Positions 1 to 64,000 of a stretch of 64,000 bases of DNA are shown one piece after another (within the stretch, counting starts at the first letter, position 1; each line of letters starts with the position of its first letter). A model generated the notes under the pieces. The model had not been told where the DNA came from. It did no database searches and saw nothing but the letters and a program-made list of their open reading frames with translations. The DNA lies in the NCBI GenBank assembly GCA_024653485.1, contig JANLFY010000008.1, forward strand, positions 62,001 to 126,000, in the 5' to 3' direction. Made by a program: the position numbers and the translations under genes. Source of the stretch: Bacillota bacterium. Its GTDB lineage: Bacteria > Bacillota > SHA-98 > UBA4971.

Positions 1-2
1 TG

Positions 3-509
3 ATTCTGTTTCTGACATTCGCGAAGATCGGGCTTTTCACCTTCGGAGGAGGGTACGCCATGATACCCCTCATCCAGAAGGAGATCATCCAGGCTCACGA
101 ATGGCTCACCACGAAAGAGTTCGTGGACATAATCGCGATAGCCGAAATGACTCCCGGCCCGGTCGCTATCAACTCGGCCACTTTCGTCGGATACAAGCTC
201 GCAGGTGTGCCAGGTGCGGCCGCGGCGACTCTAGGCGTGATACTGCCGTCGTTTGTGATCATCGTTGCCTTTGCTACCGCTTTCTTGAAGTTCAAGGATG
301 CACCGGCCGCAAAGGCCGCTCTCAAGGGCCTTCGACCGGCGGTCACCGCGCTCATCGCCGCGGCTGCCATTTCGCTGATGCGAGCCTCGTTCGTGGACAT
401 CGCTGGGCCAGTGATCGCCGCTGCGGTGCTCGCGGGCACATTCAAGCTGGGCGTGCATCCAATCCTTGCGATAGTGCTGGCCGCCCTCGCGGGGGTCGTG
501 CTTTACTGA
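3..509 (+). CDS. Chromate transporter family protein (5' end outside window)
   Basis: This is the downstream part of a ChrA-type membrane transporter; the reading frame is already open at the first bases of the window, so the start lies upstream. The visible 168 residues carry the family hallmarks: a Gly-rich FTFGGGYAMIP segment near the beginning and the AEMTPGPVAINSATFVGYK stretch that follows, then three to four hydrophobic segments. The length fits one of the short (about 180-residue) half-size ChrA proteins that Bacillota often encode as adjacent pairs, so a sister half may precede the window. The family is associated with chromate or sulfate movement across the cytoplasmic membrane; the substrate here cannot be read from sequence. 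Confidence 0.85.
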   Translation: MLFLTFAKIGLFTFGGGYAMIPLIQKEIIQAHEWLTTKEFVDIIAIAEMTPGPVAINSATFVGYKLAGVPGAAAATLGVILPSFVIIVAFATAFLKFKDAPAAKAALKGLRPAVTALIAAAAISLMRASFVDIAGPVIAAAVLAGTFKLGVHPILAIVLAALAGVVLY

Positions 510-656
510 GCGCCCTCGCCACCATGCAGAGCCGGTCGCCACTCGCTAGGGCGTGTCGAGGCGGCCGAGTCCCGCGACGGTGGACCGGTGAAGCCTTGTT
601 CCGCTCGGGCCGAGGTCGGGAGAGAGGGAGACAGAGATGAACGGGGGGAAACGGCG

Positions 657-2774
657 TTGAAACAGAGGGAGCGCTCCGCTGTTGCGGTGGACGAAGCCTG
701 CGGATCGGAGAGCGCCAAAGCGAGCGGCGATGGCCGGGTCCTGATGTCCGGGAACGAGGCCATTGCACGAGGAGCCTACGAAGCAGGGGTGGGCGTCGCG
801 TGCGGGTATCCCGGCACCCCGAGCACGGAGATCATCGAGCGCATGAAGACGTTCGATGGGGTTTACGTAGAGTGGTCTCCCAACGAGAAGGTAGCGTTCG
901 AAGTAGCCTTGGGTGCGGCGATAGCCGGCGTAAGGGCGCTCGTCGCCATGAAGCACGTCGGTCTCAACGTTGCGGCGGACCCGCTCTTCACGGCGGCATA
1001 CACCGGAGTCAACGCGGGCTTGGTGATAGTGTCCGCCGACGACCCCGGCATGCACAGTTCTCAGAACGAGCAGGACAACAGGCACTATGCGAAGTTCGCC
1101 AAAATCCCTATGCTCGAGCCCTCCGACTCTCAAGAAGCAAAGGATTTCATCGGGCTTGCTCTCGACATCAGCGAGAGGTTCGACACTCCTGTGATGCTTC
1201 GGACCACCACGCGCGTTTCCCACTCATCGGGGATCGTGTTGTTGGGCCCGCCCCGGGCGCGACTTAGGCTTGCTTACAAGAAGGCTCCACCGAAATACGT
1301 AATGGTTCCGGGCAATGCAAGGCTGCGCCGCATGGAGGTGGAGGCGCGCCAGAGGGCCGTTGCGGAGTTCGCTGAGAGTTTCTCGCAAAACGTCATCGAA
1401 TGGAACGGCGCTCGCGTGGGCATTGTTGCCAGCGGGGTCGCTTACCAGTACGCCAGAGAGATCCTTGGGAAGAACGCTTCCTACCTCAAGATCGCCATGA
1501 CACACCCCATTCCCGGGGGAATGGTGCGCGAATTCGCGTCGCGAGTCGAGCGCCTGTACGTCGTCGAGGAACTCGATCCTTTCCTTGAAGAACAGATCCG
1601 CGCAATGGGGCTGACCGTCACCGGCAAGGCGTGCTTGCCGGCTACAGGCGAGCTCACGCCGGAGATCGTGCGCAGGGCGCTGACAGAAGAGGGCGTTCTC
1701 CCGGGCAGCATGGAGCGCGCAGCGGAGTCCGCAGAAGAGAGGGCGGCTGAGGGCGCAAGAGAAGGCTTGAGAGAAGGCGCGAGAGAAGGTGCGGGAGAAG
1801 GTGCGGGAGAAGGCGAGGCCGGGAATGCCCCAGAACGCGCCGCGGATAGGATTGCCTTGGCCCCTCCGGCTGTCAGCGACGAAGCCTCCATGGTCGAAAG
1901 CGGCGAGACGAGCGAGGTCGTATCCGTGCCGGCTCGACCTCCGGTCATGTGTCCCGGGTGCCCACATAGGGGTGCGTTCTACGTGCTCAAGAAGATGAAA
2001 ACGATCGCTACCGGAGACATCGGTTGCTACACTCTCGGCGCGAGCCCGCCCCTCTCAGCGCTGGACACCACGATATGTATGGGCGCCAGCATCGGAAACG
2101 CCATCGGATTCTCGGCGGCCGCTAGCGTCGCTGGGGAGCCTCAAGCACAGGCTACCGCCGGCCTAACCGAATCCGGCGGGCTCGAACCCGATGGGATCCG
2201 GGCACTTGCTTCCGGACACGCTCCGAGGAAGCCCGTTGCGGTGATCGGCGATTCGACGTTCGTTCATTCAGGCGTGACAGGGCTCATCGACGCCGTGTAT
2301 AACCAGGCGCAGATCGTGGTGCTCATCATGGACAACGGGACCACGGCCATGACCGGTCATCAGGACCACCCGGCGACCGGCGTGACGGCGCGAGGGTCAC
2401 GGACCCACAAGCTCAGCCTGGAGGCTCTCTCTCGCGCTTGCGGTGTGGACTTAGTGGCTGTTATCGATCCGTACGACCTCGCCTCGATGGAACGAGCGCT
2501 TCGCCAGGCGATGGACGCGCCCGGCCCGGCGGTTGTGATCGCAAGGAGACCGTGTGTCCTGCTGCCAGGCGCGAAACCTCGAAGGAGGTACAGAGTTGCG
2601 AGGGAGCGGTGCAACGCGTGCCGAGTCTGCTTGGGCTTGGGATGCCCCTCGATCGAGCTTTGCGACGGACGTCCTGTCATAATCGAGGGATCGTGTGTGG
2701 GATGCGGAGTGTGCGCTCAGATCTGCGCGCACGACGCCATAACGCTGCGAGAGGCGGGTGAGGACCGTGAGTGA
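657..2774 (+). CDS. iorA: Indolepyruvate ferredoxin oxidoreductase, alpha subunit
   Basis: With IorB this subunit should oxidatively decarboxylate aryl-pyruvates (from transamination of Trp, Phe, Tyr) to aryl-acetyl-CoA while reducing ferredoxin, a cytoplasmic anaerobic amino-acid pathway. The N-terminal transketolase-like domain begins at LMSGNEAIARG; the TPP-binding half carries MCPGCPHRG, GDIGCYTLG and GDSTFVHSG; the C-terminus has two 4Fe-4S ferredoxin motifs (CNACRVC and CVGCGVCAQIC). I chose the TTG at 657, which follows a G-rich ribosome site; a GTG at 588 in the same frame has no good site. The protein is longer (705 aa) than usual because of a Glu/Gly/Ala-rich repeat insert before the TPP half and a roughly 30-residue insert before GDSTF. 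It overlaps iorB. Confidence 0.93.
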   Translation: MKQRERSAVAVDEACGSESAKASGDGRVLMSGNEAIARGAYEAGVGVACGYPGTPSTEIIERMKTFDGVYVEWSPNEKVAFEVALGAAIAGVRALVAMKHVGLNVAADPLFTAAYTGVNAGLVIVSADDPGMHSSQNEQDNRHYAKFAKIPMLEPSDSQEAKDFIGLALDISERFDTPVMLRTTTRVSHSSGIVLLGPPRARLRLAYKKAPPKYVMVPGNARLRRMEVEARQRAVAEFAESFSQNVIEWNGARVGIVASGVAYQYAREILGKNASYLKIAMTHPIPGGMVREFASRVERLYVVEELDPFLEEQIRAMGLTVTGKACLPATGELTPEIVRRALTEEGVLPGSMERAAESAEERAAEGAREGLREGAREGAGEGAGEGEAGNAPERAADRIALAPPAVSDEASMVESGETSEVVSVPARPPVMCPGCPHRGAFYVLKKMKTIATGDIGCYTLGASPPLSALDTTICMGASIGNAIGFSAAASVAGEPQAQATAGLTESGGLEPDGIRALASGHAPRKPVAVIGDSTFVHSGVTGLIDAVYNQAQIVVLIMDNGTTAMTGHQDHPATGVTARGSRTHKLSLEALSRACGVDLVAVIDPYDLASMERALRQAMDAPGPAVVIARRPCVLLPGAKPRRRYRVARERCNACRVCLGLGCPSIELCDGRPVIIEGSCVGCGVCAQICAHDAITLREAGEDRE
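1751..1816 (+). repeat. 12-bp tandem repeat inside iorA
   Basis: Four to five imperfect copies of a 12-base unit of the type GAGAGAAGGCGC encode a Glu/Gly/Arg/Ala-rich linker. It lies in an interdomain insert, consistent with repeat expansion in frame. Confidence 0.7.
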
Positions 2775-3369
2775 GCGTCGCGCAGCCGCTGGCGTTCGCA
2801 ACGTTCTGATAGCCGGAGTGGGTGGGCAGGGTATCCTGTTGGCCAGCAGGTTCCTGGCAAGTGCCGCGATAAGGGCCGGCCTTGATGTGAAGGTATCCGA
2901 GGTCCACGGGATGGCGCAGCGCGGCGGGAGCGTTGTAACCCACGTGAGGTTAGGGCGGACGATTTACTCACCGCTCGTGGAGATGGGCGCAGCCGACTTC
3001 CTGGTGGCGTTCGAAAGGCTGGAAGCTCTGAGGTGGTTTCCGTATACACGGGCGGGTGCCACCGTGATCGTGAATGACCTCGAGATTCCTCCGCTTCCCG
3101 TTATCCTTGGGATCGAGAGGTACCCAACTGGCATAGAGCGCAGGCTTGCCGCAGGGGACCGAAGGGTCATTCTAGTCAATGCCAAGGATATGGCTATAAA
3201 AGTTGGAAATGCCAAGTGTGGAAACGTCGCGCTCATGGGCGTGCTCGCCCGCAGCTTGGGCCCCGGCGTTTCCGAAGAGGACTGGAGAGGCGCTCTAAAC
3301 AACGTGGTTCCCCTCGGGACCGCCGAGGTTAACTGGAGGGCTTTCTTGCAGGGATACAAAGGAGAGTAG
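2767..3369 (+). CDS. iorB: Indolepyruvate ferredoxin oxidoreductase, beta subunit
   Basis: This is the small gamma-type subunit that pairs with IorA to form the 2-oxoacid:ferredoxin oxidoreductase. Features typical of the family are the early nucleotide-like loop GVGGQGILLASR, the EVHGMAQRGGSVVTHVR segment and the late GNVALMGVLAR stretch. The chosen GTG start overlaps the iorA stop by 8 bases and follows a GAGG-rich ribosome site; a GTG three codons earlier is an alternative. The overlap means the two subunits are translationally coupled, as expected for an obligate complex. At 200 aa it has normal family length. Confidence 0.93.
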   Translation: MSERRAAAGVRNVLIAGVGGQGILLASRFLASAAIRAGLDVKVSEVHGMAQRGGSVVTHVRLGRTIYSPLVEMGAADFLVAFERLEALRWFPYTRAGATVIVNDLEIPPLPVILGIERYPTGIERRLAAGDRRVILVNAKDMAIKVGNAKCGNVALMGVLARSLGPGVSEEDWRGALNNVVPLGTAEVNWRAFLQGYKGE

Positions 3370-3373
3370 TGAC

Positions 3374-4204
3374 ATGTCGTGCACGAACATCACCAAGCAC
3401 TCAGCGACTTCGCTTGTGGACTTCCATGTCCATTCCACCTTCTCACCCGACGCTGAGGACACGATAGACACGATGTGCGAGGCGGCCGCGAGAGCCGGGC
3501 TCGCGGAGATCTGTTTCACGGATCACGCTGACTTCGAACCGAAAGACCAGGGTCACGGGTACCTGCGTTTCGAGACATACAGGGAGGCAGTCGAGCGGGC
3601 TTCGAAGAAGTGGGAGGGAACTCTCGCGGTCAGGCTGGGGGTCGAGGCCGACTACCAAACATGGTACGCTGGCCAGGTGAAGGAGTTCATTTCCAAACGA
3701 TCCTTTGATTTCGTTCTGGGTTCGGTCCATTGGGTGGACAGCCTCTCGGTGACCGGGGAAGTATTCGATACTTGCGGCGTTGAGGAGGCGTGCCGCCGGT
3801 ATCTCTCTGCCGTGCTCGATCTCGCCCGTTCGGGCATGTGCGATGCCCTCGCTCACCTCGACGTCGTCAAGAGATATGCGTTTGAAAGATATGGAAAGGT
3901 GCGGCTGCGGGCGTTCTCAGACGAGATCGAGGCGGTCCTGCGTGCTCTCATAGAGCGTGGCACCGCGCTGGAGATCAATACGTCTGGCCTTAGGCGCACG
4001 ATCCACGAGACTCTGCCCGACTATGAGACTCTCGAGCTGTACCGTCATCTTGGTGGAGAACTGATAACGTTTGGATCCGACGCACACCGAGCCAGCGACG
4101 TCGGCTTCGCCATACCCTATGCCGTCGACATGGCAAGGTCGGCAGGCTTTCGGTACATCACGGCGTTTCGGAATAGACAACCATATTTTATTTGTATTGG
4201 CTGA
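3374..4204 (+). CDS. PHP-domain phosphoesterase, histidinol-phosphatase (HisK/HisJ) family
   Basis: The protein is a PHP-fold metal-dependent phosphoesterase. The metal ligands are visible in order: DFHVHSTFSPD near residue 17, FTDHADFEP, GSVHWVD, AHLDVVKRY and the terminal FGSDAH. This set matches the monofunctional histidinol-phosphatase subfamily, which converts L-histidinol phosphate to L-histidinol. No other his gene is in the window, so the substrate is an inference and a related sugar or nucleotide phosphate is possible. The ATG lies just after the iorB stop with GGAGAG upstream, so it is probably the third gene of the ior transcript. Its length (276 aa) is typical. Confidence 0.8.
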   Translation: MSCTNITKHSATSLVDFHVHSTFSPDAEDTIDTMCEAAARAGLAEICFTDHADFEPKDQGHGYLRFETYREAVERASKKWEGTLAVRLGVEADYQTWYAGQVKEFISKRSFDFVLGSVHWVDSLSVTGEVFDTCGVEEACRRYLSAVLDLARSGMCDALAHLDVVKRYAFERYGKVRLRAFSDEIEAVLRALIERGTALEINTSGLRRTIHETLPDYETLELYRHLGGELITFGSDAHRASDVGFAIPYAVDMARSAGFRYITAFRNRQPYFICIG

Positions 4205-4328
4205 AGAAGGAATGCCATCCCTTTTTCACCACCATAGGGTATGTCAGGAGGTCGCCCAGCACGACCCTCACATAGTTGAGATTCGAGCCGGGAATCATAT
4301 GTGTACCAGGTGAAAAGGGGGGCTTGCA

Positions 4329-4643
4329 ATGCCGGCCAGAAAGAATCGGCCTGCCGCGAAGGGCGCAGCACGCCCGCTCGACGCGCTCAAATACGAGATC
4401 GCGAGAGAAATGAACCTTCCCCAAGAGGTCTATCAGCATGGCTACTGGGGCAATCTTTCGTCCAGGGAATGCGGTGCCGTCGGTGGACGCATGGTCAAAA
4501 GAATGATCGAGGCCGCCGAGAAAGCCATCGCTGAGCACGTGGCAGCCGAGGCAGTGGCCGGGTTCCGGTCCAGCCTGGGTCTGTCTGTGACTCGAAGCGA
4601 CGAAAACGGTGATGGCGAAAGGGAGCCGCCTCCGTCGGAGTGA
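4329..4643 (+). CDS. Alpha/beta-type small acid-soluble spore protein (SASP)
   Basis: This is a spore DNA-binding protein that should coat and protect chromosomal DNA in the dormant spore and be degraded by the GPR protease at germination. The first signature is LKYEIAREMNL (residues about 20-30), which contains the GPR-type cleavage context; the second is CGAVGGRMVKRMIEAAE (about 49-65). It is unusual in having a cysteine in the second motif, a GYWGNL insertion between the motifs and a polar tail of about 35 residues after the normal end. The start follows an AAAAGGGGGG ribosome site. A close paralogue lies downstream. Confidence 0.88.
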   Translation: MPARKNRPAAKGAARPLDALKYEIAREMNLPQEVYQHGYWGNLSSRECGAVGGRMVKRMIEAAEKAIAEHVAAEAVAGFRSSLGLSVTRSDENGDGEREPPPSE

Positions 4644-4666
4644 CGCCCGGGAGCAGGCTCTCCACC

Positions 4667-4694
4667 GGTACCACGCGAGACGTCGCGTGGTACC
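4667..4694. repeat. Perfect 11-bp inverted repeat between SASP genes
   Basis: GGTACCACGCG and its exact complement are separated by the 6-base spacer AGACGT. No T-run follows, so this is either a structured RNA element or an operator-type dyad rather than a clear terminator. Confidence 0.6.
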
Positions 4695-4730
4695 TCGCGC
4701 TTGCAGGTCCAGCACAGATGACTGCCGAAA

Positions 4731-4769
4731 GGGCCGGATGCGAGGGCGCTGATCGCATCTGGTCCTTTT
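4731..4769 (+). terminator. Probable Rho-independent terminator after the first SASP
   Basis: The arms 4731-4743 and 4753-4765 pair over 13 positions (two G-U), around a 9-base loop, and are followed immediately by TTTT and a T-rich stretch. It ends the first SASP transcript and separates it from the second SASP gene. Confidence 0.7.
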
Positions 4770-4942
4770 GCGGTCTTCCTCTTTGATTTGCGTGAAGTTC
4801 CGCACAGTGGACCGGTCTCCCCGGTTTGGCGAGCACATCACATTAGAGTAACCGAGTTGCGTCATCCCCATACGCTCCCTCGCATTTATCTCTTGTGGCG
4901 TGCAAGACTATAGACAGAAAGCGCGAAGGGTGGTGAAGAGGA

Positions 4943-5293
4943 ATGGCAAGAGGAGCGGCCAGAAGGAATCGCCCGGTTGTCCCCAACGCCCTTGCGGCGC
5001 TCGACAGGTTCAAGTATGAGATTGCAAACGAGCTGAACCTGCCCAGCAACATCATCAACTCGGGCTACTGGGGCAGCCTGCCCTCCGCCCAGTGCGGGGC
5101 GGTTGGGGGACACATGGTCCGCAGGATGATTGAGGCAGCTGAGAGGTCCCTCGTAGAGGGCACGGTTGCCGGCGTGAAGTCCGGGTTCCAGGCCGGTCTC
5201 ACTCAGCCTGCCGGTCAACGACCGGCCCAGACCGGGTACGGTGCTGGTTACGGGTTCGAGCAGGCTCAGTCCGGCTACAACCAGCCCATGTGA
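4943..5293 (+). CDS. Alpha/beta-type small acid-soluble spore protein with Gln/Tyr/Gly-rich tail
   Basis: This is a second spore DNA-protecting SASP. It carries FKYEIANELNL (about residues 23-33) and CGAVGGHMVRRMIEAAE, linked by GYWGSLPSAQ, so it is a paralogue of the gene at 4329 and shares the unusual cysteine. The body is followed by about 40 residues rich in Gln, Gly and Tyr (for example GYGAGYGFEQAQ), which canonical 60-90-residue SASPs lack. The ATG has GGTGAAGAGG upstream. It is preceded and followed by terminator-like hairpins, so it is probably monocistronic and read in the forespore; a weak SigG-like pair (GCATTTA and GACTATA, 17 apart) lies at about 4882-4912. Confidence 0.88.
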   Translation: MARGAARRNRPVVPNALAALDRFKYEIANELNLPSNIINSGYWGSLPSAQCGAVGGHMVRRMIEAAERSLVEGTVAGVKSGFQAGLTQPAGQRPAQTGYGAGYGFEQAQSGYNQPM

Positions 5294-5332
5294 TTGCGAT
5301 GAGGTAGTACTGGTGCAGTCGTAGCTTTCCCG

Positions 5333-5355
5333 GCGCCCCTTTGGCCAAGGGGCGC
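5333..5355 (+). terminator. Hairpin terminator after the second SASP
   Basis: The arms GCGCCCCTT and AAGGGGCGC pair perfectly around TGGCC. The following bases (TCTCGCTTTCGG) are moderately T-rich. It sits 40 bp after the SASP stop. Confidence 0.65.
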
Positions 5356-5555
5356 TCTCGCTTTCGGTCCGATCCCTTTTCATGGCTGTCTTGCGGATCC
5401 CAGGACCTGCGAGCGAGGGTAAGTTGCCCCGCCGCGGGGAATACTGAGGATTGGCGCAAGACCGCGCTATACGGGCGCGTCTGGGAACGTATCGTGCGCA
5501 AACCCATGGAAAGACCCGGGCACGTGCGGCCCCGGGGGAAGGAAGGAGATCGCTC

Positions 5556-5750
5556 GTGAAGAAAAGAGACAAGCGGGAGTACCCTGAGACACCGGACAAC
5601 GCCGAGGAAAGCATCAAGTGTAAGAAGTGCGGAAACATGTTTGGGGTGAGCGGCTTGTCTGTGGAGGACACGGTATCGTGCCCTGTCTGCGGAGCATCGA
5701 TGTGTGTGGCGGACTCGCTTCGCCTGGGAGCCTCGAATGAGGACTACTGA
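5556..5750 (+). CDS. Small zinc-ribbon protein of unknown function
   Basis: I do not recognise a named family. The 64-residue protein has a charged Lys/Arg/Glu start, then two CxxC knuckles (CKKCG and CPVCG) about 22 residues apart, the spacing of a single zinc ribbon, and a short acidic end. The GTG start at 5556 is chosen because GGAAGGAGA lies at the right distance; the longer open frame upstream has no ribosome site and atypical composition. It stands alone between a terminator and the flavoprotein gene 80 bp downstream and may share a transcript with it. A regulatory or RNA/protein-binding role is plausible but not shown. Confidence 0.6.
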   Translation: MKKRDKREYPETPDNAEESIKCKKCGNMFGVSGLSVEDTVSCPVCGASMCVADSLRLGASNEDY

Positions 5751-5832
5751 GAGGACGGCAACCGCACGGGCGAGGTAGCAGCCGCGGAGGGCAGGAGGAC
5801 CTTACAGGACATCTAGATGGGAGGTTGCGACC

Positions 5833-7512
5833 GTGGGGAAACGAATCCTTGTGGTGGGGGGCGTGGCAGGCGGGGCAGGCGCGGCAGTCAAAGCTCGACG
5901 AACGTGTGAGGACGCTGAGATAGTGCTCTTCGAGCGCACTCCCTACGTCTCGTGGGCAAACTGCGGCCTGCCCTACTACATAGGCGGCACCATCCAGAAA
6001 CGTGAGGAGCTCTTCATAGTCAATCCCAGAAGGCTTGCATCCAGGTTCTACATAGATGTGCGGACGCGGCACGAAGTTATGGCCATCGACAAGTCTCAAA
6101 GGACCATATCCGTTCGGAACCTCGAGACTGGGGAATCTCGGGACGAGAAGTACGATTCACTCATACTCGCCACTGGAAGCGAACCCGCCCATCCCAACAT
6201 ACCAGGATTGGACGATCCAAGGGTGTTCACGTTGGTGTCGATGGACGACGCCGACCGGCTCTACCGCTTCCTCGAGGAACACCGGCCGGCAAGTGCGGCA
6301 GTGATGGGAGGCGGGTTCATAGGCCTCGAAACCACAGAAGCGCTACTCGAGCGCGGCATCTCTGTCACGCTCATAGAAATGGTGGATCACTTGTTGCCAC
6401 CAGTTGACAAGGAAGTGGCCGAACCCATTGCCATTCACCTCCGAGATAGGGGAGTCCAGGTCCTACTTGGCGAGAGAGTTACAGGCATATCGGAATGTGT
6501 CAATACACATCAGCTCCAGCTCGCCTTGGCCAGTGGCAAGACCGTTGCCTGTGATTTCGCCATCTCCGCGTTGGGGGTCGCACCAAGGCTGGACCTTGCG
6601 CGGCAAGCTGGCCTCGCCATAGGTCAGGCCGGGGGCGTGGTCGTCAATGACAGGATGCAGACAAGCGATCCAAACATCTACGCAGCGGGCGACATCTGTG
6701 AGGTGCGGAACCTCATCACGGGCAAGCCTATGCGCGTGCCCCTGGCGGGTCCCGCCAACAAGCAGGCGCGGGTGGCAGGCGCGAACGCCGCGGGCGCGAA
6801 CATGAGGTACGCGGGATCTCTCGGGACCATGATAGTCAAAGTGTTGGACATGACCATAGCCAAGACAGGCCTTTCCGAGAGAGAGGCGTCTTCCGAAGGA
6901 ATCCCTTACTACGTGTCATACAGTCATTCCCAGCACCATGCGGGGTACTACCCTGGCGCACGCATGATGACCGTAAAACTCGTGGTCGACAGGTTCACAG
7001 GAACCGTGCTGGGGGCCGAGATTGTGGGAGGTGAAGGGGTCGACAAGAGAATAGACGTGATAGCCACCGCGATTCACTCTCGTATGACCGTGGAGGATCT
7101 TGAGGATCTCGACCTCTCGTACGCCCCGCCGTACTCCTCGGCAAAAGATCCCGTGAACATCGCCGGCTTCGTGGCTGCAAACATTCATCGTGGAGAGGTC
7201 CGCGTCATTGAGCCGGGTGAGCTCGACGTTCTTCTCGAACGAGGGGACGTTCAACTCGTGGACGTCAGGACCCCGTCTGAGCGCGACCGGACGGGTGCGA
7301 TCCCCGGCGCTCGCCTGATTCCCGTCGATCAGCTGCGCGAGCTCGCGGGCGAGCTCGACCCGCACCGGAAGACTGTGGTCTACTGCGCCATCGGGTACCG
7401 GTCGTATCTTGCGTACAGAATACTCAAGCAAAGGGGCTTCGAAGACGTATCCCACCTGGCCGGAGGGTTCGACGCGTGGAGGATGTTCCACGGAAAACCC
7501 CAGGTCGTGTGA
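5833..7512 (+). CDS. CoA-disulfide-reductase-like flavoprotein fused to a rhodanese domain
   Basis: The protein is an FAD- and NAD(P)H-dependent pyridine nucleotide-disulfide oxidoreductase of the single-cysteine class. An N-terminal dinucleotide loop (VVGGVAGGAGAA) is followed by WANCGLPYYIGG with the redox cysteine at residue 44, a second nucleotide loop (MGGGFIGLE) and the YAAGDICEV segment. Residues about 465-555 form a rhodanese domain with active-site cysteine in VVYCAIGYRS. Known relatives reduce CoA disulfide, polysulfide or persulfides; the fused rhodanese favours sulfur or persulfide handling. At 559 aa the two-domain architecture is complete. The GTG start has GGGAGG upstream, and a strong hairpin follows the stop. 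Confidence 0.9.
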   Translation: MGKRILVVGGVAGGAGAAVKARRTCEDAEIVLFERTPYVSWANCGLPYYIGGTIQKREELFIVNPRRLASRFYIDVRTRHEVMAIDKSQRTISVRNLETGESRDEKYDSLILATGSEPAHPNIPGLDDPRVFTLVSMDDADRLYRFLEEHRPASAAVMGGGFIGLETTEALLERGISVTLIEMVDHLLPPVDKEVAEPIAIHLRDRGVQVLLGERVTGISECVNTHQLQLALASGKTVACDFAISALGVAPRLDLARQAGLAIGQAGGVVVNDRMQTSDPNIYAAGDICEVRNLITGKPMRVPLAGPANKQARVAGANAAGANMRYAGSLGTMIVKVLDMTIAKTGLSEREASSEGIPYYVSYSHSQHHAGYYPGARMMTVKLVVDRFTGTVLGAEIVGGEGVDKRIDVIATAIHSRMTVEDLEDLDLSYAPPYSSAKDPVNIAGFVAANIHRGEVRVIEPGELDVLLERGDVQLVDVRTPSERDRTGAIPGARLIPVDQLRELAGELDPHRKTVVYCAIGYRSYLAYRILKQRGFEDVSHLAGGFDAWRMFHGKPQVV

Positions 7513-7523
7513 GAACCCAAAAG

Positions 7524-7543
7524 GGCGGCGCTTTCGCGCCGCC
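7524..7543. terminator. Bidirectional terminator hairpin
   Basis: GGCGGCGC and GCGCCGCC pair perfectly around TTTC. On the minus strand the stem is followed by CCCTTTTGG. It lies between converging genes, so it can end both the flavoprotein transcript and the sugar operon on the minus strand. Confidence 0.8.
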
Positions 7544-7572
7544 TCCATTTCAACCAGTTTATGGCCTCCGCT

Positions 7573-8850
7573 CTACACCGCCCTCGTCTCCGCAGAGCAC
7601 GCTCTGTCCTGCTCGAGATCTTTGAAAAGGGTGAGGTAGTCCGCGAGGTGTCGGGTCGAGAGGAATCTCTGCCTGACATGCTCCTTGCCAGCGCGCCCCA
7701 TTTCGCGGGACTGGTCAGGGTGCGTGAGGAGGTACAGAACTCTTTCCGCGCACTCTTCCACCGAGCCCACCAGGAACCCCGACTTGCCGTCTTCCACCTG
7801 TAAGGGTATGCCTCCGACATTGCCTGCGACCACAGGGCGAGCCTTCCAGAGCCCTTCGGACACGGTCAGTCCGAAACCTTCGCGTATCGACTTCTGAACA
7901 ACTACGTCGGCGGCGGTCTGGAACGCATTCACATCGGCGTTCCCAATGCCGTTTAGATTCGATAGGACGTGCACATCCGGATCTCCGTCCGCGTGCTCCA
8001 GTGACATACGATAGTATGCCGCTCCTTCAGGGTCATCGGCGGCCATGGATCCGACGAGTGCAAGCTGCACGCCGGGGATCTCCCGCTTCACCATGCGGTA
8101 CGCGTCTATCACGCCGAGCGGGTCTTTCCAAGGATCGAACCTGGAGACCTGGACTATGATTGGCCGTGAGGGGTCCAGGCCGTAGCTGGCGACGATTTCC
8201 CTCGCCGTCTCCAAAGACATCTCGACGTTCTTGGAGCTCAGCGGGTCGATGGACGGAGGGATCATGGCCAGACGAGGCACTCGAAGACCTTCCTTGGCGT
8301 ACGCCGGCATCGTGAATATCGCCGCATCATACCTCTCCACGAAGGGTCTCATGAGGTTCCATGCCTCCTCCGCGGGACTGGAGAGGTCGATGTGGCACCG
8401 CCAGACCCACCTGGTTTTCCGCCCGAACCGGTCCCTGAGGTGAATCGCAAGCGGCGCGGGTTGCGGATCATGGACCACCACGAAGTCGGGGCTTCCCGAG
8501 AAACAGGACGCTTCCCGTTCGTTCGTAGCGAGGTACGTTCCCAGGGCCGACGAGAGATCCTGGCCAGCCATGCCTTGCAGTGAGTTGTGCAACCCCTTGG
8601 TGAAATCGAAGAACGCGGGTGGGGCTTCGATCACCATCCACGTGGCCTCAAGGCCGACGTCCCTCATCAACGGGACGATGGTGTGGAGTATCTCCGCCAC
8701 ACCCCCGCCGTACGCCGTGGAATTGACGTGGAGGACCTGGGCCCCTCTAAGGGGCTCGGCGAGCGCCTTGATTTCGTTGATCACGTCATCCCCCGCTACC
8801 CTTCTGTAGTCGCTGAGTGATTTCGTCGCTGTCTTGATCTGCCTTGCCAT
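7573..8850 (-). CDS. treT: Trehalose glycosyltransferring synthase-like GT4 glycosyltransferase
   Basis: This GT-B glycosyltransferase resembles TreT, which reversibly joins a nucleotide-activated glucose and glucose to make or cleave trehalose in the cytoplasm. Recognisable parts are HVNSTAYGGGVAEILH near the start, VVHDPQPAPL, WRCHIDLSSP, the nucleotide-sugar region VSRFDPWKDP and the GT4 signature REGFGLTVSEGLWKARPVV with VGGIPLQV. I took the ATG at 8850, which has GGAGA upstream; an in-frame extension to 8940 lacks coding character. It is the last gene of a minus-strand operon with a sugar ABC importer, so imported trehalose is the likely substrate, although the sugar specificity is inferred. 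Confidence 0.82.
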   Translation of the reverse strand: MARQIKTATKSLSDYRRVAGDDVINEIKALAEPLRGAQVLHVNSTAYGGGVAEILHTIVPLMRDVGLEATWMVIEAPPAFFDFTKGLHNSLQGMAGQDLSSALGTYLATNEREASCFSGSPDFVVVHDPQPAPLAIHLRDRFGRKTRWVWRCHIDLSSPAEEAWNLMRPFVERYDAAIFTMPAYAKEGLRVPRLAMIPPSIDPLSSKNVEMSLETAREIVASYGLDPSRPIIVQVSRFDPWKDPLGVIDAYRMVKREIPGVQLALVGSMAADDPEGAAYYRMSLEHADGDPDVHVLSNLNGIGNADVNAFQTAADVVVQKSIREGFGLTVSEGLWKARPVVAGNVGGIPLQVEDGKSGFLVGSVEECAERVLYLLTHPDQSREMGRAGKEHVRQRFLSTRHLADYLTLFKDLEQDRACSAETRAV

Positions 8851-8981
8851 TACACATCGTCTCCGTATCGTTTTCCATTTTCCACGACAACGCTCGTCGT
8901 GAGGATCACCGCGCACACGTGACTCCGCGTACCATGTCATGGGCTATGGCGCCCTGCCCGACCCTCGCCCGGGGATGGAGA

Positions 8982-9827
8982 TCACTTGGAGACCCACCCA
9001 ACCATCCCCTTGACGTAGTAGCGTTGGAGGAAAGCGAACACCAGGACCGGCGCGAGCATTACGATGATGGTGCCCGCGGTCAGGACCCCCCAGTCGATGT
9101 GATACATCCCTCTGAGAAGGGGGATGCGTTGGATGGCGAGGAGTTTCTCAGGCGAATAGATCAGGATGAGCGCCAGGAAGAAGTCGTTCCAAACCCACAT
9201 GAACTGGAGAACAGCCGAGGATACCAAAGCCGGGATGCACATAGGCAGCACTATCTGGAAAAACACCCTGAAGTCGGACGCTCCGTCCACCCGGGCAGCT
9301 TCCTCTACCTCGATGGGAAGCGTAGAGAAGAAGTTCCGCATGAAGAACAGGATCCACGGGATTCCCCAAGCGGAGTGTACCAGCACCAGCCCGAGGGGTG
9401 TATCGACAAGGCCCAGGTTCTTCATTATCCGAAAGATGGGGACGGCTATCATCTGCTGCGGGACGGTCATGAGCATGACGATGGTAAGGAAGAGGTACGT
9501 CTTCAGAGCGAACCTGAACCGGGCGAATCCGTATGCTGCTATGGCAGCAACGAAGAGAGGCATTATGGTGCCGGGGACAGTGACTTTCAACGAGTTGATC
9601 ATGCCCTGGGAGAGCGGGGCGGCCGGGTGGTTCCACGCGCCGACGAAGTTGCGCAGGGTGGGCGTGAACTCCTCGAACCTCCACCAGCCGTGGATGATCT
9701 CGCTCAGCGGCCTGATGGAGGCCATGAAGACTCCAAGGAACGGGATTATCCACACGAGCCCTATAAACCACGCGAACGCGTCCCTGGACAGCGCTGCTAT
9801 AGCTCTTCTTCGCACCTTCCTGCTCAC
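8982..9827 (-). CDS. Sugar ABC transporter permease, MalG type
   Basis: This is an inner-membrane subunit of a carbohydrate (CUT1) ABC importer. It has six hydrophobic segments and, before the penultimate one, the EAA loop EEAARVDGASDFRVFFQIVLP that contacts the ATPase. The end YYVKGMVGWVSK is typical of MalG-like permeases. The GTG at 9827 overlaps the stop of the upstream permease (GTGA) and follows GAGAGGCGAG, which argues against the longer open frame. No ATPase gene is present in this operon, so a shared MsmK/MalK-type ATPase encoded elsewhere must energise it. Confidence 0.9.
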   Translation of the reverse strand: MSRKVRRRAIAALSRDAFAWFIGLVWIIPFLGVFMASIRPLSEIIHGWWRFEEFTPTLRNFVGAWNHPAAPLSQGMINSLKVTVPGTIMPLFVAAIAAYGFARFRFALKTYLFLTIVMLMTVPQQMIAVPIFRIMKNLGLVDTPLGLVLVHSAWGIPWILFFMRNFFSTLPIEVEEAARVDGASDFRVFFQIVLPMCIPALVSSAVLQFMWVWNDFFLALILIYSPEKLLAIQRIPLLRGMYHIDWGVLTAGTIIVMLAPVLVFAFLQRYYVKGMVGWVSK

Positions 9828-10759
9828 CTCGCCTCTCGCGCGGACCTTGCCATCATCGGAGCGGCCACGAGAGTGGTCAGTGCCATCAGCACGCATGCAA
9901 CCACTGCCGCGCTATTCGAATTGAACTCCCGGAACGCGTAGAAATACATCTGAAGCGCGAGCACGTTGGATGCTCCGCCCGGACCTCCCATGGTCGCAGC
10001 GTATACTACGTCGAATATCTTCAGGTCCCACAGGAAAGTCATCGTCACGACCACTTCGGTGATCGGCTTGAGCAGCGGGAAGGTTATCCTAAAGAACATG
10101 GAGAGGGGCGATGCCCCGTCTATCATGGCTGCTTCATAGACTTCCGATGGGATCGTCTCCAGCCCCGCCGAGTACAGCACCATACCAAAGGGTACCCACA
10201 GCCACAGGGATCCCAGGATGAGCGAGAAGAGGGCGGTCTCAGGATACGCCGTGAGCGTATGCGGGGTTCCGCCTACCAGCCGCACGATGCCGGGGACTAT
10301 CCCTATGCTGCCGTCGAACATGAAGCGCAGGATGATTCCGCCCACTATCATCGGCGTGACCATTCCAAGGAACACGATGGACTTGATCACTGAGCCTCCC
10401 CTCACGCCTCGTAGAACGACCGCGAGAGCGAGTCCCAGAAGCACGGTCAATGGGAGGTGGATGACCAGCCACATGAAATTGTGTATTAGAGCCCCGTACG
10501 GGAACCCTCTCTGCAGTCCCCTTGGATCAACCATCTCCGGTTGTCTTAGGACCTCGGCATAGTTTTCGAGGGCTACGAAATCACCCTTCGGTGAGAGGAA
10601 ACTCAGCCAAACGGTGCTAACGACGGGATACACCACGAAGGAGGCCAGCAAGACCAGGGCCGGCAGGAAGAAGACCGGGCGGAGCAACCTCTCTTTCATG
10701 CTCAGAGCTCCTCTCCTCGCCCGCGGCGGGGCAGACACATTACTGGTAGTCGTGTTCAT
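9824..10759 (-). CDS. Sugar ABC transporter permease, MalF type
   Basis: This is the partner permease of the CUT1 sugar importer. It has a short cytoplasmic N-terminus, six predicted membrane segments starting at VFFLPALVLLASFVVYPVV, and the EAA loop EAAMIDGASPLSMFFRITFP. Length (311 aa) is normal for the single-insert MalF subgroup. It starts 90 bp after the binding protein gene, just behind a strong hairpin, and its stop overlaps the start of the second permease, so the two subunits are coupled in translation. Confidence 0.9.
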   Translation of the reverse strand: MNTTTSNVSAPPRARRGALSMKERLLRPVFFLPALVLLASFVVYPVVSTVWLSFLSPKGDFVALENYAEVLRQPEMVDPRGLQRGFPYGALIHNFMWLVIHLPLTVLLGLALAVVLRGVRGGSVIKSIVFLGMVTPMIVGGIILRFMFDGSIGIVPGIVRLVGGTPHTLTAYPETALFSLILGSLWLWVPFGMVLYSAGLETIPSEVYEAAMIDGASPLSMFFRITFPLLKPITEVVVTMTFLWDLKIFDVVYAATMGGPGGASNVLALQMYFYAFREFNSNSAAVVACVLMALTTLVAAPMMARSAREAR

Positions 10760-10765
10760 ATCCTG

Positions 10766-10798
10766 ACCGGGCGCGGCAGAGCGAAGGCCGCGCCCGGT
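10766..10798 (-). terminator. Intergenic hairpin between binding protein and permease genes
   Basis: ACCGGGCGCGGC and its exact complement flank a 9-base loop. No T-run follows on the minus strand, and the ribosome site of the MalF-type gene starts directly after the stem. Such hairpins commonly stabilise or partly terminate after the binding-protein message so that it is made in excess; that role is inferred. Confidence 0.55.
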
Positions 10799-10849
10799 TC
10801 ACTCGTTCGTCAACTCAACACGGAGTACAACCGCCGGTCAGCGCCAGCG

Positions 10850-12037
10850 TCACGGGGCCTTCTTCTCGAGGGTGTCGAGCACCTCGGCGTACCTCTCCGG
10901 CCTTACCCACATCAGCTTGAGCTGGTCCCAGAACGTGGGCTGCCACTCGCCTCCGATGGTGTCGTCCATGTCGGACAGGGCAACGCGACCGGTGAGCAGC
11001 TCCGCTACGCCCCTATCGACAGGCGGATAGGCCTCGAGGGGTACCTTGACGTAGGTGGCGATATGCCCACCCTGTGCCACCTGGACCTCCTGCCCTTTGG
11101 TGGCAAGGGATTGTATGAGTTTCTTCGCTTCCTCAGGGTTCTTCGAGTACTTCGGTACGAAGGCGTAGTCGGCCCCGAAGACTATGCCCCTTGCGCCAGG
11201 CAGTGAGAAGACGCCTAGGTCGTTCGGGTCTTTCACCATGCCCGTTATCCAGCTGCCCATGAAGTAGAGGCCGTAATCGCCCTGCCACCAGAGTTCCAGA
11301 GCCTGGGTCCACTCAATCGGCTCGCTGAATCGCTTCGCCCGGAGGAGAGGCACGAGCCTGCCCTCGAATATGCCTTTCACAACGGGGTCCGTCCACGCGA
11401 TCGCGCCCTCGGTCAGCTCCTTGTGGAGCTGTGGACCGCCGAACGTCGCGATGAAATGCTCGGTGACGTCAGAGAGCGGCCAGCCCACGCCATCACCGCT
11501 TACAATGGGAGCCTTGATGCCAGGAATCTTCGCTATCTTGTCGAGGAGCGCCACGAACTCCTCCCAGGTCTTGGGCGGGGTGAGGCCGTGCTTCTGGAAG
11601 AAGGACTTTCGGTACCAGAAGCCGGGCTTCACCTTGCCCGTGTACGCTATGCCGTAGACCTTTCCGCCCACTTTGAGGCTGTCCAGAGCCCCGGGCAGGT
11701 AGTCAGCGTCCTTGACGACACCCGTCAGGTCAAGCGCGTGCCCGGCTTCGCCCTGCTTGGCTATGAACCACGCCCACATGAAAATCACGTCGCCAGGCGC
11801 GGTCTTTGCAGAGAACTGGGCCGGCAGCTGGGCTGATAGATCCTCGCCGCGGTAGATCCGGTACTCCACCTTTATGCCCGTCTCTTTCTCGAACGCCTGA
11901 AGGACCGGCAAGAACGCCTCCATCTCCGCCCCGGACCAGGGGCCGATACACGTGAGAGTCTTTGTCTCAGCGGCAAACGCCGCGCACGTAGCTACCAGAA
12001 ACGCCGCGCACGCAACGAGCAAAACCCTTTTCAACAC
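10850..12037 (-). CDS. Sugar ABC transporter substrate-binding protein
   Basis: This extracytoplasmic solute-binding protein (family 1) captures the sugar for the two permeases. From the GTG at 12037 it begins with a signal peptide (LKRVLLVACAAFLVATCAAFAAE), then the mature domain with LTCIGPWSGAEMEAFLPVLQAFEKE-type start, FMWAWF, and the W-rich sugar-contact region ELWWQGDYGLYFMGSWI. I see no lipobox cysteine at the cleavage point, so it may not be a canonical lipoprotein. GGGAGGGCAAG precedes the GTG. It is the first gene of the operon; about 250 bp of leader separate it from the palindromic operators upstream. The ligand is likely trehalose or another alpha-glucoside because of the TreT-like partner. 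Confidence 0.9.
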   Translation of the reverse strand: MLKRVLLVACAAFLVATCAAFAAETKTLTCIGPWSGAEMEAFLPVLQAFEKETGIKVEYRIYRGEDLSAQLPAQFSAKTAPGDVIFMWAWFIAKQGEAGHALDLTGVVKDADYLPGALDSLKVGGKVYGIAYTGKVKPGFWYRKSFFQKHGLTPPKTWEEFVALLDKIAKIPGIKAPIVSGDGVGWPLSDVTEHFIATFGGPQLHKELTEGAIAWTDPVVKGIFEGRLVPLLRAKRFSEPIEWTQALELWWQGDYGLYFMGSWITGMVKDPNDLGVFSLPGARGIVFGADYAFVPKYSKNPEEAKKLIQSLATKGQEVQVAQGGHIATYVKVPLEAYPPVDRGVAELLTGRVALSDMDDTIGGEWQPTFWDQLKLMWVRPERYAEVLDTLEKKAP

Positions 12038-12285
12038 GTTCTCTTGCCCTCCCCTTTCCTTCCGAGATGTCTCGACTCCACCGACTTGAGCACCGCGACC
12101 CTCTACCAGCTCCACTGGGTCCATGCGACCTGTTCCGCTGTCACCTCCCCGGCGCGAGGCCCTCCTCGGCCCCCTGCGGCGTTCCTTCCGCACAAGGCTC
12201 GAAGGAGCCACTGCGCTCTGACTCTTCGTCGCGAAGGCAATCAAGGTTTCTCGCTGTGGCAGTGCACCCCACCACAGCGGAGTGT

Positions 12286-12299
12286 TGCAAACGGTTGCA
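12286..12299 (-). promoter_or_regulatory. LacI/CcpA-type operator 1 of the trehalose-like operon
   Basis: TGCAAACGGTTGCA has the CG-centred dyad of LacI-family sites and, with its leading T, fits the CcpA cre pattern. It lies about 250 bp before the binding-protein gene and 79 bp (centre to centre) from a second, perfect palindrome. Confidence 0.65.
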
Positions 12300-12362
12300 C
12301 GAGATTCACGAAACCGAGTTGCGGCACAGCTTAAGAGCGCCGTCAAGCCGTTTGGCCAGCGG

Positions 12363-12380
12363 AGTGCAACCGGTTGCACT
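12363..12380 (-). promoter_or_regulatory. LacI/CcpA-type operator 2 (perfect 18-bp palindrome)
   Basis: AGTGCAACCGGTTGCACT is a perfect palindrome with the same core as operator 1. A TTGACG hexamer (minus strand, 12341-12346) lies between the two sites and could be the -35 of the operon promoter, although I see no convincing -10. The arrangement would allow repression by looping. Confidence 0.7.
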
Positions 12381-12478
12381 ACATCCTCAATAAGCATTCG
12401 TCGCTTCCTTACGGAATCCTGCCGCCGCGGAGGAGCGCGCGAGCGTTTTTTTGTGTTCGCGGTCATGGTCGTTTCCGT

Positions 12479-13732
12479 CTATCTCGTTATGCTGAGGAGC
12501 CAGAACACCGTGCCTCGGTCCCAGCCGAGGTCCCACGGCACGTGGTATCTATCCGCGGTGTGGGAGTTGACTACGATGTATCCGTGGGAATCAGTTCCCG
12601 TCACGATGGCCAGGTGCTGTATTCGTCCTCGCTCCTCATATGCGACGATGTCACCGGGGCGAAGGGCTCCGACGTGCCCGTTCGCCAGTTGTCGCAACGG
12701 CGCGGCGACTTCGGGGTACGTGCCACGGGCGAGCCTCGTGGCGCGCCCGCTGGCAATCAAGTACCCTACGAGCGCTTCCGCCTGCGCCCAGGCGCGGCTC
12801 GGGCCGGCTCCGGGCCCGGTGAGAGTGTAGTGCCACGTCCAATCCATGGGCAGGCCTCCCGCGTCCGCATCTCCAAGCACTTGAGACACGAAGTTGGTGC
12901 AGTCTCCTCCCAGACCGGTGAAGTCCTTGTACTTAGGATTGTATTCCCCATCATTTCCGCCTCCCCAGGCGAACCCGCAGTACCGGTCGGCGTAGGCGAC
13001 GGCCCGCGCCCTGTCGTATTGGCGAACGGAGGGGCGGACGGGGCCTTCATGGCCTCCGGGCGACGCGCTGGTGCCGGCGGAATGGGGTGTGTCGGTCGAC
13101 TCGCGGGAGTGCCCGTGTTCGCCGGGCGCGGGTGCCTGCGTTTTCGGAGCGTGGCCTTCAGTCGGGTCAGGGCTCGGTCTCACGTCCGCGACGATGGAGT
13201 CCTCGTCTAGGGGATCCGTGTACCAATCTCGCCTTACGAGCCACGTGCCGTTCCGCCTCACAAGCTCCACGGAGTGGCGGGTTCCGATGCCGAAGTTGTC
13301 GGGCGGAGCGTGCGGGTCGGCATCGTGCACGTACGCGAAACCAGCGCTCTGCCTAAGGCGAAGCCACGCCGTGTCGCCTCTGACCTCGACAGCATCCACC
13401 TTGATACGTGCTGAGGCGCCGACGAATCGTACTCCGCGCGCCTTGCTCCATGCCTCGACATATCTCGTGCGGCGGTGCTCGCGGTCGAGAGCCCACCTTC
13501 CGTAGGCGGACTCCAGATCGTAGTGGCTCGCGAGATTGCCAGTGTCCCCCCGGACGATCGCCTGAGCACGGTCGCGGTAGAGCGCGTCGAGCCTGGCTGC
13601 GATGCCGGCTTCAGACACGATGGAAGGGCTGTCCGTGGTTTCCACTAGCGTTGAAACGGCAGCCGCCATGCAGGTCGCTACCGCGAGAAGATACACCATG
13701 GCGGGTCTGCGGTTCAGCACACAAAGCCTCAT
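12479..13732 (-). CDS. Secreted protein with C-terminal Amidase_6 domain
   Basis: The protein has an N-terminal hydrophobic signal or anchor (MVYLLAVATCMAAAVSTLV), a region of about 140 residues resembling the nuclear-transport-factor-like modules found in front of such enzymes, a Pro/Ser/Gly-rich linker, and a C-terminal putative amidase domain. That domain starts at YDRARAVAYADRYC and includes GGDCTNFVSQVL (catalytic cysteine) and a downstream HLAIVTG with the likely histidine. Members are NlpC/P60-like papain-fold enzymes thought to act on the cell wall, often in spore formers; the substrate is not known. GAGAGAGGTAAG precedes the ATG. It is divergent from the EamA gene. Confidence 0.8.
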   Translation of the reverse strand: MRLCVLNRRPAMVYLLAVATCMAAAVSTLVETTDSPSIVSEAGIAARLDALYRDRAQAIVRGDTGNLASHYDLESAYGRWALDREHRRTRYVEAWSKARGVRFVGASARIKVDAVEVRGDTAWLRLRQSAGFAYVHDADPHAPPDNFGIGTRHSVELVRRNGTWLVRRDWYTDPLDEDSIVADVRPSPDPTEGHAPKTQAPAPGEHGHSRESTDTPHSAGTSASPGGHEGPVRPSVRQYDRARAVAYADRYCGFAWGGGNDGEYNPKYKDFTGLGGDCTNFVSQVLGDADAGGLPMDWTWHYTLTGPGAGPSRAWAQAEALVGYLIASGRATRLARGTYPEVAAPLRQLANGHVGALRPGDIVAYEERGRIQHLAIVTGTDSHGYIVVNSHTADRYHVPWDLGWDRGTVFWLLSITR

Positions 13733-13858
13733 GCTACACCCTTACCTCTCTCCGGTCTCCGGCTCTTGGCCCGGACGCATGGTCTAGATCCTTTTCGGTT
13801 CTCGTTGATGTATATGCCCGGCTGGGAGCGAATAAAAGACTGGCGGGAGAGAGATGTG

Positions 13859-14284
13859 ATGTGGACCGTCCTCGTTGCGCTGTTCGGGGCCGTTTGCTGG
13901 GGGATCGCCCCGGTCTTCGGAAAGATGGGCCTAGCTAGGATTGACCCCGTCGCCGGCCTATGTCTTCGCACGCTCATCGCGTCCGTCATCGTGTCAGGCT
14001 GGCTCTTGATCGGCGGGGGGTTGAGGACGATGGAAACGGTCTCAGGCAGAGCGTCGCTTTTCATCGCTCTTGAAGCCGTGCTTGCGACGCTCGTAGGTGA
14101 TCTAGCGTACTACGCGGCACTGAAGTGGGGAGGGGCAGCTCAGGTTACACTCGTGATGTCAGCCGCCCCTCTTTTCACACTGGTAGTCGCTGTGGTGTAC
14201 CTCCAGGAGTCCGCGACGTGGACCCAGGTGATCGGCGCGGTGCTCATAGCGTCTGGGCTCTTACTTGTAAGCCTTGGCGCCTGA
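13859..14284 (+). CDS. Half-size EamA/DMT-superfamily transporter
   Basis: This small membrane protein (141 aa) holds a single EamA domain rather than the usual tandem pair. It starts at MWTVLVALFGAVCWGIAPVFGK and has about five hydrophobic helices ending in VIGAVLIASGLLLVSLGA. Single-domain EamA proteins act as homo- or heterodimers and are linked to metabolite export; no partner is adjacent. The ATG at 13859 is supported by GGCGGGAGAGAG upstream; the longer frame to 13766 is not hydrophobic and lacks a ribosome site. Confidence 0.82.
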   Translation: MWTVLVALFGAVCWGIAPVFGKMGLARIDPVAGLCLRTLIASVIVSGWLLIGGGLRTMETVSGRASLFIALEAVLATLVGDLAYYAALKWGGAAQVTLVMSAAPLFTLVVAVVYLQESATWTQVIGAVLIASGLLLVSLGA

Positions 14285-14430
14285 ACCTTTCCTCATTGCA
14301 GGCGCGTTCTCTGGCGCACCACGCTGCTGGGTTCCGGGGCGGCGACCGCCGTAGACGTCTGAGAGGGAGTGCCGCCCCCCAAGCGGCCGGTGGACTCACC
14401 GTGCCGGCCCGCCAGAGCCAAGCGGACGCT

Positions 14431-14589
14431 TCAGCGAAGAGCGGCCACTATCCGCTTTTGCTGCTGCGGGCGCAGCTTGATGAGACCAAGCTCTGCCTTG
14501 ACGATGGTCTCTACGGGAATCCCCGTCCTCATCGAGACCTCTCTGGCGCTCAGGCCCGCCTTCTCGCGCAGCTTCAGCAAGGGGGTCAT
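14431..14589 (-). CDS. Small XRE-type helix-turn-helix protein
   Basis: The 52-residue product is almost entirely a Cro/CI-like helix-turn-helix: LLKLREKAGLSAREVSMRTGIP followed by the recognition helix VETIVKAELGLIKLRP. It has no effector domain, like small phage or toxin-antitoxin-type regulators. The ATG at 14589 follows GGAGGGAGGCG and overlaps, as ATGA, the stop of a short upstream open frame, which suggests translational coupling. It diverges from glnR, and a 14-bp repeat array lies between them. Its target is unknown; autoregulation or action on the divergent glnR promoter is possible. Confidence 0.7.
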   Translation of the reverse strand: MTPLLKLREKAGLSAREVSMRTGIPVETIVKAELGLIKLRPQQQKRIVAALR

Positions 14590-14699
14590 GGTGCCGCCTC
14601 CCTCCTCAACACGGTTTCGAGCTGTATGGTGTCCTTTGGTGGTTTGCGCCATGATTTCACGATAATGGATTCCATTGCCATTATGGACGGGTCTTCCAT
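14586..14699 (-). CDS. Putative small protein coupled to the HTH gene
   Basis: A 37-residue open frame starts at ATG 14699, with GGTGG about eight bases upstream, and ends in an ATGA overlap with the HTH gene start. The product begins MEDPSIMAMESIIVKSWRK and is helical and charged. The same frame is open further upstream (residues ending in LSPETVAYT), so the true start may be earlier. I recognise no family. The support is the overlap and the ribosome site only. Confidence 0.4.
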   Translation of the reverse strand: MEDPSIMAMESIIVKSWRKPPKDTIQLETVLRREAAP

Positions 14700-14737
14700 A
14701 GTATATGCCACCGTCTCGGGAGAGAGACCTCTATAGT

Positions 14738-14776
14738 CACTCTTCTGTAAGCACTCTGTTGTAATCACTCTGTCGG
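14738..14776. repeat. Three 14-bp tandem repeats upstream of glnR
   Basis: CACTCT occurs at 14738, 14752 and 14766, exactly 14 bases apart, with TGTAA between copies. The TGTAA units resemble GlnR/TnrA half-sites on a direct-repeat spacing. The array lies 28 bp before the glnR -35 hexamer and in front of the divergent small genes. Confidence 0.65.
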
Positions 14777-14803
14777 AAGGCTCGAAAAACGAACCGAAGC
14801 CTA

Positions 14804-14832
14804 TTGACACAGGAGATGGCGGACTATAGAAT
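14804..14832 (+). promoter_or_regulatory. SigA-type promoter of glnR-glnA
   Basis: TTGACA (14804-14809) and TAGAAT (14827-14832) are separated by exactly 17 bases. Transcription should begin near 14839, just before the GlnR box. Confidence 0.85.
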
Positions 14833-14850
14833 ATGCCCAAATACGAATGA

Positions 14851-14867
14851 TGTGAGGAAACCTCACA
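14851..14867 (+). promoter_or_regulatory. GlnR operator
   Basis: TGTGAGGAAACCTCACA matches the GlnR/TnrA consensus TGTNA-N7-TNACA at every fixed position and is itself a palindrome. It lies about 12-28 bases downstream of the predicted transcription start, so bound GlnR would block the promoter, giving autorepression of glnR-glnA under nitrogen excess. Confidence 0.88.
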
Positions 14868-14914
14868 TGATTCGGCCGGGTGACCGACGAACTGACGAGG
14901 GGGGATGGTACATA

Positions 14915-15331
14915 ATGGCTGTCTCGCGGGACGCGCCCATCTACACCATAGGTGCGGTGAGGCGGCTTACCGGGCTTACGGACCGGCAGATACGTTACTA
15001 CGACGAGACAGGCCTCGTCGTGCCGGCGAGAACCCCGGGAAACCAGCGTCTCTACTCCGAGGCTGACGTGGATGCGTTGAGGGAGGTCAAGCGTCTGCTG
15101 GGTCAGGGACGGCGGATCGAAGAGGTGAGGTCGATGCTCTCCCTTCGACAACGCTCCCAGCCGGCTAGCCTGGGAGAGCTCATGAAGTCGAGCGACGCCG
15201 CGATGCGCTTCGGCGGCCCGGTTTCGCTCAGATCCGTGTACCCGCTTGCCGACCGTCCCGAACTACTTCGGACGATCGACATTCGCAGGAATCCGGCCCC
15301 TTCACGGAAGGCCCCCACACGTGACGAATGA
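14915..15331 (+). CDS. glnR: MerR-family nitrogen regulator GlnR
   Basis: This DNA-binding repressor of glutamine synthetase and nitrogen genes has an N-terminal winged helix-turn-helix, IYTIGAVRRLTGLTDRQIRYYDETGLV, with the wing NQRLYSEADVDALREV, and a C-terminal tail of about 55 residues. In known systems the tail senses the glutamine-inhibited form of GlnA. The ATG at 14915 follows a GAGGGGGG ribosome site; the longer open frame includes the promoter and operator and is rejected. It is followed by glnA after 12 bases, the standard Bacillota glnRA operon, and a perfect GlnR box sits in its own promoter. Confidence 0.92.
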   Translation: MAVSRDAPIYTIGAVRRLTGLTDRQIRYYDETGLVVPARTPGNQRLYSEADVDALREVKRLLGQGRRIEEVRSMLSLRQRSQPASLGELMKSSDAAMRFGGPVSLRSVYPLADRPELLRTIDIRRNPAPSRKAPTRDE

Positions 15332-15343
15332 GGAGGAATCGTA

Positions 15344-16675
15344 ATGCCAGGTCTCACCAAAGAAGACGTGCTCAGGAAGGCGGAAGAGCTCAATGTGAAA
15401 TTCGTCCATCTCCAATTCACTGATATCCTCGGTGTCATAAAGAACGTCGCGATTCCCGTGGAGCAACTCGGCAGGGCGCTCGATGGCGAGATCATGTTCG
15501 ACGGGTCAGCCATCGAAGGCTTCGTGCGCATCGAAGAATCCGATATGTACCTGCGGCCGGATCCTTCTACTTTCGTGACGTTTCCTTGGAACGGCCAGGA
15601 CGCGGTCACGGCCAGGCTCATCTGCGACATCTACAACCCCGACGGCACGCCGTTCGAGGGGTGCCCGCGGCATACGTTGAAGAAAGTCTTGGCCGAAGCG
15701 GAGGAGATGGGGTTTACCTTCGTGGCCGGTCCTGAGCCGGAGTTCTTCCTGTTTACCAGGGATGAACAGGGCACGCCGACCACGAAAACCCACGACCAGG
15801 CAAGCTACTTCGATCTTGCCCCCCTCGATCGCGGCGAGCGGGCACGTCAGGACATGGTCGTGACCCTTCAGAAGATGGGGTTCGAGATCGAGACCTCCCA
15901 TCACGAGGTGGCTCCCGGGCAACACGAGATCGACTTCAAGTACACGTACGGCCTCACCACGGCCGACAACGTCGCCACGTTCCGTTTCGTAGTGAGAACC
16001 GTGGCTCTCGCCCACAACCTCCACGCGACCTTCATGCCGAAGCCTGTTTTCGGAATCAACGGTTCGGGAATGCACACTCATCAGTCTCTCTTTAGAGGCG
16101 CCGAGAACGCGTTCTACGATCCGAGGACCCCGAATGGGCTTTCCGAAGTCGCGCTGTACTACATTGGAGGTCTCATGAAGCACGCCAGAGGCTTCACGGC
16201 CATCACTAATCCCATCATCAACTCGTACAAGAGGCTTGTTCCCGGATATGAGGCACCCGTGTACATCGCCTGGTCGGAGAGGAACAGGAGCCCGCTCATC
16301 AGGATTCCGGCCGCTCGAGGAAAGAACACGAGAATCGAGCTAAGGAGCCCCGACCCGTCGTGCAACCCATACCTGGCGCTCGCGGTCACTCTGAAGGCCG
16401 GACTCGACGGGATAAAGAACAAGATCCTTCCGCCGGAGCCGATCAACCTCAACCTTTACGGGCTATCTCCCGCTGAACGAAAGGCAATGGGCATCGAGAG
16501 CTTGCCTGGCAGCATCGTGGAGGCGATCGAATGCCTCAGGGCTGACGAGGTCATCACCGATACCCTCGGACCGCACATTGTCACGAGGTTCATCGAGGCC
16601 AAGGAGATCGAGTGGGACATCTACCGCACGCAGGTGCACCCTTGGGAGATCGAGCAGTACCTGAACGTGTTCTGA
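15344..16675 (+). CDS. glnA: Glutamine synthetase type I (GSI-alpha)
   Basis: The enzyme makes glutamine from glutamate, ammonia and ATP in the cytoplasm as a dodecamer. The protein has the beta-grasp start ([16 protein letters not shown]), the latch signature [17 protein letters not shown], catalytic GPEPEFFLF, the ATP-site region [12 protein letters not shown], and [19 protein letters not shown] with downstream [19 protein letters not shown]. At 443 aa it lacks the adenylylation loop of the longer beta type, so control should be through feedback inhibition and GlnR. A GAGGAGGAAT ribosome site precedes the ATG. Confidence 0.97.
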
Positions 16676-16736
16676 CGGTGTGGCTAAGGCCCTCGGGTAG
16701 CACGCCCGTTTCGGGGCCGCGTGCCCCTTTGAGGCG

Positions 16737-16762
16737 GCACGACAAGACAGCACGACAAGACA
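16737..16762. repeat. 13-bp direct repeat downstream of glnA
   Basis: Two exact copies of GCACGACAAGACA stand in tandem about 60 bp after the glnA stop. The core GACAAGAC reappears in inverted orientation in another pair of direct repeats at 16901-16936. Confidence 0.7.
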
Positions 16763-16805
16763 GCGCGAGGTTCTCCTGAGGAGGAGCAAACAGACGCCGG
16801 GCGAA

Positions 16806-16853
16806 GAGGGCACGGACCGACCGGACTTGCCGCGCGAACCGGTCCGTGCCCTC
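16806..16853. repeat. Perfect 14-bp inverted repeat between glnA and the RDD gene
   Basis: The arms 16806-16819 and 16840-16853 are exact complements around a 20-base spacer. No T-run flanks either side, so it is not a classical terminator, although it lies between converging genes and may still end transcription or stabilise 3' ends. Confidence 0.6.
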
Positions 16854-16900
16854 CGCTGTCATCCTGCTTGCGCTGAATCGGGATCCCGAGGGTCCACGCG

Positions 16901-16936
16901 CGTGCGTCTTGTCAGCCGTGCGTGCGTCTTGTCAGC
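16901..16936. repeat. 16-bp direct repeat, 20-bp period
   Basis: CGTGCGTCTTGTCAGC occurs at 16901-16916 and again at 16921-16936. Its GTCTTGTC core is the reverse complement of the GACAAGAC core in the tandem repeat at 16737. Confidence 0.65.
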
Positions 16937-16957
16937 TAGTCCTGTATCTATCGCCGG

Positions 16958-17425
16958 TCATGCTTTCGAAACGCTGGACGGTGTGGATTCCGGAGCCAGG
17001 ACCACCTGAGTGTTCGCCCACCTGTCTCCAAGTCGACGCCCATCGGCGTCTGTAAGGACGAGCACAACCTCTATGAAACCCAAGATGCCTCCGATGAGCG
17101 GTGCCAAGAGAAATCCGAGAGGGGGCAGGGCGGCAAAGAGCGGGCCGACTGCCAGCGTGACGTTGCGTTTCACCGACATGCTCACGTCCACATCCCCGCC
17201 GGCGAGGTTCGCCACTTGCAGGCCCATGAGCTTCTTCCCGATGCTCTTGTTCTTCCATTGAGTGTCCTTCGTCAGCTGAAACACGAGAGCGTCCTTCGTG
17301 AGAGTGTACGCAGCTCCAAGCAGACCGCCTAGAACCGGGATGACCATCGAAAGAACACCAGAGATGACCCCGTCGATGAGGGCAGCGAGGAACCGTTTAC
17401 CAAGGTCAGCCTTTGGGTGACTCAT
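16958..17425 (-). CDS. RDD-family membrane protein
   Basis: The 155-residue membrane protein opens with the RDD-type segment LGKRFLAALIDGVISGVLS, in which Arg, Asp and the glycines are characteristic. Several hydrophobic helices follow, with KSIGKKLMGLQVAN between them and RRLGDRWANTQVVL near the end. RDD proteins are poorly understood; some act in sodium/proton antiport. The ATG at 17425 follows a strong AGGAGGTGAG site. It converges with glnA and diverges from the carboxypeptidase gene. The 328 bp between it and the carboxypeptidase hold no gene I can support and must contain the divergent promoters. Confidence 0.82.
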   Translation of the reverse strand: MSHPKADLGKRFLAALIDGVISGVLSMVIPVLGGLLGAAYTLTKDALVFQLTKDTQWKNKSIGKKLMGLQVANLAGGDVDVSMSVKRNVTLAVGPLFAALPPLGFLLAPLIGGILGFIEVVLVLTDADGRRLGDRWANTQVVLAPESTPSSVSKA

Positions 17426-17753
17426 CAACTCACCTCCTATTGCGCTCTGAGGGAGAATATACGCTAGCGTCCGCGGTTTTCCTCTGTTTTGGGAACCTGC
17501 GCGTATTGCAGATGATCGGCTCCAACGTTCAGGGGCAAGAGCGTGCCCAATGGCCGTGCCTCGGGCGAGGATGGAACGGCGGCGCCACGTCTCGGGTGTA
17601 TAGCCCGTCCAGAATGGGCACATTATGGAAGGAAAAGAGCTGTGGATTCGAGGAGGAAGAACAGAAGCTCTACAGAAGAAAAATAAGGTACGTCGCTCTT
17701 CATGAAGCGTCCGCCCTGCAAGGGAGCGCTTCTATTGTGAGGTGGTTAGGGAC

Positions 17754-18977
17754 ATGACGTTTTCAAGGAACCCATGGCGGAGAAGACATCTAATGCTTGC
17801 TCTTGACGGTGTAGCAGCGGCGTTCGTTATGGCTGCGGCTGCGCTGATCACGTCGCTTTCGGCACAAGCAGCTGTGCCACCCGTGCTCAAGGCGCGCTCG
17901 GCTGTACTGACCAGCGCGGAGACGGGCCAGATCCTCTACGAGAAAGAGGCCGATCTTCGTGTGGCGCCCGCGAGCATAACCAAGGTAATGACGATGCTTC
18001 TCGCCATGGAGGCCGTGGATTCCAAGAAAGTCAGCCTGGATGACATGATAACCACCAGCACCGAAGCAAGTCAGATAGGGGGATCCCAGATTTGGCTGGC
18101 TGAAGGAGAGCAGATGAGGCTCGGCGATATGATGAAAGCCATCGCGATCGTCTCCGCCAACGACGCGGCATATGCGGTCTCGGAGTTCATAGCTGGTAGC
18201 GCCGAGGACTTCGTGGACCGAATGAATGAGAAAGCCAGGGACCTGGGGATGAGTGGCACACACTTCCAGAACCCCGACGGCTTGCCGGCTCCAGACCATT
18301 ACACCACAGCCCGGGACATCGCCACGATGTCCCGCGAACTGGTTACGAAACACCCAAAGGTGCTTGAGTGGACGAGCACCTGGACCGACAGCCTCGAGCG
18401 CAAGGGCGTGAGGGTCAGGCAGGAGGAGTCCTTCCTAAGGAATACCAACGAGCTCATACTGCGGTATCCGGGAGCGGACGGGCTGAAAACGGGGATGACC
18501 GATGAGGCGGGTTACTGCTTGGCGGGCACCGCAAAGCGAGATGACGTGAGGCTCATCTCGGTGGTCATGGGGCTTCCAACCAATCAGGACCGTATCGAGG
18601 ACACGATAAAGCTCCTGAACTACGGTTTCCGCGAATTCGACCGCGTGGCCGTGGCGAAGAGAGGCGAAGTGGTGGGCGAGGTGAGGGTGCCCAACGGGCG
18701 GCGCGAGGACGTTCCCGCCGCGGTGAGCACGAACTTCGTGGTCTTCGTGGACAAGGGCAAGAAGGACTTCGTGGAGACGGCAATAGTGTCTCTGGAGCGC
18801 CGCGCCCCAATTCGGCAGGGGGAGAAGCTGGGCGCGATAGTGGCGTCACTGGAAGGTCGCGAGATCGCAAGGGTGGACGTCGTCGCCGCGGAAGACGTGC
18901 CTAGGGCGAACATCTTCACGGTTATAGTCCGTGCGATCCGCGACTTCTTCAGGAACGTGTTCCGGTTGGGTAAGTAG
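17754..18977 (+). CDS. D-alanyl-D-alanine carboxypeptidase (DacF/PBP5-like)
   Basis: This penicillin-binding protein trims the terminal D-Ala from peptidoglycan pentapeptides outside the membrane. A signal peptide (about residues 14-38) precedes the peptidase S11 domain with the three active-site motifs in order: SITK, SAN and KTG in DGLKTGMTDEAG. A PBP5-like beta domain follows, and the C-terminus RAIRDFFRNVFRLGK is an amphipathic membrane anchor. The ATG at 17754 follows GAGGTGG; a GTG four codons earlier is less likely. Spore formers have several such enzymes (vegetative DacA, sporulation DacB and DacF) and sequence alone does not say which this is. Confidence 0.92.
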   Translation: MTFSRNPWRRRHLMLALDGVAAAFVMAAAALITSLSAQAAVPPVLKARSAVLTSAETGQILYEKEADLRVAPASITKVMTMLLAMEAVDSKKVSLDDMITTSTEASQIGGSQIWLAEGEQMRLGDMMKAIAIVSANDAAYAVSEFIAGSAEDFVDRMNEKARDLGMSGTHFQNPDGLPAPDHYTTARDIATMSRELVTKHPKVLEWTSTWTDSLERKGVRVRQEESFLRNTNELILRYPGADGLKTGMTDEAGYCLAGTAKRDDVRLISVVMGLPTNQDRIEDTIKLLNYGFREFDRVAVAKRGEVVGEVRVPNGRREDVPAAVSTNFVVFVDKGKKDFVETAIVSLERRAPIRQGEKLGAIVASLEGREIARVDVVAAEDVPRANIFTVIVRAIRDFFRNVFRLGK

Positions 18978-19054
18978 GGCCTCCTGAGGTCTGGCAGATG
19001 ACTTGCGGACGTCGCTCGAACGAAGCAGGAGTTTCGTGCGTTTCGCATAATGTA

Positions 19055-19071
19055 CTAGACGCAATGTCTAG
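19055..19071 (+). repeat. 6-bp inverted repeat over the ispE start codon
   Basis: CTAGAC and GTCTAG flank GCAAT so that the proposed ATG (19064-19066) bridges loop and stem. No Shine-Dalgarno sequence is visible upstream of it. The dyad could influence ribosome access or be chance. Confidence 0.4.
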
Positions 19072-20053
19072 AGTGGAAGACAAGAGACTCCTGATTATCG
19101 CCAGGGCCAAGCTCAACCTCACCCTCGACATCCTCGGCCGCCGTCCCGACGGATACCACGAGCTCGAGTCGGTGGTCCAGTCCATTGATCTTTACGATGG
19201 TGTAGCGCTGGGGTCGACACCCGCGCACCGCGTGTCGGGGCAGGGAAGGGAGCTCGGTGTTACCCTGGCCTGCCAGAACCCGCTTGTTCCCCTGGGGCAG
19301 GAAAACCTCGCATTCAAAGCGGCGCTTGCTCTTTCGCGTCATGTCGGCGTAGGGGCGGCGGTATGGATAGACATAAAGAAGAGGATCCCGGTGAGCGCCG
19401 GGCTTGGCGGGGGAAGCGCTGATGCGGCGGCGGTGCTTCTGGGCCTTAACGAGCTCTGGGGTCTGGGCCTTGACGATGCGGAGCTTGCCGCGATCGGTGA
19501 GACGGTTGGGGCGGACGTGCCGTTCTGCCTCACAGGGGGAACCGGGGTCATCAGAGGCAAGGGGGAGAAGATCGAGAGGCTTCCCGCCCTTGAGAACGTG
19601 TGGTTCGTCGTGGTGGTCCCCGAAGGCGGGATCAGCACGGCTGAGGCGTACGCAGCATATGACCGACTAAGTGCGGACGAGTCGGATAGCGCCACTCAAG
19701 TCGGTGGTGGAGGCGGCCCGCGGGCGGGGTGTGCCACGCCTGCGATGATCCGGGCGGTGGCCGAACATGACCTGCGACGCGTTGTGTCGGGGATTTCCAA
19801 CGACTTGGAACGCGCCGCCGCAACCATGGTTCCTTCGGTGAGGGACGCAAAGAAGGCGCTGCTTGAGGCGGGAGCCTTGGGCGTGGGGATGTCCGGCTCT
19901 GGCCCGGCTGTGTTTGGTATCGCTGAGGACGAGAGGACTGCAAGGGAGATAAGGCGCATCGTCCGTGAGGCATACGATACCACGTTTGTATGTTGTTCGT
20001 CCCCGACGGGGCTGGAAAGCATTTCGGTACGGCACTGGAAACGTCGCGACTGA
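19064..20053 (+). CDS. ispE: 4-diphosphocytidyl-2-C-methyl-D-erythritol kinase
   Basis: This GHMP-family kinase phosphorylates CDP-methylerythritol in the MEP isoprenoid pathway. The start ARAKLNLTLDILGRRPDGYHEL, the phosphate loop PVSAGLGGGSADAAA and the late motif GVGMSGSGPAVFG are diagnostic. The start is uncertain: ATG 19064 gives a normal N-terminus but has no ribosome site and lies in a small dyad, whereas ATG 18998 has GAGGT upstream but adds 22 atypical residues. A Gly/Ser-rich insert near residue 200 makes it slightly longer than usual. It is followed by a nucleotidyltransferase-fold gene and spoVG, a common order in clostridia. Confidence 0.93.
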   Translation: MSRVEDKRLLIIARAKLNLTLDILGRRPDGYHELESVVQSIDLYDGVALGSTPAHRVSGQGRELGVTLACQNPLVPLGQENLAFKAALALSRHVGVGAAVWIDIKKRIPVSAGLGGGSADAAAVLLGLNELWGLGLDDAELAAIGETVGADVPFCLTGGTGVIRGKGEKIERLPALENVWFVVVVPEGGISTAEAYAAYDRLSADESDSATQVGGGGGPRAGCATPAMIRAVAEHDLRRVVSGISNDLERAAATMVPSVRDAKKALLEAGALGVGMSGSGPAVFGIAEDERTAREIRRIVREAYDTTFVCCSSPTGLESISVRHWKRRD

Positions 20054-20133
20054 AAACCTTGGCAGTAACGTAGCGGGACACCGTAACTGAAAGAGGAAAC
20101 GTTGCGGTCGTGACTGGAAAGGAGACGGTACGC

Positions 20134-20892
20134 GTGGTCGATGCCGTGATCCTGGCGGGAGCCGACAACGATGGGAAGCTTGCTGGATGCGACAGCGCTC
20201 GCTATGAGGCCCTCATCGACATCGCCGGAAGACCGATGATCCATTACGTACTCCGTGCTGTTAAGGGATGTTCGAGGATCGGGCGGGTGGTCGTGGTCGG
20301 GCCCAAGCAGGCTCTGGCGCAAGTCATCTCGTCCGGGGACGCCATTCTGGTGGAGCGGGCGGGTTCTATCGTGGAGAATCTCAAGGCCGGCATGAGGGCG
20401 CTGGGCTCGCCAGAGAAGGTGCTCATTGTCACGGCCGACCTACCTCTCCTCACTACGGAGGCGTTGGAGGATTTCTTCCGGAGAGCCGACGCTAACCCAG
20501 CGGAGATCCATTACCCGCTTCTCCGAAAAGAGACGAACGATTCGAAGTTCCCAGGAATGAAGCGCACGTACCTCACTGTTGCCGAAGGGACGTTTACCGG
20601 CGGAAACGTCATACTTGCGTCGCCATCGGGGCTCGAGGCATGCGGCCGGCTCTTGGAGCAGGCCGTTGCCACTCGAAAGAAACCCTGGATGATGGCAGCG
20701 TTCCTCGGTGTGAGATGCACGGTCAAGTTCGTCTTCAGGCGTTTGTCCATCCACGATGTGGAAAGGCGTCTTCACGCGATCGCGGGCGTCAGGGGCGTGG
20801 CCATCATCTCTGAGTTCCCGGAGATCGCCGTGGATGTGGATAAGCCGAGCGACCTCGAGCTCGTGAGGAAACTAGTGACTTCTCCCGCTTGA
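20134..20892 (+). CDS. Nucleotidyltransferase-fold (MobA-like) protein
   Basis: The protein belongs to the NTP-transferase superfamily: VVDAVILAGADNDGKL replaces the classical Rossmann-like Gly-rich activation loop, YEALIDIAGRPMIHYVL follows, and VLIVTADLPLLTTEAL supplies the metal-binding Asp region. The C-terminal half ends with AVDVDKPSDLELVRKL, a pattern shared with MobA/GlmU-like cytidylyl- and guanylyltransferases. The Gly-rich loop is altered compared with LxGGxGTRM enzymes, so catalytic ability is uncertain. The GTG at 20134 has AGGAG nine bases upstream; GTG 20110 is an alternative. Relatives are conserved beside ispE and spoVG in clostridia, with unknown function. Confidence 0.78.
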   Translation: MVDAVILAGADNDGKLAGCDSARYEALIDIAGRPMIHYVLRAVKGCSRIGRVVVVGPKQALAQVISSGDAILVERAGSIVENLKAGMRALGSPEKVLIVTADLPLLTTEALEDFFRRADANPAEIHYPLLRKETNDSKFPGMKRTYLTVAEGTFTGGNVILASPSGLEACGRLLEQAVATRKKPWMMAAFLGVRCTVKFVFRRLSIHDVERRLHAIAGVRGVAIISEFPEIAVDVDKPSDLELVRKLVTSPA

Positions 20893-20965
20893 CCGCTTCC
20901 CCGCACGGAAGATACGGGTCCGTGTTGGCCGGAAAGCACAAATTGCGATTCCGAGCCTGCCAGAA

Positions 20966-20993
20966 GAAGGAATCTATGGATGTGTGTGGAATA
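20966..20993 (+). promoter_or_regulatory. SigH-like promoter of spoVG
   Basis: GAAGGAATC (20966-20974) and GGAATA (20988-20993) resemble the SigH -35 (RnAGGAWWW) and -10 (GAAT) elements at 14-base spacing. In Bacillus spoVG is a classic SigH gene, which supports the call. About 50 bases of leader precede the start. Confidence 0.55.
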
Positions 20994-21044
20994 CTCATCC
21001 CGGAACCCATCCTGGTTCCTACTCATGGAAGGTGGTGACGGGAA

Positions 21045-21320
21045 TTGAACATCACGGAAGTAAGAGTCAGGCCGGTGAAGACCGATGGGAAGACGCGAGC
21101 GATAGCGTCCATAACTTTCGACAACGAGTTCGTGGTAAAAGAGGTAAAGGTGGTCGAGGGACCTACCGGTCTCTTCGTGTCGATGCCCTGCCGAAAGGTG
21201 GGGACTAACGGCTACAGGGACATCGCGCACCCCATTACGAAAGAAGCGCGGGAGGAAATCAACAAGGCGGTCATGGCAGCGTACCAAACTCAGGCAAACC
21301 CCCAAGCCGAGGCAAATTGA
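21045..21320 (+). CDS. spoVG: Septation/sporulation regulator SpoVG
   Basis: SpoVG is a small conserved nucleic-acid-binding protein involved in septation and sporulation control. The 91 residues match the family throughout: MNITEVRVRPVKTDGKTRA, ASITFDNEFVVKEVKVVEG, the signature GLFVSMPCRKVG and DIAHPITKEAREEI. The start codon is TTG at 21045, supported by the fixed N-terminus of the family and by GGAAGGTGG upstream. A SigH-like promoter precedes it. Confidence 0.97.
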   Translation: MNITEVRVRPVKTDGKTRAIASITFDNEFVVKEVKVVEGPTGLFVSMPCRKVGTNGYRDIAHPITKEAREEINKAVMAAYQTQANPQAEAN

Positions 21321-21361
21321 AAGAGACCCCGCGGGGGCGCGGGACAGCGCTGGTGAACGCT

Positions 21362-21379
21362 GGGGCGACTTGACGCCCC
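21362..21379 (+). terminator. Short hairpin after spoVG overlapping the tRNA promoter
   Basis: GGGGCG and CGCCCC flank ACTTGA 40 bases after the spoVG stop. There is no T-run. Its right half overlaps the -35 hexamer of the tRNA promoter. Confidence 0.4.
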
Positions 21380-21398
21380 ATGGTGGGTTTGCTATACT
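21370..21398 (+). promoter_or_regulatory. SigA-type promoter of tRNA-Gln
   Basis: TTGACG (21370-21375) and TATACT (21393-21398) are 17 bases apart. Transcription should begin near 21405, about 32 bases before the mature tRNA. Confidence 0.8.
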
Positions 21399-21436
21399 CG
21401 TAGTGCCGGATTGCGAGGCAATCTGCGGGTTTGTGC

Positions 21437-21511
21437 TGGGGCGTAGCCAAGCGGTAAGGCACGGGACTTTGGATCCTGCATCCGGAGGTTCGAATCCTCC
21501 CGCCCCAGCCA
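21437..21511 (+). tRNA. tRNA-Gln (anticodon TTG)
   Basis: The acceptor arms TGGGGCG and CGCCCCA pair perfectly, followed by discriminator G and an encoded CCA. The anticodon stem CGGGA/TCCTG closes the loop CTTTGGA with anticodon TTG at 21469-21471, and the T arm carries GGTTCGAATCC. It is 75 bases long with its own promoter. Confidence 0.96.
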
Positions 21512-21540
21512 GTTCATGTACTCCAACGGCTTACGCGCGG

Positions 21541-22914
21541 CTACGTTCCCTTCATTTCGCGCAGCATCCCCAGGAGTACGTCTCGTGAATTGAGACTAGG
21601 ATTCTCGAGCACCGCCTCCAAGAGCCTCGTGAGAGCCTGTCCGACTTTCGGCCCTTCGGCCACGCCGAGCACACTCATGACGTCGCGCCCGTTCACGGCG
21701 AGATCACGCACCGAAAGAGCTGGGCTATTCGCCATCACGCTCTCAACCCTTGAGAGGAAGGCGGCCATGTTCGCGCCGGGTCCAGGCTCCGCGCCGAGGG
21801 CCATCCTATCAGCCTCGCGCAGTTTCCCGAGATCGCGGATGAAGTCCATCCCCAACGCGCCGGCCATACGGCGGATGCCCTTGTCCGTCGTGGCAGGGTC
21901 ATATGAGAACATGTGCCGCTCCACGAGCGACACGACCCTCTTGATGACATCTCTAGGGTACCGGAGCCTCTCGAGCGCGCCCAGCGCCAACGACGCTCCC
22001 ACCTTTTCGTGGCACGGGAATCTCAGCGTTCCGTCGGCCTGACGCTCCATCGTCGCGGGCTTTCCTATGTCGTGGAGGAGAGCGGCGAGCCTGAGATGGA
22101 GGGTAGGCTCAATGATGTCCGTCACCTTGAGGCTGTGCTCGAACACGTTCCCTGCGGAGGGTGCACCCGACGGCACCGAGACGCACGCCTCCAGCTCGGG
22201 AAGGATGTGCTCCAGCAGGCGGGTCCGTCGTGTAAGGCTCAGGGCGTTGCCTGCGGCAGGTGTCACTATCATCGAGGATAGCTCGTCTCGAATCCTCTCC
22301 CATGAGATCCTTGTTATGGACTCGTGACAACCCTCAATGGACCTCAAAGTCTCCGGCTCCAGTTCGAATCCGAGCTCTGCTCCGAGGCGGATCGCCCGAA
22401 GCATCCTCAAGGCATCCTCTTGAAAGCGCTCACGGGGGTTGCCGACGGCACGGATAAGGCGCGCCCGGAGATCCTTGAGGCCGCCAAAGCAATCGAGCAC
22501 GGCCCTGCGCCCGATGTCGAAGGCCATCGCGTTCACGGTGAAGTCTCTGCGGGCCAAGTCGTCAGTGACCTGAGACGAGAATACGACCACCTCCGGCCTG
22601 CGTCCGTCGGTGTACCTGCCGTCTCGACGGAACGTGGTCACCTCCACTTCATCGTGTCCCGAGAGCACTGTGATGGTTCCGTAACGCTTGCCCGTGCGCG
22701 ACGCGTGCTCGTGGAAGATCTCCTCGACTTCATCGGGAGTGGCCGACGTACAGATGTCCCAGTCTTTCGGCTTCTTGCCAAGGAGGGAATCGCGCACCGC
22801 GCCGCCCACAAGGTAGGCACGATGTCCCCGCGCCTCTAGTTCCCGGGCCACGCGCTGTATGTTCTCCGGCACTTGGATATTCTCGTTGATGACTAACTCG
22901 CGTCCGAGATCCAT
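21541..22914 (-). CDS. cca: CCA tRNA nucleotidyltransferase with HD domain
   Basis: The enzyme adds or repairs the 3' CCA of tRNAs. The class II nucleotidyltransferase head has AYLVGGAVRDSLLGKKPKDWDI with the metal-binding aspartates, then RRDFTVNAMAFD and the flexible-loop region ERFQEDALRMLRAIRLGAE that sets nucleotide choice. The C-terminal half has an HD phosphohydrolase-like domain (LAALLHDIGKP). The ATG at 22914 is supported by a GGTGGA site; the longer frame begins with a repeat-rich stretch. It faces the tRNA-Gln gene, which already encodes its CCA. Confidence 0.95.
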   Translation of the reverse strand: MDLGRELVINENIQVPENIQRVARELEARGHRAYLVGGAVRDSLLGKKPKDWDICTSATPDEVEEIFHEHASRTGKRYGTITVLSGHDEVEVTTFRRDGRYTDGRRPEVVVFSSQVTDDLARRDFTVNAMAFDIGRRAVLDCFGGLKDLRARLIRAVGNPRERFQEDALRMLRAIRLGAELGFELEPETLRSIEGCHESITRISWERIRDELSSMIVTPAAGNALSLTRRTRLLEHILPELEACVSVPSGAPSAGNVFEHSLKVTDIIEPTLHLRLAALLHDIGKPATMERQADGTLRFPCHEKVGASLALGALERLRYPRDVIKRVVSLVERHMFSYDPATTDKGIRRMAGALGMDFIRDLGKLREADRMALGAEPGPGANMAAFLSRVESVMANSPALSVRDLAVNGRDVMSVLGVAEGPKVGQALTRLLEAVLENPSLNSRDVLLGMLREMKGT

Positions 22915-22947
22915 GTCTTGATCCACCCTAACATCCTGACATCGCAC

Positions 22948-23489
22948 CCTGACATCCTGGGCTTGCGTTTTCCTCCGCCTGAGGGTCGGCAGGTCCTTCT
23001 CTCGACCCGGGCTCGGGAGGCGGCGACAAGGCGCTCGCTTCTGCGCGTTCAGCGGTTCGGTCCAGAGGGTTCATTTTAGATCGTACACGAAGCGCGCCCT
23101 CGTCTTCAAGGCCCAATCGGCCCGTCGTCATACATGCCGGTGCCTCACCCTGGATTCCTGACCGAGAGCGTCCGCGTGTCTACCCAGGCTGCGCATCTTC
23201 TGCCGGAGAGCCGACAGGATGCGAGACAAGCCGGGAATACTATGTATGCGGCGCGTCCGCCGGGCGCGCGTCTGCAGGCCGCGCGTCAGCCGGGCGCAGG
23301 CAGTCGATATGTCCCCGGCTTCCGGCGGACACGATGCGGACACGGCCTTTCACTCAAAGTGCTCTGGGCTTAACGGGCTCGCGCGGCCCGGAGTTGGCTC
23401 CTGCGGTCGGCCCGGGCCCGACGTTCCGGTCGCGCGGATCTGACGACGTTTAGGTTTCTTCGGACTGGCCCCGGACAGGAGGACGGACG
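22948..23489. other. 540-bp GC-rich intergenic stretch without a supported gene
   Basis: No open frame here has both a ribosome site and recognisable protein features. The stretch contains short GC-rich repeats (for example CCGGGCGC and GCGCGTC units around 23250-23300) and a small repeat of CCTGACATC near 22935-22960. It must hold the start of the cca transcript and the promoter of the L,D-transpeptidase gene, but I cannot place either. Confidence 0.5.
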
Positions 23490-24443
23490 ATGACACATCG
23501 ACACGGGCTGGCGAGGACCTTCATTCTCATTGTGCCGCTCGCGCTGAGCTGTCTGCCCGTTCGCGGCGCCGAGGGAGCGTCGGCGGTGTATTCATGCGCT
23601 TGCGGGCACGACAGGGTCATCCGGGCTGAACCGCCCTATCCATTCGGTGCCGACATCGCCGGTCTCCAGGAACATCTAGCGACGCTCGGATTCGATCCGG
23701 GCCCTCTTGACGGGGTGTACGGTCCCCGAACCGCAGCGGCTGTGGCAGCTTTCCAGCAAAGCAGGGGGCTTGAGCCGGATGGAGTGCTCGGACCTCTCAC
23801 TTGGATTGCTCTGGGAAAGTCTGCAGCGTCTCCGGTCGCGCAGACGCCCGTTCCTCCTCCCCCTGGGAGAGTAGAGATAATCATAGACACGGTGGACCGA
23901 ACCCTGACCGTGCTCTCCGACGGAAAGCCGTACAGGAGGTTCCCAGTAGCGGTCGGCAAGCATTCCACTCCTTCTCCCCATGGTCAGTGGAAGGTGACAT
24001 CGAAGGGGGCATGGAGCGGTGGGTTTGGCACACGATGGATCGGCCTCAACGTGCCCTGGGGAAAGTACGGCATACACGGCACTAACAAGCCGTGGTACAT
24101 CGGGGACGCCGTGAGCGCCGGTTGCGTCAGGATGTTCAACCACGATGTGGAGACCGTCTTCGAGTGGGTCGAAATTGGGACCCCCGTAGTGATATGCGGA
24201 AATCCGTTCGGGCCCCTTCGCAGCCCCCGGCGTGAGCTGGGCCTTGGCGAACGGGGCGCCGATGTCTTGGCGGCTCAAAGGCGCCTCCGTATGCTTGGGT
24301 TCGACCCTGGACCGGAAAACGGAGTATATGACAGCCGCACGCTTGAGGCTGTGAAAGCGTTTCAAGCGTCAAGAGGTTTGAGGGCGACCGGGGTGGTCAC
24401 CTCGGATACGTACGACGCCCTTGGATTGCGCCTGTTCGAGTAA
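23490..24443 (+). CDS. L,D-transpeptidase flanked by two peptidoglycan-binding domains
   Basis: This secreted cell-wall enzyme has a signal peptide (LARTFILIVPLALSCLPVRG), a first peptidoglycan-binding domain (IAGLQEHLATLGFDPGPLDGVYGPRT), a YkuD catalytic domain, and a second binding domain (VLAAQRRLRMLGFDPGPENGVYDSRT). The catalytic residues are in HGTNKPWYIG (His) and SAGCVRM (nucleophilic Cys). L,D-transpeptidases make 3-3 cross-links or attach proteins to peptidoglycan; in spore formers such enzymes act in the vegetative wall or cortex. The two near-identical binding domains around the catalytic core look like an internal duplication. GGACAGGAGG precedes the ATG. Confidence 0.94.
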   Translation: MTHRHGLARTFILIVPLALSCLPVRGAEGASAVYSCACGHDRVIRAEPPYPFGADIAGLQEHLATLGFDPGPLDGVYGPRTAAAVAAFQQSRGLEPDGVLGPLTWIALGKSAASPVAQTPVPPPPGRVEIIIDTVDRTLTVLSDGKPYRRFPVAVGKHSTPSPHGQWKVTSKGAWSGGFGTRWIGLNVPWGKYGIHGTNKPWYIGDAVSAGCVRMFNHDVETVFEWVEIGTPVVICGNPFGPLRSPRRELGLGERGADVLAAQRRLRMLGFDPGPENGVYDSRTLEAVKAFQASRGLRATGVVTSDTYDALGLRLFE

Positions 24444-24612
24444 GCCACGGTGGAGACGCGGCGGACCGGGACGAGACTGGCCTTTACGTGAGCGAAAGCT
24501 GTCAACACACTGTGAATATGTGCATACCGCATAGAACCATCGAGTGCAGACGCGCAAAACGCGCGCATTTGGCCTGAAGTCGAGTCCCTTCGAGATTCTT
24601 CATCTCGTAGCC

Positions 24613-24639
24613 TTGAATTGCGCCCATAAATGTTATAAA
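24613..24639 (+). promoter_or_regulatory. Possible SigA promoter of the AbrB-like gene
   Basis: TTGAAT and TATAAA lie 15 bases apart in the only AT-rich patch of this intergenic region. The spacing is short, so the call is tentative. Confidence 0.35.
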
Positions 24640-24688
24640 CTGGTTATGGCAAGACATACCATATGTCTGCTTGGAAGGGGGATGGAAG

Positions 24689-24874
24689 TTGAGTCAAGTG
24701 GGGTTACGGGTGGTCACGAGTGTTCTGCCCGGTGGCACCATAGCGATACCGGAAGAGGTTCGGGTGCGACTCGGGCTCCAGCCTTTCGACGACTTGGCTT
24801 TCAGCCTGGAAAACGGGGTGATCGTCGCGTCAAAGGTCAAAGACGGTAGAACCAAGTACGACAGAGAGGAATGA
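24689..24874 (+). CDS. SpoVT/AbrB-type swapped-hairpin DNA-binding protein
   Basis: The 61-residue protein matches the AbrB swapped-hairpin fold: RVVTSVLPGGTIAIPEEVRVRLGLQPFDDL, followed by the second strand pair FSLENGVIVASKV. Such small proteins dimerise to bind DNA as transition-state regulators or serve as antitoxins. No toxin-like gene is adjacent, so a regulatory role is more likely. The TTG at 24689 is preferred because GGAAGGGGGATGG lies directly upstream; TTG 24671 and GTG 24698 are alternatives. Confidence 0.72.
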   Translation: MSQVGLRVVTSVLPGGTIAIPEEVRVRLGLQPFDDLAFSLENGVIVASKVKDGRTKYDREE

Positions 24875-25112
24875 CCCATCGGGGCAGATTGACGTGAGGG
24901 GCAGTGCTGAAGGCGAGGGGGGTGGAATCTGGCTCCTCTCGTCGCGTTTTGTGCGCTGGCTCGGGAGGAAACCACTAGCCAGCGTTGAATAGATTTCTGG
25001 ATCAGGCGCGTGGACCCGAGCACGGCATGGAGGCGCCGGGCATGAGGGGTATCGAGCTGTATCGACACGTTTCGTGGCTCCGCTTGAGTAGAGCGATTCC
25101 GGGGGAGTGAAC

Positions 25113-26516
25113 ATGGAGCAGTTCGTAGCCGTCATATTGGCCGCGGGCCTGGGGACACGGATGAAATCCCGCAGGCCCAAGGTCATGCACGAGATATGCG
25201 GCAGGCCTATGGTATCATACGTGCTTGACGCGGCCGAGTCCGCCGGAGCGGCGAGGATCGTCGTGGTGGTAGGACACGGTGCGGAACTCGTGAAGCAGGC
25301 AGTGGGGTCGCGTGGAGAGTGCGTTGTCCAGGCCGAGCAGCTCGGCACTGGCCACGCCGTCATGGTGGCTGAAACCATCCTGAGCGGCTACGACGGCCCT
25401 GTCGCAGTGATCGCCGGGGACGCGGCGTTCCTCAGTGGGCAAGACCTTGCCGCCCTTGTCGAGGGACATGTGCAGAGCGGTGCGTCTGCGACCGTCCTGT
25501 CCGCGGTCCTGGACGACCCCGAGGGATACGGTCGGATCGTACGGAACGCGCAAGGCAACATAGTCAAGATCGTCGAGGAGAGAGACGCCTCTCCCGAAGA
25601 GGCGGCGCTGACCGAGGTCAATAGCTCTATATACTGTTTTTCTGCCCAGGACCTCTTCAGCTCCCTTCGGGAAGTGGCTCCCGACAACGCTCAGAGAGAA
25701 TACTACCTTACAGACGTGATAGGCATCATGCTCCGAAAGGGCCTTCGCGTTCAGGTGGTGAGGGCCCGCGATCCGTTATCGGCGCGGGGCATTAACACCC
25801 GCGTCCAACTGGCTGAGGCGGAGCGCATCTTCCGTGACAGGGTCCGGGAGCGTCTCATGCTGTCGGGCGTGACCATGATCGATCCGCAGTCGACGTTTGT
25901 GGACGCCGATGTCGCCGTGGGGCGGGATACCATCATTCTTCCGTTCACGTTCCTGGTGGGCAAGACGTCCATCGGCGAAGGATGCACAATCGGTCCGTTC
26001 GTCCGGATAGTAGACTCCCAAGTGGCAGATGGGGCATCAGTATCAAACGCCGTGGTGCTCGAGTCCGTCATCGGGCCCGAGGCAACGGTGGGACCGTACA
26101 GCTACCTCCGTCCGGGGACCGTCTTGGCGGAAAGGGCGAAGGTCGGGACGTTCGTGGAAGTCAAGAAGTCTACGATAGGGAAAGGAAGCAAAGTGCCTCA
26201 CCAGACGTACCTGGGTGACGCAACCGTCGGCGACGGGGTCAACATCGGAGCCGGGACGATCACGTGCAACTACGACGGTTGGCAAAAGCATCCCACGATG
26301 ATCGAGGACGGGGTGTTCATCGGCAGCAACTCAAACCTCGTGGCTCCTGTAAGGATCGGGAAAGGCGCGTACGTTGCTGCGGGGTCCACTATCACACGGG
26401 ATGTGCCTGAAGGCGCGCTAGGAATCGCACGAGGCTATCAGAAGGAGATCCCGGGTTGGGTACAGAGGCGCCTTGAACGTCGGAACGACGCTGAGGGGCA
26501 CGGCGGGAAAGGCTGA
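25113..26516 (+). CDS. glmU: Bifunctional GlmU (GlcN-1-P acetyltransferase / UDP-GlcNAc pyrophosphorylase)
   Basis: GlmU makes UDP-N-acetylglucosamine for peptidoglycan. The N-terminal uridylyltransferase has VILAAGLGTRMKSRRPKVMHEICGRP and AVIAGDAAFL; the C-terminal left-handed beta-helix has hexapeptide repeats and the acetyltransferase signature HQTYLGDATVGDGVNIGAGTITCNYDG. At 467 aa it is full length. The ATG at 25113 is five bases after GGGGGAG; a GTG two codons earlier would sit too close. The 238 bp upstream of it hold no gene I can support. The prs gene follows after 37 bases. Confidence 0.97.
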   Translation: MEQFVAVILAAGLGTRMKSRRPKVMHEICGRPMVSYVLDAAESAGAARIVVVVGHGAELVKQAVGSRGECVVQAEQLGTGHAVMVAETILSGYDGPVAVIAGDAAFLSGQDLAALVEGHVQSGASATVLSAVLDDPEGYGRIVRNAQGNIVKIVEERDASPEEAALTEVNSSIYCFSAQDLFSSLREVAPDNAQREYYLTDVIGIMLRKGLRVQVVRARDPLSARGINTRVQLAEAERIFRDRVRERLMLSGVTMIDPQSTFVDADVAVGRDTIILPFTFLVGKTSIGEGCTIGPFVRIVDSQVADGASVSNAVVLESVIGPEATVGPYSYLRPGTVLAERAKVGTFVEVKKSTIGKGSKVPHQTYLGDATVGDGVNIGAGTITCNYDGWQKHPTMIEDGVFIGSNSNLVAPVRIGKGAYVAAGSTITRDVPEGALGIARGYQKEIPGWVQRRLERRNDAEGHGGKG

Positions 26517-26553
26517 GACGGGCCCTGCAGCAAAGAGTCGGGAGGCTTACGTG

Positions 26554-27528
26554 ATGAGTGACGCTGGTGGAATCCACATGATGCTGCCGTCCTACAAGAA
26601 GATGAAGGTTTTCACGGGGCGCGCTCATCCCGCCCTCGCGGAGGCGATAGCTGCCCATCTCGGTGTCGGCCTTGCCGCGATGAAGGTGGACAGGTTCCGC
26701 GACGGCGAGATACGAGTCGCCATTGAAGAGAGCGTGCGCGGCACCGATGTCTTCGTGATACAGCCTACGTGCCCGCCGGTCAACGAGAACCTCATGGAGC
26801 TCCTCATAATCATAGACGCGATGCGTCGCGCCTCCGCCAAGACGGTCACGGCCGTGATCCCGTATTACGGCTACGCGAGGCAGGACAGAAAGACAAAGGC
26901 CCGCGATCCCATAACGGCGAAGCTGGTGGCAAACCTGCTGGTGACGGCGGGGTGCGACAGAATGGTGACGGTAGATCTGCATGCCGGGCAGGTTCAGGGT
27001 TTCTTCGACATTCCGGTGGACCCGCTCCTGGCCATGCCGATCCTGGCCAGGTACATCCAAGAGGCCGGCCTTGCCGACTGCGTAGTGGCCTCACCCGACA
27101 TCGGAGGGGTTGCAAGGGCCCGAGCCATGGCCGGGAAGCTCCACGCGGACCTCGTGGTCATAGACAAGAGGCGGCCTGAGCCAAACGTATCCGAGGTAAT
27201 GAACATCATCGGTGATGTGGACGGAAGAAACGTCATCCTCGTCGATGACATCATAGATACTGGCGGCACGATAGTGCAGGCGGCCGACGCGCTGTACGAG
27301 GCAGGGGCTCGAGAGGTATACGCCGCATGCACTCACGCGCTTTTCTCGGGACAGGCTAGAGACGTTTTGACCGGGTCGAGCATCAGGAAGACGATAGTCA
27401 CCGACACGATACCCATCGACCAGGACAGGCGCCCGGAGAGGACTGAGGTGCTATCGGTGGCGCCTCTCCTGGCCGAGGCCATTCGAAGGATATACGAGGA
27501 GCTTTCAGTGTCCACCCTCTTCGATTGA
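26554..27528 (+). CDS. prs: Ribose-phosphate pyrophosphokinase
   Basis: The enzyme makes PRPP from ribose 5-phosphate and ATP for nucleotide, histidine and tryptophan synthesis. Diagnostic segments are FRDGEIRVAIEESVRG, VIPYYGYARQDRK, the metal-binding VTVDLHAGQVQGFF and the PRPP loop VILVDDIIDTGGTI. The ATG at 26554 follows GGGAGG; the in-frame extension to 26473 overlaps glmU and is not family-like. Its order after glmU matches Bacillus and clostridia. Confidence 0.97.
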   Translation: MSDAGGIHMMLPSYKKMKVFTGRAHPALAEAIAAHLGVGLAAMKVDRFRDGEIRVAIEESVRGTDVFVIQPTCPPVNENLMELLIIIDAMRRASAKTVTAVIPYYGYARQDRKTKARDPITAKLVANLLVTAGCDRMVTVDLHAGQVQGFFDIPVDPLLAMPILARYIQEAGLADCVVASPDIGGVARARAMAGKLHADLVVIDKRRPEPNVSEVMNIIGDVDGRNVILVDDIIDTGGTIVQAADALYEAGAREVYAACTHALFSGQARDVLTGSSIRKTIVTDTIPIDQDRRPERTEVLSVAPLLAEAIRRIYEELSVSTLFD

Positions 27529-27594
27529 GCGGGACGGATGGACAGAAGGGCGTGCCATGGGGAGACTTGTCGTCAGCAGCGGGCTCTGGACTAT

Positions 27595-27624
27595 GAGAGT
27601 TCCAGTGAGGAGAGTTCCAGTGAG
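27595..27624 (+). repeat. 15-bp tandem duplication upstream of the L25 gene
   Basis: GAGAGTTCCAGTGAG occurs twice in direct tandem in the prs-L25 intergenic region. No function is apparent. Confidence 0.6.
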
Positions 27625-27735
27625 GCAAAGGAGAGTAATAGTCGAGGAAAGCCTGGGAGAGAGTACCGACAGAGCATGGGGTTGTGTCCGGAGTTCGACG
27701 AGACCGCAACGAACGTTGGAAGGAGCGGTTGTAAT

Positions 27736-28389
27736 ATGAAAGAGATAGTCGTCAATGCACGGCCAAGAGAGAGAACCGGCAAAGGATACGCGCGCAAGGC
27801 GCGGGTCGTGGGCGAAGTGCCCGCCGTGGTATATGGAAAGGGCTCAGGGTCCACCTCCATCAGCCTTGATGAAAGGGAGTTTTACAGGGCGGTTCAAGCC
27901 GGACTCGGCGCCGGCAAGCTAGTGAAGCTGGTCATCAATGGTGCAGGGAACGGCAGAGTTGAGAAGACTGCTCTTCTGAAGGAAGTTCAACGAGATTTCG
28001 TGAGAGGCGACGTCATCCACGTCGACTTCCAGGAGGTTTCCCTGACGGAGGCCATTACCGCCACCATTCCGGTGGTCTTGGTAGGAGAGGAAAGGCGTCC
28101 GAACGACGGTGGGGTAATAGAGCACCTGCTTTGGGAGATCCAGATTCACGCATTACCTGCCGATATGCCCGAGAGAGTAGAGGTGGATGTCTCCGGGCTG
28201 CGGATAGGCGATTCTGTCAAGGTGGCCGATCTCAGGCTGCCCAAGGGCGTACGGACGCTGAGCCACGCAGACGAGAGCGTGGTAACGGTGGCGGCGCCAG
28301 CGCGAGGAGCGGAGGAGAAGAGGCCCGCGGCTGAAACGGGCGAGGCTGGTGGGGCCGGAGAGGCCAAGACTGCCGGCGAGGCAAGCTGA
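27736..28389 (+). CDS. rplY: Ribosomal protein L25, general stress protein Ctc type
   Basis: The protein binds 5S rRNA in the large ribosomal subunit. The N-terminal L25 domain has ARPRERTGKGYARKARVVGEVPAVVYGKG, and the C-terminal TL5-like beta domain includes HVDFQEVSLTEAITATIPV and RVEVDVSGLRIGDSVKV. A Glu/Ala/Gly-rich acidic tail of about 30 residues follows. The ATG at 27736 has GGAAGGAGCGG upstream; the longer frame across the intergenic repeats is rejected. The order prs, ctc, pth is the standard Bacillota arrangement. Confidence 0.95.
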   Translation: MKEIVVNARPRERTGKGYARKARVVGEVPAVVYGKGSGSTSISLDEREFYRAVQAGLGAGKLVKLVINGAGNGRVEKTALLKEVQRDFVRGDVIHVDFQEVSLTEAITATIPVVLVGEERRPNDGGVIEHLLWEIQIHALPADMPERVEVDVSGLRIGDSVKVADLRLPKGVRTLSHADESVVTVAAPARGAEEKRPAAETGEAGGAGEAKTAGEAS

Positions 28390-28412
28390 CGAGGAGAAGG
28401 CGGATTACGCTC

Positions 28413-28973
28413 GTGAAACTCATCGTCGGGCTCGGCAACCCGGGCAGCCAGTATGAAGGATCCAGGCACAACGTGGGTTTCCTGGTCGTCGATTTCCTCG
28501 CGAAGAGGCACGGTATCAGGGTCGCGCAGAGGAGATTCCACGCGCTCCTGGGGCAGGGAGAGATCCGCGGGGAACAGGTGATCGTCGCCAAACCCATCAC
28601 TTACATGAATCGCAGTGGGTATGCAGTTCGTGCAATCGCAGACTGGTACGGGGCGGCGCCTTCCGAGATCTTAGTGATTGTGGATGACATGGCACTCGAA
28701 CCCGGACGCATACGCATGCGTCCCAAGGGGAGCGACGGAGGCCACAAGGGTTTGAGATCCATAATCTCTCTTCTGGGCTGCCAGGACTTTCCGCGGCTGA
28801 GGGTGGGCATCGGAAGACCGGGACCTTCCGAAGACGCTGCGGGTTACGTGCTCGGCTGGTTTACACGTGAAGAGCTTGCCGTGATGCTGGAGGCGTTCGA
28901 CCGCGCTGCGGATGCGGTGGAGGCTTGGATCGCCTCCGGCGTCGACGAAGCCATGAACATGTTCAATGGATGA
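28413..28973 (+). CDS. pth: Peptidyl-tRNA hydrolase
   Basis: Pth releases tRNA from peptidyl-tRNA that has dropped off the ribosome. The protein carries LIVGLGNPGSQYEGSRHNVGF with the catalytic histidine, KPITYMNRSG, the DDMALEPGRIRMRPKGSDGGHKGLRSI signature and RVGIGRP. It is 186 aa, full length. The start is GTG with GAGGAGAAGG upstream, 23 bases after the L25 stop. Confidence 0.97.
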   Translation: MKLIVGLGNPGSQYEGSRHNVGFLVVDFLAKRHGIRVAQRRFHALLGQGEIRGEQVIVAKPITYMNRSGYAVRAIADWYGAAPSEILVIVDDMALEPGRIRMRPKGSDGGHKGLRSIISLLGCQDFPRLRVGIGRPGPSEDAAGYVLGWFTREELAVMLEAFDRAADAVEAWIASGVDEAMNMFNG

Positions 28974-29126
28974 CGTTTCCCGCCTTCCGACGTCTTGAGA
29001 TCCAGCAAGATCCTAGCTACGACGTGTCCTCTCCGCAAGCAGGAATGAAAAGCTCTACCTCGAAATGTACAGTTGACGCGCCATGGGGGAGGTTCGCTTC
29101 CAAATTCTCATACGGAGGTGGATGCG

Positions 29127-30764
29127 ATGAATTCTCTGCTGGTTATGGTGGTGACCTTCCTCCTGTACATAGTCGCCTACAACCTCTATGGTAAGAAGCT
29201 CGGGCACAAGCTGTTCGAGCTAGCCGCCAAGAACGTGACTCCGGCGGAGGAGATCAACGACCGGGTAGACTACGTGCCGACGAACAGAATCATACTCACG
29301 GGTCACCATTTTACTTCGATTGCAGGAACCGGTCCCATCGTAGGCCCGGTTCTCGGTGTCATATGGGGCTGGGTTCCTGCGCTGCTCTGGGTTGTGCTGG
29401 GGTCCATCTTTGCGGGCGCGGTTCACGACCTCGGCGCTCTCGTCGTATCCATGAGGCAACGAGGCAAGTCAATAGGTGACATAACGGGGTCCATCGTGAA
29501 TCCTCGCGCGCGGACGCTGTTCTTTGCGATCATATTCTTCTGTCTCTGGATAGTCATAGCCATCTTCGCGATTCTCATGGCCAACCTTTTTGCGACCTAC
29601 CCGGAGTCAGCGTTCCCGATCTGGGTTGAGATCCCTATAGCCATGGGGCTTTCATGGTATCTGTTCAATAGGAAGGGCAGCCTCCTCGTGGGCTCAATTG
29701 TGGCGATAGCGTTGATGTACCTCACCATCTGGATAGGGCTCTTCATCCCGATAAGCCTCAGCAAAGCGGCATGGCTCGTCATCATCATGGTGTATATCTA
29801 CTTCGCCGCCACACTTCCTGTCCACCGCCTACTGCAGCCGCGAGACTACATCAACGCTCTCGAGCTCGGAGTCGCCATGGTTCTGCTCATTCTCGGAATA
29901 GTCATCGCGCCCAAGCCTATCGTTGCTCCTGCCGTGATCACCTCGCCGGCTGGAGCCCCTCCGATGTTACCGTTCTTGTTCATAACGATAGCGTGCGGCG
30001 CCATCTCAGGGTTCCACAGCCTGGTCTCGAGCGGAACTAGCTCCAAGCAGATCGACAAGGAGCCCAATGCGGTCACGGTAGGTTATGGAGGGATGATGCT
30101 CGAGGCCGCGCTCGCGACCCTGGTTATCCTGGCCGTCACCACGGGAGTCTCCAGGGAGACCTGGCTCGCTACGTACGCGAATTACGCGAAGGTCCCAACG
30201 CTTCCAACGTTTGCCGAGGGCGGCGCGCGGATAGTTGCGGCGCTTGGGATCCCGAAGGCGCTTTCCCTCAACATCCTGGCGGTGTTCATGATCAGCTTCG
30301 CCGGCACGACCATTGACACGGCCACGCGCTTGCAGCGGTACGTGATCTCGGAGTTCGGAGACGCCGCCGGCCAGAAGTGGCTCACGAATAGGTATGTAGC
30401 CACGCTCATCGCCGTGGTAACCGCGTATCTCCTCGCCTTCAGAGGAAGCGCCAACGTTATCTGGCCTCTGTTCGGAGCTACGAACCAGCTCCTAGCAGGG
30501 CTGGCGCTCCTGGTAGTAACGGTGTACGTGGCGAAGCAGAAGAAGCCGCTGATCTACACGGCGGCCCCGATGGTCTTCATGATCGTGATTACCACGTGGG
30601 GAATGATCGGCAATCTGAGGAACTACCTGGCCGCAGGCAACTGGCTTCTCTCGGTCATTGACGCTATAGTCCTTCTCCTCGAGGTGTGGCTGATCATCGA
30701 GGCATGGACGGTCATGACCAAGATCACGCGCGGCGAAATACCACACGAGGCAGCGAAGGCGTAG
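29127..30764 (+). CDS. cstA: Carbon starvation protein A family transporter
   Basis: This polytopic inner-membrane protein belongs to the CstA family, whose characterised members import pyruvate or peptides. It has more than a dozen hydrophobic helices. Recognisable motifs are LTGHHFTSIAGTGPIVGPVLGVIWGW, GAVHDLGALVVSMRQRGKSIG, the GFHSLVSSGTSSKQI loop and LFGATNQLLAGLALLVVTVY. The ATG at 29127 follows ACGGAGGTGG. At 545 aa it is in the shorter group of the family. No two-component pyruvate sensor is adjacent. Confidence 0.94.
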   Translation: MNSLLVMVVTFLLYIVAYNLYGKKLGHKLFELAAKNVTPAEEINDRVDYVPTNRIILTGHHFTSIAGTGPIVGPVLGVIWGWVPALLWVVLGSIFAGAVHDLGALVVSMRQRGKSIGDITGSIVNPRARTLFFAIIFFCLWIVIAIFAILMANLFATYPESAFPIWVEIPIAMGLSWYLFNRKGSLLVGSIVAIALMYLTIWIGLFIPISLSKAAWLVIIMVYIYFAATLPVHRLLQPRDYINALELGVAMVLLILGIVIAPKPIVAPAVITSPAGAPPMLPFLFITIACGAISGFHSLVSSGTSSKQIDKEPNAVTVGYGGMMLEAALATLVILAVTTGVSRETWLATYANYAKVPTLPTFAEGGARIVAALGIPKALSLNILAVFMISFAGTTIDTATRLQRYVISEFGDAAGQKWLTNRYVATLIAVVTAYLLAFRGSANVIWPLFGATNQLLAGLALLVVTVYVAKQKKPLIYTAAPMVFMIVITTWGMIGNLRNYLAAGNWLLSVIDAIVLLLEVWLIIEAWTVMTKITRGEIPHEAAKA

Positions 30765-30905
30765 TCACAATCCGCAGACGTGGATCCCTCCATGGCGCGT
30801 GTTCCACGTGCGACAGGCTGAACACAGATAGAACATAGAGCCCAAGAAATCACGCAGGTCTCAGTAGGGACAATTCGACGAAAGCAAGGCGCTCGAAAGA
30901 GGTGT

Positions 30906-30952
30906 GGACGGACCAGGAGCAGGGGCTTATGCCCCTATCTCCTGGTCCGTCC
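30906..30952 (-). terminator. Long hairpin terminator overlapping the SASP 3' end
   Basis: Outer arms 30906-30919 and 30939-30952 and inner arms 30921-30926 and 30931-30936 are exact complements around a TTAT loop. The minus-strand SASP stop codon lies inside the stem, and the bases after it on that strand are CTCTTT. The hairpin can also face the end of the cstA transcript. Confidence 0.8.
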
Positions 30953-31129
30953 GGCCAAGAGCTCCTCGGCCTTCTGGATGAGGCCCCGGACTATCAGTCC
31001 GGCTTCCCTCGTGGTGATGTTGCTGTAGTCGTACACACCATTGTCGACGTTTATCTTGTCAGCGAAGCCGAGCTCCCGCGCGATCTCGTACTTCACCTCG
31101 TCCGAGACAATGCTGCGGTTTCGACCCAT
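30935..31129 (-). CDS. Minor alpha/beta-type small acid-soluble spore protein (SspF-like)
   Basis: The 64-residue protein is a spore DNA-binding SASP closest in layout to SspF. It has VKYEIARELGFADKIN (GPR-site region) and TTREAGLIVRGLIQKAEELL as the second DNA-binding motif. Unlike the two SASPs near 4.3-5.3 kb it has no cysteine and no tail. GGAGGTGGAG precedes the ATG. An AATACTA element (plus-strand coordinates 31147-31153) resembles a SigG -10, though its -35 is poor. A strong terminator overlaps its last codons, so it is monocistronic. Confidence 0.88.
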   Translation of the reverse strand: MGRNRSIVSDEVKYEIARELGFADKINVDNGVYDYSNITTREAGLIVRGLIQKAEELLAGRTRR

Positions 31130-31146
31130 GGCTCCACCTCCGCGAC

Positions 31147-31153
31147 TAGTATT
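31147..31153 (-). promoter_or_regulatory. SigG-like -10 element of the SspF-like gene
   Basis: On the minus strand AATACTA differs by one base from the forespore -10 core CATACTA and lies 18 bases before the ATG. The -35 region (near GACTCGA) matches poorly. Confidence 0.3.
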
Positions 31154-31270
31154 CCCCGGACCCTCTTTTTCGAGTCGCCTGAGCGCTGAGGCCGCGAACG
31201 ACGCCCTCAGCGGGACGAAAGAAATACATGATGCTGAGCAAATTTTGCCCGCCCTTCACCGGCCGCCTTC

Positions 31271-31310
31271 CGCGCTTCCAGCGCGCATCCTCACACAACG
31301 CGCTTTGTGT
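31271..31310 (+). promoter_or_regulatory. Two dyads upstream of the flagellar Sigma-54-like promoter
   Basis: CGCGCT-TCC-AGCGCG (31271-31285) and ACACAA-N6-TTGTGT (31293-31310) are perfect dyads. They are centred about 81 and 57 bases before the predicted transcription start. They could be binding sites for an enhancer-binding activator; that is inference. Confidence 0.4.
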
Positions 31311-31332
31311 CGAACGCTGTCCCATTTCCAGT

Positions 31333-31348
31333 TGGCACCATATTTGCT
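31333..31348 (+). promoter_or_regulatory. Sigma-54 (-24/-12) type promoter of the flagellar locus
   Basis: TGGCAC, five bases, then TTGCT matches the Sigma-54 consensus TGGCAC-N5-TTGCW exactly, with the obligatory GG and GC ten bases apart. It lies on the coding strand 92 bases before the flgB start. The predicted start point is near 31359. No convincing SigA or SigD promoter competes with it here. Confidence 0.65.
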
Positions 31349-31439
31349 AAGCTTACAGGTGAGTCTCTGTCTCTCCGTACGCTGTTAACCGCGAACACGC
31401 CGAAGATGTCGAAGATGTCGAAGACGGAGGGGTGTCGTG

Positions 31440-31796
31440 ATGCCTGTTCTCGGAGATCAGACGATTGTCGCCTTGTCGAAAGTGCTGGATGCGCTGTCGC
31501 TCCGGCACGAAGTCACGGCTGACAACATCGCCAACGTCAATACCCCTGGCTTCAAGGCAAGGCGTGTCTTGTTTGAGGACCAGCTCAAGGCGGCGATCTC
31601 CCGTGGTGACCCGGGATCTTGGCAGCCCACCATTGAGGAGGACCATCTCTCGGTGAGGCGCGACGGGAACAGCGTCGACATAGATCTCGAGATGGCGTGC
31701 CTGGCAGAAACCACGATGATGTACAGCGCCATGTCTCGTCTCGTATCAGATCGTTTCAGCCTGCTAAAGTACGTCATCAGCGAGGGGAGGCGATGA
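31440..31796 (+). CDS. flgB: Flagellar basal-body rod protein FlgB
   Basis: FlgB is a proximal rod subunit, exported by the flagellar secretion system. The N-terminal rod/hook motif is LSLRHEVTADNIANVNTPGFKARRV, and the C-terminal helix ends SRLVSDRFSLLKYVI, both needed for coiled-coil assembly. It is 118 aa, normal length. The ATG at 31440 has GGAGGGG upstream; a GTG one codon before is possible. It is the first gene of the flagellar locus, with a short 9-bp repeat (CGAAGATGT) in its leader. Confidence 0.95.
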   Translation: MPVLGDQTIVALSKVLDALSLRHEVTADNIANVNTPGFKARRVLFEDQLKAAISRGDPGSWQPTIEEDHLSVRRDGNSVDIDLEMACLAETTMMYSAMSRLVSDRFSLLKYVISEGRR

Positions 31797-31799
31797 CGC

Positions 31800-32264
31800 A
31801 TGGGCGTTTTTTCATCCTTCAGGATAAGTGCCACAGGTCTCGCCGCTGAACGCCTTAGAATGGACGTTATTGCCAACAATATCGCCAACGTCAACACGAC
31901 GCGCACGGAGGACGGGGGGCCTTACAGAAGGCGGCAGGCCGTGTTCCAGGCGCTCGTGACCCGTTTCTGGAGAACTGGCTTCGGGACGAGCGAGCAGCGC
32001 GGCCTTGGCCGGAGGGTGGCCGAGGCGCCCGGTCGGGGTGTGGCGGTCGTGGGAATAGTGGAGGATCCGTCTCCGCCACGCATGGTGTACGATCCCGGCC
32101 ACCCGGACGCGGATGCCCGCGGGTACGTGGCAATGCCCAACGTCGATCCAGTGAGAGAGCTCGTGGACATGATCTCGGCGACGCGGGCTTACGAGGCGAA
32201 CGTCACCGCCCTCAACGCGGCGAAGACGATGGCTATGAGGGCGCTCGAAATAGGCAAGGGATGA
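31800..32264 (+). CDS. flgC: Flagellar basal-body rod protein FlgC
   Basis: FlgC is the second proximal rod protein. It opens with [33 protein letters not shown], the rod-protein motif, and ends with [31 protein letters not shown], the conserved C-terminal rod/hook helix. At 154 aa it is complete. It starts three bases after the flgB stop, so the pair is co-translated. Confidence 0.96.
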
Positions 32265-32365
32265 TGCTTGTGCGTAAGGCTTGTGCGTGAGATGCGCGGG
32301 CCGTTTCCGTGATGAGGTGCCGGTGTCCTGACGCGAGGCTTCAGCACTAGGGGTGGGGTGGTGTG

Positions 32366-32668
32366 ATGGACATCAAGATCAGCTCGACGCTGCAGAAGAC
32401 GCTGGACGAGCTCGACCGCAGGAGCGCGACGGGAGCCCAGGCGACGCTGGAGGACTTCAAGGAGATGCTGGACGATGCCATCGACACGGTGAACAACCTC
32501 CAGAGGAACGCCGACAAGCTCACCCAAAAGCTCGCCACAGGCGAGCTGAAGGACCTTCACCAGGTCATGATAGCCGTGGAGGAGGTAAACGTCGCCCTGC
32601 AGCTCACGATGCAGATACGTAACAAAATCGTCGAGGCTTACCAAGAAGTCATGAGGATGCAGGTGTAA
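32366..32668 (+). CDS. fliE: Flagellar hook-basal body complex protein FliE
   Basis: FliE links the MS-ring to the proximal rod. The 100-residue protein has the typical helical body and the conserved end LHQVMIAVEEVNVALQLTMQIRNKIVEAYQEVMRMQV. The ATG at 32366 is preceded by GGGGTGGGGTGG. It sits about 100 bases after flgC and three bases before fliF. Confidence 0.95.
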   Translation: MDIKISSTLQKTLDELDRRSATGAQATLEDFKEMLDDAIDTVNNLQRNADKLTQKLATGELKDLHQVMIAVEEVNVALQLTMQIRNKIVEAYQEVMRMQV

Positions 32669-32671
32669 GCG

Positions 32672-34462
32672 ATGGCAGCCATCGGGCAGAACCTTGGGCG
32701 CCAGACGCGCTCGCTGTGGGACCAGATGACGTCAAGCCAGAAGCTCATGGTCCTTCTCGCGATCGCCTTGGGAGTGGTCGCCATGGTGCTTCTCTTGAGC
32801 AGAGCGGGCAAGACCGAAATGGTGCCGCTTTACACCAACCTCTCAGCGAGTGACGCGGCGGACATCGTGACCAAGCTAAGGGAAATGCGTATCCCCTATG
32901 AGCTTTCAGATGGGGGTACTACCGTCAAGGTGCCGTTTTCTGACGTGTACGAGACCCGAATGGACTTGGCCAGTCAAGGCCTTCCCAAGGGAAGCACCGT
33001 TGGATTCGAGATCTTCGACAAGACGACTCTTGGCGTCACGGAGTTTACTCAGAAGATGAACTACCGGAGGGCGCTCCAGGGAGAGCTCACCCGCACGATA
33101 ATGCAGCTTCGCGAGGTCGAGGACGCACGGGTCCACATCGCCATTCCGGAGCCGGAGTTGTACACCGACGAAAAGAAGCCGCCGACGGCCTCGGTGATGT
33201 TGAAGCTGCGTAGCGGGGCGACGCTGACCAAAGGACAGGTGCAGGGGATCGTGAGGCTGGTGTCGTCGAGCGTGGAAGGGCTGACTCCCGGCAACGTGAC
33301 GGTGCTCGATGTGGACGGCAACATTCTTTACGCTGCCAGCGAGGATTCCGAAACAGGAGTGATCGCGTCCCTTTCCGTGAGCCAGCTAGAGGCAAAGAGG
33401 GCGTACGAGAAGGAGCTTCAGAAGAGCGTCGAGACCATGCTCACCGAGGTGCTCGGCCCGAGGAAGGTCGTCGTGCGCGTGAGCGCGGAGATCAACTTCG
33501 ATCGCAGGGAGCAGAACAGCGAGCTCTTCCAGCCCACACCCACGGGGCTTGGGGTGATCCGCGAACAAACGAAGGTGCACGAGGTTCGTTCCACTGCGTC
33601 CGACCCGGCCTCGGGGATACCGGGGACCGGATCCAACGTAGACACTCTGGACGCGGTGGTCGCGCAGGGCAACTCGATCTCGGGAGCGCCGGCTGGGACG
33701 GTTGCTCAGGCTTCCAACGGCGGTGAGCGCCTCGACGTTGCCGCGACGGCACAGATGACAGGCGAGCCAGACCAGGGCACGGCACAGGCCGCCGCCAACG
33801 TGGCGGCGGAAGGCGTCTACCGCACCGGGGCAGGCCAGGCGGAGACGAGCGGCGAGGAGAGGTCGGAGGAGACTACCCGTTACGAGATATCCCGGGTCGT
33901 CGAGCACACCATCAAGGCGCCCGGCGAAGTGCGAAGGCTCTCGGTCGCGGCCATAGTCGCATCCCCCTTGAGTGACAATCAGCTTCAAGCCATCACGAGG
34001 TCCATCGGGGCGGCGGTGGGGATCGACCCCGGCAGAGGTGATTCGCTCATCGTCGAAGCCATGGAATTCGGGGCGCCATTGACACCTGAGGCTGAGGAAG
34101 CATCCACCGCGGGGGCGGGGAGGATCGAAGGGCCTCCGAACGTGGGAGAAGTCTTGCTGGCCAACATGGAATACGTGCTAGCAGGGATAATCGCGCTCTT
34201 CCTGGTAGGGCTCGTGATTTCAGTGGTCCGCCAAAGAACCTTCGAGAGACCAGTGGCGGTGCCGGTGCAGGCGGCCACACCCCTTCCCATCGCCTCGGAG
34301 GGCGCGCCTGCTGCGCCTGTAGCCGCGGCGCAAGAATCAGGACAGGGGGAAAGACAGGGGGACGCCGGCAGGCTGGTGAAGGAGCTCCCGGCGCGTCCTG
34401 CTCCCGCGGCAGAAACGGCAGCGAGGGTGATATCCGGATGGATGGACGAGGACAAGAGGTGA
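32672..34462 (+). CDS. fliF: Flagellar MS-ring protein FliF
   Basis: FliF forms the membrane-embedded MS-ring, the base on which the motor is built. A first membrane helix (MVLLAIALGVVAMVLLL, about residues 25-45) leads into the YscJ-like ring domain (VPLYTNLSASDAADIVTKL; FTQKMNYRRALQGELTRTI). A periplasmic domain with low-complexity inserts follows, then a second helix (LAGIIALFLVGLVISVV, about 495-515). The cytoplasmic tail ending RVISGWMDEDKR should bind FliG. Length (596 aa) is slightly above average because of Ala/Gly/Thr-rich stretches at about 340-400 and in the tail. Confidence 0.96.
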   Translation: MAAIGQNLGRQTRSLWDQMTSSQKLMVLLAIALGVVAMVLLLSRAGKTEMVPLYTNLSASDAADIVTKLREMRIPYELSDGGTTVKVPFSDVYETRMDLASQGLPKGSTVGFEIFDKTTLGVTEFTQKMNYRRALQGELTRTIMQLREVEDARVHIAIPEPELYTDEKKPPTASVMLKLRSGATLTKGQVQGIVRLVSSSVEGLTPGNVTVLDVDGNILYAASEDSETGVIASLSVSQLEAKRAYEKELQKSVETMLTEVLGPRKVVVRVSAEINFDRREQNSELFQPTPTGLGVIREQTKVHEVRSTASDPASGIPGTGSNVDTLDAVVAQGNSISGAPAGTVAQASNGGERLDVAATAQMTGEPDQGTAQAAANVAAEGVYRTGAGQAETSGEERSEETTRYEISRVVEHTIKAPGEVRRLSVAAIVASPLSDNQLQAITRSIGAAVGIDPGRGDSLIVEAMEFGAPLTPEAEEASTAGAGRIEGPPNVGEVLLANMEYVLAGIIALFLVGLVISVVRQRTFERPVAVPVQAATPLPIASEGAPAAPVAAAQESGQGERQGDAGRLVKELPARPAPAAETAARVISGWMDEDKR

Positions 34463-34468
34463 CCGGCC

Positions 34469-35476
34469 TTGGCACCATCCATTGAACTCAGTGGAAAGAG
34501 AAAGGCGGCCATAGCTCTCGTGAGCCTGGGGTCCGAGATGTCGGCGGAGGTATTCAAGTACCTCGACGAGGCAAAGATCGAGCAACTTACCCTTGAGATC
34601 GCGGGCCTGGGCAGTGTTCCTTACGAAACCCGCAAGCAGGTGTTGGAGGAGTTCTACGAGAGGTGCGAAGCACAGGAGTTCGCAACGGGCGGCGTGGAGT
34701 ACGTAAGGCAAGTTCTGGAGCGGGCGCTCGGCGCCCACCGTGCTTCCGAGATCATCGACAGGATCACGGCTGCTCTTCAGGAGAAGCCTTTCAGCTTCGC
34801 GCGTCAGATAGACCCGGCCCAGCTCGTGAACTTCATCGAAAACGAGCACCCTCAGACCATAGCCCTGATCCTGGCCTATCTCCGTCCCGAGCAGTCGGCG
34901 GCGGTGCTCTCCGCTCTACCCGAAGGGCTTCAAACAGAAGTAGCCGTGCGGCTTGCTGAGATGGACAGGACGTCCCCCGAGGTCGTCGCGGAGGTGGAGA
35001 GGGTCCTGGAGAATAGGCTCTACGCCATAGGAGGCCAGAGCTACAACTTCGCGGGTGGGACGAAGGCGCTGGTGGACGTGTTGAACCGTGTGGACAGGGC
35101 TACCGAGAAGACCATACTCGAAGAATTGGAGGAGCAGAACCCGGCGCTCGCAGAGGAAGTCAAGAACCTCATGTTCGTGTTCGAGGACATCACACTCCTC
35201 GATGACCGGGCGATCCAGACCTTCCTCAAGGAGGTCGACACGAAGGACCTCGCCCTAGCGCTGAAGGCCTCGAGCGACGAGGTCAAGAAGAGGATCTTCA
35301 GCAACATGTCGGAGCGCGCCGCTGAGATGCTGCGGGAGGACATGGAGTTCATGGGCCCGGTCCGCTTGAGGGTTGTGGAAGAGGCTCAGCAACGCATAGT
35401 GACCGTCATCCGCAGGCTGGAGGAAGCGGGGGACATCGTCATCGCGAGAGGTACGGAGGACGAGGTGCTTGTCTAG
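34469..35476 (+). CDS. fliG: Flagellar motor switch protein FliG
   Basis: FliG is the C-ring subunit that receives torque from the stator. It has the N-terminal FliF-binding part (KRKAAIALVSLGSEMSAEVFKYL), the middle EHPQTIALILAYL motif (the EHPQ that contacts FliM), and the C-terminal torque helix LALALKASSDEVKKRIFSNMSERAAEMLREDMEFMGPVRL with its charged residues. At 335 aa it is complete. The start codon is TTG just after fliF; its 3' end overlaps fliH. Confidence 0.96.
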   Translation: MAPSIELSGKRKAAIALVSLGSEMSAEVFKYLDEAKIEQLTLEIAGLGSVPYETRKQVLEEFYERCEAQEFATGGVEYVRQVLERALGAHRASEIIDRITAALQEKPFSFARQIDPAQLVNFIENEHPQTIALILAYLRPEQSAAVLSALPEGLQTEVAVRLAEMDRTSPEVVAEVERVLENRLYAIGGQSYNFAGGTKALVDVLNRVDRATEKTILEELEEQNPALAEEVKNLMFVFEDITLLDDRAIQTFLKEVDTKDLALALKASSDEVKKRIFSNMSERAAEMLREDMEFMGPVRLRVVEEAQQRIVTVIRRLEEAGDIVIARGTEDEVLV

Positions 35477-36212
35477 GATCATCAAGGCACAGGAGTTGCG
35501 TGGCAACCCCGCGCTCGTGGGAAAGGGACCGCTTGAGGCGATCCTTGCCGCGCTTCCCGACGAGGCGGTCCCAATCAGGGGCGGTGCAGGCGGATCGTTG
35601 GGACAGGGAGGCGATCCGGCCGCGCTTGCCCGCTCCATCATCGAGCAGGCGGAACGGGCCGCCAAGGCTCGACTTGATGAGGCGACTGGGGAGAGCGCAC
35701 GGATTCTCAAGGAAGCCTACGAAAGAGGCTACGAAGACGGGCGTGCCGAAGCCACCGCCAAAGTGATGGAGCGCGCGAGGGAGTTCCTGGAGTACCTGGA
35801 GTCCCTTGCGCGTGGGGTGGCCGAGGCCGCGGAGGACGCCGTGAGAGCGGCGGAGGACACCGTGGCGGATCTCGCGATCGAGGTGGCGGAGAAGATCTTG
35901 AGGCACGAGGTGTCCGTCGACGGGTCCGTGGTCCTGGAGATGGTCAGGGAGTCTGTCGAGAAGGCGAAGGCCGGAGGGTCCGTCAGAATCAGAGTGAGCG
36001 CGTGGGACCTGGAACGAGTCAAGGATTTCCGTGAAGAGCTTATCAGGATGGCAGACGACGTGGAAGCCATCGAGATCATTGAAGATCCCAGGGTAGAACC
36101 GGGCGGGTGTATCGTGGACACGGAGTTCGGGTCGGTGGACGCAAGGCTTGGAACGCAGCTGCGCGAGATCAGGAGGGCTTTCTTTGGCAACGGCGACGCC
36201 AATGGCAACTGA
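35469..36212 (+). CDS. fliH: Flagellar export ATPase regulator FliH
   Basis: FliH binds and controls the export ATPase FliI and docks it to the C-ring. The protein has a long helical middle (IIEQAERAAKARLDEATGESARILKEAYERGYEDGRAEA) and the C-terminal FliH/HrpE domain with LAIEVAEKILRHEV and EDPRVEPGGCIVDTEFGSVDARLGTQL. It starts with TTG overlapping the fliG stop by 8 bases, so translation is coupled. Length (247 aa) is normal. Confidence 0.92.
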   Translation: MSRIIKAQELRGNPALVGKGPLEAILAALPDEAVPIRGGAGGSLGQGGDPAALARSIIEQAERAAKARLDEATGESARILKEAYERGYEDGRAEATAKVMERAREFLEYLESLARGVAEAAEDAVRAAEDTVADLAIEVAEKILRHEVSVDGSVVLEMVRESVEKAKAGGSVRIRVSAWDLERVKDFREELIRMADDVEAIEIIEDPRVEPGGCIVDTEFGSVDARLGTQLREIRRAFFGNGDANGN

Positions 36213-37617
36213 GATCCCGACGCCCTACCGTGTATGCTACGGCACGTCTCGCCGGGAGGGGCTACACCGAAATGGGTTTCAGGGGAACGGGCGCGGCCCC
36301 GCGACGAACCTTGACGTGTCGAGGTTCCGGAGCGCCATGAGGGCTTGTGACCCGTTGCGGGTGAGCGGAAGGGTAGTGCAGGTCATAGGGCTCGTGGTGG
36401 AGTCCATGGGCCCGCCAGCGCATGTGGGCGAGATCTGCCGGATATACACGCGGGGCCAGAGGGCGCCGATCCACGCTGAGGTCGTGGGATTCCGGGAAGG
36501 CAAGACCCTCCTGATGGTTCTCGGCGACAGGAACGGCATCGAGCCCGGAAGCGAGGTCGTGGCGAGCGGAAGGGAGGCCGTGGCGCCGGTGGGCGAGGGG
36601 CTCTTAGGGCGTGTAATCGATGCCTTCGGACGGCCGCTCGACGGCAAGCCGCCCATCAGGATCGAAGCGGAATACCCCCTGTTCAACGCGCCTCCAGCCC
36701 CGCTGGAACGCGCCAGGATCTTGGAACCTCTCGCCCTCGGCGTGCGGGCCGTGGATGCGGCAATCACGTGCGGCAAGGGGCAGAGGCTCGGGATATTCGC
36801 CGGGAGCGGCGTCGGCAAGAGCACACTGCTGGGGATGTTCGCCAGGAACACCTCCGCGGACGCGAACGTGATAGCGCTCGTCGGCGAGAGAGGCCGCGAG
36901 GTCCGCGAGTTCATAGAGAAGGACCTGGGCCCCGAGGGTCTCAGGCGGTCGGTCGTGGTCGTGGCCACGTCAGACCAGGCAAGCCTCGTGCGGCTGAAAG
37001 GGGCTTTCCTCGCGACGGCCATTGCGGAATACTTCCGCGACACCGGGCGCGATGTGCTCCTTATCATGGATTCCCTTACCCGCCTCGCCATGGCGCAACG
37101 GGAGGTGGGACTCGCCATTGGGGAACCGCCCACCACGCGGGGGTACACGCCGTCGGTGTTCTCAATGATGCCGCGCCTGCTGGAACGAGCGGGGAACTCG
37201 TCGTCTGGAAGCATCACAGGACTTTACGCGGTGCTGGTCGAGGCGGATGACATGAACGAGCCCATAGCCGACGCGGCGCGGAGCATTCTCGACGGCCACA
37301 TAGTCCTTGCGCGGGAGCTTGCCGCCATGAACCACTACCCAGCCGTGGACGTGCTGGCGAGTGTGAGCAGGGTGATGTCAGACGTCGCGGACCAAGCGCA
37401 CGTCAAGGCTGCCGCGAGGATGCGGGAGGCGCTCAGCATCTATAAGGAAGCGGCGGACCTCATAAACATCGGAGCCTACGTGCCTGGCACTAACCCGAAG
37501 ATCGACTGGGCCAAGACGATGATCGACACCATAAACGCATTCCTCAAACAGGGGATCAACGAGAAGGCGGACTACGGAGAGACCGTGTCCAGGCTGCGGA
37601 GCATGTTCGGATCATGA
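36184..37617 (+). CDS. fliI: Flagellum-specific export ATPase FliI
   Basis: FliI is the hexameric ATPase that energises unfolding and entry of flagellar substrates. It is related to F1-beta and carries Walker A (FAGSGVGKSTLLGMFAR), ALVGERGREVREFIEKD, Walker B (VLLIMDSLTRLAMAQREVGLA) and the signature PPTTRGYTPSVFSMMPRLLER. The TTG at 36184 is chosen because AGGAGGG lies six bases upstream, inside fliH; ATG 36202 lacks a ribosome site. The overlap with fliH suggests stoichiometric coupling of the two partners. Confidence 0.95.
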   Translation: MATATPMATEIPTPYRVCYGTSRREGLHRNGFQGNGRGPATNLDVSRFRSAMRACDPLRVSGRVVQVIGLVVESMGPPAHVGEICRIYTRGQRAPIHAEVVGFREGKTLLMVLGDRNGIEPGSEVVASGREAVAPVGEGLLGRVIDAFGRPLDGKPPIRIEAEYPLFNAPPAPLERARILEPLALGVRAVDAAITCGKGQRLGIFAGSGVGKSTLLGMFARNTSADANVIALVGERGREVREFIEKDLGPEGLRRSVVVVATSDQASLVRLKGAFLATAIAEYFRDTGRDVLLIMDSLTRLAMAQREVGLAIGEPPTTRGYTPSVFSMMPRLLERAGNSSSGSITGLYAVLVEADDMNEPIADAARSILDGHIVLARELAAMNHYPAVDVLASVSRVMSDVADQAHVKAAARMREALSIYKEAADLINIGAYVPGTNPKIDWAKTMIDTINAFLKQGINEKADYGETVSRLRSMFGS

Positions 37618-38117
37618 AAAGGTTCAGGTTTCGCCTGGAGAAGCTGCTCGAGGTGAGGCGGCTGAGAGAAAACGCCCTCCAGCAGGACCTGGCGCGGGCC
37701 CAGGAGGCGCTCCGGCGAGAGAAAGGCGTGCTCGAAACGCTGGGGGCGGCGCGCGGCGCGACCCTTGAAGCCCTACGGGCGAACGTGTGCGGCACCCTGA
37801 ATGTCCAGGATATCGCTGCTTACTACCGTTACCTTGGGTTCCTGGCCCACCGAATCGAGGAACAACGGGCGGTCGTGGAGCGCGCGGCCCGGGAGGAGGC
37901 CGCGAAAAGGGACGCGCTCATCGCGGCGAGACGCAGGCGCAAGGTCGTCGAGAAGCTTAGGGAACGGGCGTACGCGCGCTACCGCGAGGGCATCCTCCGG
38001 GAAGAGCAAGCGTTCCTCGACGAGGTGGGATCCATGAGATACGCTCGGAAAGGAGGTGAAGACTTGAGTGGAAACGTCCTTTTCCGTGCGCTTGGACCTG
38101 GTGAAGGCGACAGCTGA
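37614..38117 (+). CDS. fliJ: Flagellar export chaperone FliJ
   Basis: FliJ is the coiled-coil stalk of the export ATPase. The 167-residue protein begins KRFRFRLEKLLEVRRLRENALQQDLARAQ and is almost wholly predicted helix with heptad-like Arg/Glu/Leu patterns, typical of the family. It starts in an ATGA overlap with fliI, and its last 50 bases overlap the start of the fliK-like gene in another frame. Confidence 0.88.
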   Translation: MKRFRFRLEKLLEVRRLRENALQQDLARAQEALRREKGVLETLGAARGATLEALRANVCGTLNVQDIAAYYRYLGFLAHRIEEQRAVVERAAREEAAKRDALIAARRRRKVVEKLRERAYARYREGILREEQAFLDEVGSMRYARKGGEDLSGNVLFRALGPGEGDS

Positions 38118-40896
38118 CATTTGCCAAGCCGGCGCGGGAGGGGTTCGAACTGTCGGGGCTGCACTTTCAGAGACGGACTCGGGAGGCTGCGGCGCTGACT
38201 TCCGGGCAGAGCTTGCCTTGCGTATTGGGGCGGCAAACGCGAACGGCTCAAGGCCCTGGACGCACGTTGATGCGGGTGACCCTGTCCCTGCGGGGACTGT
38301 TGCGGTAGGCGACCCCGGGGCCATCGCCGAGCGAAGCGTGTACGAAGCCCACGAGGTCGTCCGGATCGGCGAGACTGACTTGGCCGAGGAGACGGTGGAG
38401 GCGGGCAAACCGAGCGAGGGTGGCAAGCCCGGTGAGGCGGGCGAGACGGGCAGCGTCGGGAGAACGGATAGCACCGGGCTAAGGGACGAGCAGGGGGATG
38501 CCTTTTCTCAATGCGACGCACGGGCGATTCGCCGCACCAAGAGTTGCTGCTCGGATGGCGCGGGTCGCGCTCCCTGCGAAGAGTCCTCCGCCTCCGTGTC
38601 CAGGCTTGTGGCGGCACACGGCCTCTTGGCCGCCCAGGGTGGTGCCCAGGCTCAGGTGGAGGGAAACCCCGCGGACGCGAAACCCATGGAGGCGATTACG
38701 GCGCCTGCGGCGACGACTGCCGCCGATGCGCTGACACTGAGCGGGGGTGTGGTCCGTGACACGGGTAGGGTTTCCGAGGCAGTAGGCCTGCCCGAGCACG
38801 GCGGCGCAAGCTCCGTGCGGCGGGGTGGTGCCGTGAGCCCAGAGAACACGCGGATGGAGCTGGCGCCAGGGGCATCAGCGCGCAACCGCAAAGCTGAGCG
38901 AGCGGCTGCGCAGGATGGGCCCGCGCCGGCGGAACGCGCGCATGCGCGCCGGGCGAGGCAACCGCTGCCAAACGGCGTACGGACGGCGGAAGAGTGGGGC
39001 CAGGTAGAGAAGAGAGACAGACTGGGGGCCGGAGGCTATGAGAAGGTCTTCGCTCTGAAGACCAGCGCGTCGGGGGCAATGCAAGTGCCGGTGACTCCTT
39101 GCGAACTGGCGGACGAGGTTGAGATGAGCCTCGCTCCGGCGGAGCCATTGCGTGACGGATCTCGATCGACGTCGACGCCTCGACCGGGCGAGTCTGGGGA
39201 GGGTGGCGCACCGGTTGACCACGCGGCCGGGGGCGCGTCCGCGAGCGGGAAGCGGGGGGCGGCGCCCGACATCCTTGCCGATTTTCGCGGAACAGGAAGC
39301 ATCGAGGGCCATGTCCGAGTCCTGGGCAAAGACTGGGGGCGCCGCGACGCGGCGGTCGCTTGCCGTGGCGGCGAGACGGTGCACCGGACCCCTAGGCTCG
39401 AGGATTCCAAGGTTGTGGGCATGACGGGGAGCGAGGTGTCCCGTACTGAAGGATGCCCGCCCGACGGAGCGGACCACGTAGTGCTCGAGATGGCTCCAGG
39501 GGAAGACTCGGAGGCGCGGCCATCCTCGGCGCATGCGTGTGATCTTCCAGCACAGGCGAGGATGGGGAGGCCAGAATGGACAGACAGCATCTCCGCATCG
39601 GAACCTGCCTCGGAAGCGCCCTCGGAACCGGCCTTGGAACAGGCCTTGGAACCTCGACCTAAGGGACTCGAGGCACCCCTCGATGCGGATCGGTCGAATC
39701 TCGGGGTGAAGTCCGCGTTCATTGTCCGCAGCGAAAGTTCGGTCGAGCGAACGTCCGTGGCCGTGGGCGTGAGCAAGGGCGCCGTCCCCCGTGTGGGGTC
39801 TGCCCAAGTGAGGTGCGAGGTGACCAGCCAGTCGCCACGAGGACAAGACGCGGCGATCTCCGGTTCGCATGTTGACGTTCTGGCAGAAGGCGGGACGATG
39901 CTTGAGTCGGCGGTGGGCACACCGGTAGGTCTCTCGCTAGAGAGTCGTTCAGAGGCCGACACGCAGCCTAGAGGCGCCGCCATCATACCGGTCGAGACCA
40001 ATGTGAGGCTAGGCTCGCACGGTGACGATGGCGATGCGTCCACAAGACAGGCGGGCATTCCTCTCGAAGGCGGTGTGAATAGTCCTCCGGAGGCCCGCTC
40101 CGGACGACCGCTCGGGATTCGCGTGCCGAAGGCTGGGTCGCAGGTCACCGGCCGAACCCTTGTGGCTCAAGCGGAGAAGAAGGCGGACACCCAGGCGCCG
40201 GCTCAGACGCGGTTCGCCGTCGGATGCCCGGAGTCCCCGCGAACGCCCGTCAGAGAGCGGGTGGCCGGGTCAAGCGGGAGGACAGGTGGCGCGACGACGC
40301 GATGGGCCGCGGAGAACGAGAAAGCCGAACCCGTATCAGAAAAGCCTTTCGCCGCGGAATGCGGGATGTCCGAACCCCGCCCTCTCCACGGAAGAGCAGA
40401 GATGCCTCCGATGCCGGGAGATCGTGGGATGCCCGAGCGCGCGGTGCCCATCACGGCCCGAGCGGTGGTCGATCAGATCGTCAGAAGGGCGGAGATACGG
40501 CTCGGAAGATCTGAAGCGGAGATGGTCATAGACCTAAAACCCGATGTCTTGGGGAGGGTCCACCTCCGCATAACCGCTGAACCCGGACGAATCGTGGCAC
40601 AGATCAGGGCCGAGAACTCGATTACGAGGCAGCTCATCGAAGCCGGATTAGGTGACCTGAAGGTAGCCCTTGCTGAGCGAGGTCTGGACCTCGGGAGCGT
40701 CACCATTTCTGGGGGCTTCGGAGCCGGGATCGCTTGGGACGGGTCGAGGTCGAGGTGGGCGGAGGGCGGCGCGGGGCGTGGCGAATCGGGGGCCGCCCAG
40801 GGAGGCGAGAGAGCAGACTCGCTGCGCGCCGTAGGTCAGTTCGCTGTAGCGCGGCCGTTCCACGGGGCGGCGCACATAGTGGATTGCGTGGCGTAG
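38068..40896 (+). CDS. fliK: Flagellar hook-length control protein FliK, unusually long
   Basis: FliK measures hook length and switches export specificity. Only the C-terminal domain (about residues 795-895) is conserved: VVDQIVRRAEIRLGRSEAEMVIDLKPDVLGRVHLRI, then IVAQIRAENSITRQLIEAGLGDLKVALAERGLDLGSVTI, the Flg_hook signature. The preceding 790 residues are low-complexity Ala/Gly/Glu/Ser/Arg sequence with small local repeats (for example SEPASEAPSEPALEQALEP). The total of 942 aa is about twice a typical FliK. The GTG at 38068 has AAAGGAGGTGA upstream. Codon use keeps the high-GC third-position bias of real genes throughout, so I regard the long frame as genuine. Confidence 0.85.
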   Translation: METSFSVRLDLVKATADICQAGAGGVRTVGAALSETDSGGCGADFRAELALRIGAANANGSRPWTHVDAGDPVPAGTVAVGDPGAIAERSVYEAHEVVRIGETDLAEETVEAGKPSEGGKPGEAGETGSVGRTDSTGLRDEQGDAFSQCDARAIRRTKSCCSDGAGRAPCEESSASVSRLVAAHGLLAAQGGAQAQVEGNPADAKPMEAITAPAATTAADALTLSGGVVRDTGRVSEAVGLPEHGGASSVRRGGAVSPENTRMELAPGASARNRKAERAAAQDGPAPAERAHARRARQPLPNGVRTAEEWGQVEKRDRLGAGGYEKVFALKTSASGAMQVPVTPCELADEVEMSLAPAEPLRDGSRSTSTPRPGESGEGGAPVDHAAGGASASGKRGAAPDILADFRGTGSIEGHVRVLGKDWGRRDAAVACRGGETVHRTPRLEDSKVVGMTGSEVSRTEGCPPDGADHVVLEMAPGEDSEARPSSAHACDLPAQARMGRPEWTDSISASEPASEAPSEPALEQALEPRPKGLEAPLDADRSNLGVKSAFIVRSESSVERTSVAVGVSKGAVPRVGSAQVRCEVTSQSPRGQDAAISGSHVDVLAEGGTMLESAVGTPVGLSLESRSEADTQPRGAAIIPVETNVRLGSHGDDGDASTRQAGIPLEGGVNSPPEARSGRPLGIRVPKAGSQVTGRTLVAQAEKKADTQAPAQTRFAVGCPESPRTPVRERVAGSSGRTGGATTRWAAENEKAEPVSEKPFAAECGMSEPRPLHGRAEMPPMPGDRGMPERAVPITARAVVDQIVRRAEIRLGRSEAEMVIDLKPDVLGRVHLRITAEPGRIVAQIRAENSITRQLIEAGLGDLKVALAERGLDLGSVTISGGFGAGIAWDGSRSRWAEGGAGRGESGAAQGGERADSLRAVGQFAVARPFHGAAHIVDCVA

Positions 40897-41039
40897 GGCT
40901 CCGCCAGCTGACGCCCGGGGCTGACCGCGCACCCGTGACAGGGGCCGGCTGGGCTGGCAGGGTTAGTTGGGCAGGCTGCGGCGGGCCGGGCGGACCGCGG
41001 CGGGAAGCTTCGTATTCCTGAGGAAAGGAGGGAAAGCCA

Positions 41040-41450
41040 GTGAATATCCGAGCGACATCCGGGGCAGGCGCGCAAGCGTCGCCGACGAGCGCCGCTGAGA
41101 AGGGCGACAGTAGAACGGAGCTCGGCAAGGACGCGTTTCTGAAACTGCTCCTCACCGAGCTGCGATACCAGGATGCGTTCAAGCCGGTGGATGACAGAGA
41201 GATGATCGCGCAAATGGCTCAGTTCTCCACGCTCGAGCAGATGCAGAACCTGAGTGTGGCCATGGAGGGCCTCGCGAAGATGCAGCACGCCACTCAGGCT
41301 GCGGCGCTCATCGGTAAGAAGGTCACGGCCGCGGTGGACGAAGGGGTCGTTACCGGCACGGTTTCCGGCGTGAGGTTCAGAGACGGCGTCGCGTACCTCG
41401 TTGTGGAGGGGAAAGAAGTTCTCGTGACCGATGTGAGCGAGATCGCGTGA
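41040..41450 (+). CDS. flgD: Flagellar hook assembly scaffold FlgD (short form)
   Basis: FlgD caps the growing hook and guides FlgE polymerisation. The N-terminal motif LGKDAFLKLLLTELRYQDAFKPVDDREMIAQMAQFSTLEQMQNL is diagnostic. At 136 aa it is a short FlgD that lacks the C-terminal FLG-ig and tudor-like domains of the enterobacterial protein, as in Bacillus and clostridia. The GTG start follows AGGAAAGGAGGG. Confidence 0.94.
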   Translation: MNIRATSGAGAQASPTSAAEKGDSRTELGKDAFLKLLLTELRYQDAFKPVDDREMIAQMAQFSTLEQMQNLSVAMEGLAKMQHATQAAALIGKKVTAAVDEGVVTGTVSGVRFRDGVAYLVVEGKEVLVTDVSEIA

Positions 41451-41462
41451 GCGCGAGGGACG

Positions 41463-41897
41463 ATGCGTCGAGGAGTGGTTGTCTTGGTCGAGAAGGTGCC
41501 GTCCGAATTCCAGATACCGATGCGAGCGGCTGTGCCCGCCGGGGGTGTTGACAAGGTCCGCAGCAAACCCGCTGGCGACACCGTGACCTCCGCTGCCTCT
41601 GCCCCGTCGTTCGGAGAGGTCTTGAGGCGGGAGATCGAGGGGCAGAGCGTGAGGTTTTCCGGCCATGCCCAGATGCGAATGAGGGCCAGGAACATCTCCC
41701 TTTCAGAGGTGGATATGGCAAGATTGGCCCAGGCGGTGGACAGAGCTTCCGCGAAAGGCGCGAGGGAGTCGCTCATACTCATGGACAACCTCGCACTCGT
41801 GGTGAGCATCAGGAACCGCACGGTCATAACCGCGGTGGACGGGGAGCACATCAAGGAAAACGTGTTCACCAACATCGATAGCGCGGTGATAGTGTGA
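41463..41897 (+). CDS. Conserved flagellar operon protein (TIGR02530-like)
   Basis: This small protein is found between flgD and flgE in most Bacillota flagellar loci. The C-terminal half contains the family pattern FSGHAQMRMRARNISLSEVDMARLAQAVDRASAKGARESLIL, then VVSIRNRTVITAVDG and KENVFTNIDSAVIV. Its job is not established; the position suggests a role in hook or hook-cap assembly or its control. The ATG at 41463 is used; TTG 41484 has a better GAGGAG site and is a serious alternative. Confidence 0.85.
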   Translation: MRRGVVVLVEKVPSEFQIPMRAAVPAGGVDKVRSKPAGDTVTSAASAPSFGEVLRREIEGQSVRFSGHAQMRMRARNISLSEVDMARLAQAVDRASAKGARESLILMDNLALVVSIRNRTVITAVDGEHIKENVFTNIDSAVIV

Positions 41898-41997
41898 CTG
41901 CGACGAGACCGCGCCGTGGGGCTGGACCTCTTTCGAGGGGGCCCCGGAGCCGCCGGCGACACCGGCGGCCAGCGAAGGAAGGAGGTCAAATACGACA

Positions 41998-43362
41998 ATG
42001 CTACGGTCGATGTTTGCCGGAGTCTCCGGCTCGAGATCGCACCAGGTTTGGATGGACGTCATTGGCGATAACATCGCCAACATCAACACGCCTGGCTACA
42101 AGACAGGCAGGGTTACGTTTCACGAACTCTTGGTCCAGACGATCCGTGGTGGTGGCGCCCCGGTGCAGGACGGAAGGGGAGGCATCAACCCCATGCAGGT
42201 CGGGCTCGGGACAAGCCTTAGAAGCATAGACACTTGGCACACCCAGGGCAACATCCAGGTGACCGAGGTGCCGAGCGATCTCGCCATTGATGGCATCGGG
42301 TTCTTCGTGTTGAGCGACGGGCTCAAGACGTACTTCACCCGCGACGGCAGCTTCCAGATCGGTGCTGACGGTGTACTCGTGAGCCCTGCGACTGGTTATC
42401 GAGTACAGGGCAGGCCCGTCGACCCTTCCACAGGTGAGATCGACACAACTAAACCACCCCAGGACATCAAGATCCTGATAGGACAGGTCATGGAGGCTGC
42501 TGCAACGAGGAACACCATTCTGCGCGGAAACCTTGACTCACAGGCAGTCGCTGGGGACAGCTTCAGCAGCCTTCTCCAAGTATACGATTCTCTCGGGCGG
42601 CTCCACGAGATGCCGATCACTTTCAGGAAGCTGGATCCCACAGTACAGATCAATGACCCTGCAACAGGCACCACGACGAATATCGGCGATCGGGCGTGGT
42701 ACTGGGAAGTCACAGAACCTCTTGAGCCGGTAGGAGACCCTTCTAAGGTCGACGTGGTGGGCAAGGGTTTCCTTCTATTCAACGAGAACGGCAAGGTCGA
42801 CACAGAAGCGACTGAGAACGCCTGTGAGAATGCCTTGGCGACTTATCCAGACTTGGAAGCTGGCCCGTATGATTACCCTCCTACGTTCAAGATCCTATCG
42901 ACCAATGGGTCCGCCGAACAGGACGTCAGGCTAGATGTAGAAAGCCTCACCCAGTACGCCGAACCTTCGTCGGTGTCCATGAGTTTCCAGGATGGTTTCC
43001 CCGCGGGCACTCTCGAGACGTTTGCTGCTGACGCGGATGGGGTGATCACCGGCATCTACTCCAACGGCCAGTATCGCACGCTGGCCCAGGTGGTGCTGGC
43101 GAACTTCTCGAACCCTGGCGGCCTTCTCCGGATGGGCGGAGGGTTCTACCAGGTGTCGCCCAACTCGGGCGCTCCTATAATTGGCGAGCCCATGAAAGAC
43201 GGCAAGGGCAAGATCATCGGCGGTGCCATCGAGATGTCGAACGTTGATCTTGCCAAGCAGTTCACAGACATGATCATCTCGCAGCGCGGCTTCCAGGCGA
43301 ACTCCAGGGTGATAACGACCGCTGACGAGATGTTACAGGATCTCCTGAGTCTCAAGAGATAA
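41998..43362 (+). CDS. flgE: Flagellar hook protein FlgE
   Basis: FlgE polymerises into the hook, the universal joint between rod and filament. It opens with RSMFAGVSGSRSHQVWMDVIGDNIANINTPGYK, has the flagellar basal-body FlaE-type middle domain with DLAIDGIGFFVLSDG, and ends with FTDMIISQRGFQANSRVITTADEMLQDLLSL, the C-terminal hook/rod helix. At 454 aa it is complete. A GAAGGAAGGAGG site precedes the ATG. Confidence 0.95.
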   Translation: MLRSMFAGVSGSRSHQVWMDVIGDNIANINTPGYKTGRVTFHELLVQTIRGGGAPVQDGRGGINPMQVGLGTSLRSIDTWHTQGNIQVTEVPSDLAIDGIGFFVLSDGLKTYFTRDGSFQIGADGVLVSPATGYRVQGRPVDPSTGEIDTTKPPQDIKILIGQVMEAAATRNTILRGNLDSQAVAGDSFSSLLQVYDSLGRLHEMPITFRKLDPTVQINDPATGTTTNIGDRAWYWEVTEPLEPVGDPSKVDVVGKGFLLFNENGKVDTEATENACENALATYPDLEAGPYDYPPTFKILSTNGSAEQDVRLDVESLTQYAEPSSVSMSFQDGFPAGTLETFAADADGVITGIYSNGQYRTLAQVVLANFSNPGGLLRMGGGFYQVSPNSGAPIIGEPMKDGKGKIIGGAIEMSNVDLAKQFTDMIISQRGFQANSRVITTADEMLQDLLSLKR

Positions 43363-43631
43363 CATGGTTTGCCGCGGTGCCCGCCCTGCCCGTTCCAAGT
43401 TGTCGCGGTAGGTTCGGGGCGGGGTCGGGCACCGCCTCGCCGCGTGGATGAGCGCGAGCGCGATAAGATGGCTTGAAGAGGGGCGGCGTAACACGGAATT
43501 GACCATCTCGGACGGAGACGCAGGCGGAAAGAGGAGCCGTACAAATTGGCCTCAAGCAGGTATCTGAATCAGAGGACAGGCTGACTCGTTGCAGCAGCCG
43601 GGACTCGACACAAAGAAGGGCGGCGCATCGG

Positions 43632-43853
43632 ATGATCAGGGTACACCGGCTTGACGGGTCCGAGATCGTGGTGAACGCAGATCTGATAGAGACTATCGAG
43701 GCGACCCCGGATACCATCATCACGCTCACCACCGGCAAGAAGCTCGTTGTAAGGGACGCTGTTGACGAGGTGGTGGCGGCTGTGGTTGCCCACAAGAGGG
43801 CGATCGCGCTAGGGCAAGGGATACCGGACACCGGAGGAGCGGCGCGCACGTAG
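43632..43853 (+). CDS. flbD: FlbD-family flagellar protein
   Basis: This 73-residue protein matches the small Bacillota FlbD family (not the Caulobacter NtrC-like FlbD). It has MIRVHRLDGSEIVVNADLIETIEATPDTIITLTTGKKLVVRD and a helical end. The family is conserved between flgE and motA or fliL and its function is unknown, with a swarming role reported for a Bacillus relative. The 270 bases before it and 254 after it contain no other gene I can support, making this the loosest part of the locus. Confidence 0.88.
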   Translation: MIRVHRLDGSEIVVNADLIETIEATPDTIITLTTGKKLVVRDAVDEVVAAVVAHKRAIALGQGIPDTGGAART

Positions 43854-44107
43854 AGGGCCAGGTGCCTGATCTGCGGAGGCCGGTCAGGTTTTGTCGCGTG
43901 ACGCACCAGGGTGTTGGCCGGGGCGCCCTAGCAGACACGGCCGGAAACAGGGCTTTGCTCCGGACCACGGGCGGCTTCACCGGGCATGAGGGCTGTGGGG
44001 GATTGGTTCGCGGATGACGCGGACACGCGACGGTGCCCGGGCGGGTTTGCCTCATCACTACGGCACTGCGACTGATGCAGGTGCCACTCGACTCACGGGG
44101 GCATGAC

Positions 44108-44956
44108 ATGGACCTTACGACTTTCATCGGGATCGTCGCTGGACTCGTGCTTGTGGGTGTGGCCATCGAGGTGGGTGGGTCGCTCCAGAGCTTCATCGAC
44201 CTTCCGTCGGTGATGATCACGATCGGTGGCACCGTGGCTGCGACGCTCATCAGCTTTCGTTTGGATGACATCAAGAACGTGCTGAGGGTCACGAAAGTCG
44301 CGTTCACGCGCCGTCCAACGCAGCTCACAGAGGTCATGGTGCAGATCATCTCCCTGGCAGAACTTGCGCGGCGTGAGGGTCTCCTTGCGCTGGACAACAG
44401 CCTGGACAAGGTGAAGGACGACTTCTTGAGACACGGCTTGCAGCTAGTGGTGGATGGAGTGGATGCGACGGTGATACGGGAGGTTCTGGAGACAGACCTC
44501 GACGCCATCGAAGAGCGCCACAAGATGGGGAGAAAGCTGTTCGATCAAATGGCGCTTTTCGCCCCTGCGTTCGGCATGATCGGGACGCTCATCGGGCTCA
44601 TACAGATGTTGCGGAACATAAACGATCCGAGCGCCATTGGCCCTGGCATGGCGGTCGCGCTCGTCACGACGTTTTACGGGGCCATGCTCGCATATCTCGT
44701 GTTCATGCCCATCTCAGGGAAGCTGGCGGTGCGGGGGTCAGAGGAAGCTCTGGAGAAGCAGATCCTCATTGAGGGCGTCCTCGCGATTCAGTCAGGAGAC
44801 AACCCGAGGATCGTTGAGGAGAAGCTCAGGGCATTCCTGCCTCCCGCCACGAGAGCGCGGGTGGCTTATAAGAGAGGGGTGCATGCGACAGGTAAGCCCG
44901 GCTCCGCGAGGGCAACCGGTGGCCCCGGGAAGGAAACGGCTGGTGCAAAGACATGA
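44108..44956 (+). CDS. motA: Flagellar stator protein MotA
   Basis: MotA is the four-helix stator subunit that converts ion flow into torque. Helices are visible at FIGIVAGLVLVGVAIEVGG, VMITIGGTVAATLISF, FAPAFGMIGTLIGLIQML and GMAVALVTTFYGAMLAYLVFMPISGKL. The cytoplasmic loop carries the FliG-contacting charged region. A Gly/Ala/Arg/Lys-rich tail of about 30 residues follows. The ATG at 44108 is preferred over an upstream in-frame start because it begins directly before helix 1 and follows ACGGGGG. Its stop overlaps motB. Confidence 0.94.
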   Translation: MDLTTFIGIVAGLVLVGVAIEVGGSLQSFIDLPSVMITIGGTVAATLISFRLDDIKNVLRVTKVAFTRRPTQLTEVMVQIISLAELARREGLLALDNSLDKVKDDFLRHGLQLVVDGVDATVIREVLETDLDAIEERHKMGRKLFDQMALFAPAFGMIGTLIGLIQMLRNINDPSAIGPGMAVALVTTFYGAMLAYLVFMPISGKLAVRGSEEALEKQILIEGVLAIQSGDNPRIVEEKLRAFLPPATRARVAYKRGVHATGKPGSARATGGPGKETAGAKT

Positions 44957-45705
44957 GACGCAAGAGGTCGGGTGACGAGGAATCAGGTGGAAGCCCGCCC
45001 TGGATAACGTCATATGCGGACATGACACAACTGTTGTTGACCTTCTTCGTGCTCCTGTTCGCGTTCTCGTCCATCGACGCGATCAAGTTCCGGCAGGCGG
45101 TCATATCGCTTCAGGGCGCGCTTGGCGTGCTCACAGGCGGGCCCCAGCTCCTGAACCCGGGTGAGATGCCGGTTCCAAAGCCTCCGAGCGATATCCGACC
45201 TTCGGGGAAGTCCCAAGTCGAGCTCGAGGGGGTCATGGAGGAACTCCAATCTTTCTTGGAGGCTCAGGCGCTCGCCGAGGACGTGCACCTCGAGATCACG
45301 GAGCGAGGCCTCGTGGTCAGCTTCATGGACAAGGTTCTATTCGATCTCGGCCAGGCAGACCTGCGCCCGGAGGCTCGGCGCGTCCTTGCGGAAGTCGCTC
45401 ACATCTTGCGCAGACTTCCGAACGACATAAGGATCGAGGGACACACGTGCGATCTGCCCATACGCACGGCGAAATTCCCATCGAACTGGGAGCTGTCTAC
45501 CTCGAGGGCGTGCACCGTGCTAAGGTACTTCATCGAGAGCGCGGCCCTTGCTCCGGACAGGTTTACCGCTATGGGGTACGGCGAGTACAGGCCGAAAGTG
45601 CCGAATACGAGCGAGGCAAATAGGGCCCTGAATCGCAGGGTGGATATCGTCATCCTGAAAGAGAAGGAGAAGATGGTGCTTCCGGAGCAGGCCTCCGGGG
45701 AATAG
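44953..45705 (+). CDS. motB: Flagellar stator protein MotB
   Basis: MotB anchors the stator to peptidoglycan and forms the ion channel with MotA. The single membrane helix starts SYADMTQLLLTFFVLLFAFSSID with the essential Asp at residue 23. A linker follows, then an OmpA-like peptidoglycan-binding domain (IRIEGHTCDLPIR; NWELSTSRACTVLRYFIE; NRRVDIVIL). The helix does not by itself say whether protons or sodium drive it. It starts in an ATGA overlap with motA. Confidence 0.94.
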   Translation: MRRKRSGDEESGGSPPWITSYADMTQLLLTFFVLLFAFSSIDAIKFRQAVISLQGALGVLTGGPQLLNPGEMPVPKPPSDIRPSGKSQVELEGVMEELQSFLEAQALAEDVHLEITERGLVVSFMDKVLFDLGQADLRPEARRVLAEVAHILRRLPNDIRIEGHTCDLPIRTAKFPSNWELSTSRACTVLRYFIESAALAPDRFTAMGYGEYRPKVPNTSEANRALNRRVDIVILKEKEKMVLPEQASGE

Positions 45706-45709
45706 GGGG

Positions 45710-46462
45710 ATGAGCTTGCCAACGGGTGTCTCAGGTTATCAAAAGCCTGTGTCGAGCCAAGTTGCGACGTCTGGCGCCTCGAGCCGCGTGCCTGCCACCG
45801 GCGCGGACCGCGCGGGAACGGATCCAGGGAAGACCGCTGCGACGGCGCGGAGCCAGACGGGAGCTGCTGCCGCAGGGTCCAAGCCTCCGGCGAAGGACGG
45901 CTGGGAGGTGCCCGAGAGGCCCGCAGGAGTGGCCTCCGCGAGAGACCTTCGTGCTATGCAGGGGCAACAGCAGGAGGCGAGGGCCCGCAAGCGGAGACTG
46001 CCTCCGGTCATGGTCGTGGGCGGCGTGGTGTTCTGCCTTGCCGCGGCAGCCGGGGCGCTATGGTACACTCGCGGAGCGAACCGACAGGCGGGTATCGGAG
46101 CGAATGGCGCCAGTGTTGCGAACGCGACGAAGCAGGAGCAGAAGCCGGGTCCGACGTACTCGTTCCAGCCGTTCATAGTCAACGTGGCCGGCACAGACGG
46201 AACGCGTTATCTGAAGGCATCCATCAGTGTGGAATGCGCGGACAAGAAGGCAAGTGCAGACATCGCGGCGGTGGAATACAAAGTGAGGGATGCCGTCATT
46301 GCGGTCCTGTCCGCCTGCGACTTGGACGAGCTGACCGACGTATCGAGAAGGGACGCGATAAGAAGCCGTGTGGCCGAGGCGATAGAGAGAGCGCTCCCCG
46401 GCGACGACAAGAGGTCGCCTCGTGTGAGGGGTGTGTACTTCCTCGAGTTTGTCATTCAGTGA
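45710..46462 (+). CDS. fliL: Flagellar basal body-associated protein FliL with long N-terminal extension
   Basis: FliL surrounds or supports the stator at the inner membrane. The membrane helix is at about residues 98-118 (MVVGGVVFCLAAAAGALWY), followed by the periplasmic FliL domain (TYSFQPFIVNVAGTDGTRYLKASISVEC; VRDAVIAVLSACDLDELTD; VRGVYFLEFVIQ). The cytoplasmic part before the helix is about 97 residues of Ala/Gly/Ser/Thr-rich, probably disordered sequence, whereas typical FliL has 10-20. The start is ATG 45710; TTG 45716 is possible. Confidence 0.88.
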   Translation: MSLPTGVSGYQKPVSSQVATSGASSRVPATGADRAGTDPGKTAATARSQTGAAAAGSKPPAKDGWEVPERPAGVASARDLRAMQGQQQEARARKRRLPPVMVVGGVVFCLAAAAGALWYTRGANRQAGIGANGASVANATKQEQKPGPTYSFQPFIVNVAGTDGTRYLKASISVECADKKASADIAAVEYKVRDAVIAVLSACDLDELTDVSRRDAIRSRVAEAIERALPGDDKRSPRVRGVYFLEFVIQ

Positions 46463-46484
46463 CCCTGGACGTGGGGGCGGGAAC

Positions 46485-47483
46485 TTGGACGAGATCCTTT
46501 CTCAAGAGGAGATTAACGCTCTGCTCTCTTCGTTCGCGAAGCAGGAAGTGGAGCGCGCCGCAAAGAGCGGGAACGGCAAGAAGAAGCAGGTGCGGCCGTA
46601 TGATTTCCGCCGTCCCGACAAGCTGTCCAAGGAGCAGCTGCGCACCATTGAGATGATACACGAGACCTTCGCTCGGTTGCTTACGACGTGGATGTCCACG
46701 TATCTGAGGCTGCCGGTCAGGGTCACGCTGACATCAAGTGAGCAGATGTCCTTCGACGAGTTCTCGTCGTCCTTGCCAATCCCCGGCGTCATAGCGGTTT
46801 TCAACATCAGCCCGCCGGACGGTGAGGCCATCCTCTCCCTGGAGCCACTTCTTGCCTTCGGCATGCTCGATAGGGTGCTGGGGGGACCGGGCCAAGCCAA
46901 GGGCAAGCCTCGCGAGCTCACCGATATAGAGCAGCGTCTCATGCAGGATCTCACAGCGAAGGTGCTGGACTTGCTTACCCGTGCGTGGTCCGACGTGACG
47001 GCCTTCTCAGCGCGGCTCGAGAATATAGTCGCGAGCCCCCAATTCGCGCAGATCACGGCCGAGACGGAAACCGTCGGCACAGTGTCTCTCCAGGTCACCT
47101 TGGGCGAGATCACGGGCGGTGTCACGCTGTGCTATCCGTACCCCGTTCTTCAGCCGGTGCTGCCGAGGCTTGTGGCGACGCGGTGGTTCAAGAAACAGAC
47201 CGGGCGAGGTGCGGAGGCTAGCTCGGCGGAGGCCATCAGGCAGCGTCTGGCGAACGTTCAGGTGCCCGTGACCGTGGAACTTGGCCAAGCCACCGTCCTA
47301 GTGGGCGACTTCCTCGACCTTGCGGTGGGGGACATCATCAAGCTCGACTCCAGGCGCGGCGAAGACCTCGTTGTGCGGGTGGGTGGAGGAGCCAAGTTCG
47401 TGGCGCGACCAGGGGTAATCGGGAAGAGGCTTGCGTTCCAGGTGTCGCGCGTTCTGTACGACAGGGGAGGGACCTTGAGATGA
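46485..47483 (+). CDS. fliM: Flagellar motor switch protein FliM
   Basis: FliM is the middle C-ring subunit that binds CheY-P and FliG. The start LDEILSQEEINALLSSF is the conserved CheY-binding peptide, here initiated by TTG at 46485 behind GGGGGCGGG. The CheC-like middle domain and the C-terminal surface-presentation domain (NVQVPVTVELGQATVLVGDFLDLAVGDIIKLD) are both present. At 332 aa it is full length. It overlaps fliN by four bases. Confidence 0.94.
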   Translation: MDEILSQEEINALLSSFAKQEVERAAKSGNGKKKQVRPYDFRRPDKLSKEQLRTIEMIHETFARLLTTWMSTYLRLPVRVTLTSSEQMSFDEFSSSLPIPGVIAVFNISPPDGEAILSLEPLLAFGMLDRVLGGPGQAKGKPRELTDIEQRLMQDLTAKVLDLLTRAWSDVTAFSARLENIVASPQFAQITAETETVGTVSLQVTLGEITGGVTLCYPYPVLQPVLPRLVATRWFKKQTGRGAEASSAEAIRQRLANVQVPVTVELGQATVLVGDFLDLAVGDIIKLDSRRGEDLVVRVGGGAKFVARPGVIGKRLAFQVSRVLYDRGGTLR

Positions 47484-48100
47484 TCGATGACCCAGTTGGC
47501 GAGGGGACGAGTGTCGCGCCTGATCCGGACGACGTGGGGGCCCCGGAACCACTTGGAGAACGGGCGGGAAATGGTGCAGGCCCAGGCCAAGGCTCAGGTC
47601 CAGGTCCAGGCCCAGGCCCGGGCGCGGGCGCGGTCACGGGCACGGGCGCACGCGCAGGCGTAGGCGCAGACTTGGGCGCAGGAGCAGACGCATGGACAGA
47701 TACAGGAGCGGATGAAGACGCGTTCGCAAACGCCCGGGGCCGCGCTGTCGCGAACGAGGCGCCTAGGTCCAGCCTGGAGAGGGCGTTCGAGAGGGCGGAA
47801 TTCGCGCCGTTCGGCGACAGGCAACGCCAGGGAAGCCACAGCAATATCGATCTCCTGCTCGACGTGCCTCTACCCGTGACAGTCGAATTGGGAAGGACGA
47901 GCATGACCATACGCGACATCCTCGACCTCGCCCCGGGTTCCGTTGTGGAGCTGGACAGGGTGGCCGGTGAGCCGGTAGACATCCTGGTCAATGGGAAGCT
48001 GGTGGCGCGAGGGGAAGTCGTGGTCATTGACGAGAACTTCGGCGTTCGCGTCGTGGACATCATCGCTCCTGCGGAAAGGTTGAGTGGCACCAAGGCGTGA
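47480..48100 (+). CDS. fliN: Flagellar motor switch protein FliN with repeat-rich N-terminus
   Basis: FliN forms the base of the C-ring. Only the C-terminal SpoA domain (about residues 125-200) is conserved: LLLDVPLPVTVELGRTSMTIRDILDLAPGSVVELDRVAGEPVDILVNGKLVARGEVVVIDENFGVRV. The first 120 residues are Gly/Pro/Ala-rich, with GPGPGPGP and GAGA stretches from a hexanucleotide repeat. There is no CheC-type domain, so this is FliN, not the Bacillus-type FliY. It starts in an ATGA overlap with fliM. Confidence 0.9.
   Translation: MIDDPVGEGTSVAPDPDDVGAPEPLGERAGNGAGPGQGSGPGPGPGPGAGAVTGTGARAGVGADLGAGADAWTDTGADEDAFANARGRAVANEAPRSSLERAFERAEFAPFGDRQRQGSHSNIDLLLDVPLPVTVELGRTSMTIRDILDLAPGSVVELDRVAGEPVDILVNGKLVARGEVVVIDENFGVRVVDIIAPAERLSGTKA
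47577..47634 (+). repeat. 6-bp microsatellite-like repeat inside fliN
   Basis: About nine units of the type CAGGCC or CAGGTC, grading into CGGGCG, run in frame and encode alternating Gly-Pro/Gln/Ser and Gly-Ala dipeptides. Confidence 0.75.
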
Positions 48101-48139
48101 CGTGCCTTTGTTTGAACCGGCTCGGAGGTGGCAGCTGCT

Positions 48140-48550
48140 GTGGACGTGGTCGTGACGGGAATCCGGCTCGCAGTGAGTCTTGCGCTGGTCATCGCCCTCA
48201 TATACCTTGTCGGGTTGGCTCTGCGGTCCCTGCAGTGGCGACGTGCCGGAAGGAGGGGTCGTCCGGCCATGGAGCTGTGCGAGTCGCTGCCCCTCGGGCC
48301 GGGGCGGGCAGTGCACCTGGTGCGGGTCGGGGACAGGCTCCTCGTTCTTGGGGCCACGGGAACGCACGTTTCGATGCTGGCGGAGTTGGCTCCGGGTTCA
48401 CTGGACGAAGCGGAACGACAAGAGGGCCCCGCTGGGGCCGCCGATTCCGAAAGCGGGCGGAGGTTCCATGAGGTTCTGAAGGCATACATGGGGCGCTTTG
48501 GAGACTCTGAGGACTCGGGAGAGGACACCGGTGAAGGCGACATCCGATAG
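48140..48550 (+). CDS. fliO: Flagellar biosynthetic protein FliO
   Basis: FliO helps assemble the FliP ring of the export gate. The protein has one N-terminal membrane helix ([25 protein letters not shown]) followed by a small cytoplasmic beta domain ([40 protein letters not shown]), the FliO pattern, and a charged tail. The GTG at 48140 is chosen because GGAGGTGG lies seven bases upstream; an in-frame GTG four codons earlier overlaps that site. The 3' end overlaps fliP. Confidence 0.85.
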
Positions 48551-49445
48551 AGGGAAAGCAAGGGTCGTGGCAGCTCTCTCAGGACGTTTCCTGCCGCTCG
48601 TCGCGGTGTCGATCGTTTGCGCGCTCGTCCTCGGGACGATTCCCGCACCGCTGGGCGGGGAGGCGGCGCACGCACAGGCCACGACGGCGCAGACCCAGGC
48701 ACAGACTCCGGCGACGGCCATGCCCATCCCGGCACGGGTGGGGCCCACCGTCGACATCGGGGGAATGTTGCCTCTGCCCAGGATAGAGGTGGGAGTTGAG
48801 TCGGCGGACAGCCCGAAGGAAGTCTCGACGTCCCTCCAGATTCTCGCGCTCTTGACCGTGCTGACCCTTGCGCCCGCCATTCTCGTTATGCTCACCTCTT
48901 TCACGAGGATCATCATAGTGCTTTCGTTCGTCCGGAGCGCCATGGGCTCACAGCAAGTACCGCCGAACCAGGTTCTCATAGGGCTTGCTCTCTTCCTCAC
49001 GTTCTTCGTTATGGCGCCGACGCTGGGGGCAGCCAACGAACAAGCGCTTCAGCCGTACCTGCAGGGGGAGATCTCACAGCAGGTGGCGCTCGACCGCGCG
49101 GCCGCGCCGCTACGCGAGTTCATGCTCAGGCAGACCCGGGAAAAAGACATCGCGCTCTTCACAGCGCTCGCGAAAGCGAAGCAGCCTGCGAACCCGTCGG
49201 AGGTGCCGCTTCTCGTGCTGATTCCGGCGTTCACGATAAGTGAGCTCAAGACCGCCTTCGAGATCGGGTTTCTCATATACGTTCCGTTCCTCGTCATCGA
49301 CATGGTCGTTGCGAGCGTCTTGATGTCAATGGGCATGCTGATGCTGCCGCCCGTGATGATTTCCTTGCCTTTCAAGTTGTTGCTGTTCGTGATGGTGGAC
49401 GGATGGAACCTCGTTATCGGATCGTTGCTCCGCAGCTTTCACTAG
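48531..49445 (+). CDS. fliP: Flagellar biosynthetic protein FliP
   Basis: FliP is the core pentamer of the export gate in the inner membrane. It has a signal-like N-terminal helix ([20 protein letters not shown]), an Ala/Thr/Gln-rich linker, and the conserved body: [58 protein letters not shown], and the end [29 protein letters not shown]. The GTG at 48531 is supported by GGAGAGG upstream, inside fliO. Length (304 aa) fits long-linker homologues. Confidence 0.95.
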
Positions 49446-49483
49446 ACGGGATTTTGACGCATGCGCACGGCGGGTGATCGGTT

Positions 49484-49753
49484 GTGACGGAAGAGGTCAT
49501 AGCGGGGATCGGTCAACGCGCCATATTCGTGACCCTGGAGGTCGCAGCGCCTGTTCTCTTGTTTGCTCTCGTTGCGGGTCTTCTCGTCAGCATCTTCCAG
49601 GCGGTGACGCAAATCCAGGAGATGACTCTCGCATTGGTGCCGAAGATCCTTGCGGTCATATTGGCGCTCGTGGTGTTCGGGCCTTGGATGATGCGTATGC
49701 TCGTCGAGTTCACGCGAGAGCTGTTCACGAACCTGCCGAATTACGTGTTGTAG
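49484..49753 (+). CDS. fliQ: Flagellar biosynthetic protein FliQ
   Basis: FliQ is a two-helix gate subunit. The 89 residues contain both membrane helices (VAAPVLLFALVAGLLVSIFQAVTQIQEMTLALVPKILAVILALVVFGPWM) with the family motif TQIQEMTL between them. The start is GTG at 49484. It lies between fliP and fliR as in nearly all bacteria. Confidence 0.95.
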   Translation: MTEEVIAGIGQRAIFVTLEVAAPVLLFALVAGLLVSIFQAVTQIQEMTLALVPKILAVILALVVFGPWMMRMLVEFTRELFTNLPNYVL

Positions 49754-49795
49754 GCATGGCCCGACGTTTGTCCGAGGTTTGTACGAGCTGCAAGC

Positions 49796-49822
49796 GTTCA
49801 AAGACGTCCGTTCAAAGACGTC
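49796..49822 (+). repeat. 14-bp direct repeat between fliQ and fliR
   Basis: GTTCAAAGACGTC occurs at 49796 and 49810, in direct tandem in the 100-base gap ahead of the fliR ribosome site. No function is apparent. Confidence 0.5.
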
Positions 49823-49853
49823 AAAGAGTCATGAGTCGCGGAGGAGCGAGCTC

Positions 49854-50633
49854 GTGGGGGTCGTTGATTCCGCCATCACTAGTGTGCAAACGTACCTTCT
49901 GGTTCTGGCGCGGATAGGCGGGGTCTTTGGGCTAGCGCCGGTCTTCGGGAGCCACAACGTGCCGCTGCAAGTAAAAGCGGGCTTGTCCGCCGTGCTCGGC
50001 CTGGTCGTGACTCCCTTAGTACAGACGCCTCCGTCAGGCTATCCAACGGATATCGTTGCGTACGCCATATGTGTGGGGCGAGAGGTCCTCGTGGGCGCGA
50101 TCATCGGCTACGTGGCTTCGCTCTTCATGGTGGCGGTTCAACTCGCTGGCCAGCTCGTGGACATCCAGATCGGGTTCGGTCTCGTGAACGTGGTGGACCC
50201 CGTGGCGAACAGGCAAGTCACGGTCATGGGCCAGTTTCAGTACCTTCTGGCAATGCTGCTCTTTCTCGTGTTCAACGGCCACCACGCGGTCCTCGCCGGG
50301 CTCGTCGAGAGCTACGCGGTCGCGCCCGTGTCGGGCTTCTCCCTCACCGCGAGGCTGGAAGCTGGCGTGGTCAGGATGTTCTGTGACACTCTCGTGGTGG
50401 CGTTCAAGATAGCCGCGCCGGTCACGTGTACACTGCTTTTGACCGACGTAGTCATGGCGGTGCTCGCCAGGACGGTGCCGCAGATGAACATCTTCATCGT
50501 GGGCCTTCCGCTGAAGATAGGGGTGGGACTCCTCACCGTGGTGGTGGCTTTGCCACTATTCGTCATGGTCCTTAGGGGCGCGTTCAGTGGACTGCAGCGA
50601 GATATCCTTGCCCTGTTCGGAGGTGCAAGATAG
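49854..50633 (+). CDS. fliR: Flagellar biosynthetic protein FliR
   Basis: FliR completes the FliPQR export gate. The protein has six hydrophobic segments, including LVLARIGGVFGLAPVFGSHNVPLQVKAGLSAVL near the start, QLAGQLVDIQIGFGLVNVVDP in the middle and the family signature VPQMNIFIVGLPLKIGVGLLTV. The GTG at 49854 follows GGAGGAGCG; the longer frame over the repeat region is rejected. It is 259 aa, normal length. Confidence 0.94.
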   Translation: MGVVDSAITSVQTYLLVLARIGGVFGLAPVFGSHNVPLQVKAGLSAVLGLVVTPLVQTPPSGYPTDIVAYAICVGREVLVGAIIGYVASLFMVAVQLAGQLVDIQIGFGLVNVVDPVANRQVTVMGQFQYLLAMLLFLVFNGHHAVLAGLVESYAVAPVSGFSLTARLEAGVVRMFCDTLVVAFKIAAPVTCTLLLTDVVMAVLARTVPQMNIFIVGLPLKIGVGLLTVVVALPLFVMVLRGAFSGLQRDILALFGGAR

Positions 50634-50636
50634 GCG

Positions 50637-51716
50637 GTGCCACGTGACGACCGCACAGAGGCCGCGACGCCAAGACGGCGTCAGGAGGCGCGAAGACGAG
50701 GCCAGGTGGCGAGAAGCGTCGAGGTAAACTCCGCAGCGATCCTCCTCGCGACGCTCGGAGTGCTCGGCGCGTCTGGAGGGTTCATCTATTCGGGGCTCGG
50801 GGCCTTCATGAGGCATCTTTTGGACGACGCCCTGACGCACCCGGATCTCTCGCCCGAAGGCCTGTACGCCCTCGCTATGGACGCCCTCATCGCAGTGGGG
50901 AAGGCCGCGGGGCCTGCCATGGCTGCCGGGCTTGTGGCGGGGCTAGCGACGAACCTTGCCCAAGTCGGGTTGGTCGTGTCCCTGGAACCGATCGCCCCAA
51001 AGCTCTCGAGGATAGATCCCGCTGCCGGACTGTCCAGGCTCTTTTCGGGGAGGGCCCTCGCGGAACTGATGAAGTCGTGCGCCAAGGTGCTCATAGTAGG
51101 GTACTACGGTTACGTGACCCTTCGACAGGACTATCCGGCGCTCGTCGCTACAGGCGTCATGGAACCCGGGCAGATCCTCGCGACCGTGGGGAACCTGGGG
51201 TTGCGGCTCGGCTTTCGCGTGGGCATCGCCCTCGCGGTGCTGGCTGCGATGGACTATGCGTATCAAAGGTGGGAGTTCGAGAAGAGCATCAGGATGACCA
51301 AGCAAGAAGTGAAGGAGGAGCTCAGGCAAACGGAAGGAGATCCAATGCTCAGGGCGAGGATCCGCGCGCGGCAGCGTCAGATCGCGATGCACAGGATGAT
51401 GCAGGAGGTCCCAAAGGCGGATGTCGTGGTCACCAACCCGGTGCACCTTGCCGTGGCGCTGAAGTACGACCCAGGCACGATGAAGGCACCGAAGGTCGTG
51501 GCCAAGGGAGCGAGGCTGCTTGCCCAGAGGATAAGGGATCTCGCGGCGGCGAACGGCGTTCCGATCGTCGAGAACAAGCCTCTGGCCCAAGCCCTGTACA
51601 AGGCGGTGGAAATAGGTCGCGAGATCCCGGCGCACTTGTACAAGGCGGTCGCGGAGATCCTCGCGTACGTATACTACCTCGACAAGAGGGCAGGGCGCAC
51701 CGGCCGGTGGAGGTGA
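50637..51716 (+). CDS. flhB: Flagellar export switch protein FlhB with NPVH site
   Basis: FlhB sits on the export gate and its cytoplasmic domain self-cleaves to switch substrate class. It starts DDRTEAATPRRRQEARRRGQVARS, has four membrane helices, the MTKQEVKEELRQTEGDP segment and the cleavage region VVVTNPVHLAVALKYDP. The canonical NPTH tetrad is NPVH here (Asn267-Pro268-Val269-His270). The Asn and Pro that flank the scissile bond are kept. It starts three bases after fliR. Length (359 aa) is normal. Confidence 0.94.
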   Translation: MPRDDRTEAATPRRRQEARRRGQVARSVEVNSAAILLATLGVLGASGGFIYSGLGAFMRHLLDDALTHPDLSPEGLYALAMDALIAVGKAAGPAMAAGLVAGLATNLAQVGLVVSLEPIAPKLSRIDPAAGLSRLFSGRALAELMKSCAKVLIVGYYGYVTLRQDYPALVATGVMEPGQILATVGNLGLRLGFRVGIALAVLAAMDYAYQRWEFEKSIRMTKQEVKEELRQTEGDPMLRARIRARQRQIAMHRMMQEVPKADVVVTNPVHLAVALKYDPGTMKAPKVVAKGARLLAQRIRDLAAANGVPIVENKPLAQALYKAVEIGREIPAHLYKAVAEILAYVYYLDKRAGRTGRWR

Positions 51717-51725
51717 CGTGGCTAA

Positions 51726-53804
51726 ATGGCGGTAGGACGAGTTCAGGGCGTGACAATGGACAGGCTGTCGAGGCACAGCGATGTGTTGGTGGCCGTGGCG
51801 GTGGTCGTCATCCTCGTGATGATGATAGTGCCCGTGCCCACGTTCATCCTCGACGTGCTCCTGACCTTCAACATCACGCTCTCTCTCGTGGTGCTCCTGC
51901 TGACCATGTACACCCGCGACGCCTTGGAGTTCTCGTCGTTTCCTTCACTGCTCCTGGTGGCCACGTTGTTCCGGCTTGCCCTCAACGTATCGTCGACGCG
52001 GTTGATTCTGTTGCACGGCTATGCGGGCAGGGTCATCGAGGCGTTCGGCAACTTCGTCGTAGGCGGCAATTACGTGGTGGGCATGGTAGTCTTCATCATC
52101 CTGGTGGTCATCCAGTTCGTGGTGATCACGAACGGCGCGGGCCGCGTGGCCGAGGTGGCGGCGAGGTTCACTCTCGACGCGATGCCGGGCAAGCAGATGT
52201 CCATCGACGCCGACCTCAACGCCGGCCTCATCGACGAGCAGACTGCCAGGGCCAGAAGGCGGGCGATAGAGCTCGAGGCGGACTTCTACGGCGCCATGGA
52301 CGGCGCCAGCAAGTTCGTGCGCGGCGATGCCGTAGCCGGCATCATCATCACCCTTGTGAACATCTTGGGCGGCGTGGTCATCGGCATGATTCAGCTGCGG
52401 ATGCCGGCCATGCAGGCTCTTCAGACGTTCGCGCTCCTGACGGTGGGGGACGGTCTGGTATCGCAGATACCCGCCCTTCTGATCTCCACTGCGACGGGCA
52501 TCATCGTCACCCGGGCCGCAGCGCAGTCGAATTTCGGCCAGGAGGTCACGACACAGCTGCTCGCCCAACCCAGAGCGGTGGCCGTTGCCGCGGGAATGCT
52601 CGTGCTCTTCGGCATGGTGCCGGGCCTCCCGAAAGCGCCCTTTTTCTTGCTAGCGGCTGCGGCAGGCGCGCTTTCGTACGCCATGGCCGGCGCGGAGCGG
52701 GCCAGGGCGAAGGGCGAGGAAGAGGCCGAGAAAGCGCCGCCAGCGCCAAAGCAGCCCGAGAACGTAATGTCTCTCCTGGCGGTGGATCCCCTCGAGCTCG
52801 AGATAGGGTACGGCCTCGTTTCCCTTGCCGACGAGAACCAGGGTGGAAACCTGCTGGAACGGGTTACCATGGTGAGGCGCCAGGTCGCAGTGGATCTAGG
52901 GCTCGTGCTCCCTCACATCCGGATCAGAGACAACATACAGCTCCGGCCGTCCGGGTACGCCATCAAGATCCGCGGCGTCGAAGTCGCGCGGGGAGAGGTC
53001 ATGTTGGGGTACTGTCTCGCGATGAACCCCGGCATCGTCGTGGAACCCGTCCCCGGCATCGAGACCATCGAGCCCGCGTTCGGGCTCTCCGCTCTCTGGG
53101 TGCCTGAACAGGACCGGGAGAGGGCGGAGATGGCAGGCTACACCGTGGTCGATCCAACGTCAGTGATAGTGACGCACCTCACCGAGGTCATCCGCCGTCA
53201 TGCGGCGGAGATACTTAGCAGGCAGGACACGGCGAACTTGATCGAAAACGTGAGAAAGACGGAGCCTGCCGTTGTGGAGGAGCTCATCCCCGGTCTGATG
53301 ACGGTGGGGGAGGTCCAGAAGGTGCTGCAGAACCTCCTGAGGGAGGGGGTGCCGATCCGAAACGTGGCGACGATTCTCGAGGCCCTTGGCGACCACGCGC
53401 GGGAGACGCGGGACACGGAAGTCCTCACCGAATACGCCAGAGCGGCCCTCGCCCGCATGATATGCAGGCAGTATCGCAACGTCGACGGAGAGCTCGTGGT
53501 GGCGACGATCGACCCGGAAATCGAGGAGGAGATAACGAGGTCCGTCGAAAGTCGCGGCGCGGTCGAGTCACCTGCGCTCGAACCAAGGCTGGTGCATGCT
53601 GTGGTGCGCGCAGTGTCCCGAGCGGTGGAGAGAATGGCACAGGAAGGTTACCAGCCAATCCTGATCACGAAACCTGGTGTGCGGCCGTATCTAAGGAGAA
53701 TGGTGGAAAGGGTGCTGCCGGACGTCGTCGTTCTATCGTACAACGAGATCACCAGGGACCAAAAGGTTAGGTCTGTCGGGACGGTGAGCCTGAATGAGAA
53801 TTAA
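51726..53804 (+). CDS. flhA: Flagellar export protein FlhA
   Basis: FlhA is the nonameric export-gate ion channel and chaperone-docking platform. The N-terminal eight-helix part has VPTFILDVLLTFNITLSLVVLL, FPSLLLVATLFRLALNVSSTRLIL and the conserved cytoplasmic FHIPEP-type loop (RFTLDAMPGKQMSIDADLNAGLIDE). The C-terminal domain has DNIQLRPSGYAIKIRGVEVARGE and ends near VLSYNEITRDQKVRSVGTV. At 692 aa it is complete. Its stop overlaps flhF by 11 bases. Confidence 0.96.
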   Translation: MAVGRVQGVTMDRLSRHSDVLVAVAVVVILVMMIVPVPTFILDVLLTFNITLSLVVLLLTMYTRDALEFSSFPSLLLVATLFRLALNVSSTRLILLHGYAGRVIEAFGNFVVGGNYVVGMVVFIILVVIQFVVITNGAGRVAEVAARFTLDAMPGKQMSIDADLNAGLIDEQTARARRRAIELEADFYGAMDGASKFVRGDAVAGIIITLVNILGGVVIGMIQLRMPAMQALQTFALLTVGDGLVSQIPALLISTATGIIVTRAAAQSNFGQEVTTQLLAQPRAVAVAAGMLVLFGMVPGLPKAPFFLLAAAAGALSYAMAGAERARAKGEEEAEKAPPAPKQPENVMSLLAVDPLELEIGYGLVSLADENQGGNLLERVTMVRRQVAVDLGLVLPHIRIRDNIQLRPSGYAIKIRGVEVARGEVMLGYCLAMNPGIVVEPVPGIETIEPAFGLSALWVPEQDRERAEMAGYTVVDPTSVIVTHLTEVIRRHAAEILSRQDTANLIENVRKTEPAVVEELIPGLMTVGEVQKVLQNLLREGVPIRNVATILEALGDHARETRDTEVLTEYARAALARMICRQYRNVDGELVVATIDPEIEEEITRSVESRGAVESPALEPRLVHAVVRAVSRAVERMAQEGYQPILITKPGVRPYLRRMVERVLPDVVVLSYNEITRDQKVRSVGTVSLNEN

Positions 53805-55200
53805 GAGATACGTTGCCCGCACGATACAGGAAGCCCTCGACACCGTGCGCGAGGACCTCGGACCCGACGCCGTGATACTCCATACGCGCAAGGCTCGCAG
53901 AGGGAAGATCGCGGGATTGCTTGGAGGAGAGAGGTTCGAGGTCATTGCCGCGCTGGACGTGAACGTTCCCGAGGCAGGCCGGTCGGCCGGTATGGGACGC
54001 ACGACCATCGGGACCAGGGGAGTCGTCGGCACGCACGCGGGCGCAACGCCGGCGAGCGGGCAGACACCAGAGGGAAGCCCGTCGAGCGGAAGGGTCGTGG
54101 CTGGTCGCACTGTCGGCAGTGCCAACAAGAGGAACTCGGCACGCTCGGATGGAGGCGCCGTCCGGCGAGCCAGCCCGCGTGAAGTCACGGAGCGCGAGGG
54201 AAACGACTTCCCCGAGTGGCCCCGGCCGGTGGCGACGGCGGCCGCCGGGCGCGCCTATGAGAGCACCCCTGCGGCGCGGCTCGTGGAAATCCACGAACGT
54301 CTTCTCGACATGGACCTTGATCCCGATCTCGCGCAGGCGCTCGTCCAGGCCGCAAAGATGAAGTGGCGTGAGGCGCAAGTGGCCGGGAAGTCCGCGTACG
54401 AACTGGTGCTCGACCTCATCACCGCTATGCTTCCGGTGGCGGGGGGAGTCGCGCTCACTCCCGGATCACGCAGGGTCGTTGCCTTGGTGGGACCCACGGG
54501 CGTGGGGAAGACCACGACCCTCGCGAAAGTGGCGGCTCTCACCGCGCTCTTCGGCAAGAAGAAAGTGGCCTTCATCACCGCCGACACCTACAGGATAGCC
54601 GCTGTGGAGCAGCTCCGCACGTACGCCGAGATAATAAGGGTTCCGTGTGAGGTGGTGTACACGCCCTCAGAGATGCGTCAAGCTCTCGCGTCTCACGATG
54701 GGTGTGATCTCGTGCTCATCGATACCGCCGGGAGGAACCCCAGGAGCAGCATGCACATGGCCGAGCTCAGAGCATTTCTCGAGGCGGCGCAGGTGGACGA
54801 GACGCACCTCGTCCTGAGCATGACCACGAGGCCGCGCGACCTTCTCGAGACAGTGGAAAGGTTCAGTCCATGCGGCGTGAACAGGCTCATCTTCTCCAAG
54901 CTGGACGAGACCTTACGCCTTGGCCCGATCCTCGGGGTGACGAGTGCCGTGAAGCTGCCGATCTCATACGTGACCTACGGGCAGAATGTGCCCGAGGACA
55001 TCGAGGTTGCGGACGCTGCCCAACTCGCTCGGTGGATCCTTGATGGGGGAGTCGGGGACATCGAAGGCAGCGCGCGAAGCGACACGAGGAACGGCGGGGC
55101 CGGCACGCGTGCCGGCGCGGAAGACGTTGCGGGTGCGGGTGTTGCGGGTGTAGAGACGGATTCGTCGCGAGACAGATTCAAGGGAATGGGTGGGAAGTGA
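53794..55200 (+). CDS. flhF: Flagellar placement GTPase FlhF
   Basis: FlhF is an SRP-family GTPase that sets flagellar site and number. It has the basic N-terminus with MRIKRYVARTIQEALDTVREDLGPDAVILHTRK, a low-complexity region, the helical N domain, and the G domain: G1 GPTGVGKTTTLAKVAAL (about residue 232), FITADTYRIAAVEQLRTYAEI, DTAGRNPRSS and KLDE, then VTYGQNVPEDIEVADA. The C-terminus carries an extra Gly/Ala-rich tail. It overlaps flhA and leads directly into flhG. Confidence 0.95.
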   Translation: MRIKRYVARTIQEALDTVREDLGPDAVILHTRKARRGKIAGLLGGERFEVIAALDVNVPEAGRSAGMGRTTIGTRGVVGTHAGATPASGQTPEGSPSSGRVVAGRTVGSANKRNSARSDGGAVRRASPREVTEREGNDFPEWPRPVATAAAGRAYESTPAARLVEIHERLLDMDLDPDLAQALVQAAKMKWREAQVAGKSAYELVLDLITAMLPVAGGVALTPGSRRVVALVGPTGVGKTTTLAKVAALTALFGKKKVAFITADTYRIAAVEQLRTYAEIIRVPCEVVYTPSEMRQALASHDGCDLVLIDTAGRNPRSSMHMAELRAFLEAAQVDETHLVLSMTTRPRDLLETVERFSPCGVNRLIFSKLDETLRLGPILGVTSAVKLPISYVTYGQNVPEDIEVADAAQLARWILDGGVGDIEGSARSDTRNGGAGTRAGAEDVAGAGVAGVETDSSRDRFKGMGGK

Positions 55201-55201
55201 G

Positions 55202-56080
55202 ATGAACGACCAGGCGAGAGGCCTTCGCGACATGGCGCGGAGCGGGACCGAGCTGTCGTCGGGTGTACCCCGGGTCATAGCAGTCACCAGTGGAAAAGGC
55301 GGGGTCGGCAAGACGAGCATCGTGCTGAACACCTCGATTGCGCTAGCCTCAGCGGGGTCACGTGTGGTTGTGCTCGACGCCGACCTCGGCCTAGGCAACA
55401 TCGATGTCATGCTGGGCATAGTCTCCCGGTACAACCTGGCGCACGTGGCAGCGGGGGAAGTGAGCCTCGCTGACATAGCGGTGTCGGGGCCTGGCGGAAT
55501 AAAGATAATCCCGTGCGGCTCAGGCGTGACCTCTCTCTTGCGTCTTCCAGAGTCGGAGCGGGCGGTCCTGGTGTCAGCGCTGGCGGCCCTCGAGAATGAG
55601 GCGGACTTCATAGTCGTCGATACCGGGGCCGGACTCTCCCCGGGCGTGGTCGGGTTCCTCGCCGCGGTAGAGGAGGTAGTCGTGGTCACGACGCCGGAGC
55701 CGACGTCCATAGCGGACGCGTACGCCACCGTGAAGGTGGTGTCATGCGAAAACCCCGCGGCTCCCGTGATGCTCGTGGTGAACATGGCGCGGGATCTGCA
55801 GGAAGCGGAAGATGCGGCCGAGAAGATAACCTTGGTTGCCAAGAGGTTTCTTTCGGTGAACGTCAAGCTGCTGGGGTTCGTGCCGAGGGACCAGCTCGTG
55901 ACGAAAGCGGTCATGCAGCAGGTTCCGTTCGTGGTTAGATATCCGTCGTGCCCCGCTTCGCGCGCCGTGGGCGAGATCGCTGAAAGGTTGCAGAGCAAGC
56001 GGCTGGAGGGGTCCTCTTTCAGAGGCTTTGTCGGACAGGGTCTTGTGGGGTTCCTTGGGAGGATAGCTGCGCGATCATGA
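55202..56080 (+). CDS. flhG: MinD-like flagellar number ATPase FlhG
   Basis: FlhG (YlxH) is the MinD-family ATPase that works with FlhF to limit flagellar number. The deviant Walker A motif is AVTSGKGGVGKTSIVLNTSIALA (about residues 32-54). Switch segments VVLDADLGLGNIDVMLGI and FIVVDTGAGLSPGVVGFL follow. A C-terminal region near AARS could be the membrane-targeting helix. The ATG at 55202 has GGGAAGTGAG upstream and starts one base after the flhF stop. Confidence 0.93.
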   Translation: MNDQARGLRDMARSGTELSSGVPRVIAVTSGKGGVGKTSIVLNTSIALASAGSRVVVLDADLGLGNIDVMLGIVSRYNLAHVAAGEVSLADIAVSGPGGIKIIPCGSGVTSLLRLPESERAVLVSALAALENEADFIVVDTGAGLSPGVVGFLAAVEEVVVVTTPEPTSIADAYATVKVVSCENPAAPVMLVVNMARDLQEAEDAAEKITLVAKRFLSVNVKLLGFVPRDQLVTKAVMQQVPFVVRYPSCPASRAVGEIAERLQSKRLEGSSFRGFVGQGLVGFLGRIAARS

Positions 56081-56113
56081 GCCTCCGCCTCAGCGGAGGA
56101 GCGGCTCGGGGGG

Positions 56114-56788
56114 ATGGCCGCCGTGGAAGTCGAGGACGTGCTCAAAGTCAACCAAAGGGTGACGCTGGTGGTGCCGGACGGACGCAACGCAGGCAGCTAC
56201 CCTAGCCGCGTTGAGGACATCGGGCTTGACGCTATAGTGGTGGCGGCTCCGACACACAAGGGTGTGGTGCTCAAGCTCGAGGAAGGCGAGGCAGTCCGCA
56301 TCCAGGCGGTGCGCGAAGATGGGGTGTACAAGGCTGACACCGTCGTAGAAGCTGTGATCACATACCCGTTTCCCATGATCCAGTTGGCGAAACCCTCGGA
56401 GGTAGTGCGCGAGCAGAGAAGGAAGTACGCGCGAGCGGACGTGTCGCTTCCGGCGAGGTACCGTTGCCTCGGCCCTATGGACAATGGGCGGCTCGCCCCT
56501 CACAAAGGCACGGTGACGAACGTATCCGGCGGCGGCGCTCTCATCGTGACGTGGCAGTCCAGGCCCGATCTTCGGATCGGGTCCGAGGTCGACGTGGAAT
56601 TGGAGCTTCCTTGCGGCAAGATCGCCGTAAGAGGGGTCGTGGTGAGGATGTCAACGGGCCAAACGGAGGCCGGGATGGTTCAAGAGATGGCGGTGGAGTT
56701 CAGGGAGATCGACGAGAGGCAACGCGACGCGCTAGCCAGGTACGTCTTGCAGCGGCAACTCGAACTTCGCCGCAAGGGGTTGTTGTGA
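56114..56788 (+). CDS. PilZ-domain flagellar brake protein (YcgR-like)
   Basis: The protein should bind cyclic-di-GMP and slow the motor or alter export. An N-terminal YcgR-type beta domain (about residues 1-95) is followed by a PilZ domain with the binding residues in REQRRKYARADVSLPARY (RxxxR) and TNVSGGGALI (NxSxxG). Placement inside the flagellar locus, before the sigma factor, matches Bacillus YpfA/DgrA-like brakes. The ATG follows CGGGGGG. Confidence 0.9.
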   Translation: MAAVEVEDVLKVNQRVTLVVPDGRNAGSYPSRVEDIGLDAIVVAAPTHKGVVLKLEEGEAVRIQAVREDGVYKADTVVEAVITYPFPMIQLAKPSEVVREQRRKYARADVSLPARYRCLGPMDNGRLAPHKGTVTNVSGGGALIVTWQSRPDLRIGSEVDVELELPCGKIAVRGVVVRMSTGQTEAGMVQEMAVEFREIDERQRDALARYVLQRQLELRRKGLL

Positions 56789-56792
56789 CGCC

Positions 56793-57590
56793 GTGGCTAC
56801 CGAAGAGCTTTGGAATCAGTACAAATTCGCGGGAGATCCCGAGGCCAAGCATGGCCTCATCTCCCATTACCTGCCGATGGTCCCGATCCTCGCTGGTAGG
56901 ATGGCGATGAAGCTCTCGGCGGTGGTTGGGTACGAGGACCTGGTGGGCTGGGGAGTCATTGGGCTCATCGAGGCGGTTGAGAAGTTCGATCCCGGCCGGG
57001 GCGTGAAATTCGAGACTTACGCGACGACCCGTATCAAGGGCGCCATGGCGGACGGGATGAGAGAGGCGGACTGGGTGCCGAGGTCCGTGCGGCAGAACGC
57101 AAGGCGCATCGCGCGTGTGTATGCCAGCCTCGAGAAAGAGCTGGGGAGGGCGGCAACCGATGAGGAGGTCGCGGCGGAAATGGGGGTCAGCCTGGAGGAG
57201 TTTCAGAGGATGGTGGCGGACGCCTCGCGCGGCGCAGTTCTGTCCCTTGACGAGATGATTCAGATGAGCGAGAACGGTCGCCACGTGACCTTGCTGGATG
57301 CCGTCCCGGACATGGAAACCCCCGACCCGCTCGCCGTGTGTGAGGTGGAGGATCTCAAGGAGCGGCTCGCCAGGGCCATCGACGAGCTGCCCGAGCGGGA
57401 GAGGCTCGTGGTGACCTTGCACTACTACGATGAGCTGACAGTAAAGGAGATAGCTGAGATACTGGGTGTTTCTGAGGGGCGGGTCTCGCAACTCCACACC
57501 CGTGCAGTCCTTAGGCTTAGGTCGCGTTTGGCGCCCGGTGAGGCAAGTGACACGAAGGTAGCGGGCGGGACCAGGCGAGCTCATGGCTGA
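56793..57590 (+). CDS. fliA: RNA polymerase sigma factor FliA/WhiG/SigD family
   Basis: This is a group 3 sigma-70 factor for late flagellar genes. Region 2 contains HYLPMVPILAGRMAMKLSAVVGYEDLVGWGVIGLIEAVEKFDPGRGVKFETYATTRIKGAMADGMREADWVPRSVR, region 3 follows, and region 4 is ELPERERLVVTLHYYDELTVKEIAEILGVSEGRVSQLHTRAVLRLR. The GTG start lies four bases after the PilZ gene. At 265 aa it is complete. No FlgM anti-sigma gene is in the window. Confidence 0.96.
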   Translation: MATEELWNQYKFAGDPEAKHGLISHYLPMVPILAGRMAMKLSAVVGYEDLVGWGVIGLIEAVEKFDPGRGVKFETYATTRIKGAMADGMREADWVPRSVRQNARRIARVYASLEKELGRAATDEEVAAEMGVSLEEFQRMVADASRGAVLSLDEMIQMSENGRHVTLLDAVPDMETPDPLAVCEVEDLKERLARAIDELPERERLVVTLHYYDELTVKEIAEILGVSEGRVSQLHTRAVLRLRSRLAPGEASDTKVAGGTRRAHG

Positions 57591-57757
57591 GCGTTCGACT
57601 CGGTGCTCGAGTAGATGCGGTACCGATAAGGCTCGCCGGGCGCGAGTGGCCGACTGACCGGACGCGCAGGATGGATTCTTGGCAGGCTCGGGCGCGCGTG
57701 CCTTGACTCGAGGATTGCGACTTTGCCATAAACACGCGACCGAAGGGGGTGACGAGG

Positions 57758-58282
57758 ATGTCCGTGCGTTCCGTCGACGTCCAGCACGCGGTGGCGCGGG
57801 CTACGGAGGCCGAACGAGTCCAACGCGTGCAGAACGACGTGGGCGCCGCAGGGCAGCAGGCTTTTGCGGCGGAGCTCTCGAAGCGCGCTGAGGAGAAGTC
57901 CACGAGAGTGACATCGTCGCCCAGGTCCGAAGAGGAGGCAATCCGGGACGAGAAGGAAAGGCGCCGTCGCGGTTCGCGGAACGGCGAGTCCGGCGAGGAG
58001 CGGGCGGGGCGAGAGCGTGGCGCGGGAAGCAGCGCGCCGGACGGCGCTCCAGGAGCTGGGATCGCGACAGGCGCTGACGCCGCCGTAGGCTCTGGAGCCG
58101 CCGTAGGCTCTGGAGCCGCCGTAGGCTCTGGAGCTGCCGCAGGCTCTGGAGCTGGTGCTGGAGCTAGAGTGGAAGCCGGTGGCGGAGCGCGGGCTGCCGG
58201 AACCCCCGCGGCAAGGCACAGCCGGGACGGGACGGGCGGTGAACCCGTGATGCCAGGGAGAATAATCGACGTGGAGGTTTAG
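57758..58282 (+). CDS. Flagellar-locus protein of unknown function with AAVGSG repeats
   Basis: I do not recognise a characterised family. The N-terminal 50 residues (SVRSVDVQHAVARATEAERVQRVQNDV, then QQAFAAELSKRAEEKSTRV) look like the small helical protein that many Bacillota carry after the motility sigma gene. The rest is charged, then Gly/Ala/Ser repeats from an 18-bp DNA repeat, and a short end PGRIIDVEV. The ATG at 57758 follows GGGGGTGACGAGG. It is 170 bases after fliA and directly before the DUF6115 gene. Confidence 0.65.
   Translation: MSVRSVDVQHAVARATEAERVQRVQNDVGAAGQQAFAAELSKRAEEKSTRVTSSPRSEEEAIRDEKERRRRGSRNGESGEERAGRERGAGSSAPDGAPGAGIATGADAAVGSGAAVGSGAAVGSGAAAGSGAGAGARVEAGGGARAAGTPAARHSRDGTGGEPVMPGRIIDVEV
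58079..58150 (+). repeat. 18-bp tandem repeat, four units
   Basis: Units of the type GCCGCCGTAGGCTCTGGA repeat exactly three times and once with substitutions. They encode Ala-Ala-Val-Gly-Ser-Gly in frame. Confidence 0.88.
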
Positions 58283-58285
58283 AGC

Positions 58286-59149
58286 GTGCAGAGTCCGATG
58301 CTATCTCAGGTGCCGTGGGACATCCTCGTCGCGGCACTCATGTGTGTGGCCGGAATACTGTTCATAGCCTTTTCCTTCGGGATGACGCTGGGAGAGCGCC
58401 GCGTGCAAGCCATCCTGGAGGGACGCGGTAATGATGGAACGGACCGATCCCGGGACGGACGCGGGGCAGGGGAACGGCACCGAGGCCGTGACAAGGGCGC
58501 AAGGGAGACAAGAGTCTCGCCCGCAGGCCCCGACGATGCTACTCGTGACGCAACTCGCGCAATAGAGGAAGCTGCGGCAAGGGCAATACAGGATCTCGAG
58601 GCCAAGGCTGAGGCCGCCGCCCGGCTCCTCGACGAGGCGGAGGACAGGATCAAGCAACTGAAGGCAACTGTTGCGGCGCTCGAGCGCGAAGCCAGACAAG
58701 GCGGCAAGCTGGAGGCCGCCTCATCACCTGTGCCTCCGCGTGCGCCGATTATCGCTGGCGCTGCGCAGGGACAGGAGGCTTGCCACGCTGATGAAGGCGT
58801 CATCGGTATCGCCGTAGACGTGGGCGAAGACGCGACCGCGGGATCTGCCGCGAGCACAGAGCCGGGGGCGGGAGCGCACCCGGAAGCGAGCGCGACACCG
58901 GATGCAGCTCGTGCTGAGGTGGCAGGAACTGGAGCGAGCCAGGGGGCGACAGGCGCTATCGGGGTTTCCGAGAGACACGCTCTAGTGCTGCACCTTGCCG
59001 ACCAAGGTCTGACCCTGCCTGAGATCGCGAGACGGGCGGGGATAGGCCGCGGTGAGGCTCAGCTTGTCCTGGATCTACACGGCAAGGAGTGTCGGTCAAA
59101 CCCGGTGGAGGCGTCCGGTCCTGGACCTCTTCCAGGATGCGGATCATAG
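58286..59149 (+). CDS. Membrane-anchored DUF6115-type flagellar-locus protein
   Basis: The protein has one N-terminal membrane helix (ILVAALMCVAGILFIAFSFGMTLG), a charged linker, a coiled-coil (AIQDLEAKAEAAARLLDEAEDRIKQLKATVAALEREA), an Ala/Gly-rich stretch, and a C-terminal HTH-like segment HALVLHLADQGLTLPEIARRAGIGRGEAQLVLDL. That end is the DUF6115 signature common after fliA in clostridia. Function is unknown. GGAGGTTTAGAG precedes the GTG at 58286. It is the last gene of the flagellar locus; no clear terminator follows. Confidence 0.78.
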   Translation: MQSPMLSQVPWDILVAALMCVAGILFIAFSFGMTLGERRVQAILEGRGNDGTDRSRDGRGAGERHRGRDKGARETRVSPAGPDDATRDATRAIEEAAARAIQDLEAKAEAAARLLDEAEDRIKQLKATVAALEREARQGGKLEAASSPVPPRAPIIAGAAQGQEACHADEGVIGIAVDVGEDATAGSAASTEPGAGAHPEASATPDAARAEVAGTGASQGATGAIGVSERHALVLHLADQGLTLPEIARRAGIGRGEAQLVLDLHGKECRSNPVEASGPGPLPGCGS

Positions 59150-59443
59150 CTACATCCCGATGATCTCACAAGACAGTTCCGCAGTAACGATCTTGTGCGG
59201 TGCCAAGGCAAGTTCAACGCTGCCGTCCTCGAATGCTTCCGCCCAAGGGTGTGGTGAATTCCTGAGCTTCCCGCCATAGGGCAGCAGTCTCCCATGAGCC
59301 CTGGTACGGGGCGATCGCGTATCGAAATTCATGAACTCCCAAGCTCCCAAGCACCGCGCGTCTGGTGTCTCGTAGGGTGGTCCGGCATGCCCACCGCGCG
59401 TGACCAAGTCGTCCCTTTTTCGTCTGAACTCCACCTCAATCAC
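59150..59443 (-). pseudogene. Possible remnant of a glycoside-hydrolase C-terminus
   Basis: A minus-strand frame of 97 codons ends in HGRLLPYGGKLRNSPHPWAEAF, then VELALAPHKIVTAEL, which resembles the final beta-sandwich of glycoside hydrolases, where a phrase like LxPhEIxTLxL is common. There is no ribosome site and an in-frame stop lies just upstream (about 59455-59460), so it could be a 5'-truncated relic. It is the only gene-like content in the 577 bases between the flagellar locus and the LacI gene. Confidence 0.2.
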
Positions 59444-59595
59444 AGGCCGTTCGCGCCCTCACATGTCCTCCGTGCCGTGCCGCGGTTACATGCCACGCAA
59501 AGAAAACCCTCTCCGGCTAGCCGATGGTGACAAGTTGCGGTGATGTCGTGCGTACCAAGGTTCCCTTCCCACATCTCTACTACTAGGAGACTGTG

Positions 59596-59608
59596 ATAAA
59601 CGTTTTAT
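59596..59608 (+). promoter_or_regulatory. LacI-family operator candidate 1
   Basis: ATAAACGTTTTAT is a near-palindrome with the core AAACGTTT. It lies about 120 bases before the LacI gene, with its core 88 bases from that of the second site. Confidence 0.45.
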
Positions 59609-59683
59609 AAACTTTCTTCCATGGTGCCCAATGCATAGAAGGATTTTGGCCACGCGTGTAGTATTATCCGTACCAGAGCATGA

Positions 59684-59695
59684 GAAAACGTTTTC
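59684..59695 (+). promoter_or_regulatory. LacI-family operator candidate 2 (perfect palindrome)
   Basis: GAAAACGTTTTC is a perfect 12-bp palindrome with the same AAACGTTT core as the site at 59596. It is 31 bases before the LacI-type gene, so autoregulation is likely. TATTAT (59661-59666) between the two sites is a possible -10. Confidence 0.6.
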
Positions 59696-59726
59696 GTACA
59701 ACGTCGTGAGAGGTCATTGATATCTG

Positions 59727-60767
59727 ATGCCTACCATAAGGGATGTAGCGAAAGAAGCAAGAGTGTCGATAGCCAGTGTCTCTAAGGTGTTGAACGACCC
59801 TGATTACGGCTCGGCAGAGACGCGGGCAAGGGTAGTGGCAGCCATCAAGAAGCTCGGATATCAACCCAACAACGTCGCTCGAAGCATGGTGAGGGGCAAG
59901 ACCAACATAATCGCCCTCGTCATCCCGGACGTGCGCAACCAGTTCTTCACGTCGGTGGCGCGGGGAGTCGAGGACGTAGCGAGCAAGTATGATTACAGGG
60001 TCATGCTGTGCAATACAGACGAGGACCCGGCCAAGCAGCAGAAGTACATCGATGTGTTCCGGAGCAGGATCGTTGATGGCTTCGTAATCGCCGTCACATC
60101 AGAGCGCGATCGCCACCTGGGAAAGGTCGACAGGCACGTGCTTCCTTTCGTGTTCATTGACCGAGTGTGTGAGGAGATCCCGGCAGACGCCATTGTGGTT
60201 GACAACCGAGACGGAGCGTACAAAGCTGTCGCGCATCTGTTGCAGCTCGGGCATCGCCGGATCGGACTCATCACAGGAAAGCGCGATACTCTCACAGGAC
60301 GCGAGCGACTGCGGGGATATGTGGAGGCGCTCAATGACCACGACCTCGAGCCTGAGGAAGAGCTGATCAAGGATGGAGGGTTCACCATCGAGGGAGGGTA
60401 CGAGGCGGCGAAGGCGCTCCTCGGCGCCAACGTTCGTCCCACGGCGATCTTCATCTCCAACAACGCCATGACGATCGGGTGTTTGAAGGCTCTTGCGGAG
60501 GCAAAGGTCAGGATACCGAACCAGATGGCTGTGGTCGGCTTCGACGACTCGGAGTGGGCTGAGTTCTTCACGCCTCCTCTGACTGTGGTGAGGCAGCCGA
60601 CGTATACCATGGGGACATTGGCCGGAGAGATCCTCTTTCAGAGGATACTCGGGACGGCTCCGCCCGAGCGAAAGGAGATCGTGCTCAAGCCGGAGCTCGT
60701 CATTCGGGAGTCGTGCGGCGCTCTCGGAACAGGTGCCGTTGAGCAAGGCAAGGGTGCTCAAGCATAA
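59727..60767 (+). CDS. LacI-family transcriptional regulator
   Basis: The regulator has the N-terminal LacI helix-turn-helix and hinge: TIRDVAKEARVSIASVSKVLNDPDYGSAETRARVVAAIKKLGYQPNNVARSM. A periplasmic-binding-protein-like effector domain follows with ALVIPDVRNQFFTSVARG, HLLQLGHRRIGLITG and AVVGFDDSEWAEFFTPPLTVVRQP. At 346 aa it is complete. It precedes a sugar isomerase and a ribulokinase by only 12 bases, so the effector is probably the sugar of that pathway. Two AAACGTTT-centred sites lie upstream. Confidence 0.93.
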   Translation: MPTIRDVAKEARVSIASVSKVLNDPDYGSAETRARVVAAIKKLGYQPNNVARSMVRGKTNIIALVIPDVRNQFFTSVARGVEDVASKYDYRVMLCNTDEDPAKQQKYIDVFRSRIVDGFVIAVTSERDRHLGKVDRHVLPFVFIDRVCEEIPADAIVVDNRDGAYKAVAHLLQLGHRRIGLITGKRDTLTGRERLRGYVEALNDHDLEPEEELIKDGGFTIEGGYEAAKALLGANVRPTAIFISNNAMTIGCLKALAEAKVRIPNQMAVVGFDDSEWAEFFTPPLTVVRQPTYTMGTLAGEILFQRILGTAPPERKEIVLKPELVIRESCGALGTGAVEQGKGAQA

Positions 60768-60779
60768 AGAGACTTTGGC

Positions 60780-62207
60780 ATGAGGGGGCTTGTCAAGGTG
60801 CTATCGAGTAGCAAGACCCGAATCGGTCTAGTTGCCATCTCGGACGAAAGGCCGGAGATACACTGTCCGGACGAGCAGCACAACAGGGATTACCTGCACA
60901 TGATGAAAAGGATCCTCGAGGCCAAGGCGGACGCGACCGGATTTGACCTGGAGCTCGTCGTGGAGGATCGGATCATCCATACCATGGAGGAAGCGGTCGC
61001 CTCTGCCAAGAGGATGCGGGCCGAGGATGTGGCCGGCGTCGCCATAGCCCACAACATGTGGACGTTTGCCCGGGAGGCAGCCATGTTCGCCCGGGTCTAT
61101 GGAGGACCCATAGCCGGCTATACCAACAAGGATCCTCTTCGGCCGGCGCTAGTGGGGCTTCTGTGCAGCGGCGGAACCATAGACAAGATGGGGTTGTACC
61201 ATCCACGAATCATCGGGGACATACAGGGGGAGGACGTCCAGCAAGAGTTCCTCGCGTGGGCGCGGGCCGCGGGGACCGCGAGCAAGATCGTGGGCGAAAC
61301 TTACTGCAATTTTGGCGGCCGCAGCATGGGCATGGGTACCGCCGTCCGAGATCCGAACGACTGGATCAAGCGTTACGGAGTGGACGTCGAACAGATAGAC
61401 CAGGTCGTGCTGCTGGAGCGCGCCAAGAGGATAGACTCCGGCGTCGTCGACCACGCCTATGCTTGGCTCGCGGAAAACGTCGGCTACATAGACCCGAGGG
61501 TGCCGGACGAAAAGATCAAGAACCAGATCCGGCTGTACGAGGCGGCTCGTGAAATATGCCGGGAAAAGGGGATAGACTTCTACGGCGTAAAGTGCCAACC
61601 CGAGCTCAGTGAAGTCACGGACTACGCCGTTCCGTGTCTCAATCAGGCGTTCTCAAATAGCAACTTCGACTGGCACGGCCGAAAGGAACCGGTCGTGTGT
61701 GCATGTGAAGCCGATATGGGAGCCGCGATGACGATGAGGCTCTTGCAGGGGGTCTCTGGCCAGCCTACGTTGTTCATGGATTTCCGCGATTACGATGAGA
61801 AGCGCGACGAGTACGTGTTCTGCAACTGCGGCTCCCAGTCTGTGTTCTACGCCAAGGATATCGGAGACGTGCACCTCGTTCCCACCGACAAGTACTATCC
61901 TTCAGGTGGCGCCCACGTCCAATACGTGTGTCGCGAAGGGGAGGTCACCGTTGCCCGTCTGTGTGAAGACAAGGACGGCGAGTGGATGGCGATAATCCCC
62001 GGGCGCTTCGTGTACTATGACCGCGAAAGGTGCAAGGAAACCAGTCCACTGTGGCCCCACGCTTATCTGAAGGCGGACATCGATCCGGATGAGCTCCTTC
62101 AGGTGTACGGCTCGAATCATGCGCACGCGGTTTACGGGAACTGGGTGAAGGAACTGACTCATCTCGGAAGGATGCTCGGATTCAGGACCAAAGTCTTCAA
62201 ACGATAG
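60780..62207 (+). CDS. FucI-family sugar isomerase (L-fucose/arabinose isomerase-like)
   Basis: The protein is related to L-fucose isomerases, metal-dependent enzymes that convert aldoses (L-fucose, D-arabinose, some L-arabinose) to ketoses. Visible family features are IAHNMWTFAREAAMFARVYGGPIAGYTNKDP, the catalytic-region ETYCNFGGRSMGMGTA, FYGVKCQPELSEV, CACEADMGAAMTMRLLQ and the C-terminal NHAHAVYGNWVKEL. At 475 aa it is shorter than enteric FucI (about 590). Because the next gene is an AraB-type kinase, the substrate is more likely an arabinose than fucose. The ATG has only a weak ribosome site. Confidence 0.82.
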   Translation: MRGLVKVLSSSKTRIGLVAISDERPEIHCPDEQHNRDYLHMMKRILEAKADATGFDLELVVEDRIIHTMEEAVASAKRMRAEDVAGVAIAHNMWTFAREAAMFARVYGGPIAGYTNKDPLRPALVGLLCSGGTIDKMGLYHPRIIGDIQGEDVQQEFLAWARAAGTASKIVGETYCNFGGRSMGMGTAVRDPNDWIKRYGVDVEQIDQVVLLERAKRIDSGVVDHAYAWLAENVGYIDPRVPDEKIKNQIRLYEAAREICREKGIDFYGVKCQPELSEVTDYAVPCLNQAFSNSNFDWHGRKEPVVCACEADMGAAMTMRLLQGVSGQPTLFMDFRDYDEKRDEYVFCNCGSQSVFYAKDIGDVHLVPTDKYYPSGGAHVQYVCREGEVTVARLCEDKDGEWMAIIPGRFVYYDRERCKETSPLWPHAYLKADIDPDELLQVYGSNHAHAVYGNWVKELTHLGRMLGFRTKVFKR

Positions 62208-62265
62208 CGCCGTTCGCTGTTGAGCGAGCACCTTCAAGGGCTGTCACTTCGGGAGGCTGAAGGTC

Positions 62266-63933
62266 ATGTCCACGCGTTGTTCACCCACCGAAAAGGGATT
62301 GTCCGGTGTTCCCCGGCACGTAATCGGCCTTGACTTCGGCACGGAATCGTTGAGGGCGCTCCTCGTGAACGTGGCCACCGGCGAAGAAGTCGCTGACGAG
62401 GTGCGCAGGTACGAACATGGGGTCATAGACGAGTCGCTGCCTGACTCCGAAGTGCGGCTGGAAAGGGACTGGGCTCTGCAGCACCCAGGGGACTACATCA
62501 AGGCGATGCACGAGGCCGTCCCGGCGGTGCTGCGCAAGGGCCACGTGAGTGGAGAAGCCGTGATAGGGATCGGGGTGGACTTCACCTCATGCACTGTCCT
62601 CCCGACCACGCGCGACGGCACGCCACTCTGTTTCAGGAGCGATTTCAAGGACAATCCCCATGCCTGGGTGAAGCTCTGGAAACACCACGCGGCCCAACCG
62701 GAAGCGGATCTCATCAACCAGGTGGCTTCCGAACGGGGGGAGCGTTTCCTCAGGTATTACGGCGGAAGGATATCGTCCGAATGGGCGCTTCCCAAGCTGC
62801 TCCAAATCCTGAAAGAGGCCCCAGAGGTGTACAAGGCCGCCGATAGGTTCATCGAGGCGGGGGACTGGGTCGTATGGCACCTCACCGGGAAAGAGTGGAG
62901 GGGCGCGTGTGCCGCCGGGTACAAGGCTCTGTGGAACCATGAGGATGGCTACCCTAGCCGGCAGTTCCTCAAAACTCTGGATCCCGCGTTCGAGGGCGCA
63001 GTGGACGAGAAGCTGAAAGGACCGATTCTGGCCCCAGGGAAAAGGGCCGGCAACTTGAGGCCCGAGGTCGCGCGGGAGCTCGGTCTCTCTGAAGGTGCGG
63101 TAGTCTCGGCTGCCACGATCGATGCTCATGCCGGGGTGCCCGGCTGCGGCGTGGCGCGCCCCGGAAAGATGGTCATGATCATGGGCACATCTACGTGTCA
63201 CATGACCATGGTGGAAGAGCCCAGGTTCTTCAAGGGCTTCGCGGGTCTCGTGAAGGACGGGATACTGCCAGGATTCTACGGGTACGAGTACGGACAGTCC
63301 GCGGTCGGGGACATTTTCGCGTGGTTTGTTGAGAACTGTGTTCCGTACGCCTACTACGAAGAGGCCAAATCACGAGGCGTGAGTCTCTATGACCTCCTCG
63401 AGGAGAAGGCCTCCAGACTGTCCCCAGGCGAGGGCGGGCTTGTCGCCTTGGACTGGCATAACGGGAACCGCAGCGTTCTCATGGATGCAAGTCTCAAGGG
63501 CGTGGTGGTCGGCTACACACTGAGGACGAAGGCCGAAGAAGTATACCGCGCGCTGATCGAGGCAACGGCCTTCGGCACACGGAAGATAATCGAAACCCAC
63601 GAAGCCGGGGCCGGGCCGGTCGAGGACGTACACGCCTGCGGAGGCTTGACCAAGAACCGAATGTTGATGCAGGTGTATGCAGATGTCTTGGGAAGGCCAA
63701 TAAGAGTGGCGCCATCTTCGCAGCCTGTGGCATTGGGTGCGGCTATATTCGGGGCGTTGGCGGCGGGCGCGGCGGGAGGAGGATACGAAAGACCGACCGA
63801 GGCGGTAGACAACATGGTGAGCGGGGTATTCGAGGTATACAGGCCAAACGAGAGGAATCGGAACGCGTATCAAGGGTTGTACCAGAAGTATGTGAAGCTC
63901 CACGACTACTTCGGGGCGTGCGGCACAATGTGA
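62266..63933 (+). CDS. araB: Ribulokinase (AraB-type FGGY carbohydrate kinase)
   Basis: The kinase phosphorylates L- or D-ribulose at O5. It has the actin-like ATPase start HVIGLDFGTESLRALLVNVATGEEV, the AraB-specific GIGVDFTSCTVLPTTRDGTPLCF, SSEWALPKLLQI, TIDAHAGVPGCGV with MIMGTSTCHM, and the FGGY-signature region VHACGGLTKNRMLMQVYADVLGRPI. At 555 aa it matches AraB length and not the shorter fuculokinases or xylulokinases. GGGAGGCTGAAGG precedes the ATG. It is 58 bases after the isomerase gene. Confidence 0.93.
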   Translation: MSTRCSPTEKGLSGVPRHVIGLDFGTESLRALLVNVATGEEVADEVRRYEHGVIDESLPDSEVRLERDWALQHPGDYIKAMHEAVPAVLRKGHVSGEAVIGIGVDFTSCTVLPTTRDGTPLCFRSDFKDNPHAWVKLWKHHAAQPEADLINQVASERGERFLRYYGGRISSEWALPKLLQILKEAPEVYKAADRFIEAGDWVVWHLTGKEWRGACAAGYKALWNHEDGYPSRQFLKTLDPAFEGAVDEKLKGPILAPGKRAGNLRPEVARELGLSEGAVVSAATIDAHAGVPGCGVARPGKMVMIMGTSTCHMTMVEEPRFFKGFAGLVKDGILPGFYGYEYGQSAVGDIFAWFVENCVPYAYYEEAKSRGVSLYDLLEEKASRLSPGEGGLVALDWHNGNRSVLMDASLKGVVVGYTLRTKAEEVYRALIEATAFGTRKIIETHEAGAGPVEDVHACGGLTKNRMLMQVYADVLGRPIRVAPSSQPVALGAAIFGALAAGAAGGGYERPTEAVDNMVSGVFEVYRPNERNRNAYQGLYQKYVKLHDYFGACGTM

Positions 63934-63959
63934 ATACCGTTGCAGGGAGGCGCTTACGC

Positions 63960-64000
63960 ATGGGAAGGTTCAACAAAGAAGTGTACGGGAAGATCTTGAT
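63960..64000 (+). CDS. Start of an unidentified gene (truncated by the window)
   Basis: An ATG at 63960 with CAGGGAGG upstream opens a frame beginning MGRFNKEVYGKIL that continues past the window edge. Spacing of 26 bases after araB suggests the same operon. Thirteen residues are too few to name a family; a third enzyme of the pentose pathway or a transporter part would fit the context. Confidence 0.5.
   Translation, partial: MGRFNKEVYGKIL

Follow-up and report, generated by a model that had tools for sequence, protein, structure and literature searches.

The flagellar genes of the organism studied here are very probably switched on by sigma-54 polymerase acting with a dedicated sensor/activator pair. 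Our analysis starts from the window, a 64,000-nucleotide stretch of DNA from an uncultured member of the Bacillota that probably has two membranes, in which an exact -24/-12 promoter element stands before flgB. This promoter, and a palindrome upstream of it, recur in every related flagellated species that we examined and also in a few more distant Bacillota. The pair that would drive it is encoded elsewhere in the genome, behind fliC and fliD.

Organization of the flagellar genes

The genes from flgB through sigD all lie on one strand, with those from fliF to flhA downstream of the flgB sigma-54 site:

31437..31796 (+), flgB (TIGR01396)
31800..32264 (+), flgC (TIGR01395)
32363..32668 (+), fliE (PF02049)
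32672..34462 (+), fliF, MS ring (TIGR00206)
34469..43362 (+), fliG, fliH, fliI, fliJ, fliK, flgD, a Flagellar_put protein and flgE (Pfam; fliG and fliI from translations and gene order only)
44033..53804 (+), motA-like, motB-like, fliL, fliM, fliN, fliO, fliP, the fliQ region (putative), fliR, flhB and flhA (Pfam)
53794..56788 (+), flhF, a flhG-like ParA ATPase and a YcgR-type PilZ protein (Pfam; flhF and flhG by domain plus gene order)
56793..57590 (+), sigD/fliA-type sigma-28 factor, the last regulator of the cluster (Sigma70_r2, r3 and r4, plus gene order)

Promoter-like sites inside the flgB-sigD cluster are few and weak, which makes it plausible that the whole cluster is read as one long transcript. 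After it, the window holds genes for a LacI-type regulator, an L-fucose-isomerase-like protein and an FGGY sugar kinase (59727-63933).

The sequence-only reading had described this cluster as a complete flagellar locus, a description that does not hold: the flagellar gene set of the genome is split over three loci, with flgF-L and fliC/fliD in the other two. At the first of these, a site at C20:22954 precedes flgF, flgG, flgA, flgH (L-ring), flgI (P-ring), a gene for a flgJ-type rod-binding protein, flgK, flgL and then cheA. Encoding both FlgH and FlgI implies that the cell is bounded by an outer membrane, like diderm Firmicutes (PMC5007114). Upstream of fliC lies TAAA-N15-GCCGATAT, a sigma-28-type promoter. 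Of the six relatives scanned, which include one lacking upstream sequence, three have a similar site before this gene. Since sigD ends the flgB cluster and fliC carries a sigma-28-type promoter, we infer an order of control in which sigma-54 would act first and sigma-28 second.

The promoter before flgB and its conservation

Four conserved features mark the region upstream of flgB:

31217..31230 (+), conserved block GAAAGAAATACATG 5' of the palindrome, shared by 6/6 genus members, of which one carries a single change
31234..31252 (+), imperfect palindrome CTGAGCAAATTTTGCCCGC, candidate activator-binding site/enhancer, in all class flgB and flgF regions
31308..31324 (+), tandem Spo0A-type boxes TGTCGAA-N3-TGTCCCA with a 10-bp period, candidate Spo0A site, invariant core in 6/6 genus members
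31333..31348 (+), -24/-12 sigma-54 promoter element of flgB, exact consensus, best in the window, in 15/15 class flgB genomes

Read directly, the bases at 31333-31348 are TGGCACCATATTTGCT, a match to TGGCAC-N5-TTGCW with GG and GC 10 bp apart; the motif and spacing previously reported on the coding strand before flgB are thus present. The element is the sole zero-mismatch match to the -24/-12 pattern within the window. Scored with a sigma-54 matrix built from general knowledge of the consensus, it reaches 18.7 bits, the top of the window, against 13.4 for the runner-up and maxima of 11.3-17.3 in 20 shuffled windows. From its end (31348) to the flgB ATG at 31440 there are 91 nt, an alternative start being the GTG at 31437, and transcription is predicted to start at about 31359. 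The 3.0-Mb genome holds 13 zero-mismatch matches to TGGCAY-N5-TTGCW, and genome-wide one-mismatch counts show no excess over a control pattern. Such counts prove nothing alone, and the case therefore rests on conservation.

That conservation is extensive. Fifteen genomes of the class have flgB, six from the genus, five from the sister genus and four from two other families. In every one, the genome of the window and its 14 relatives alike, TGGCA[CT]-N5-TTGC[AT] stands upstream of flgB, at a distance of 91-151 bp from the first matched codon. A pattern covering the class sites appears in only ~0.1% (flgB) and ~0.4% (flgF) of shuffled 450-bp upstreams. The element was absent from the 15 other-class genomes first read, with flanks from the same search, where no site exceeded 8.5 bits.

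An alignment of the six genus members reveals conserved islands set in diverged sequence, namely GAAAGAAATACATG, TGAG.AAATTTT.C.CG, TGTCGAA-N3-TGTCC, the -24/-12 element and a downstream TGTCTCT block. The sister genus has GAAAGAAGTGC, which is related to the GAAAGAAATACATG block at 31217-31230, and a further block, CTGTCTCT at 31367-31374, is also conserved near the promoter in the genus. Two dyads noticed earlier before flgB, CGCGCT-3-AGCGCG at 31271-31285 and ACACAA-6-TTGTGT at 31293-31310, do exist, but they are not among the conserved islands, and we have set them aside as activator sites.

Between the palindrome and the promoter, TGTCGAA-N3-TGTC (31308-31321) stands in all six genus members; the tandem box pattern has no other match in the window, nor in the fetched loci other than the flgB regions of the genus. 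TGTCGAA is the 0A box consensus (PMC7643835), and the genome encodes two Spo0A_C proteins. At the level of the genus, to which this finding applies, the boxes may serve to repress the flagellar switch. Separately, the flgB leader at 31400-31424 contains three near-identical 9-bp repeats (CGAAGATGT-like) holding two more TGTCGAA; these TGTCGAA-bearing repeats were not seen in the flgB leaders of relatives.

A candidate enhancer shared by two promoters

The palindrome, with a consensus of approximately GTGRGMAAAWTTTKCYCAC, lies 93-130 bp 5' of the -24 element in 15/15 class flgB regions. Across the genome, 31234-31252 alone matches its core pattern without a mismatch; among the one-mismatch matches, that at C20:22807 precedes the exact -24/-12 site at C20:22954. 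The palindrome is common to just the two sigma-54 flagellar promoters of the genome, those of flgB and flgF. The same combination of -24/-12 element and palindrome stands before all 15 class flgF operons. When a matrix is trained only on flgB palindromes, it also recognises those before flgF, and shuffled sequences do equally well in 0-4 cases out of 300; the sister-genus flgF palindromes are weak, at 9.5-13.4 bits. The palindrome at 31234-31252 is a likely enhancer of the flgB promoter.

The activator and its kinase

The earlier suggestion that the early flagellar genes depend on RpoN and an activator encoded elsewhere fits what the genome contains. Both rpoN (PF04552, E 2e-64) and NtrC-type activators were found, the latter among 12 strong sigma-54 activators (PF00158), which together with the retention of the motif across the class bears out the reading of the element as a sigma-54-type promoter. 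Moreover, a candidate can now be named. The protein encoded at C12:8434-9849 (L105) combines a PF00072 receiver, a PF00158 Sigma54_activat domain and a PF02954 Fis-type HTH, and its gene sits behind fliC and fliD, before a GAF-PAS-HisKA-HATPase kinase. The kinase adjoins the activator in the 13 class loci examined, and on every contig that extends far enough the genes run fliD-x-activator-kinase.

Orthologues of the activator, at 59-89% identity, are present in 14 of 15 flagellated class genomes; in G012, an assembly 81% complete, the promoter and palindrome are present and the activator was not found. Two class genomes without FlgB and FlgF have only paralogues, at ~50% identity. A 300-genome sample of the phylum yielded four members of other classes with a close relative of the activator, and these four have fliD, activator, kinase, -24/-12 element, flgB, flgC and fliF in order. 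The 18 activator proteins of the fliD-linked type group in a single clade with support of 0.998, separate from the sampled paralogues. Among PDB matches of the activator are FlrC (E 5e-73) and FleQ, with NtrC-family and ZraR chains scoring higher. From its linkage and its distribution, the flagellar activator is very probably this fliC-fliD-linked NtrC-type response regulator, acting with its histidine kinase.

Activators contact sigma-54 through their GAFTGA loop. Throughout the fliD-linked clade (L105:8434-9849; L111-L123, L154-L157) this loop reads GAFTSA, GAFTNA or GAFTHA, with only the fifth residue changed, whereas the genome's remaining 11 activators have GAFTG(A/S) or GSFTGA. Our literature search found no description of the GAFTNA and GAFTSA variants.

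Elsewhere in the genome, on C1, L103:1368-5318 encodes a protein with iron-only hydrogenase, PAS and histidine-kinase domains and adjoins a gene for an NtrC-type response regulator; an exact -24/-12 site lies 117 bp past the end of that regulator gene.

Proposed circuit and alternative readings

These findings enable us to propose a model for flagellar control, which as a whole we regard as highly likely. The motifs and genes, their synteny and their conservation are observed. In the model, 31333-31348 would be the functional sigma-54 promoter of the cluster headed by flgB, and the activating system would be the FlgR/FlrC-like, flagellum-dedicated two-component pair on C12 beside fliC-fliD. 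Once phosphorylated, the regulator would bind the 31234-31252 palindrome as an upstream enhancer, loop to the sigma-54 polymerase and remodel it. The same activator would drive flgF-G-A-H-I-J-K-L through the same arrangement of promoter and palindrome, and the sigD product of the flgB cluster would then turn on the sigma-28-type fliC promoter. In the genus only, the Spo0A boxes between enhancer and promoter would probably let sporulation control damp the switch. Regulator binding, activation, operon extent, the role of Spo0A and timing are the steps we infer. Weighing against the model are the altered GAFTGA loop of the activator, its absence from the G012 assembly although both sites are there, the lack of any genome-wide excess of one-mismatch promoter matches, and the weakness of the flgF palindromes in the sister genus.

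The palindrome might instead be the site of another regulator, either a repressor or a global factor, the activator itself being enhancer-independent. There is precedent for this in the FlgR of Helicobacter pylori, which has no DNA-binding domain and acts independently of an enhancer (PMC9696931), and in two other-class genomes, G055 and G096, the sigma-54 site and the activator-kinase pair are found but the palindrome is not. However, it is in these same genomes that the activator has changed: that of G055 ends before the HTH and that of G096 has a degenerate HTH, and both flgB promoters retain the -24/-12 element without the palindrome. G128 and G235, also of other classes, have both an intact HTH and the palindrome upstream of flgB. 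This covariation, in which an intact HTH accompanies the palindrome and a lost or decayed HTH accompanies its absence, gives our strongest indication that the palindrome is read by the activator. It comes from few genomes, though, and as G055 and G096 are members of a single family, the loss may have happened just once. Given the covariation, and the restriction of the palindrome to the two sigma-54 flagellar promoters in the genome, we consider a role for the palindrome outside activation unlikely. The HTH-less and degenerate activators themselves (L175:7427-8692 in G055 and L176:6240-7703 in G096) may represent a second origin of FlgR-like enhancer independence.

It is likewise conceivable that the promoter is real but responds to a different activator among the 12, such as the C1 or C7 NtrC-type protein, leaving the fliD-linked pair with some other job. 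Twelve strong candidates are available, and two other receiver-type activators are related to the fliD-linked one at ~50% identity. Yet the fliD-linked activator is the only one whose occurrence matches that of flagella and whose gene lies in flagellar loci, the C1-type activator occurs also in the two genomes without flgB, and it is with the HTH of the fliD-linked protein that the palindrome covaries; a substitute activator is thus quite improbable. Finally, a chance match, with flgB under an ordinary SigA/SigD promoter as in Bacillus, could appeal to the unremarkable genome counts and to the crudeness of our sigma-70 scan, but is very hard to credit given that the element stands in 15/15 genomes at flgB and, independently, at flgF amid diverged surroundings, that only ~0.1-0.4% of shuffled upstreams have such a site, and that the same crude scan found no sigma-70-like site in 30700-31600.

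The dedicated pair acting with sigma-54 remains our preferred reading, and it carries a further implication. With the MS-ring and export genes lying behind the flgB promoter, the pair would be the top switch unless the cluster contains internal promoters that have gone unseen. A more ambitious and decidedly tentative version, which we think may well be wrong, would make the FlgR-like pair and sigma-54 the top switch of the whole regulon, with basal body, export and sigD forming one tier and Spo0A integrated into it. This would be an old trait of outer-membrane Bacillota that persisted in scattered classes and disappeared from the others, with one branch having become enhancer-independent through joint loss of the HTH and the enhancer.

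Comparison with known systems

Flagellar control by sigma-54 together with an NtrC-type pair is familiar from Proteobacteria, the main group in which this scheme is known. Our literature search, with most subscription papers outside its scope, found no description of this arrangement in the Bacillota. An earlier study linked sigma-54 with flagella and LPS (Francke et al., PMC3162934), and a 2025 survey of sigma-54 regulons reported no significant motility enrichment in some phyla, covering the Bacillota by individual organisms only (PMC12316311). The main text of the paper on diderm Firmicutes flagella does not contain the word 'sigma' and does not treat sigma-54 (PMC5007114). In the present case, Bacillota that have P- and L-ring genes share a sigma-54 flagellar regulon that is both coherent and conserved, and for which a promoter, a probable enhancer, an activator and a kinase can be named. 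This makes it possible to ask whether sigma-54 control accompanies outer-membrane flagella generally and disappeared when the outer membrane did. One can also ask how a flagellar pair functions when the export apparatus, which its counterparts elsewhere sense, lies behind its own promoter.

In gene order, the main cluster resembles the Bacillus-type fla/che operon, running flgB-flgC-fliE-fliF-fliG to a sigma-28 factor near the end and sharing a sigma-28-type flagellin promoter, but differs in its sigma-54-type head promoter and in having the P-/L-ring genes flgI/flgH in a second operon. That division into a flgB-type main cluster and a second cluster of flgF, flgG, flgA, flgH, flgI and flgJ is the one seen in diderm Firmicutes (Negativicutes, Halanaerobiales) (PMC5007114).

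In regulatory logic, the closest likeness is to FlgSR of Campylobacter and Helicobacter, FlrBC of Vibrio and FleSR of Pseudomonas, each a flagella-dedicated NtrC-type regulator and kinase with sigma-54 acting on rod genes (PMC7064773, PMC9696931). As in those systems, flagellin would come later under sigma-28, and FlhF and FlhG-like proteins are present. In Campylobacter, Vibrio and Pseudomonas, however, the products of the MS-ring and export genes are made at the start, and it is their assembly that sets off the pair (PMC7064773), whereas here these genes share the cluster behind the sigma-54 promoter. The present system further differs in belonging to the Bacillota, in its conserved AT-rich palindromic candidate enhancer, in the altered GAFTGA loop and in the Spo0A-type boxes within the promoter. 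The activators of G055 and G096, lacking an HTH or having a degenerate one and encoded next to flgB promoters without the palindrome, recall H. pylori FlgR, but form a separate lineage whose close relatives retain HTH and enhancer, as the genome of the window does. The proposed system is a known logic found in a new lineage with new wiring.
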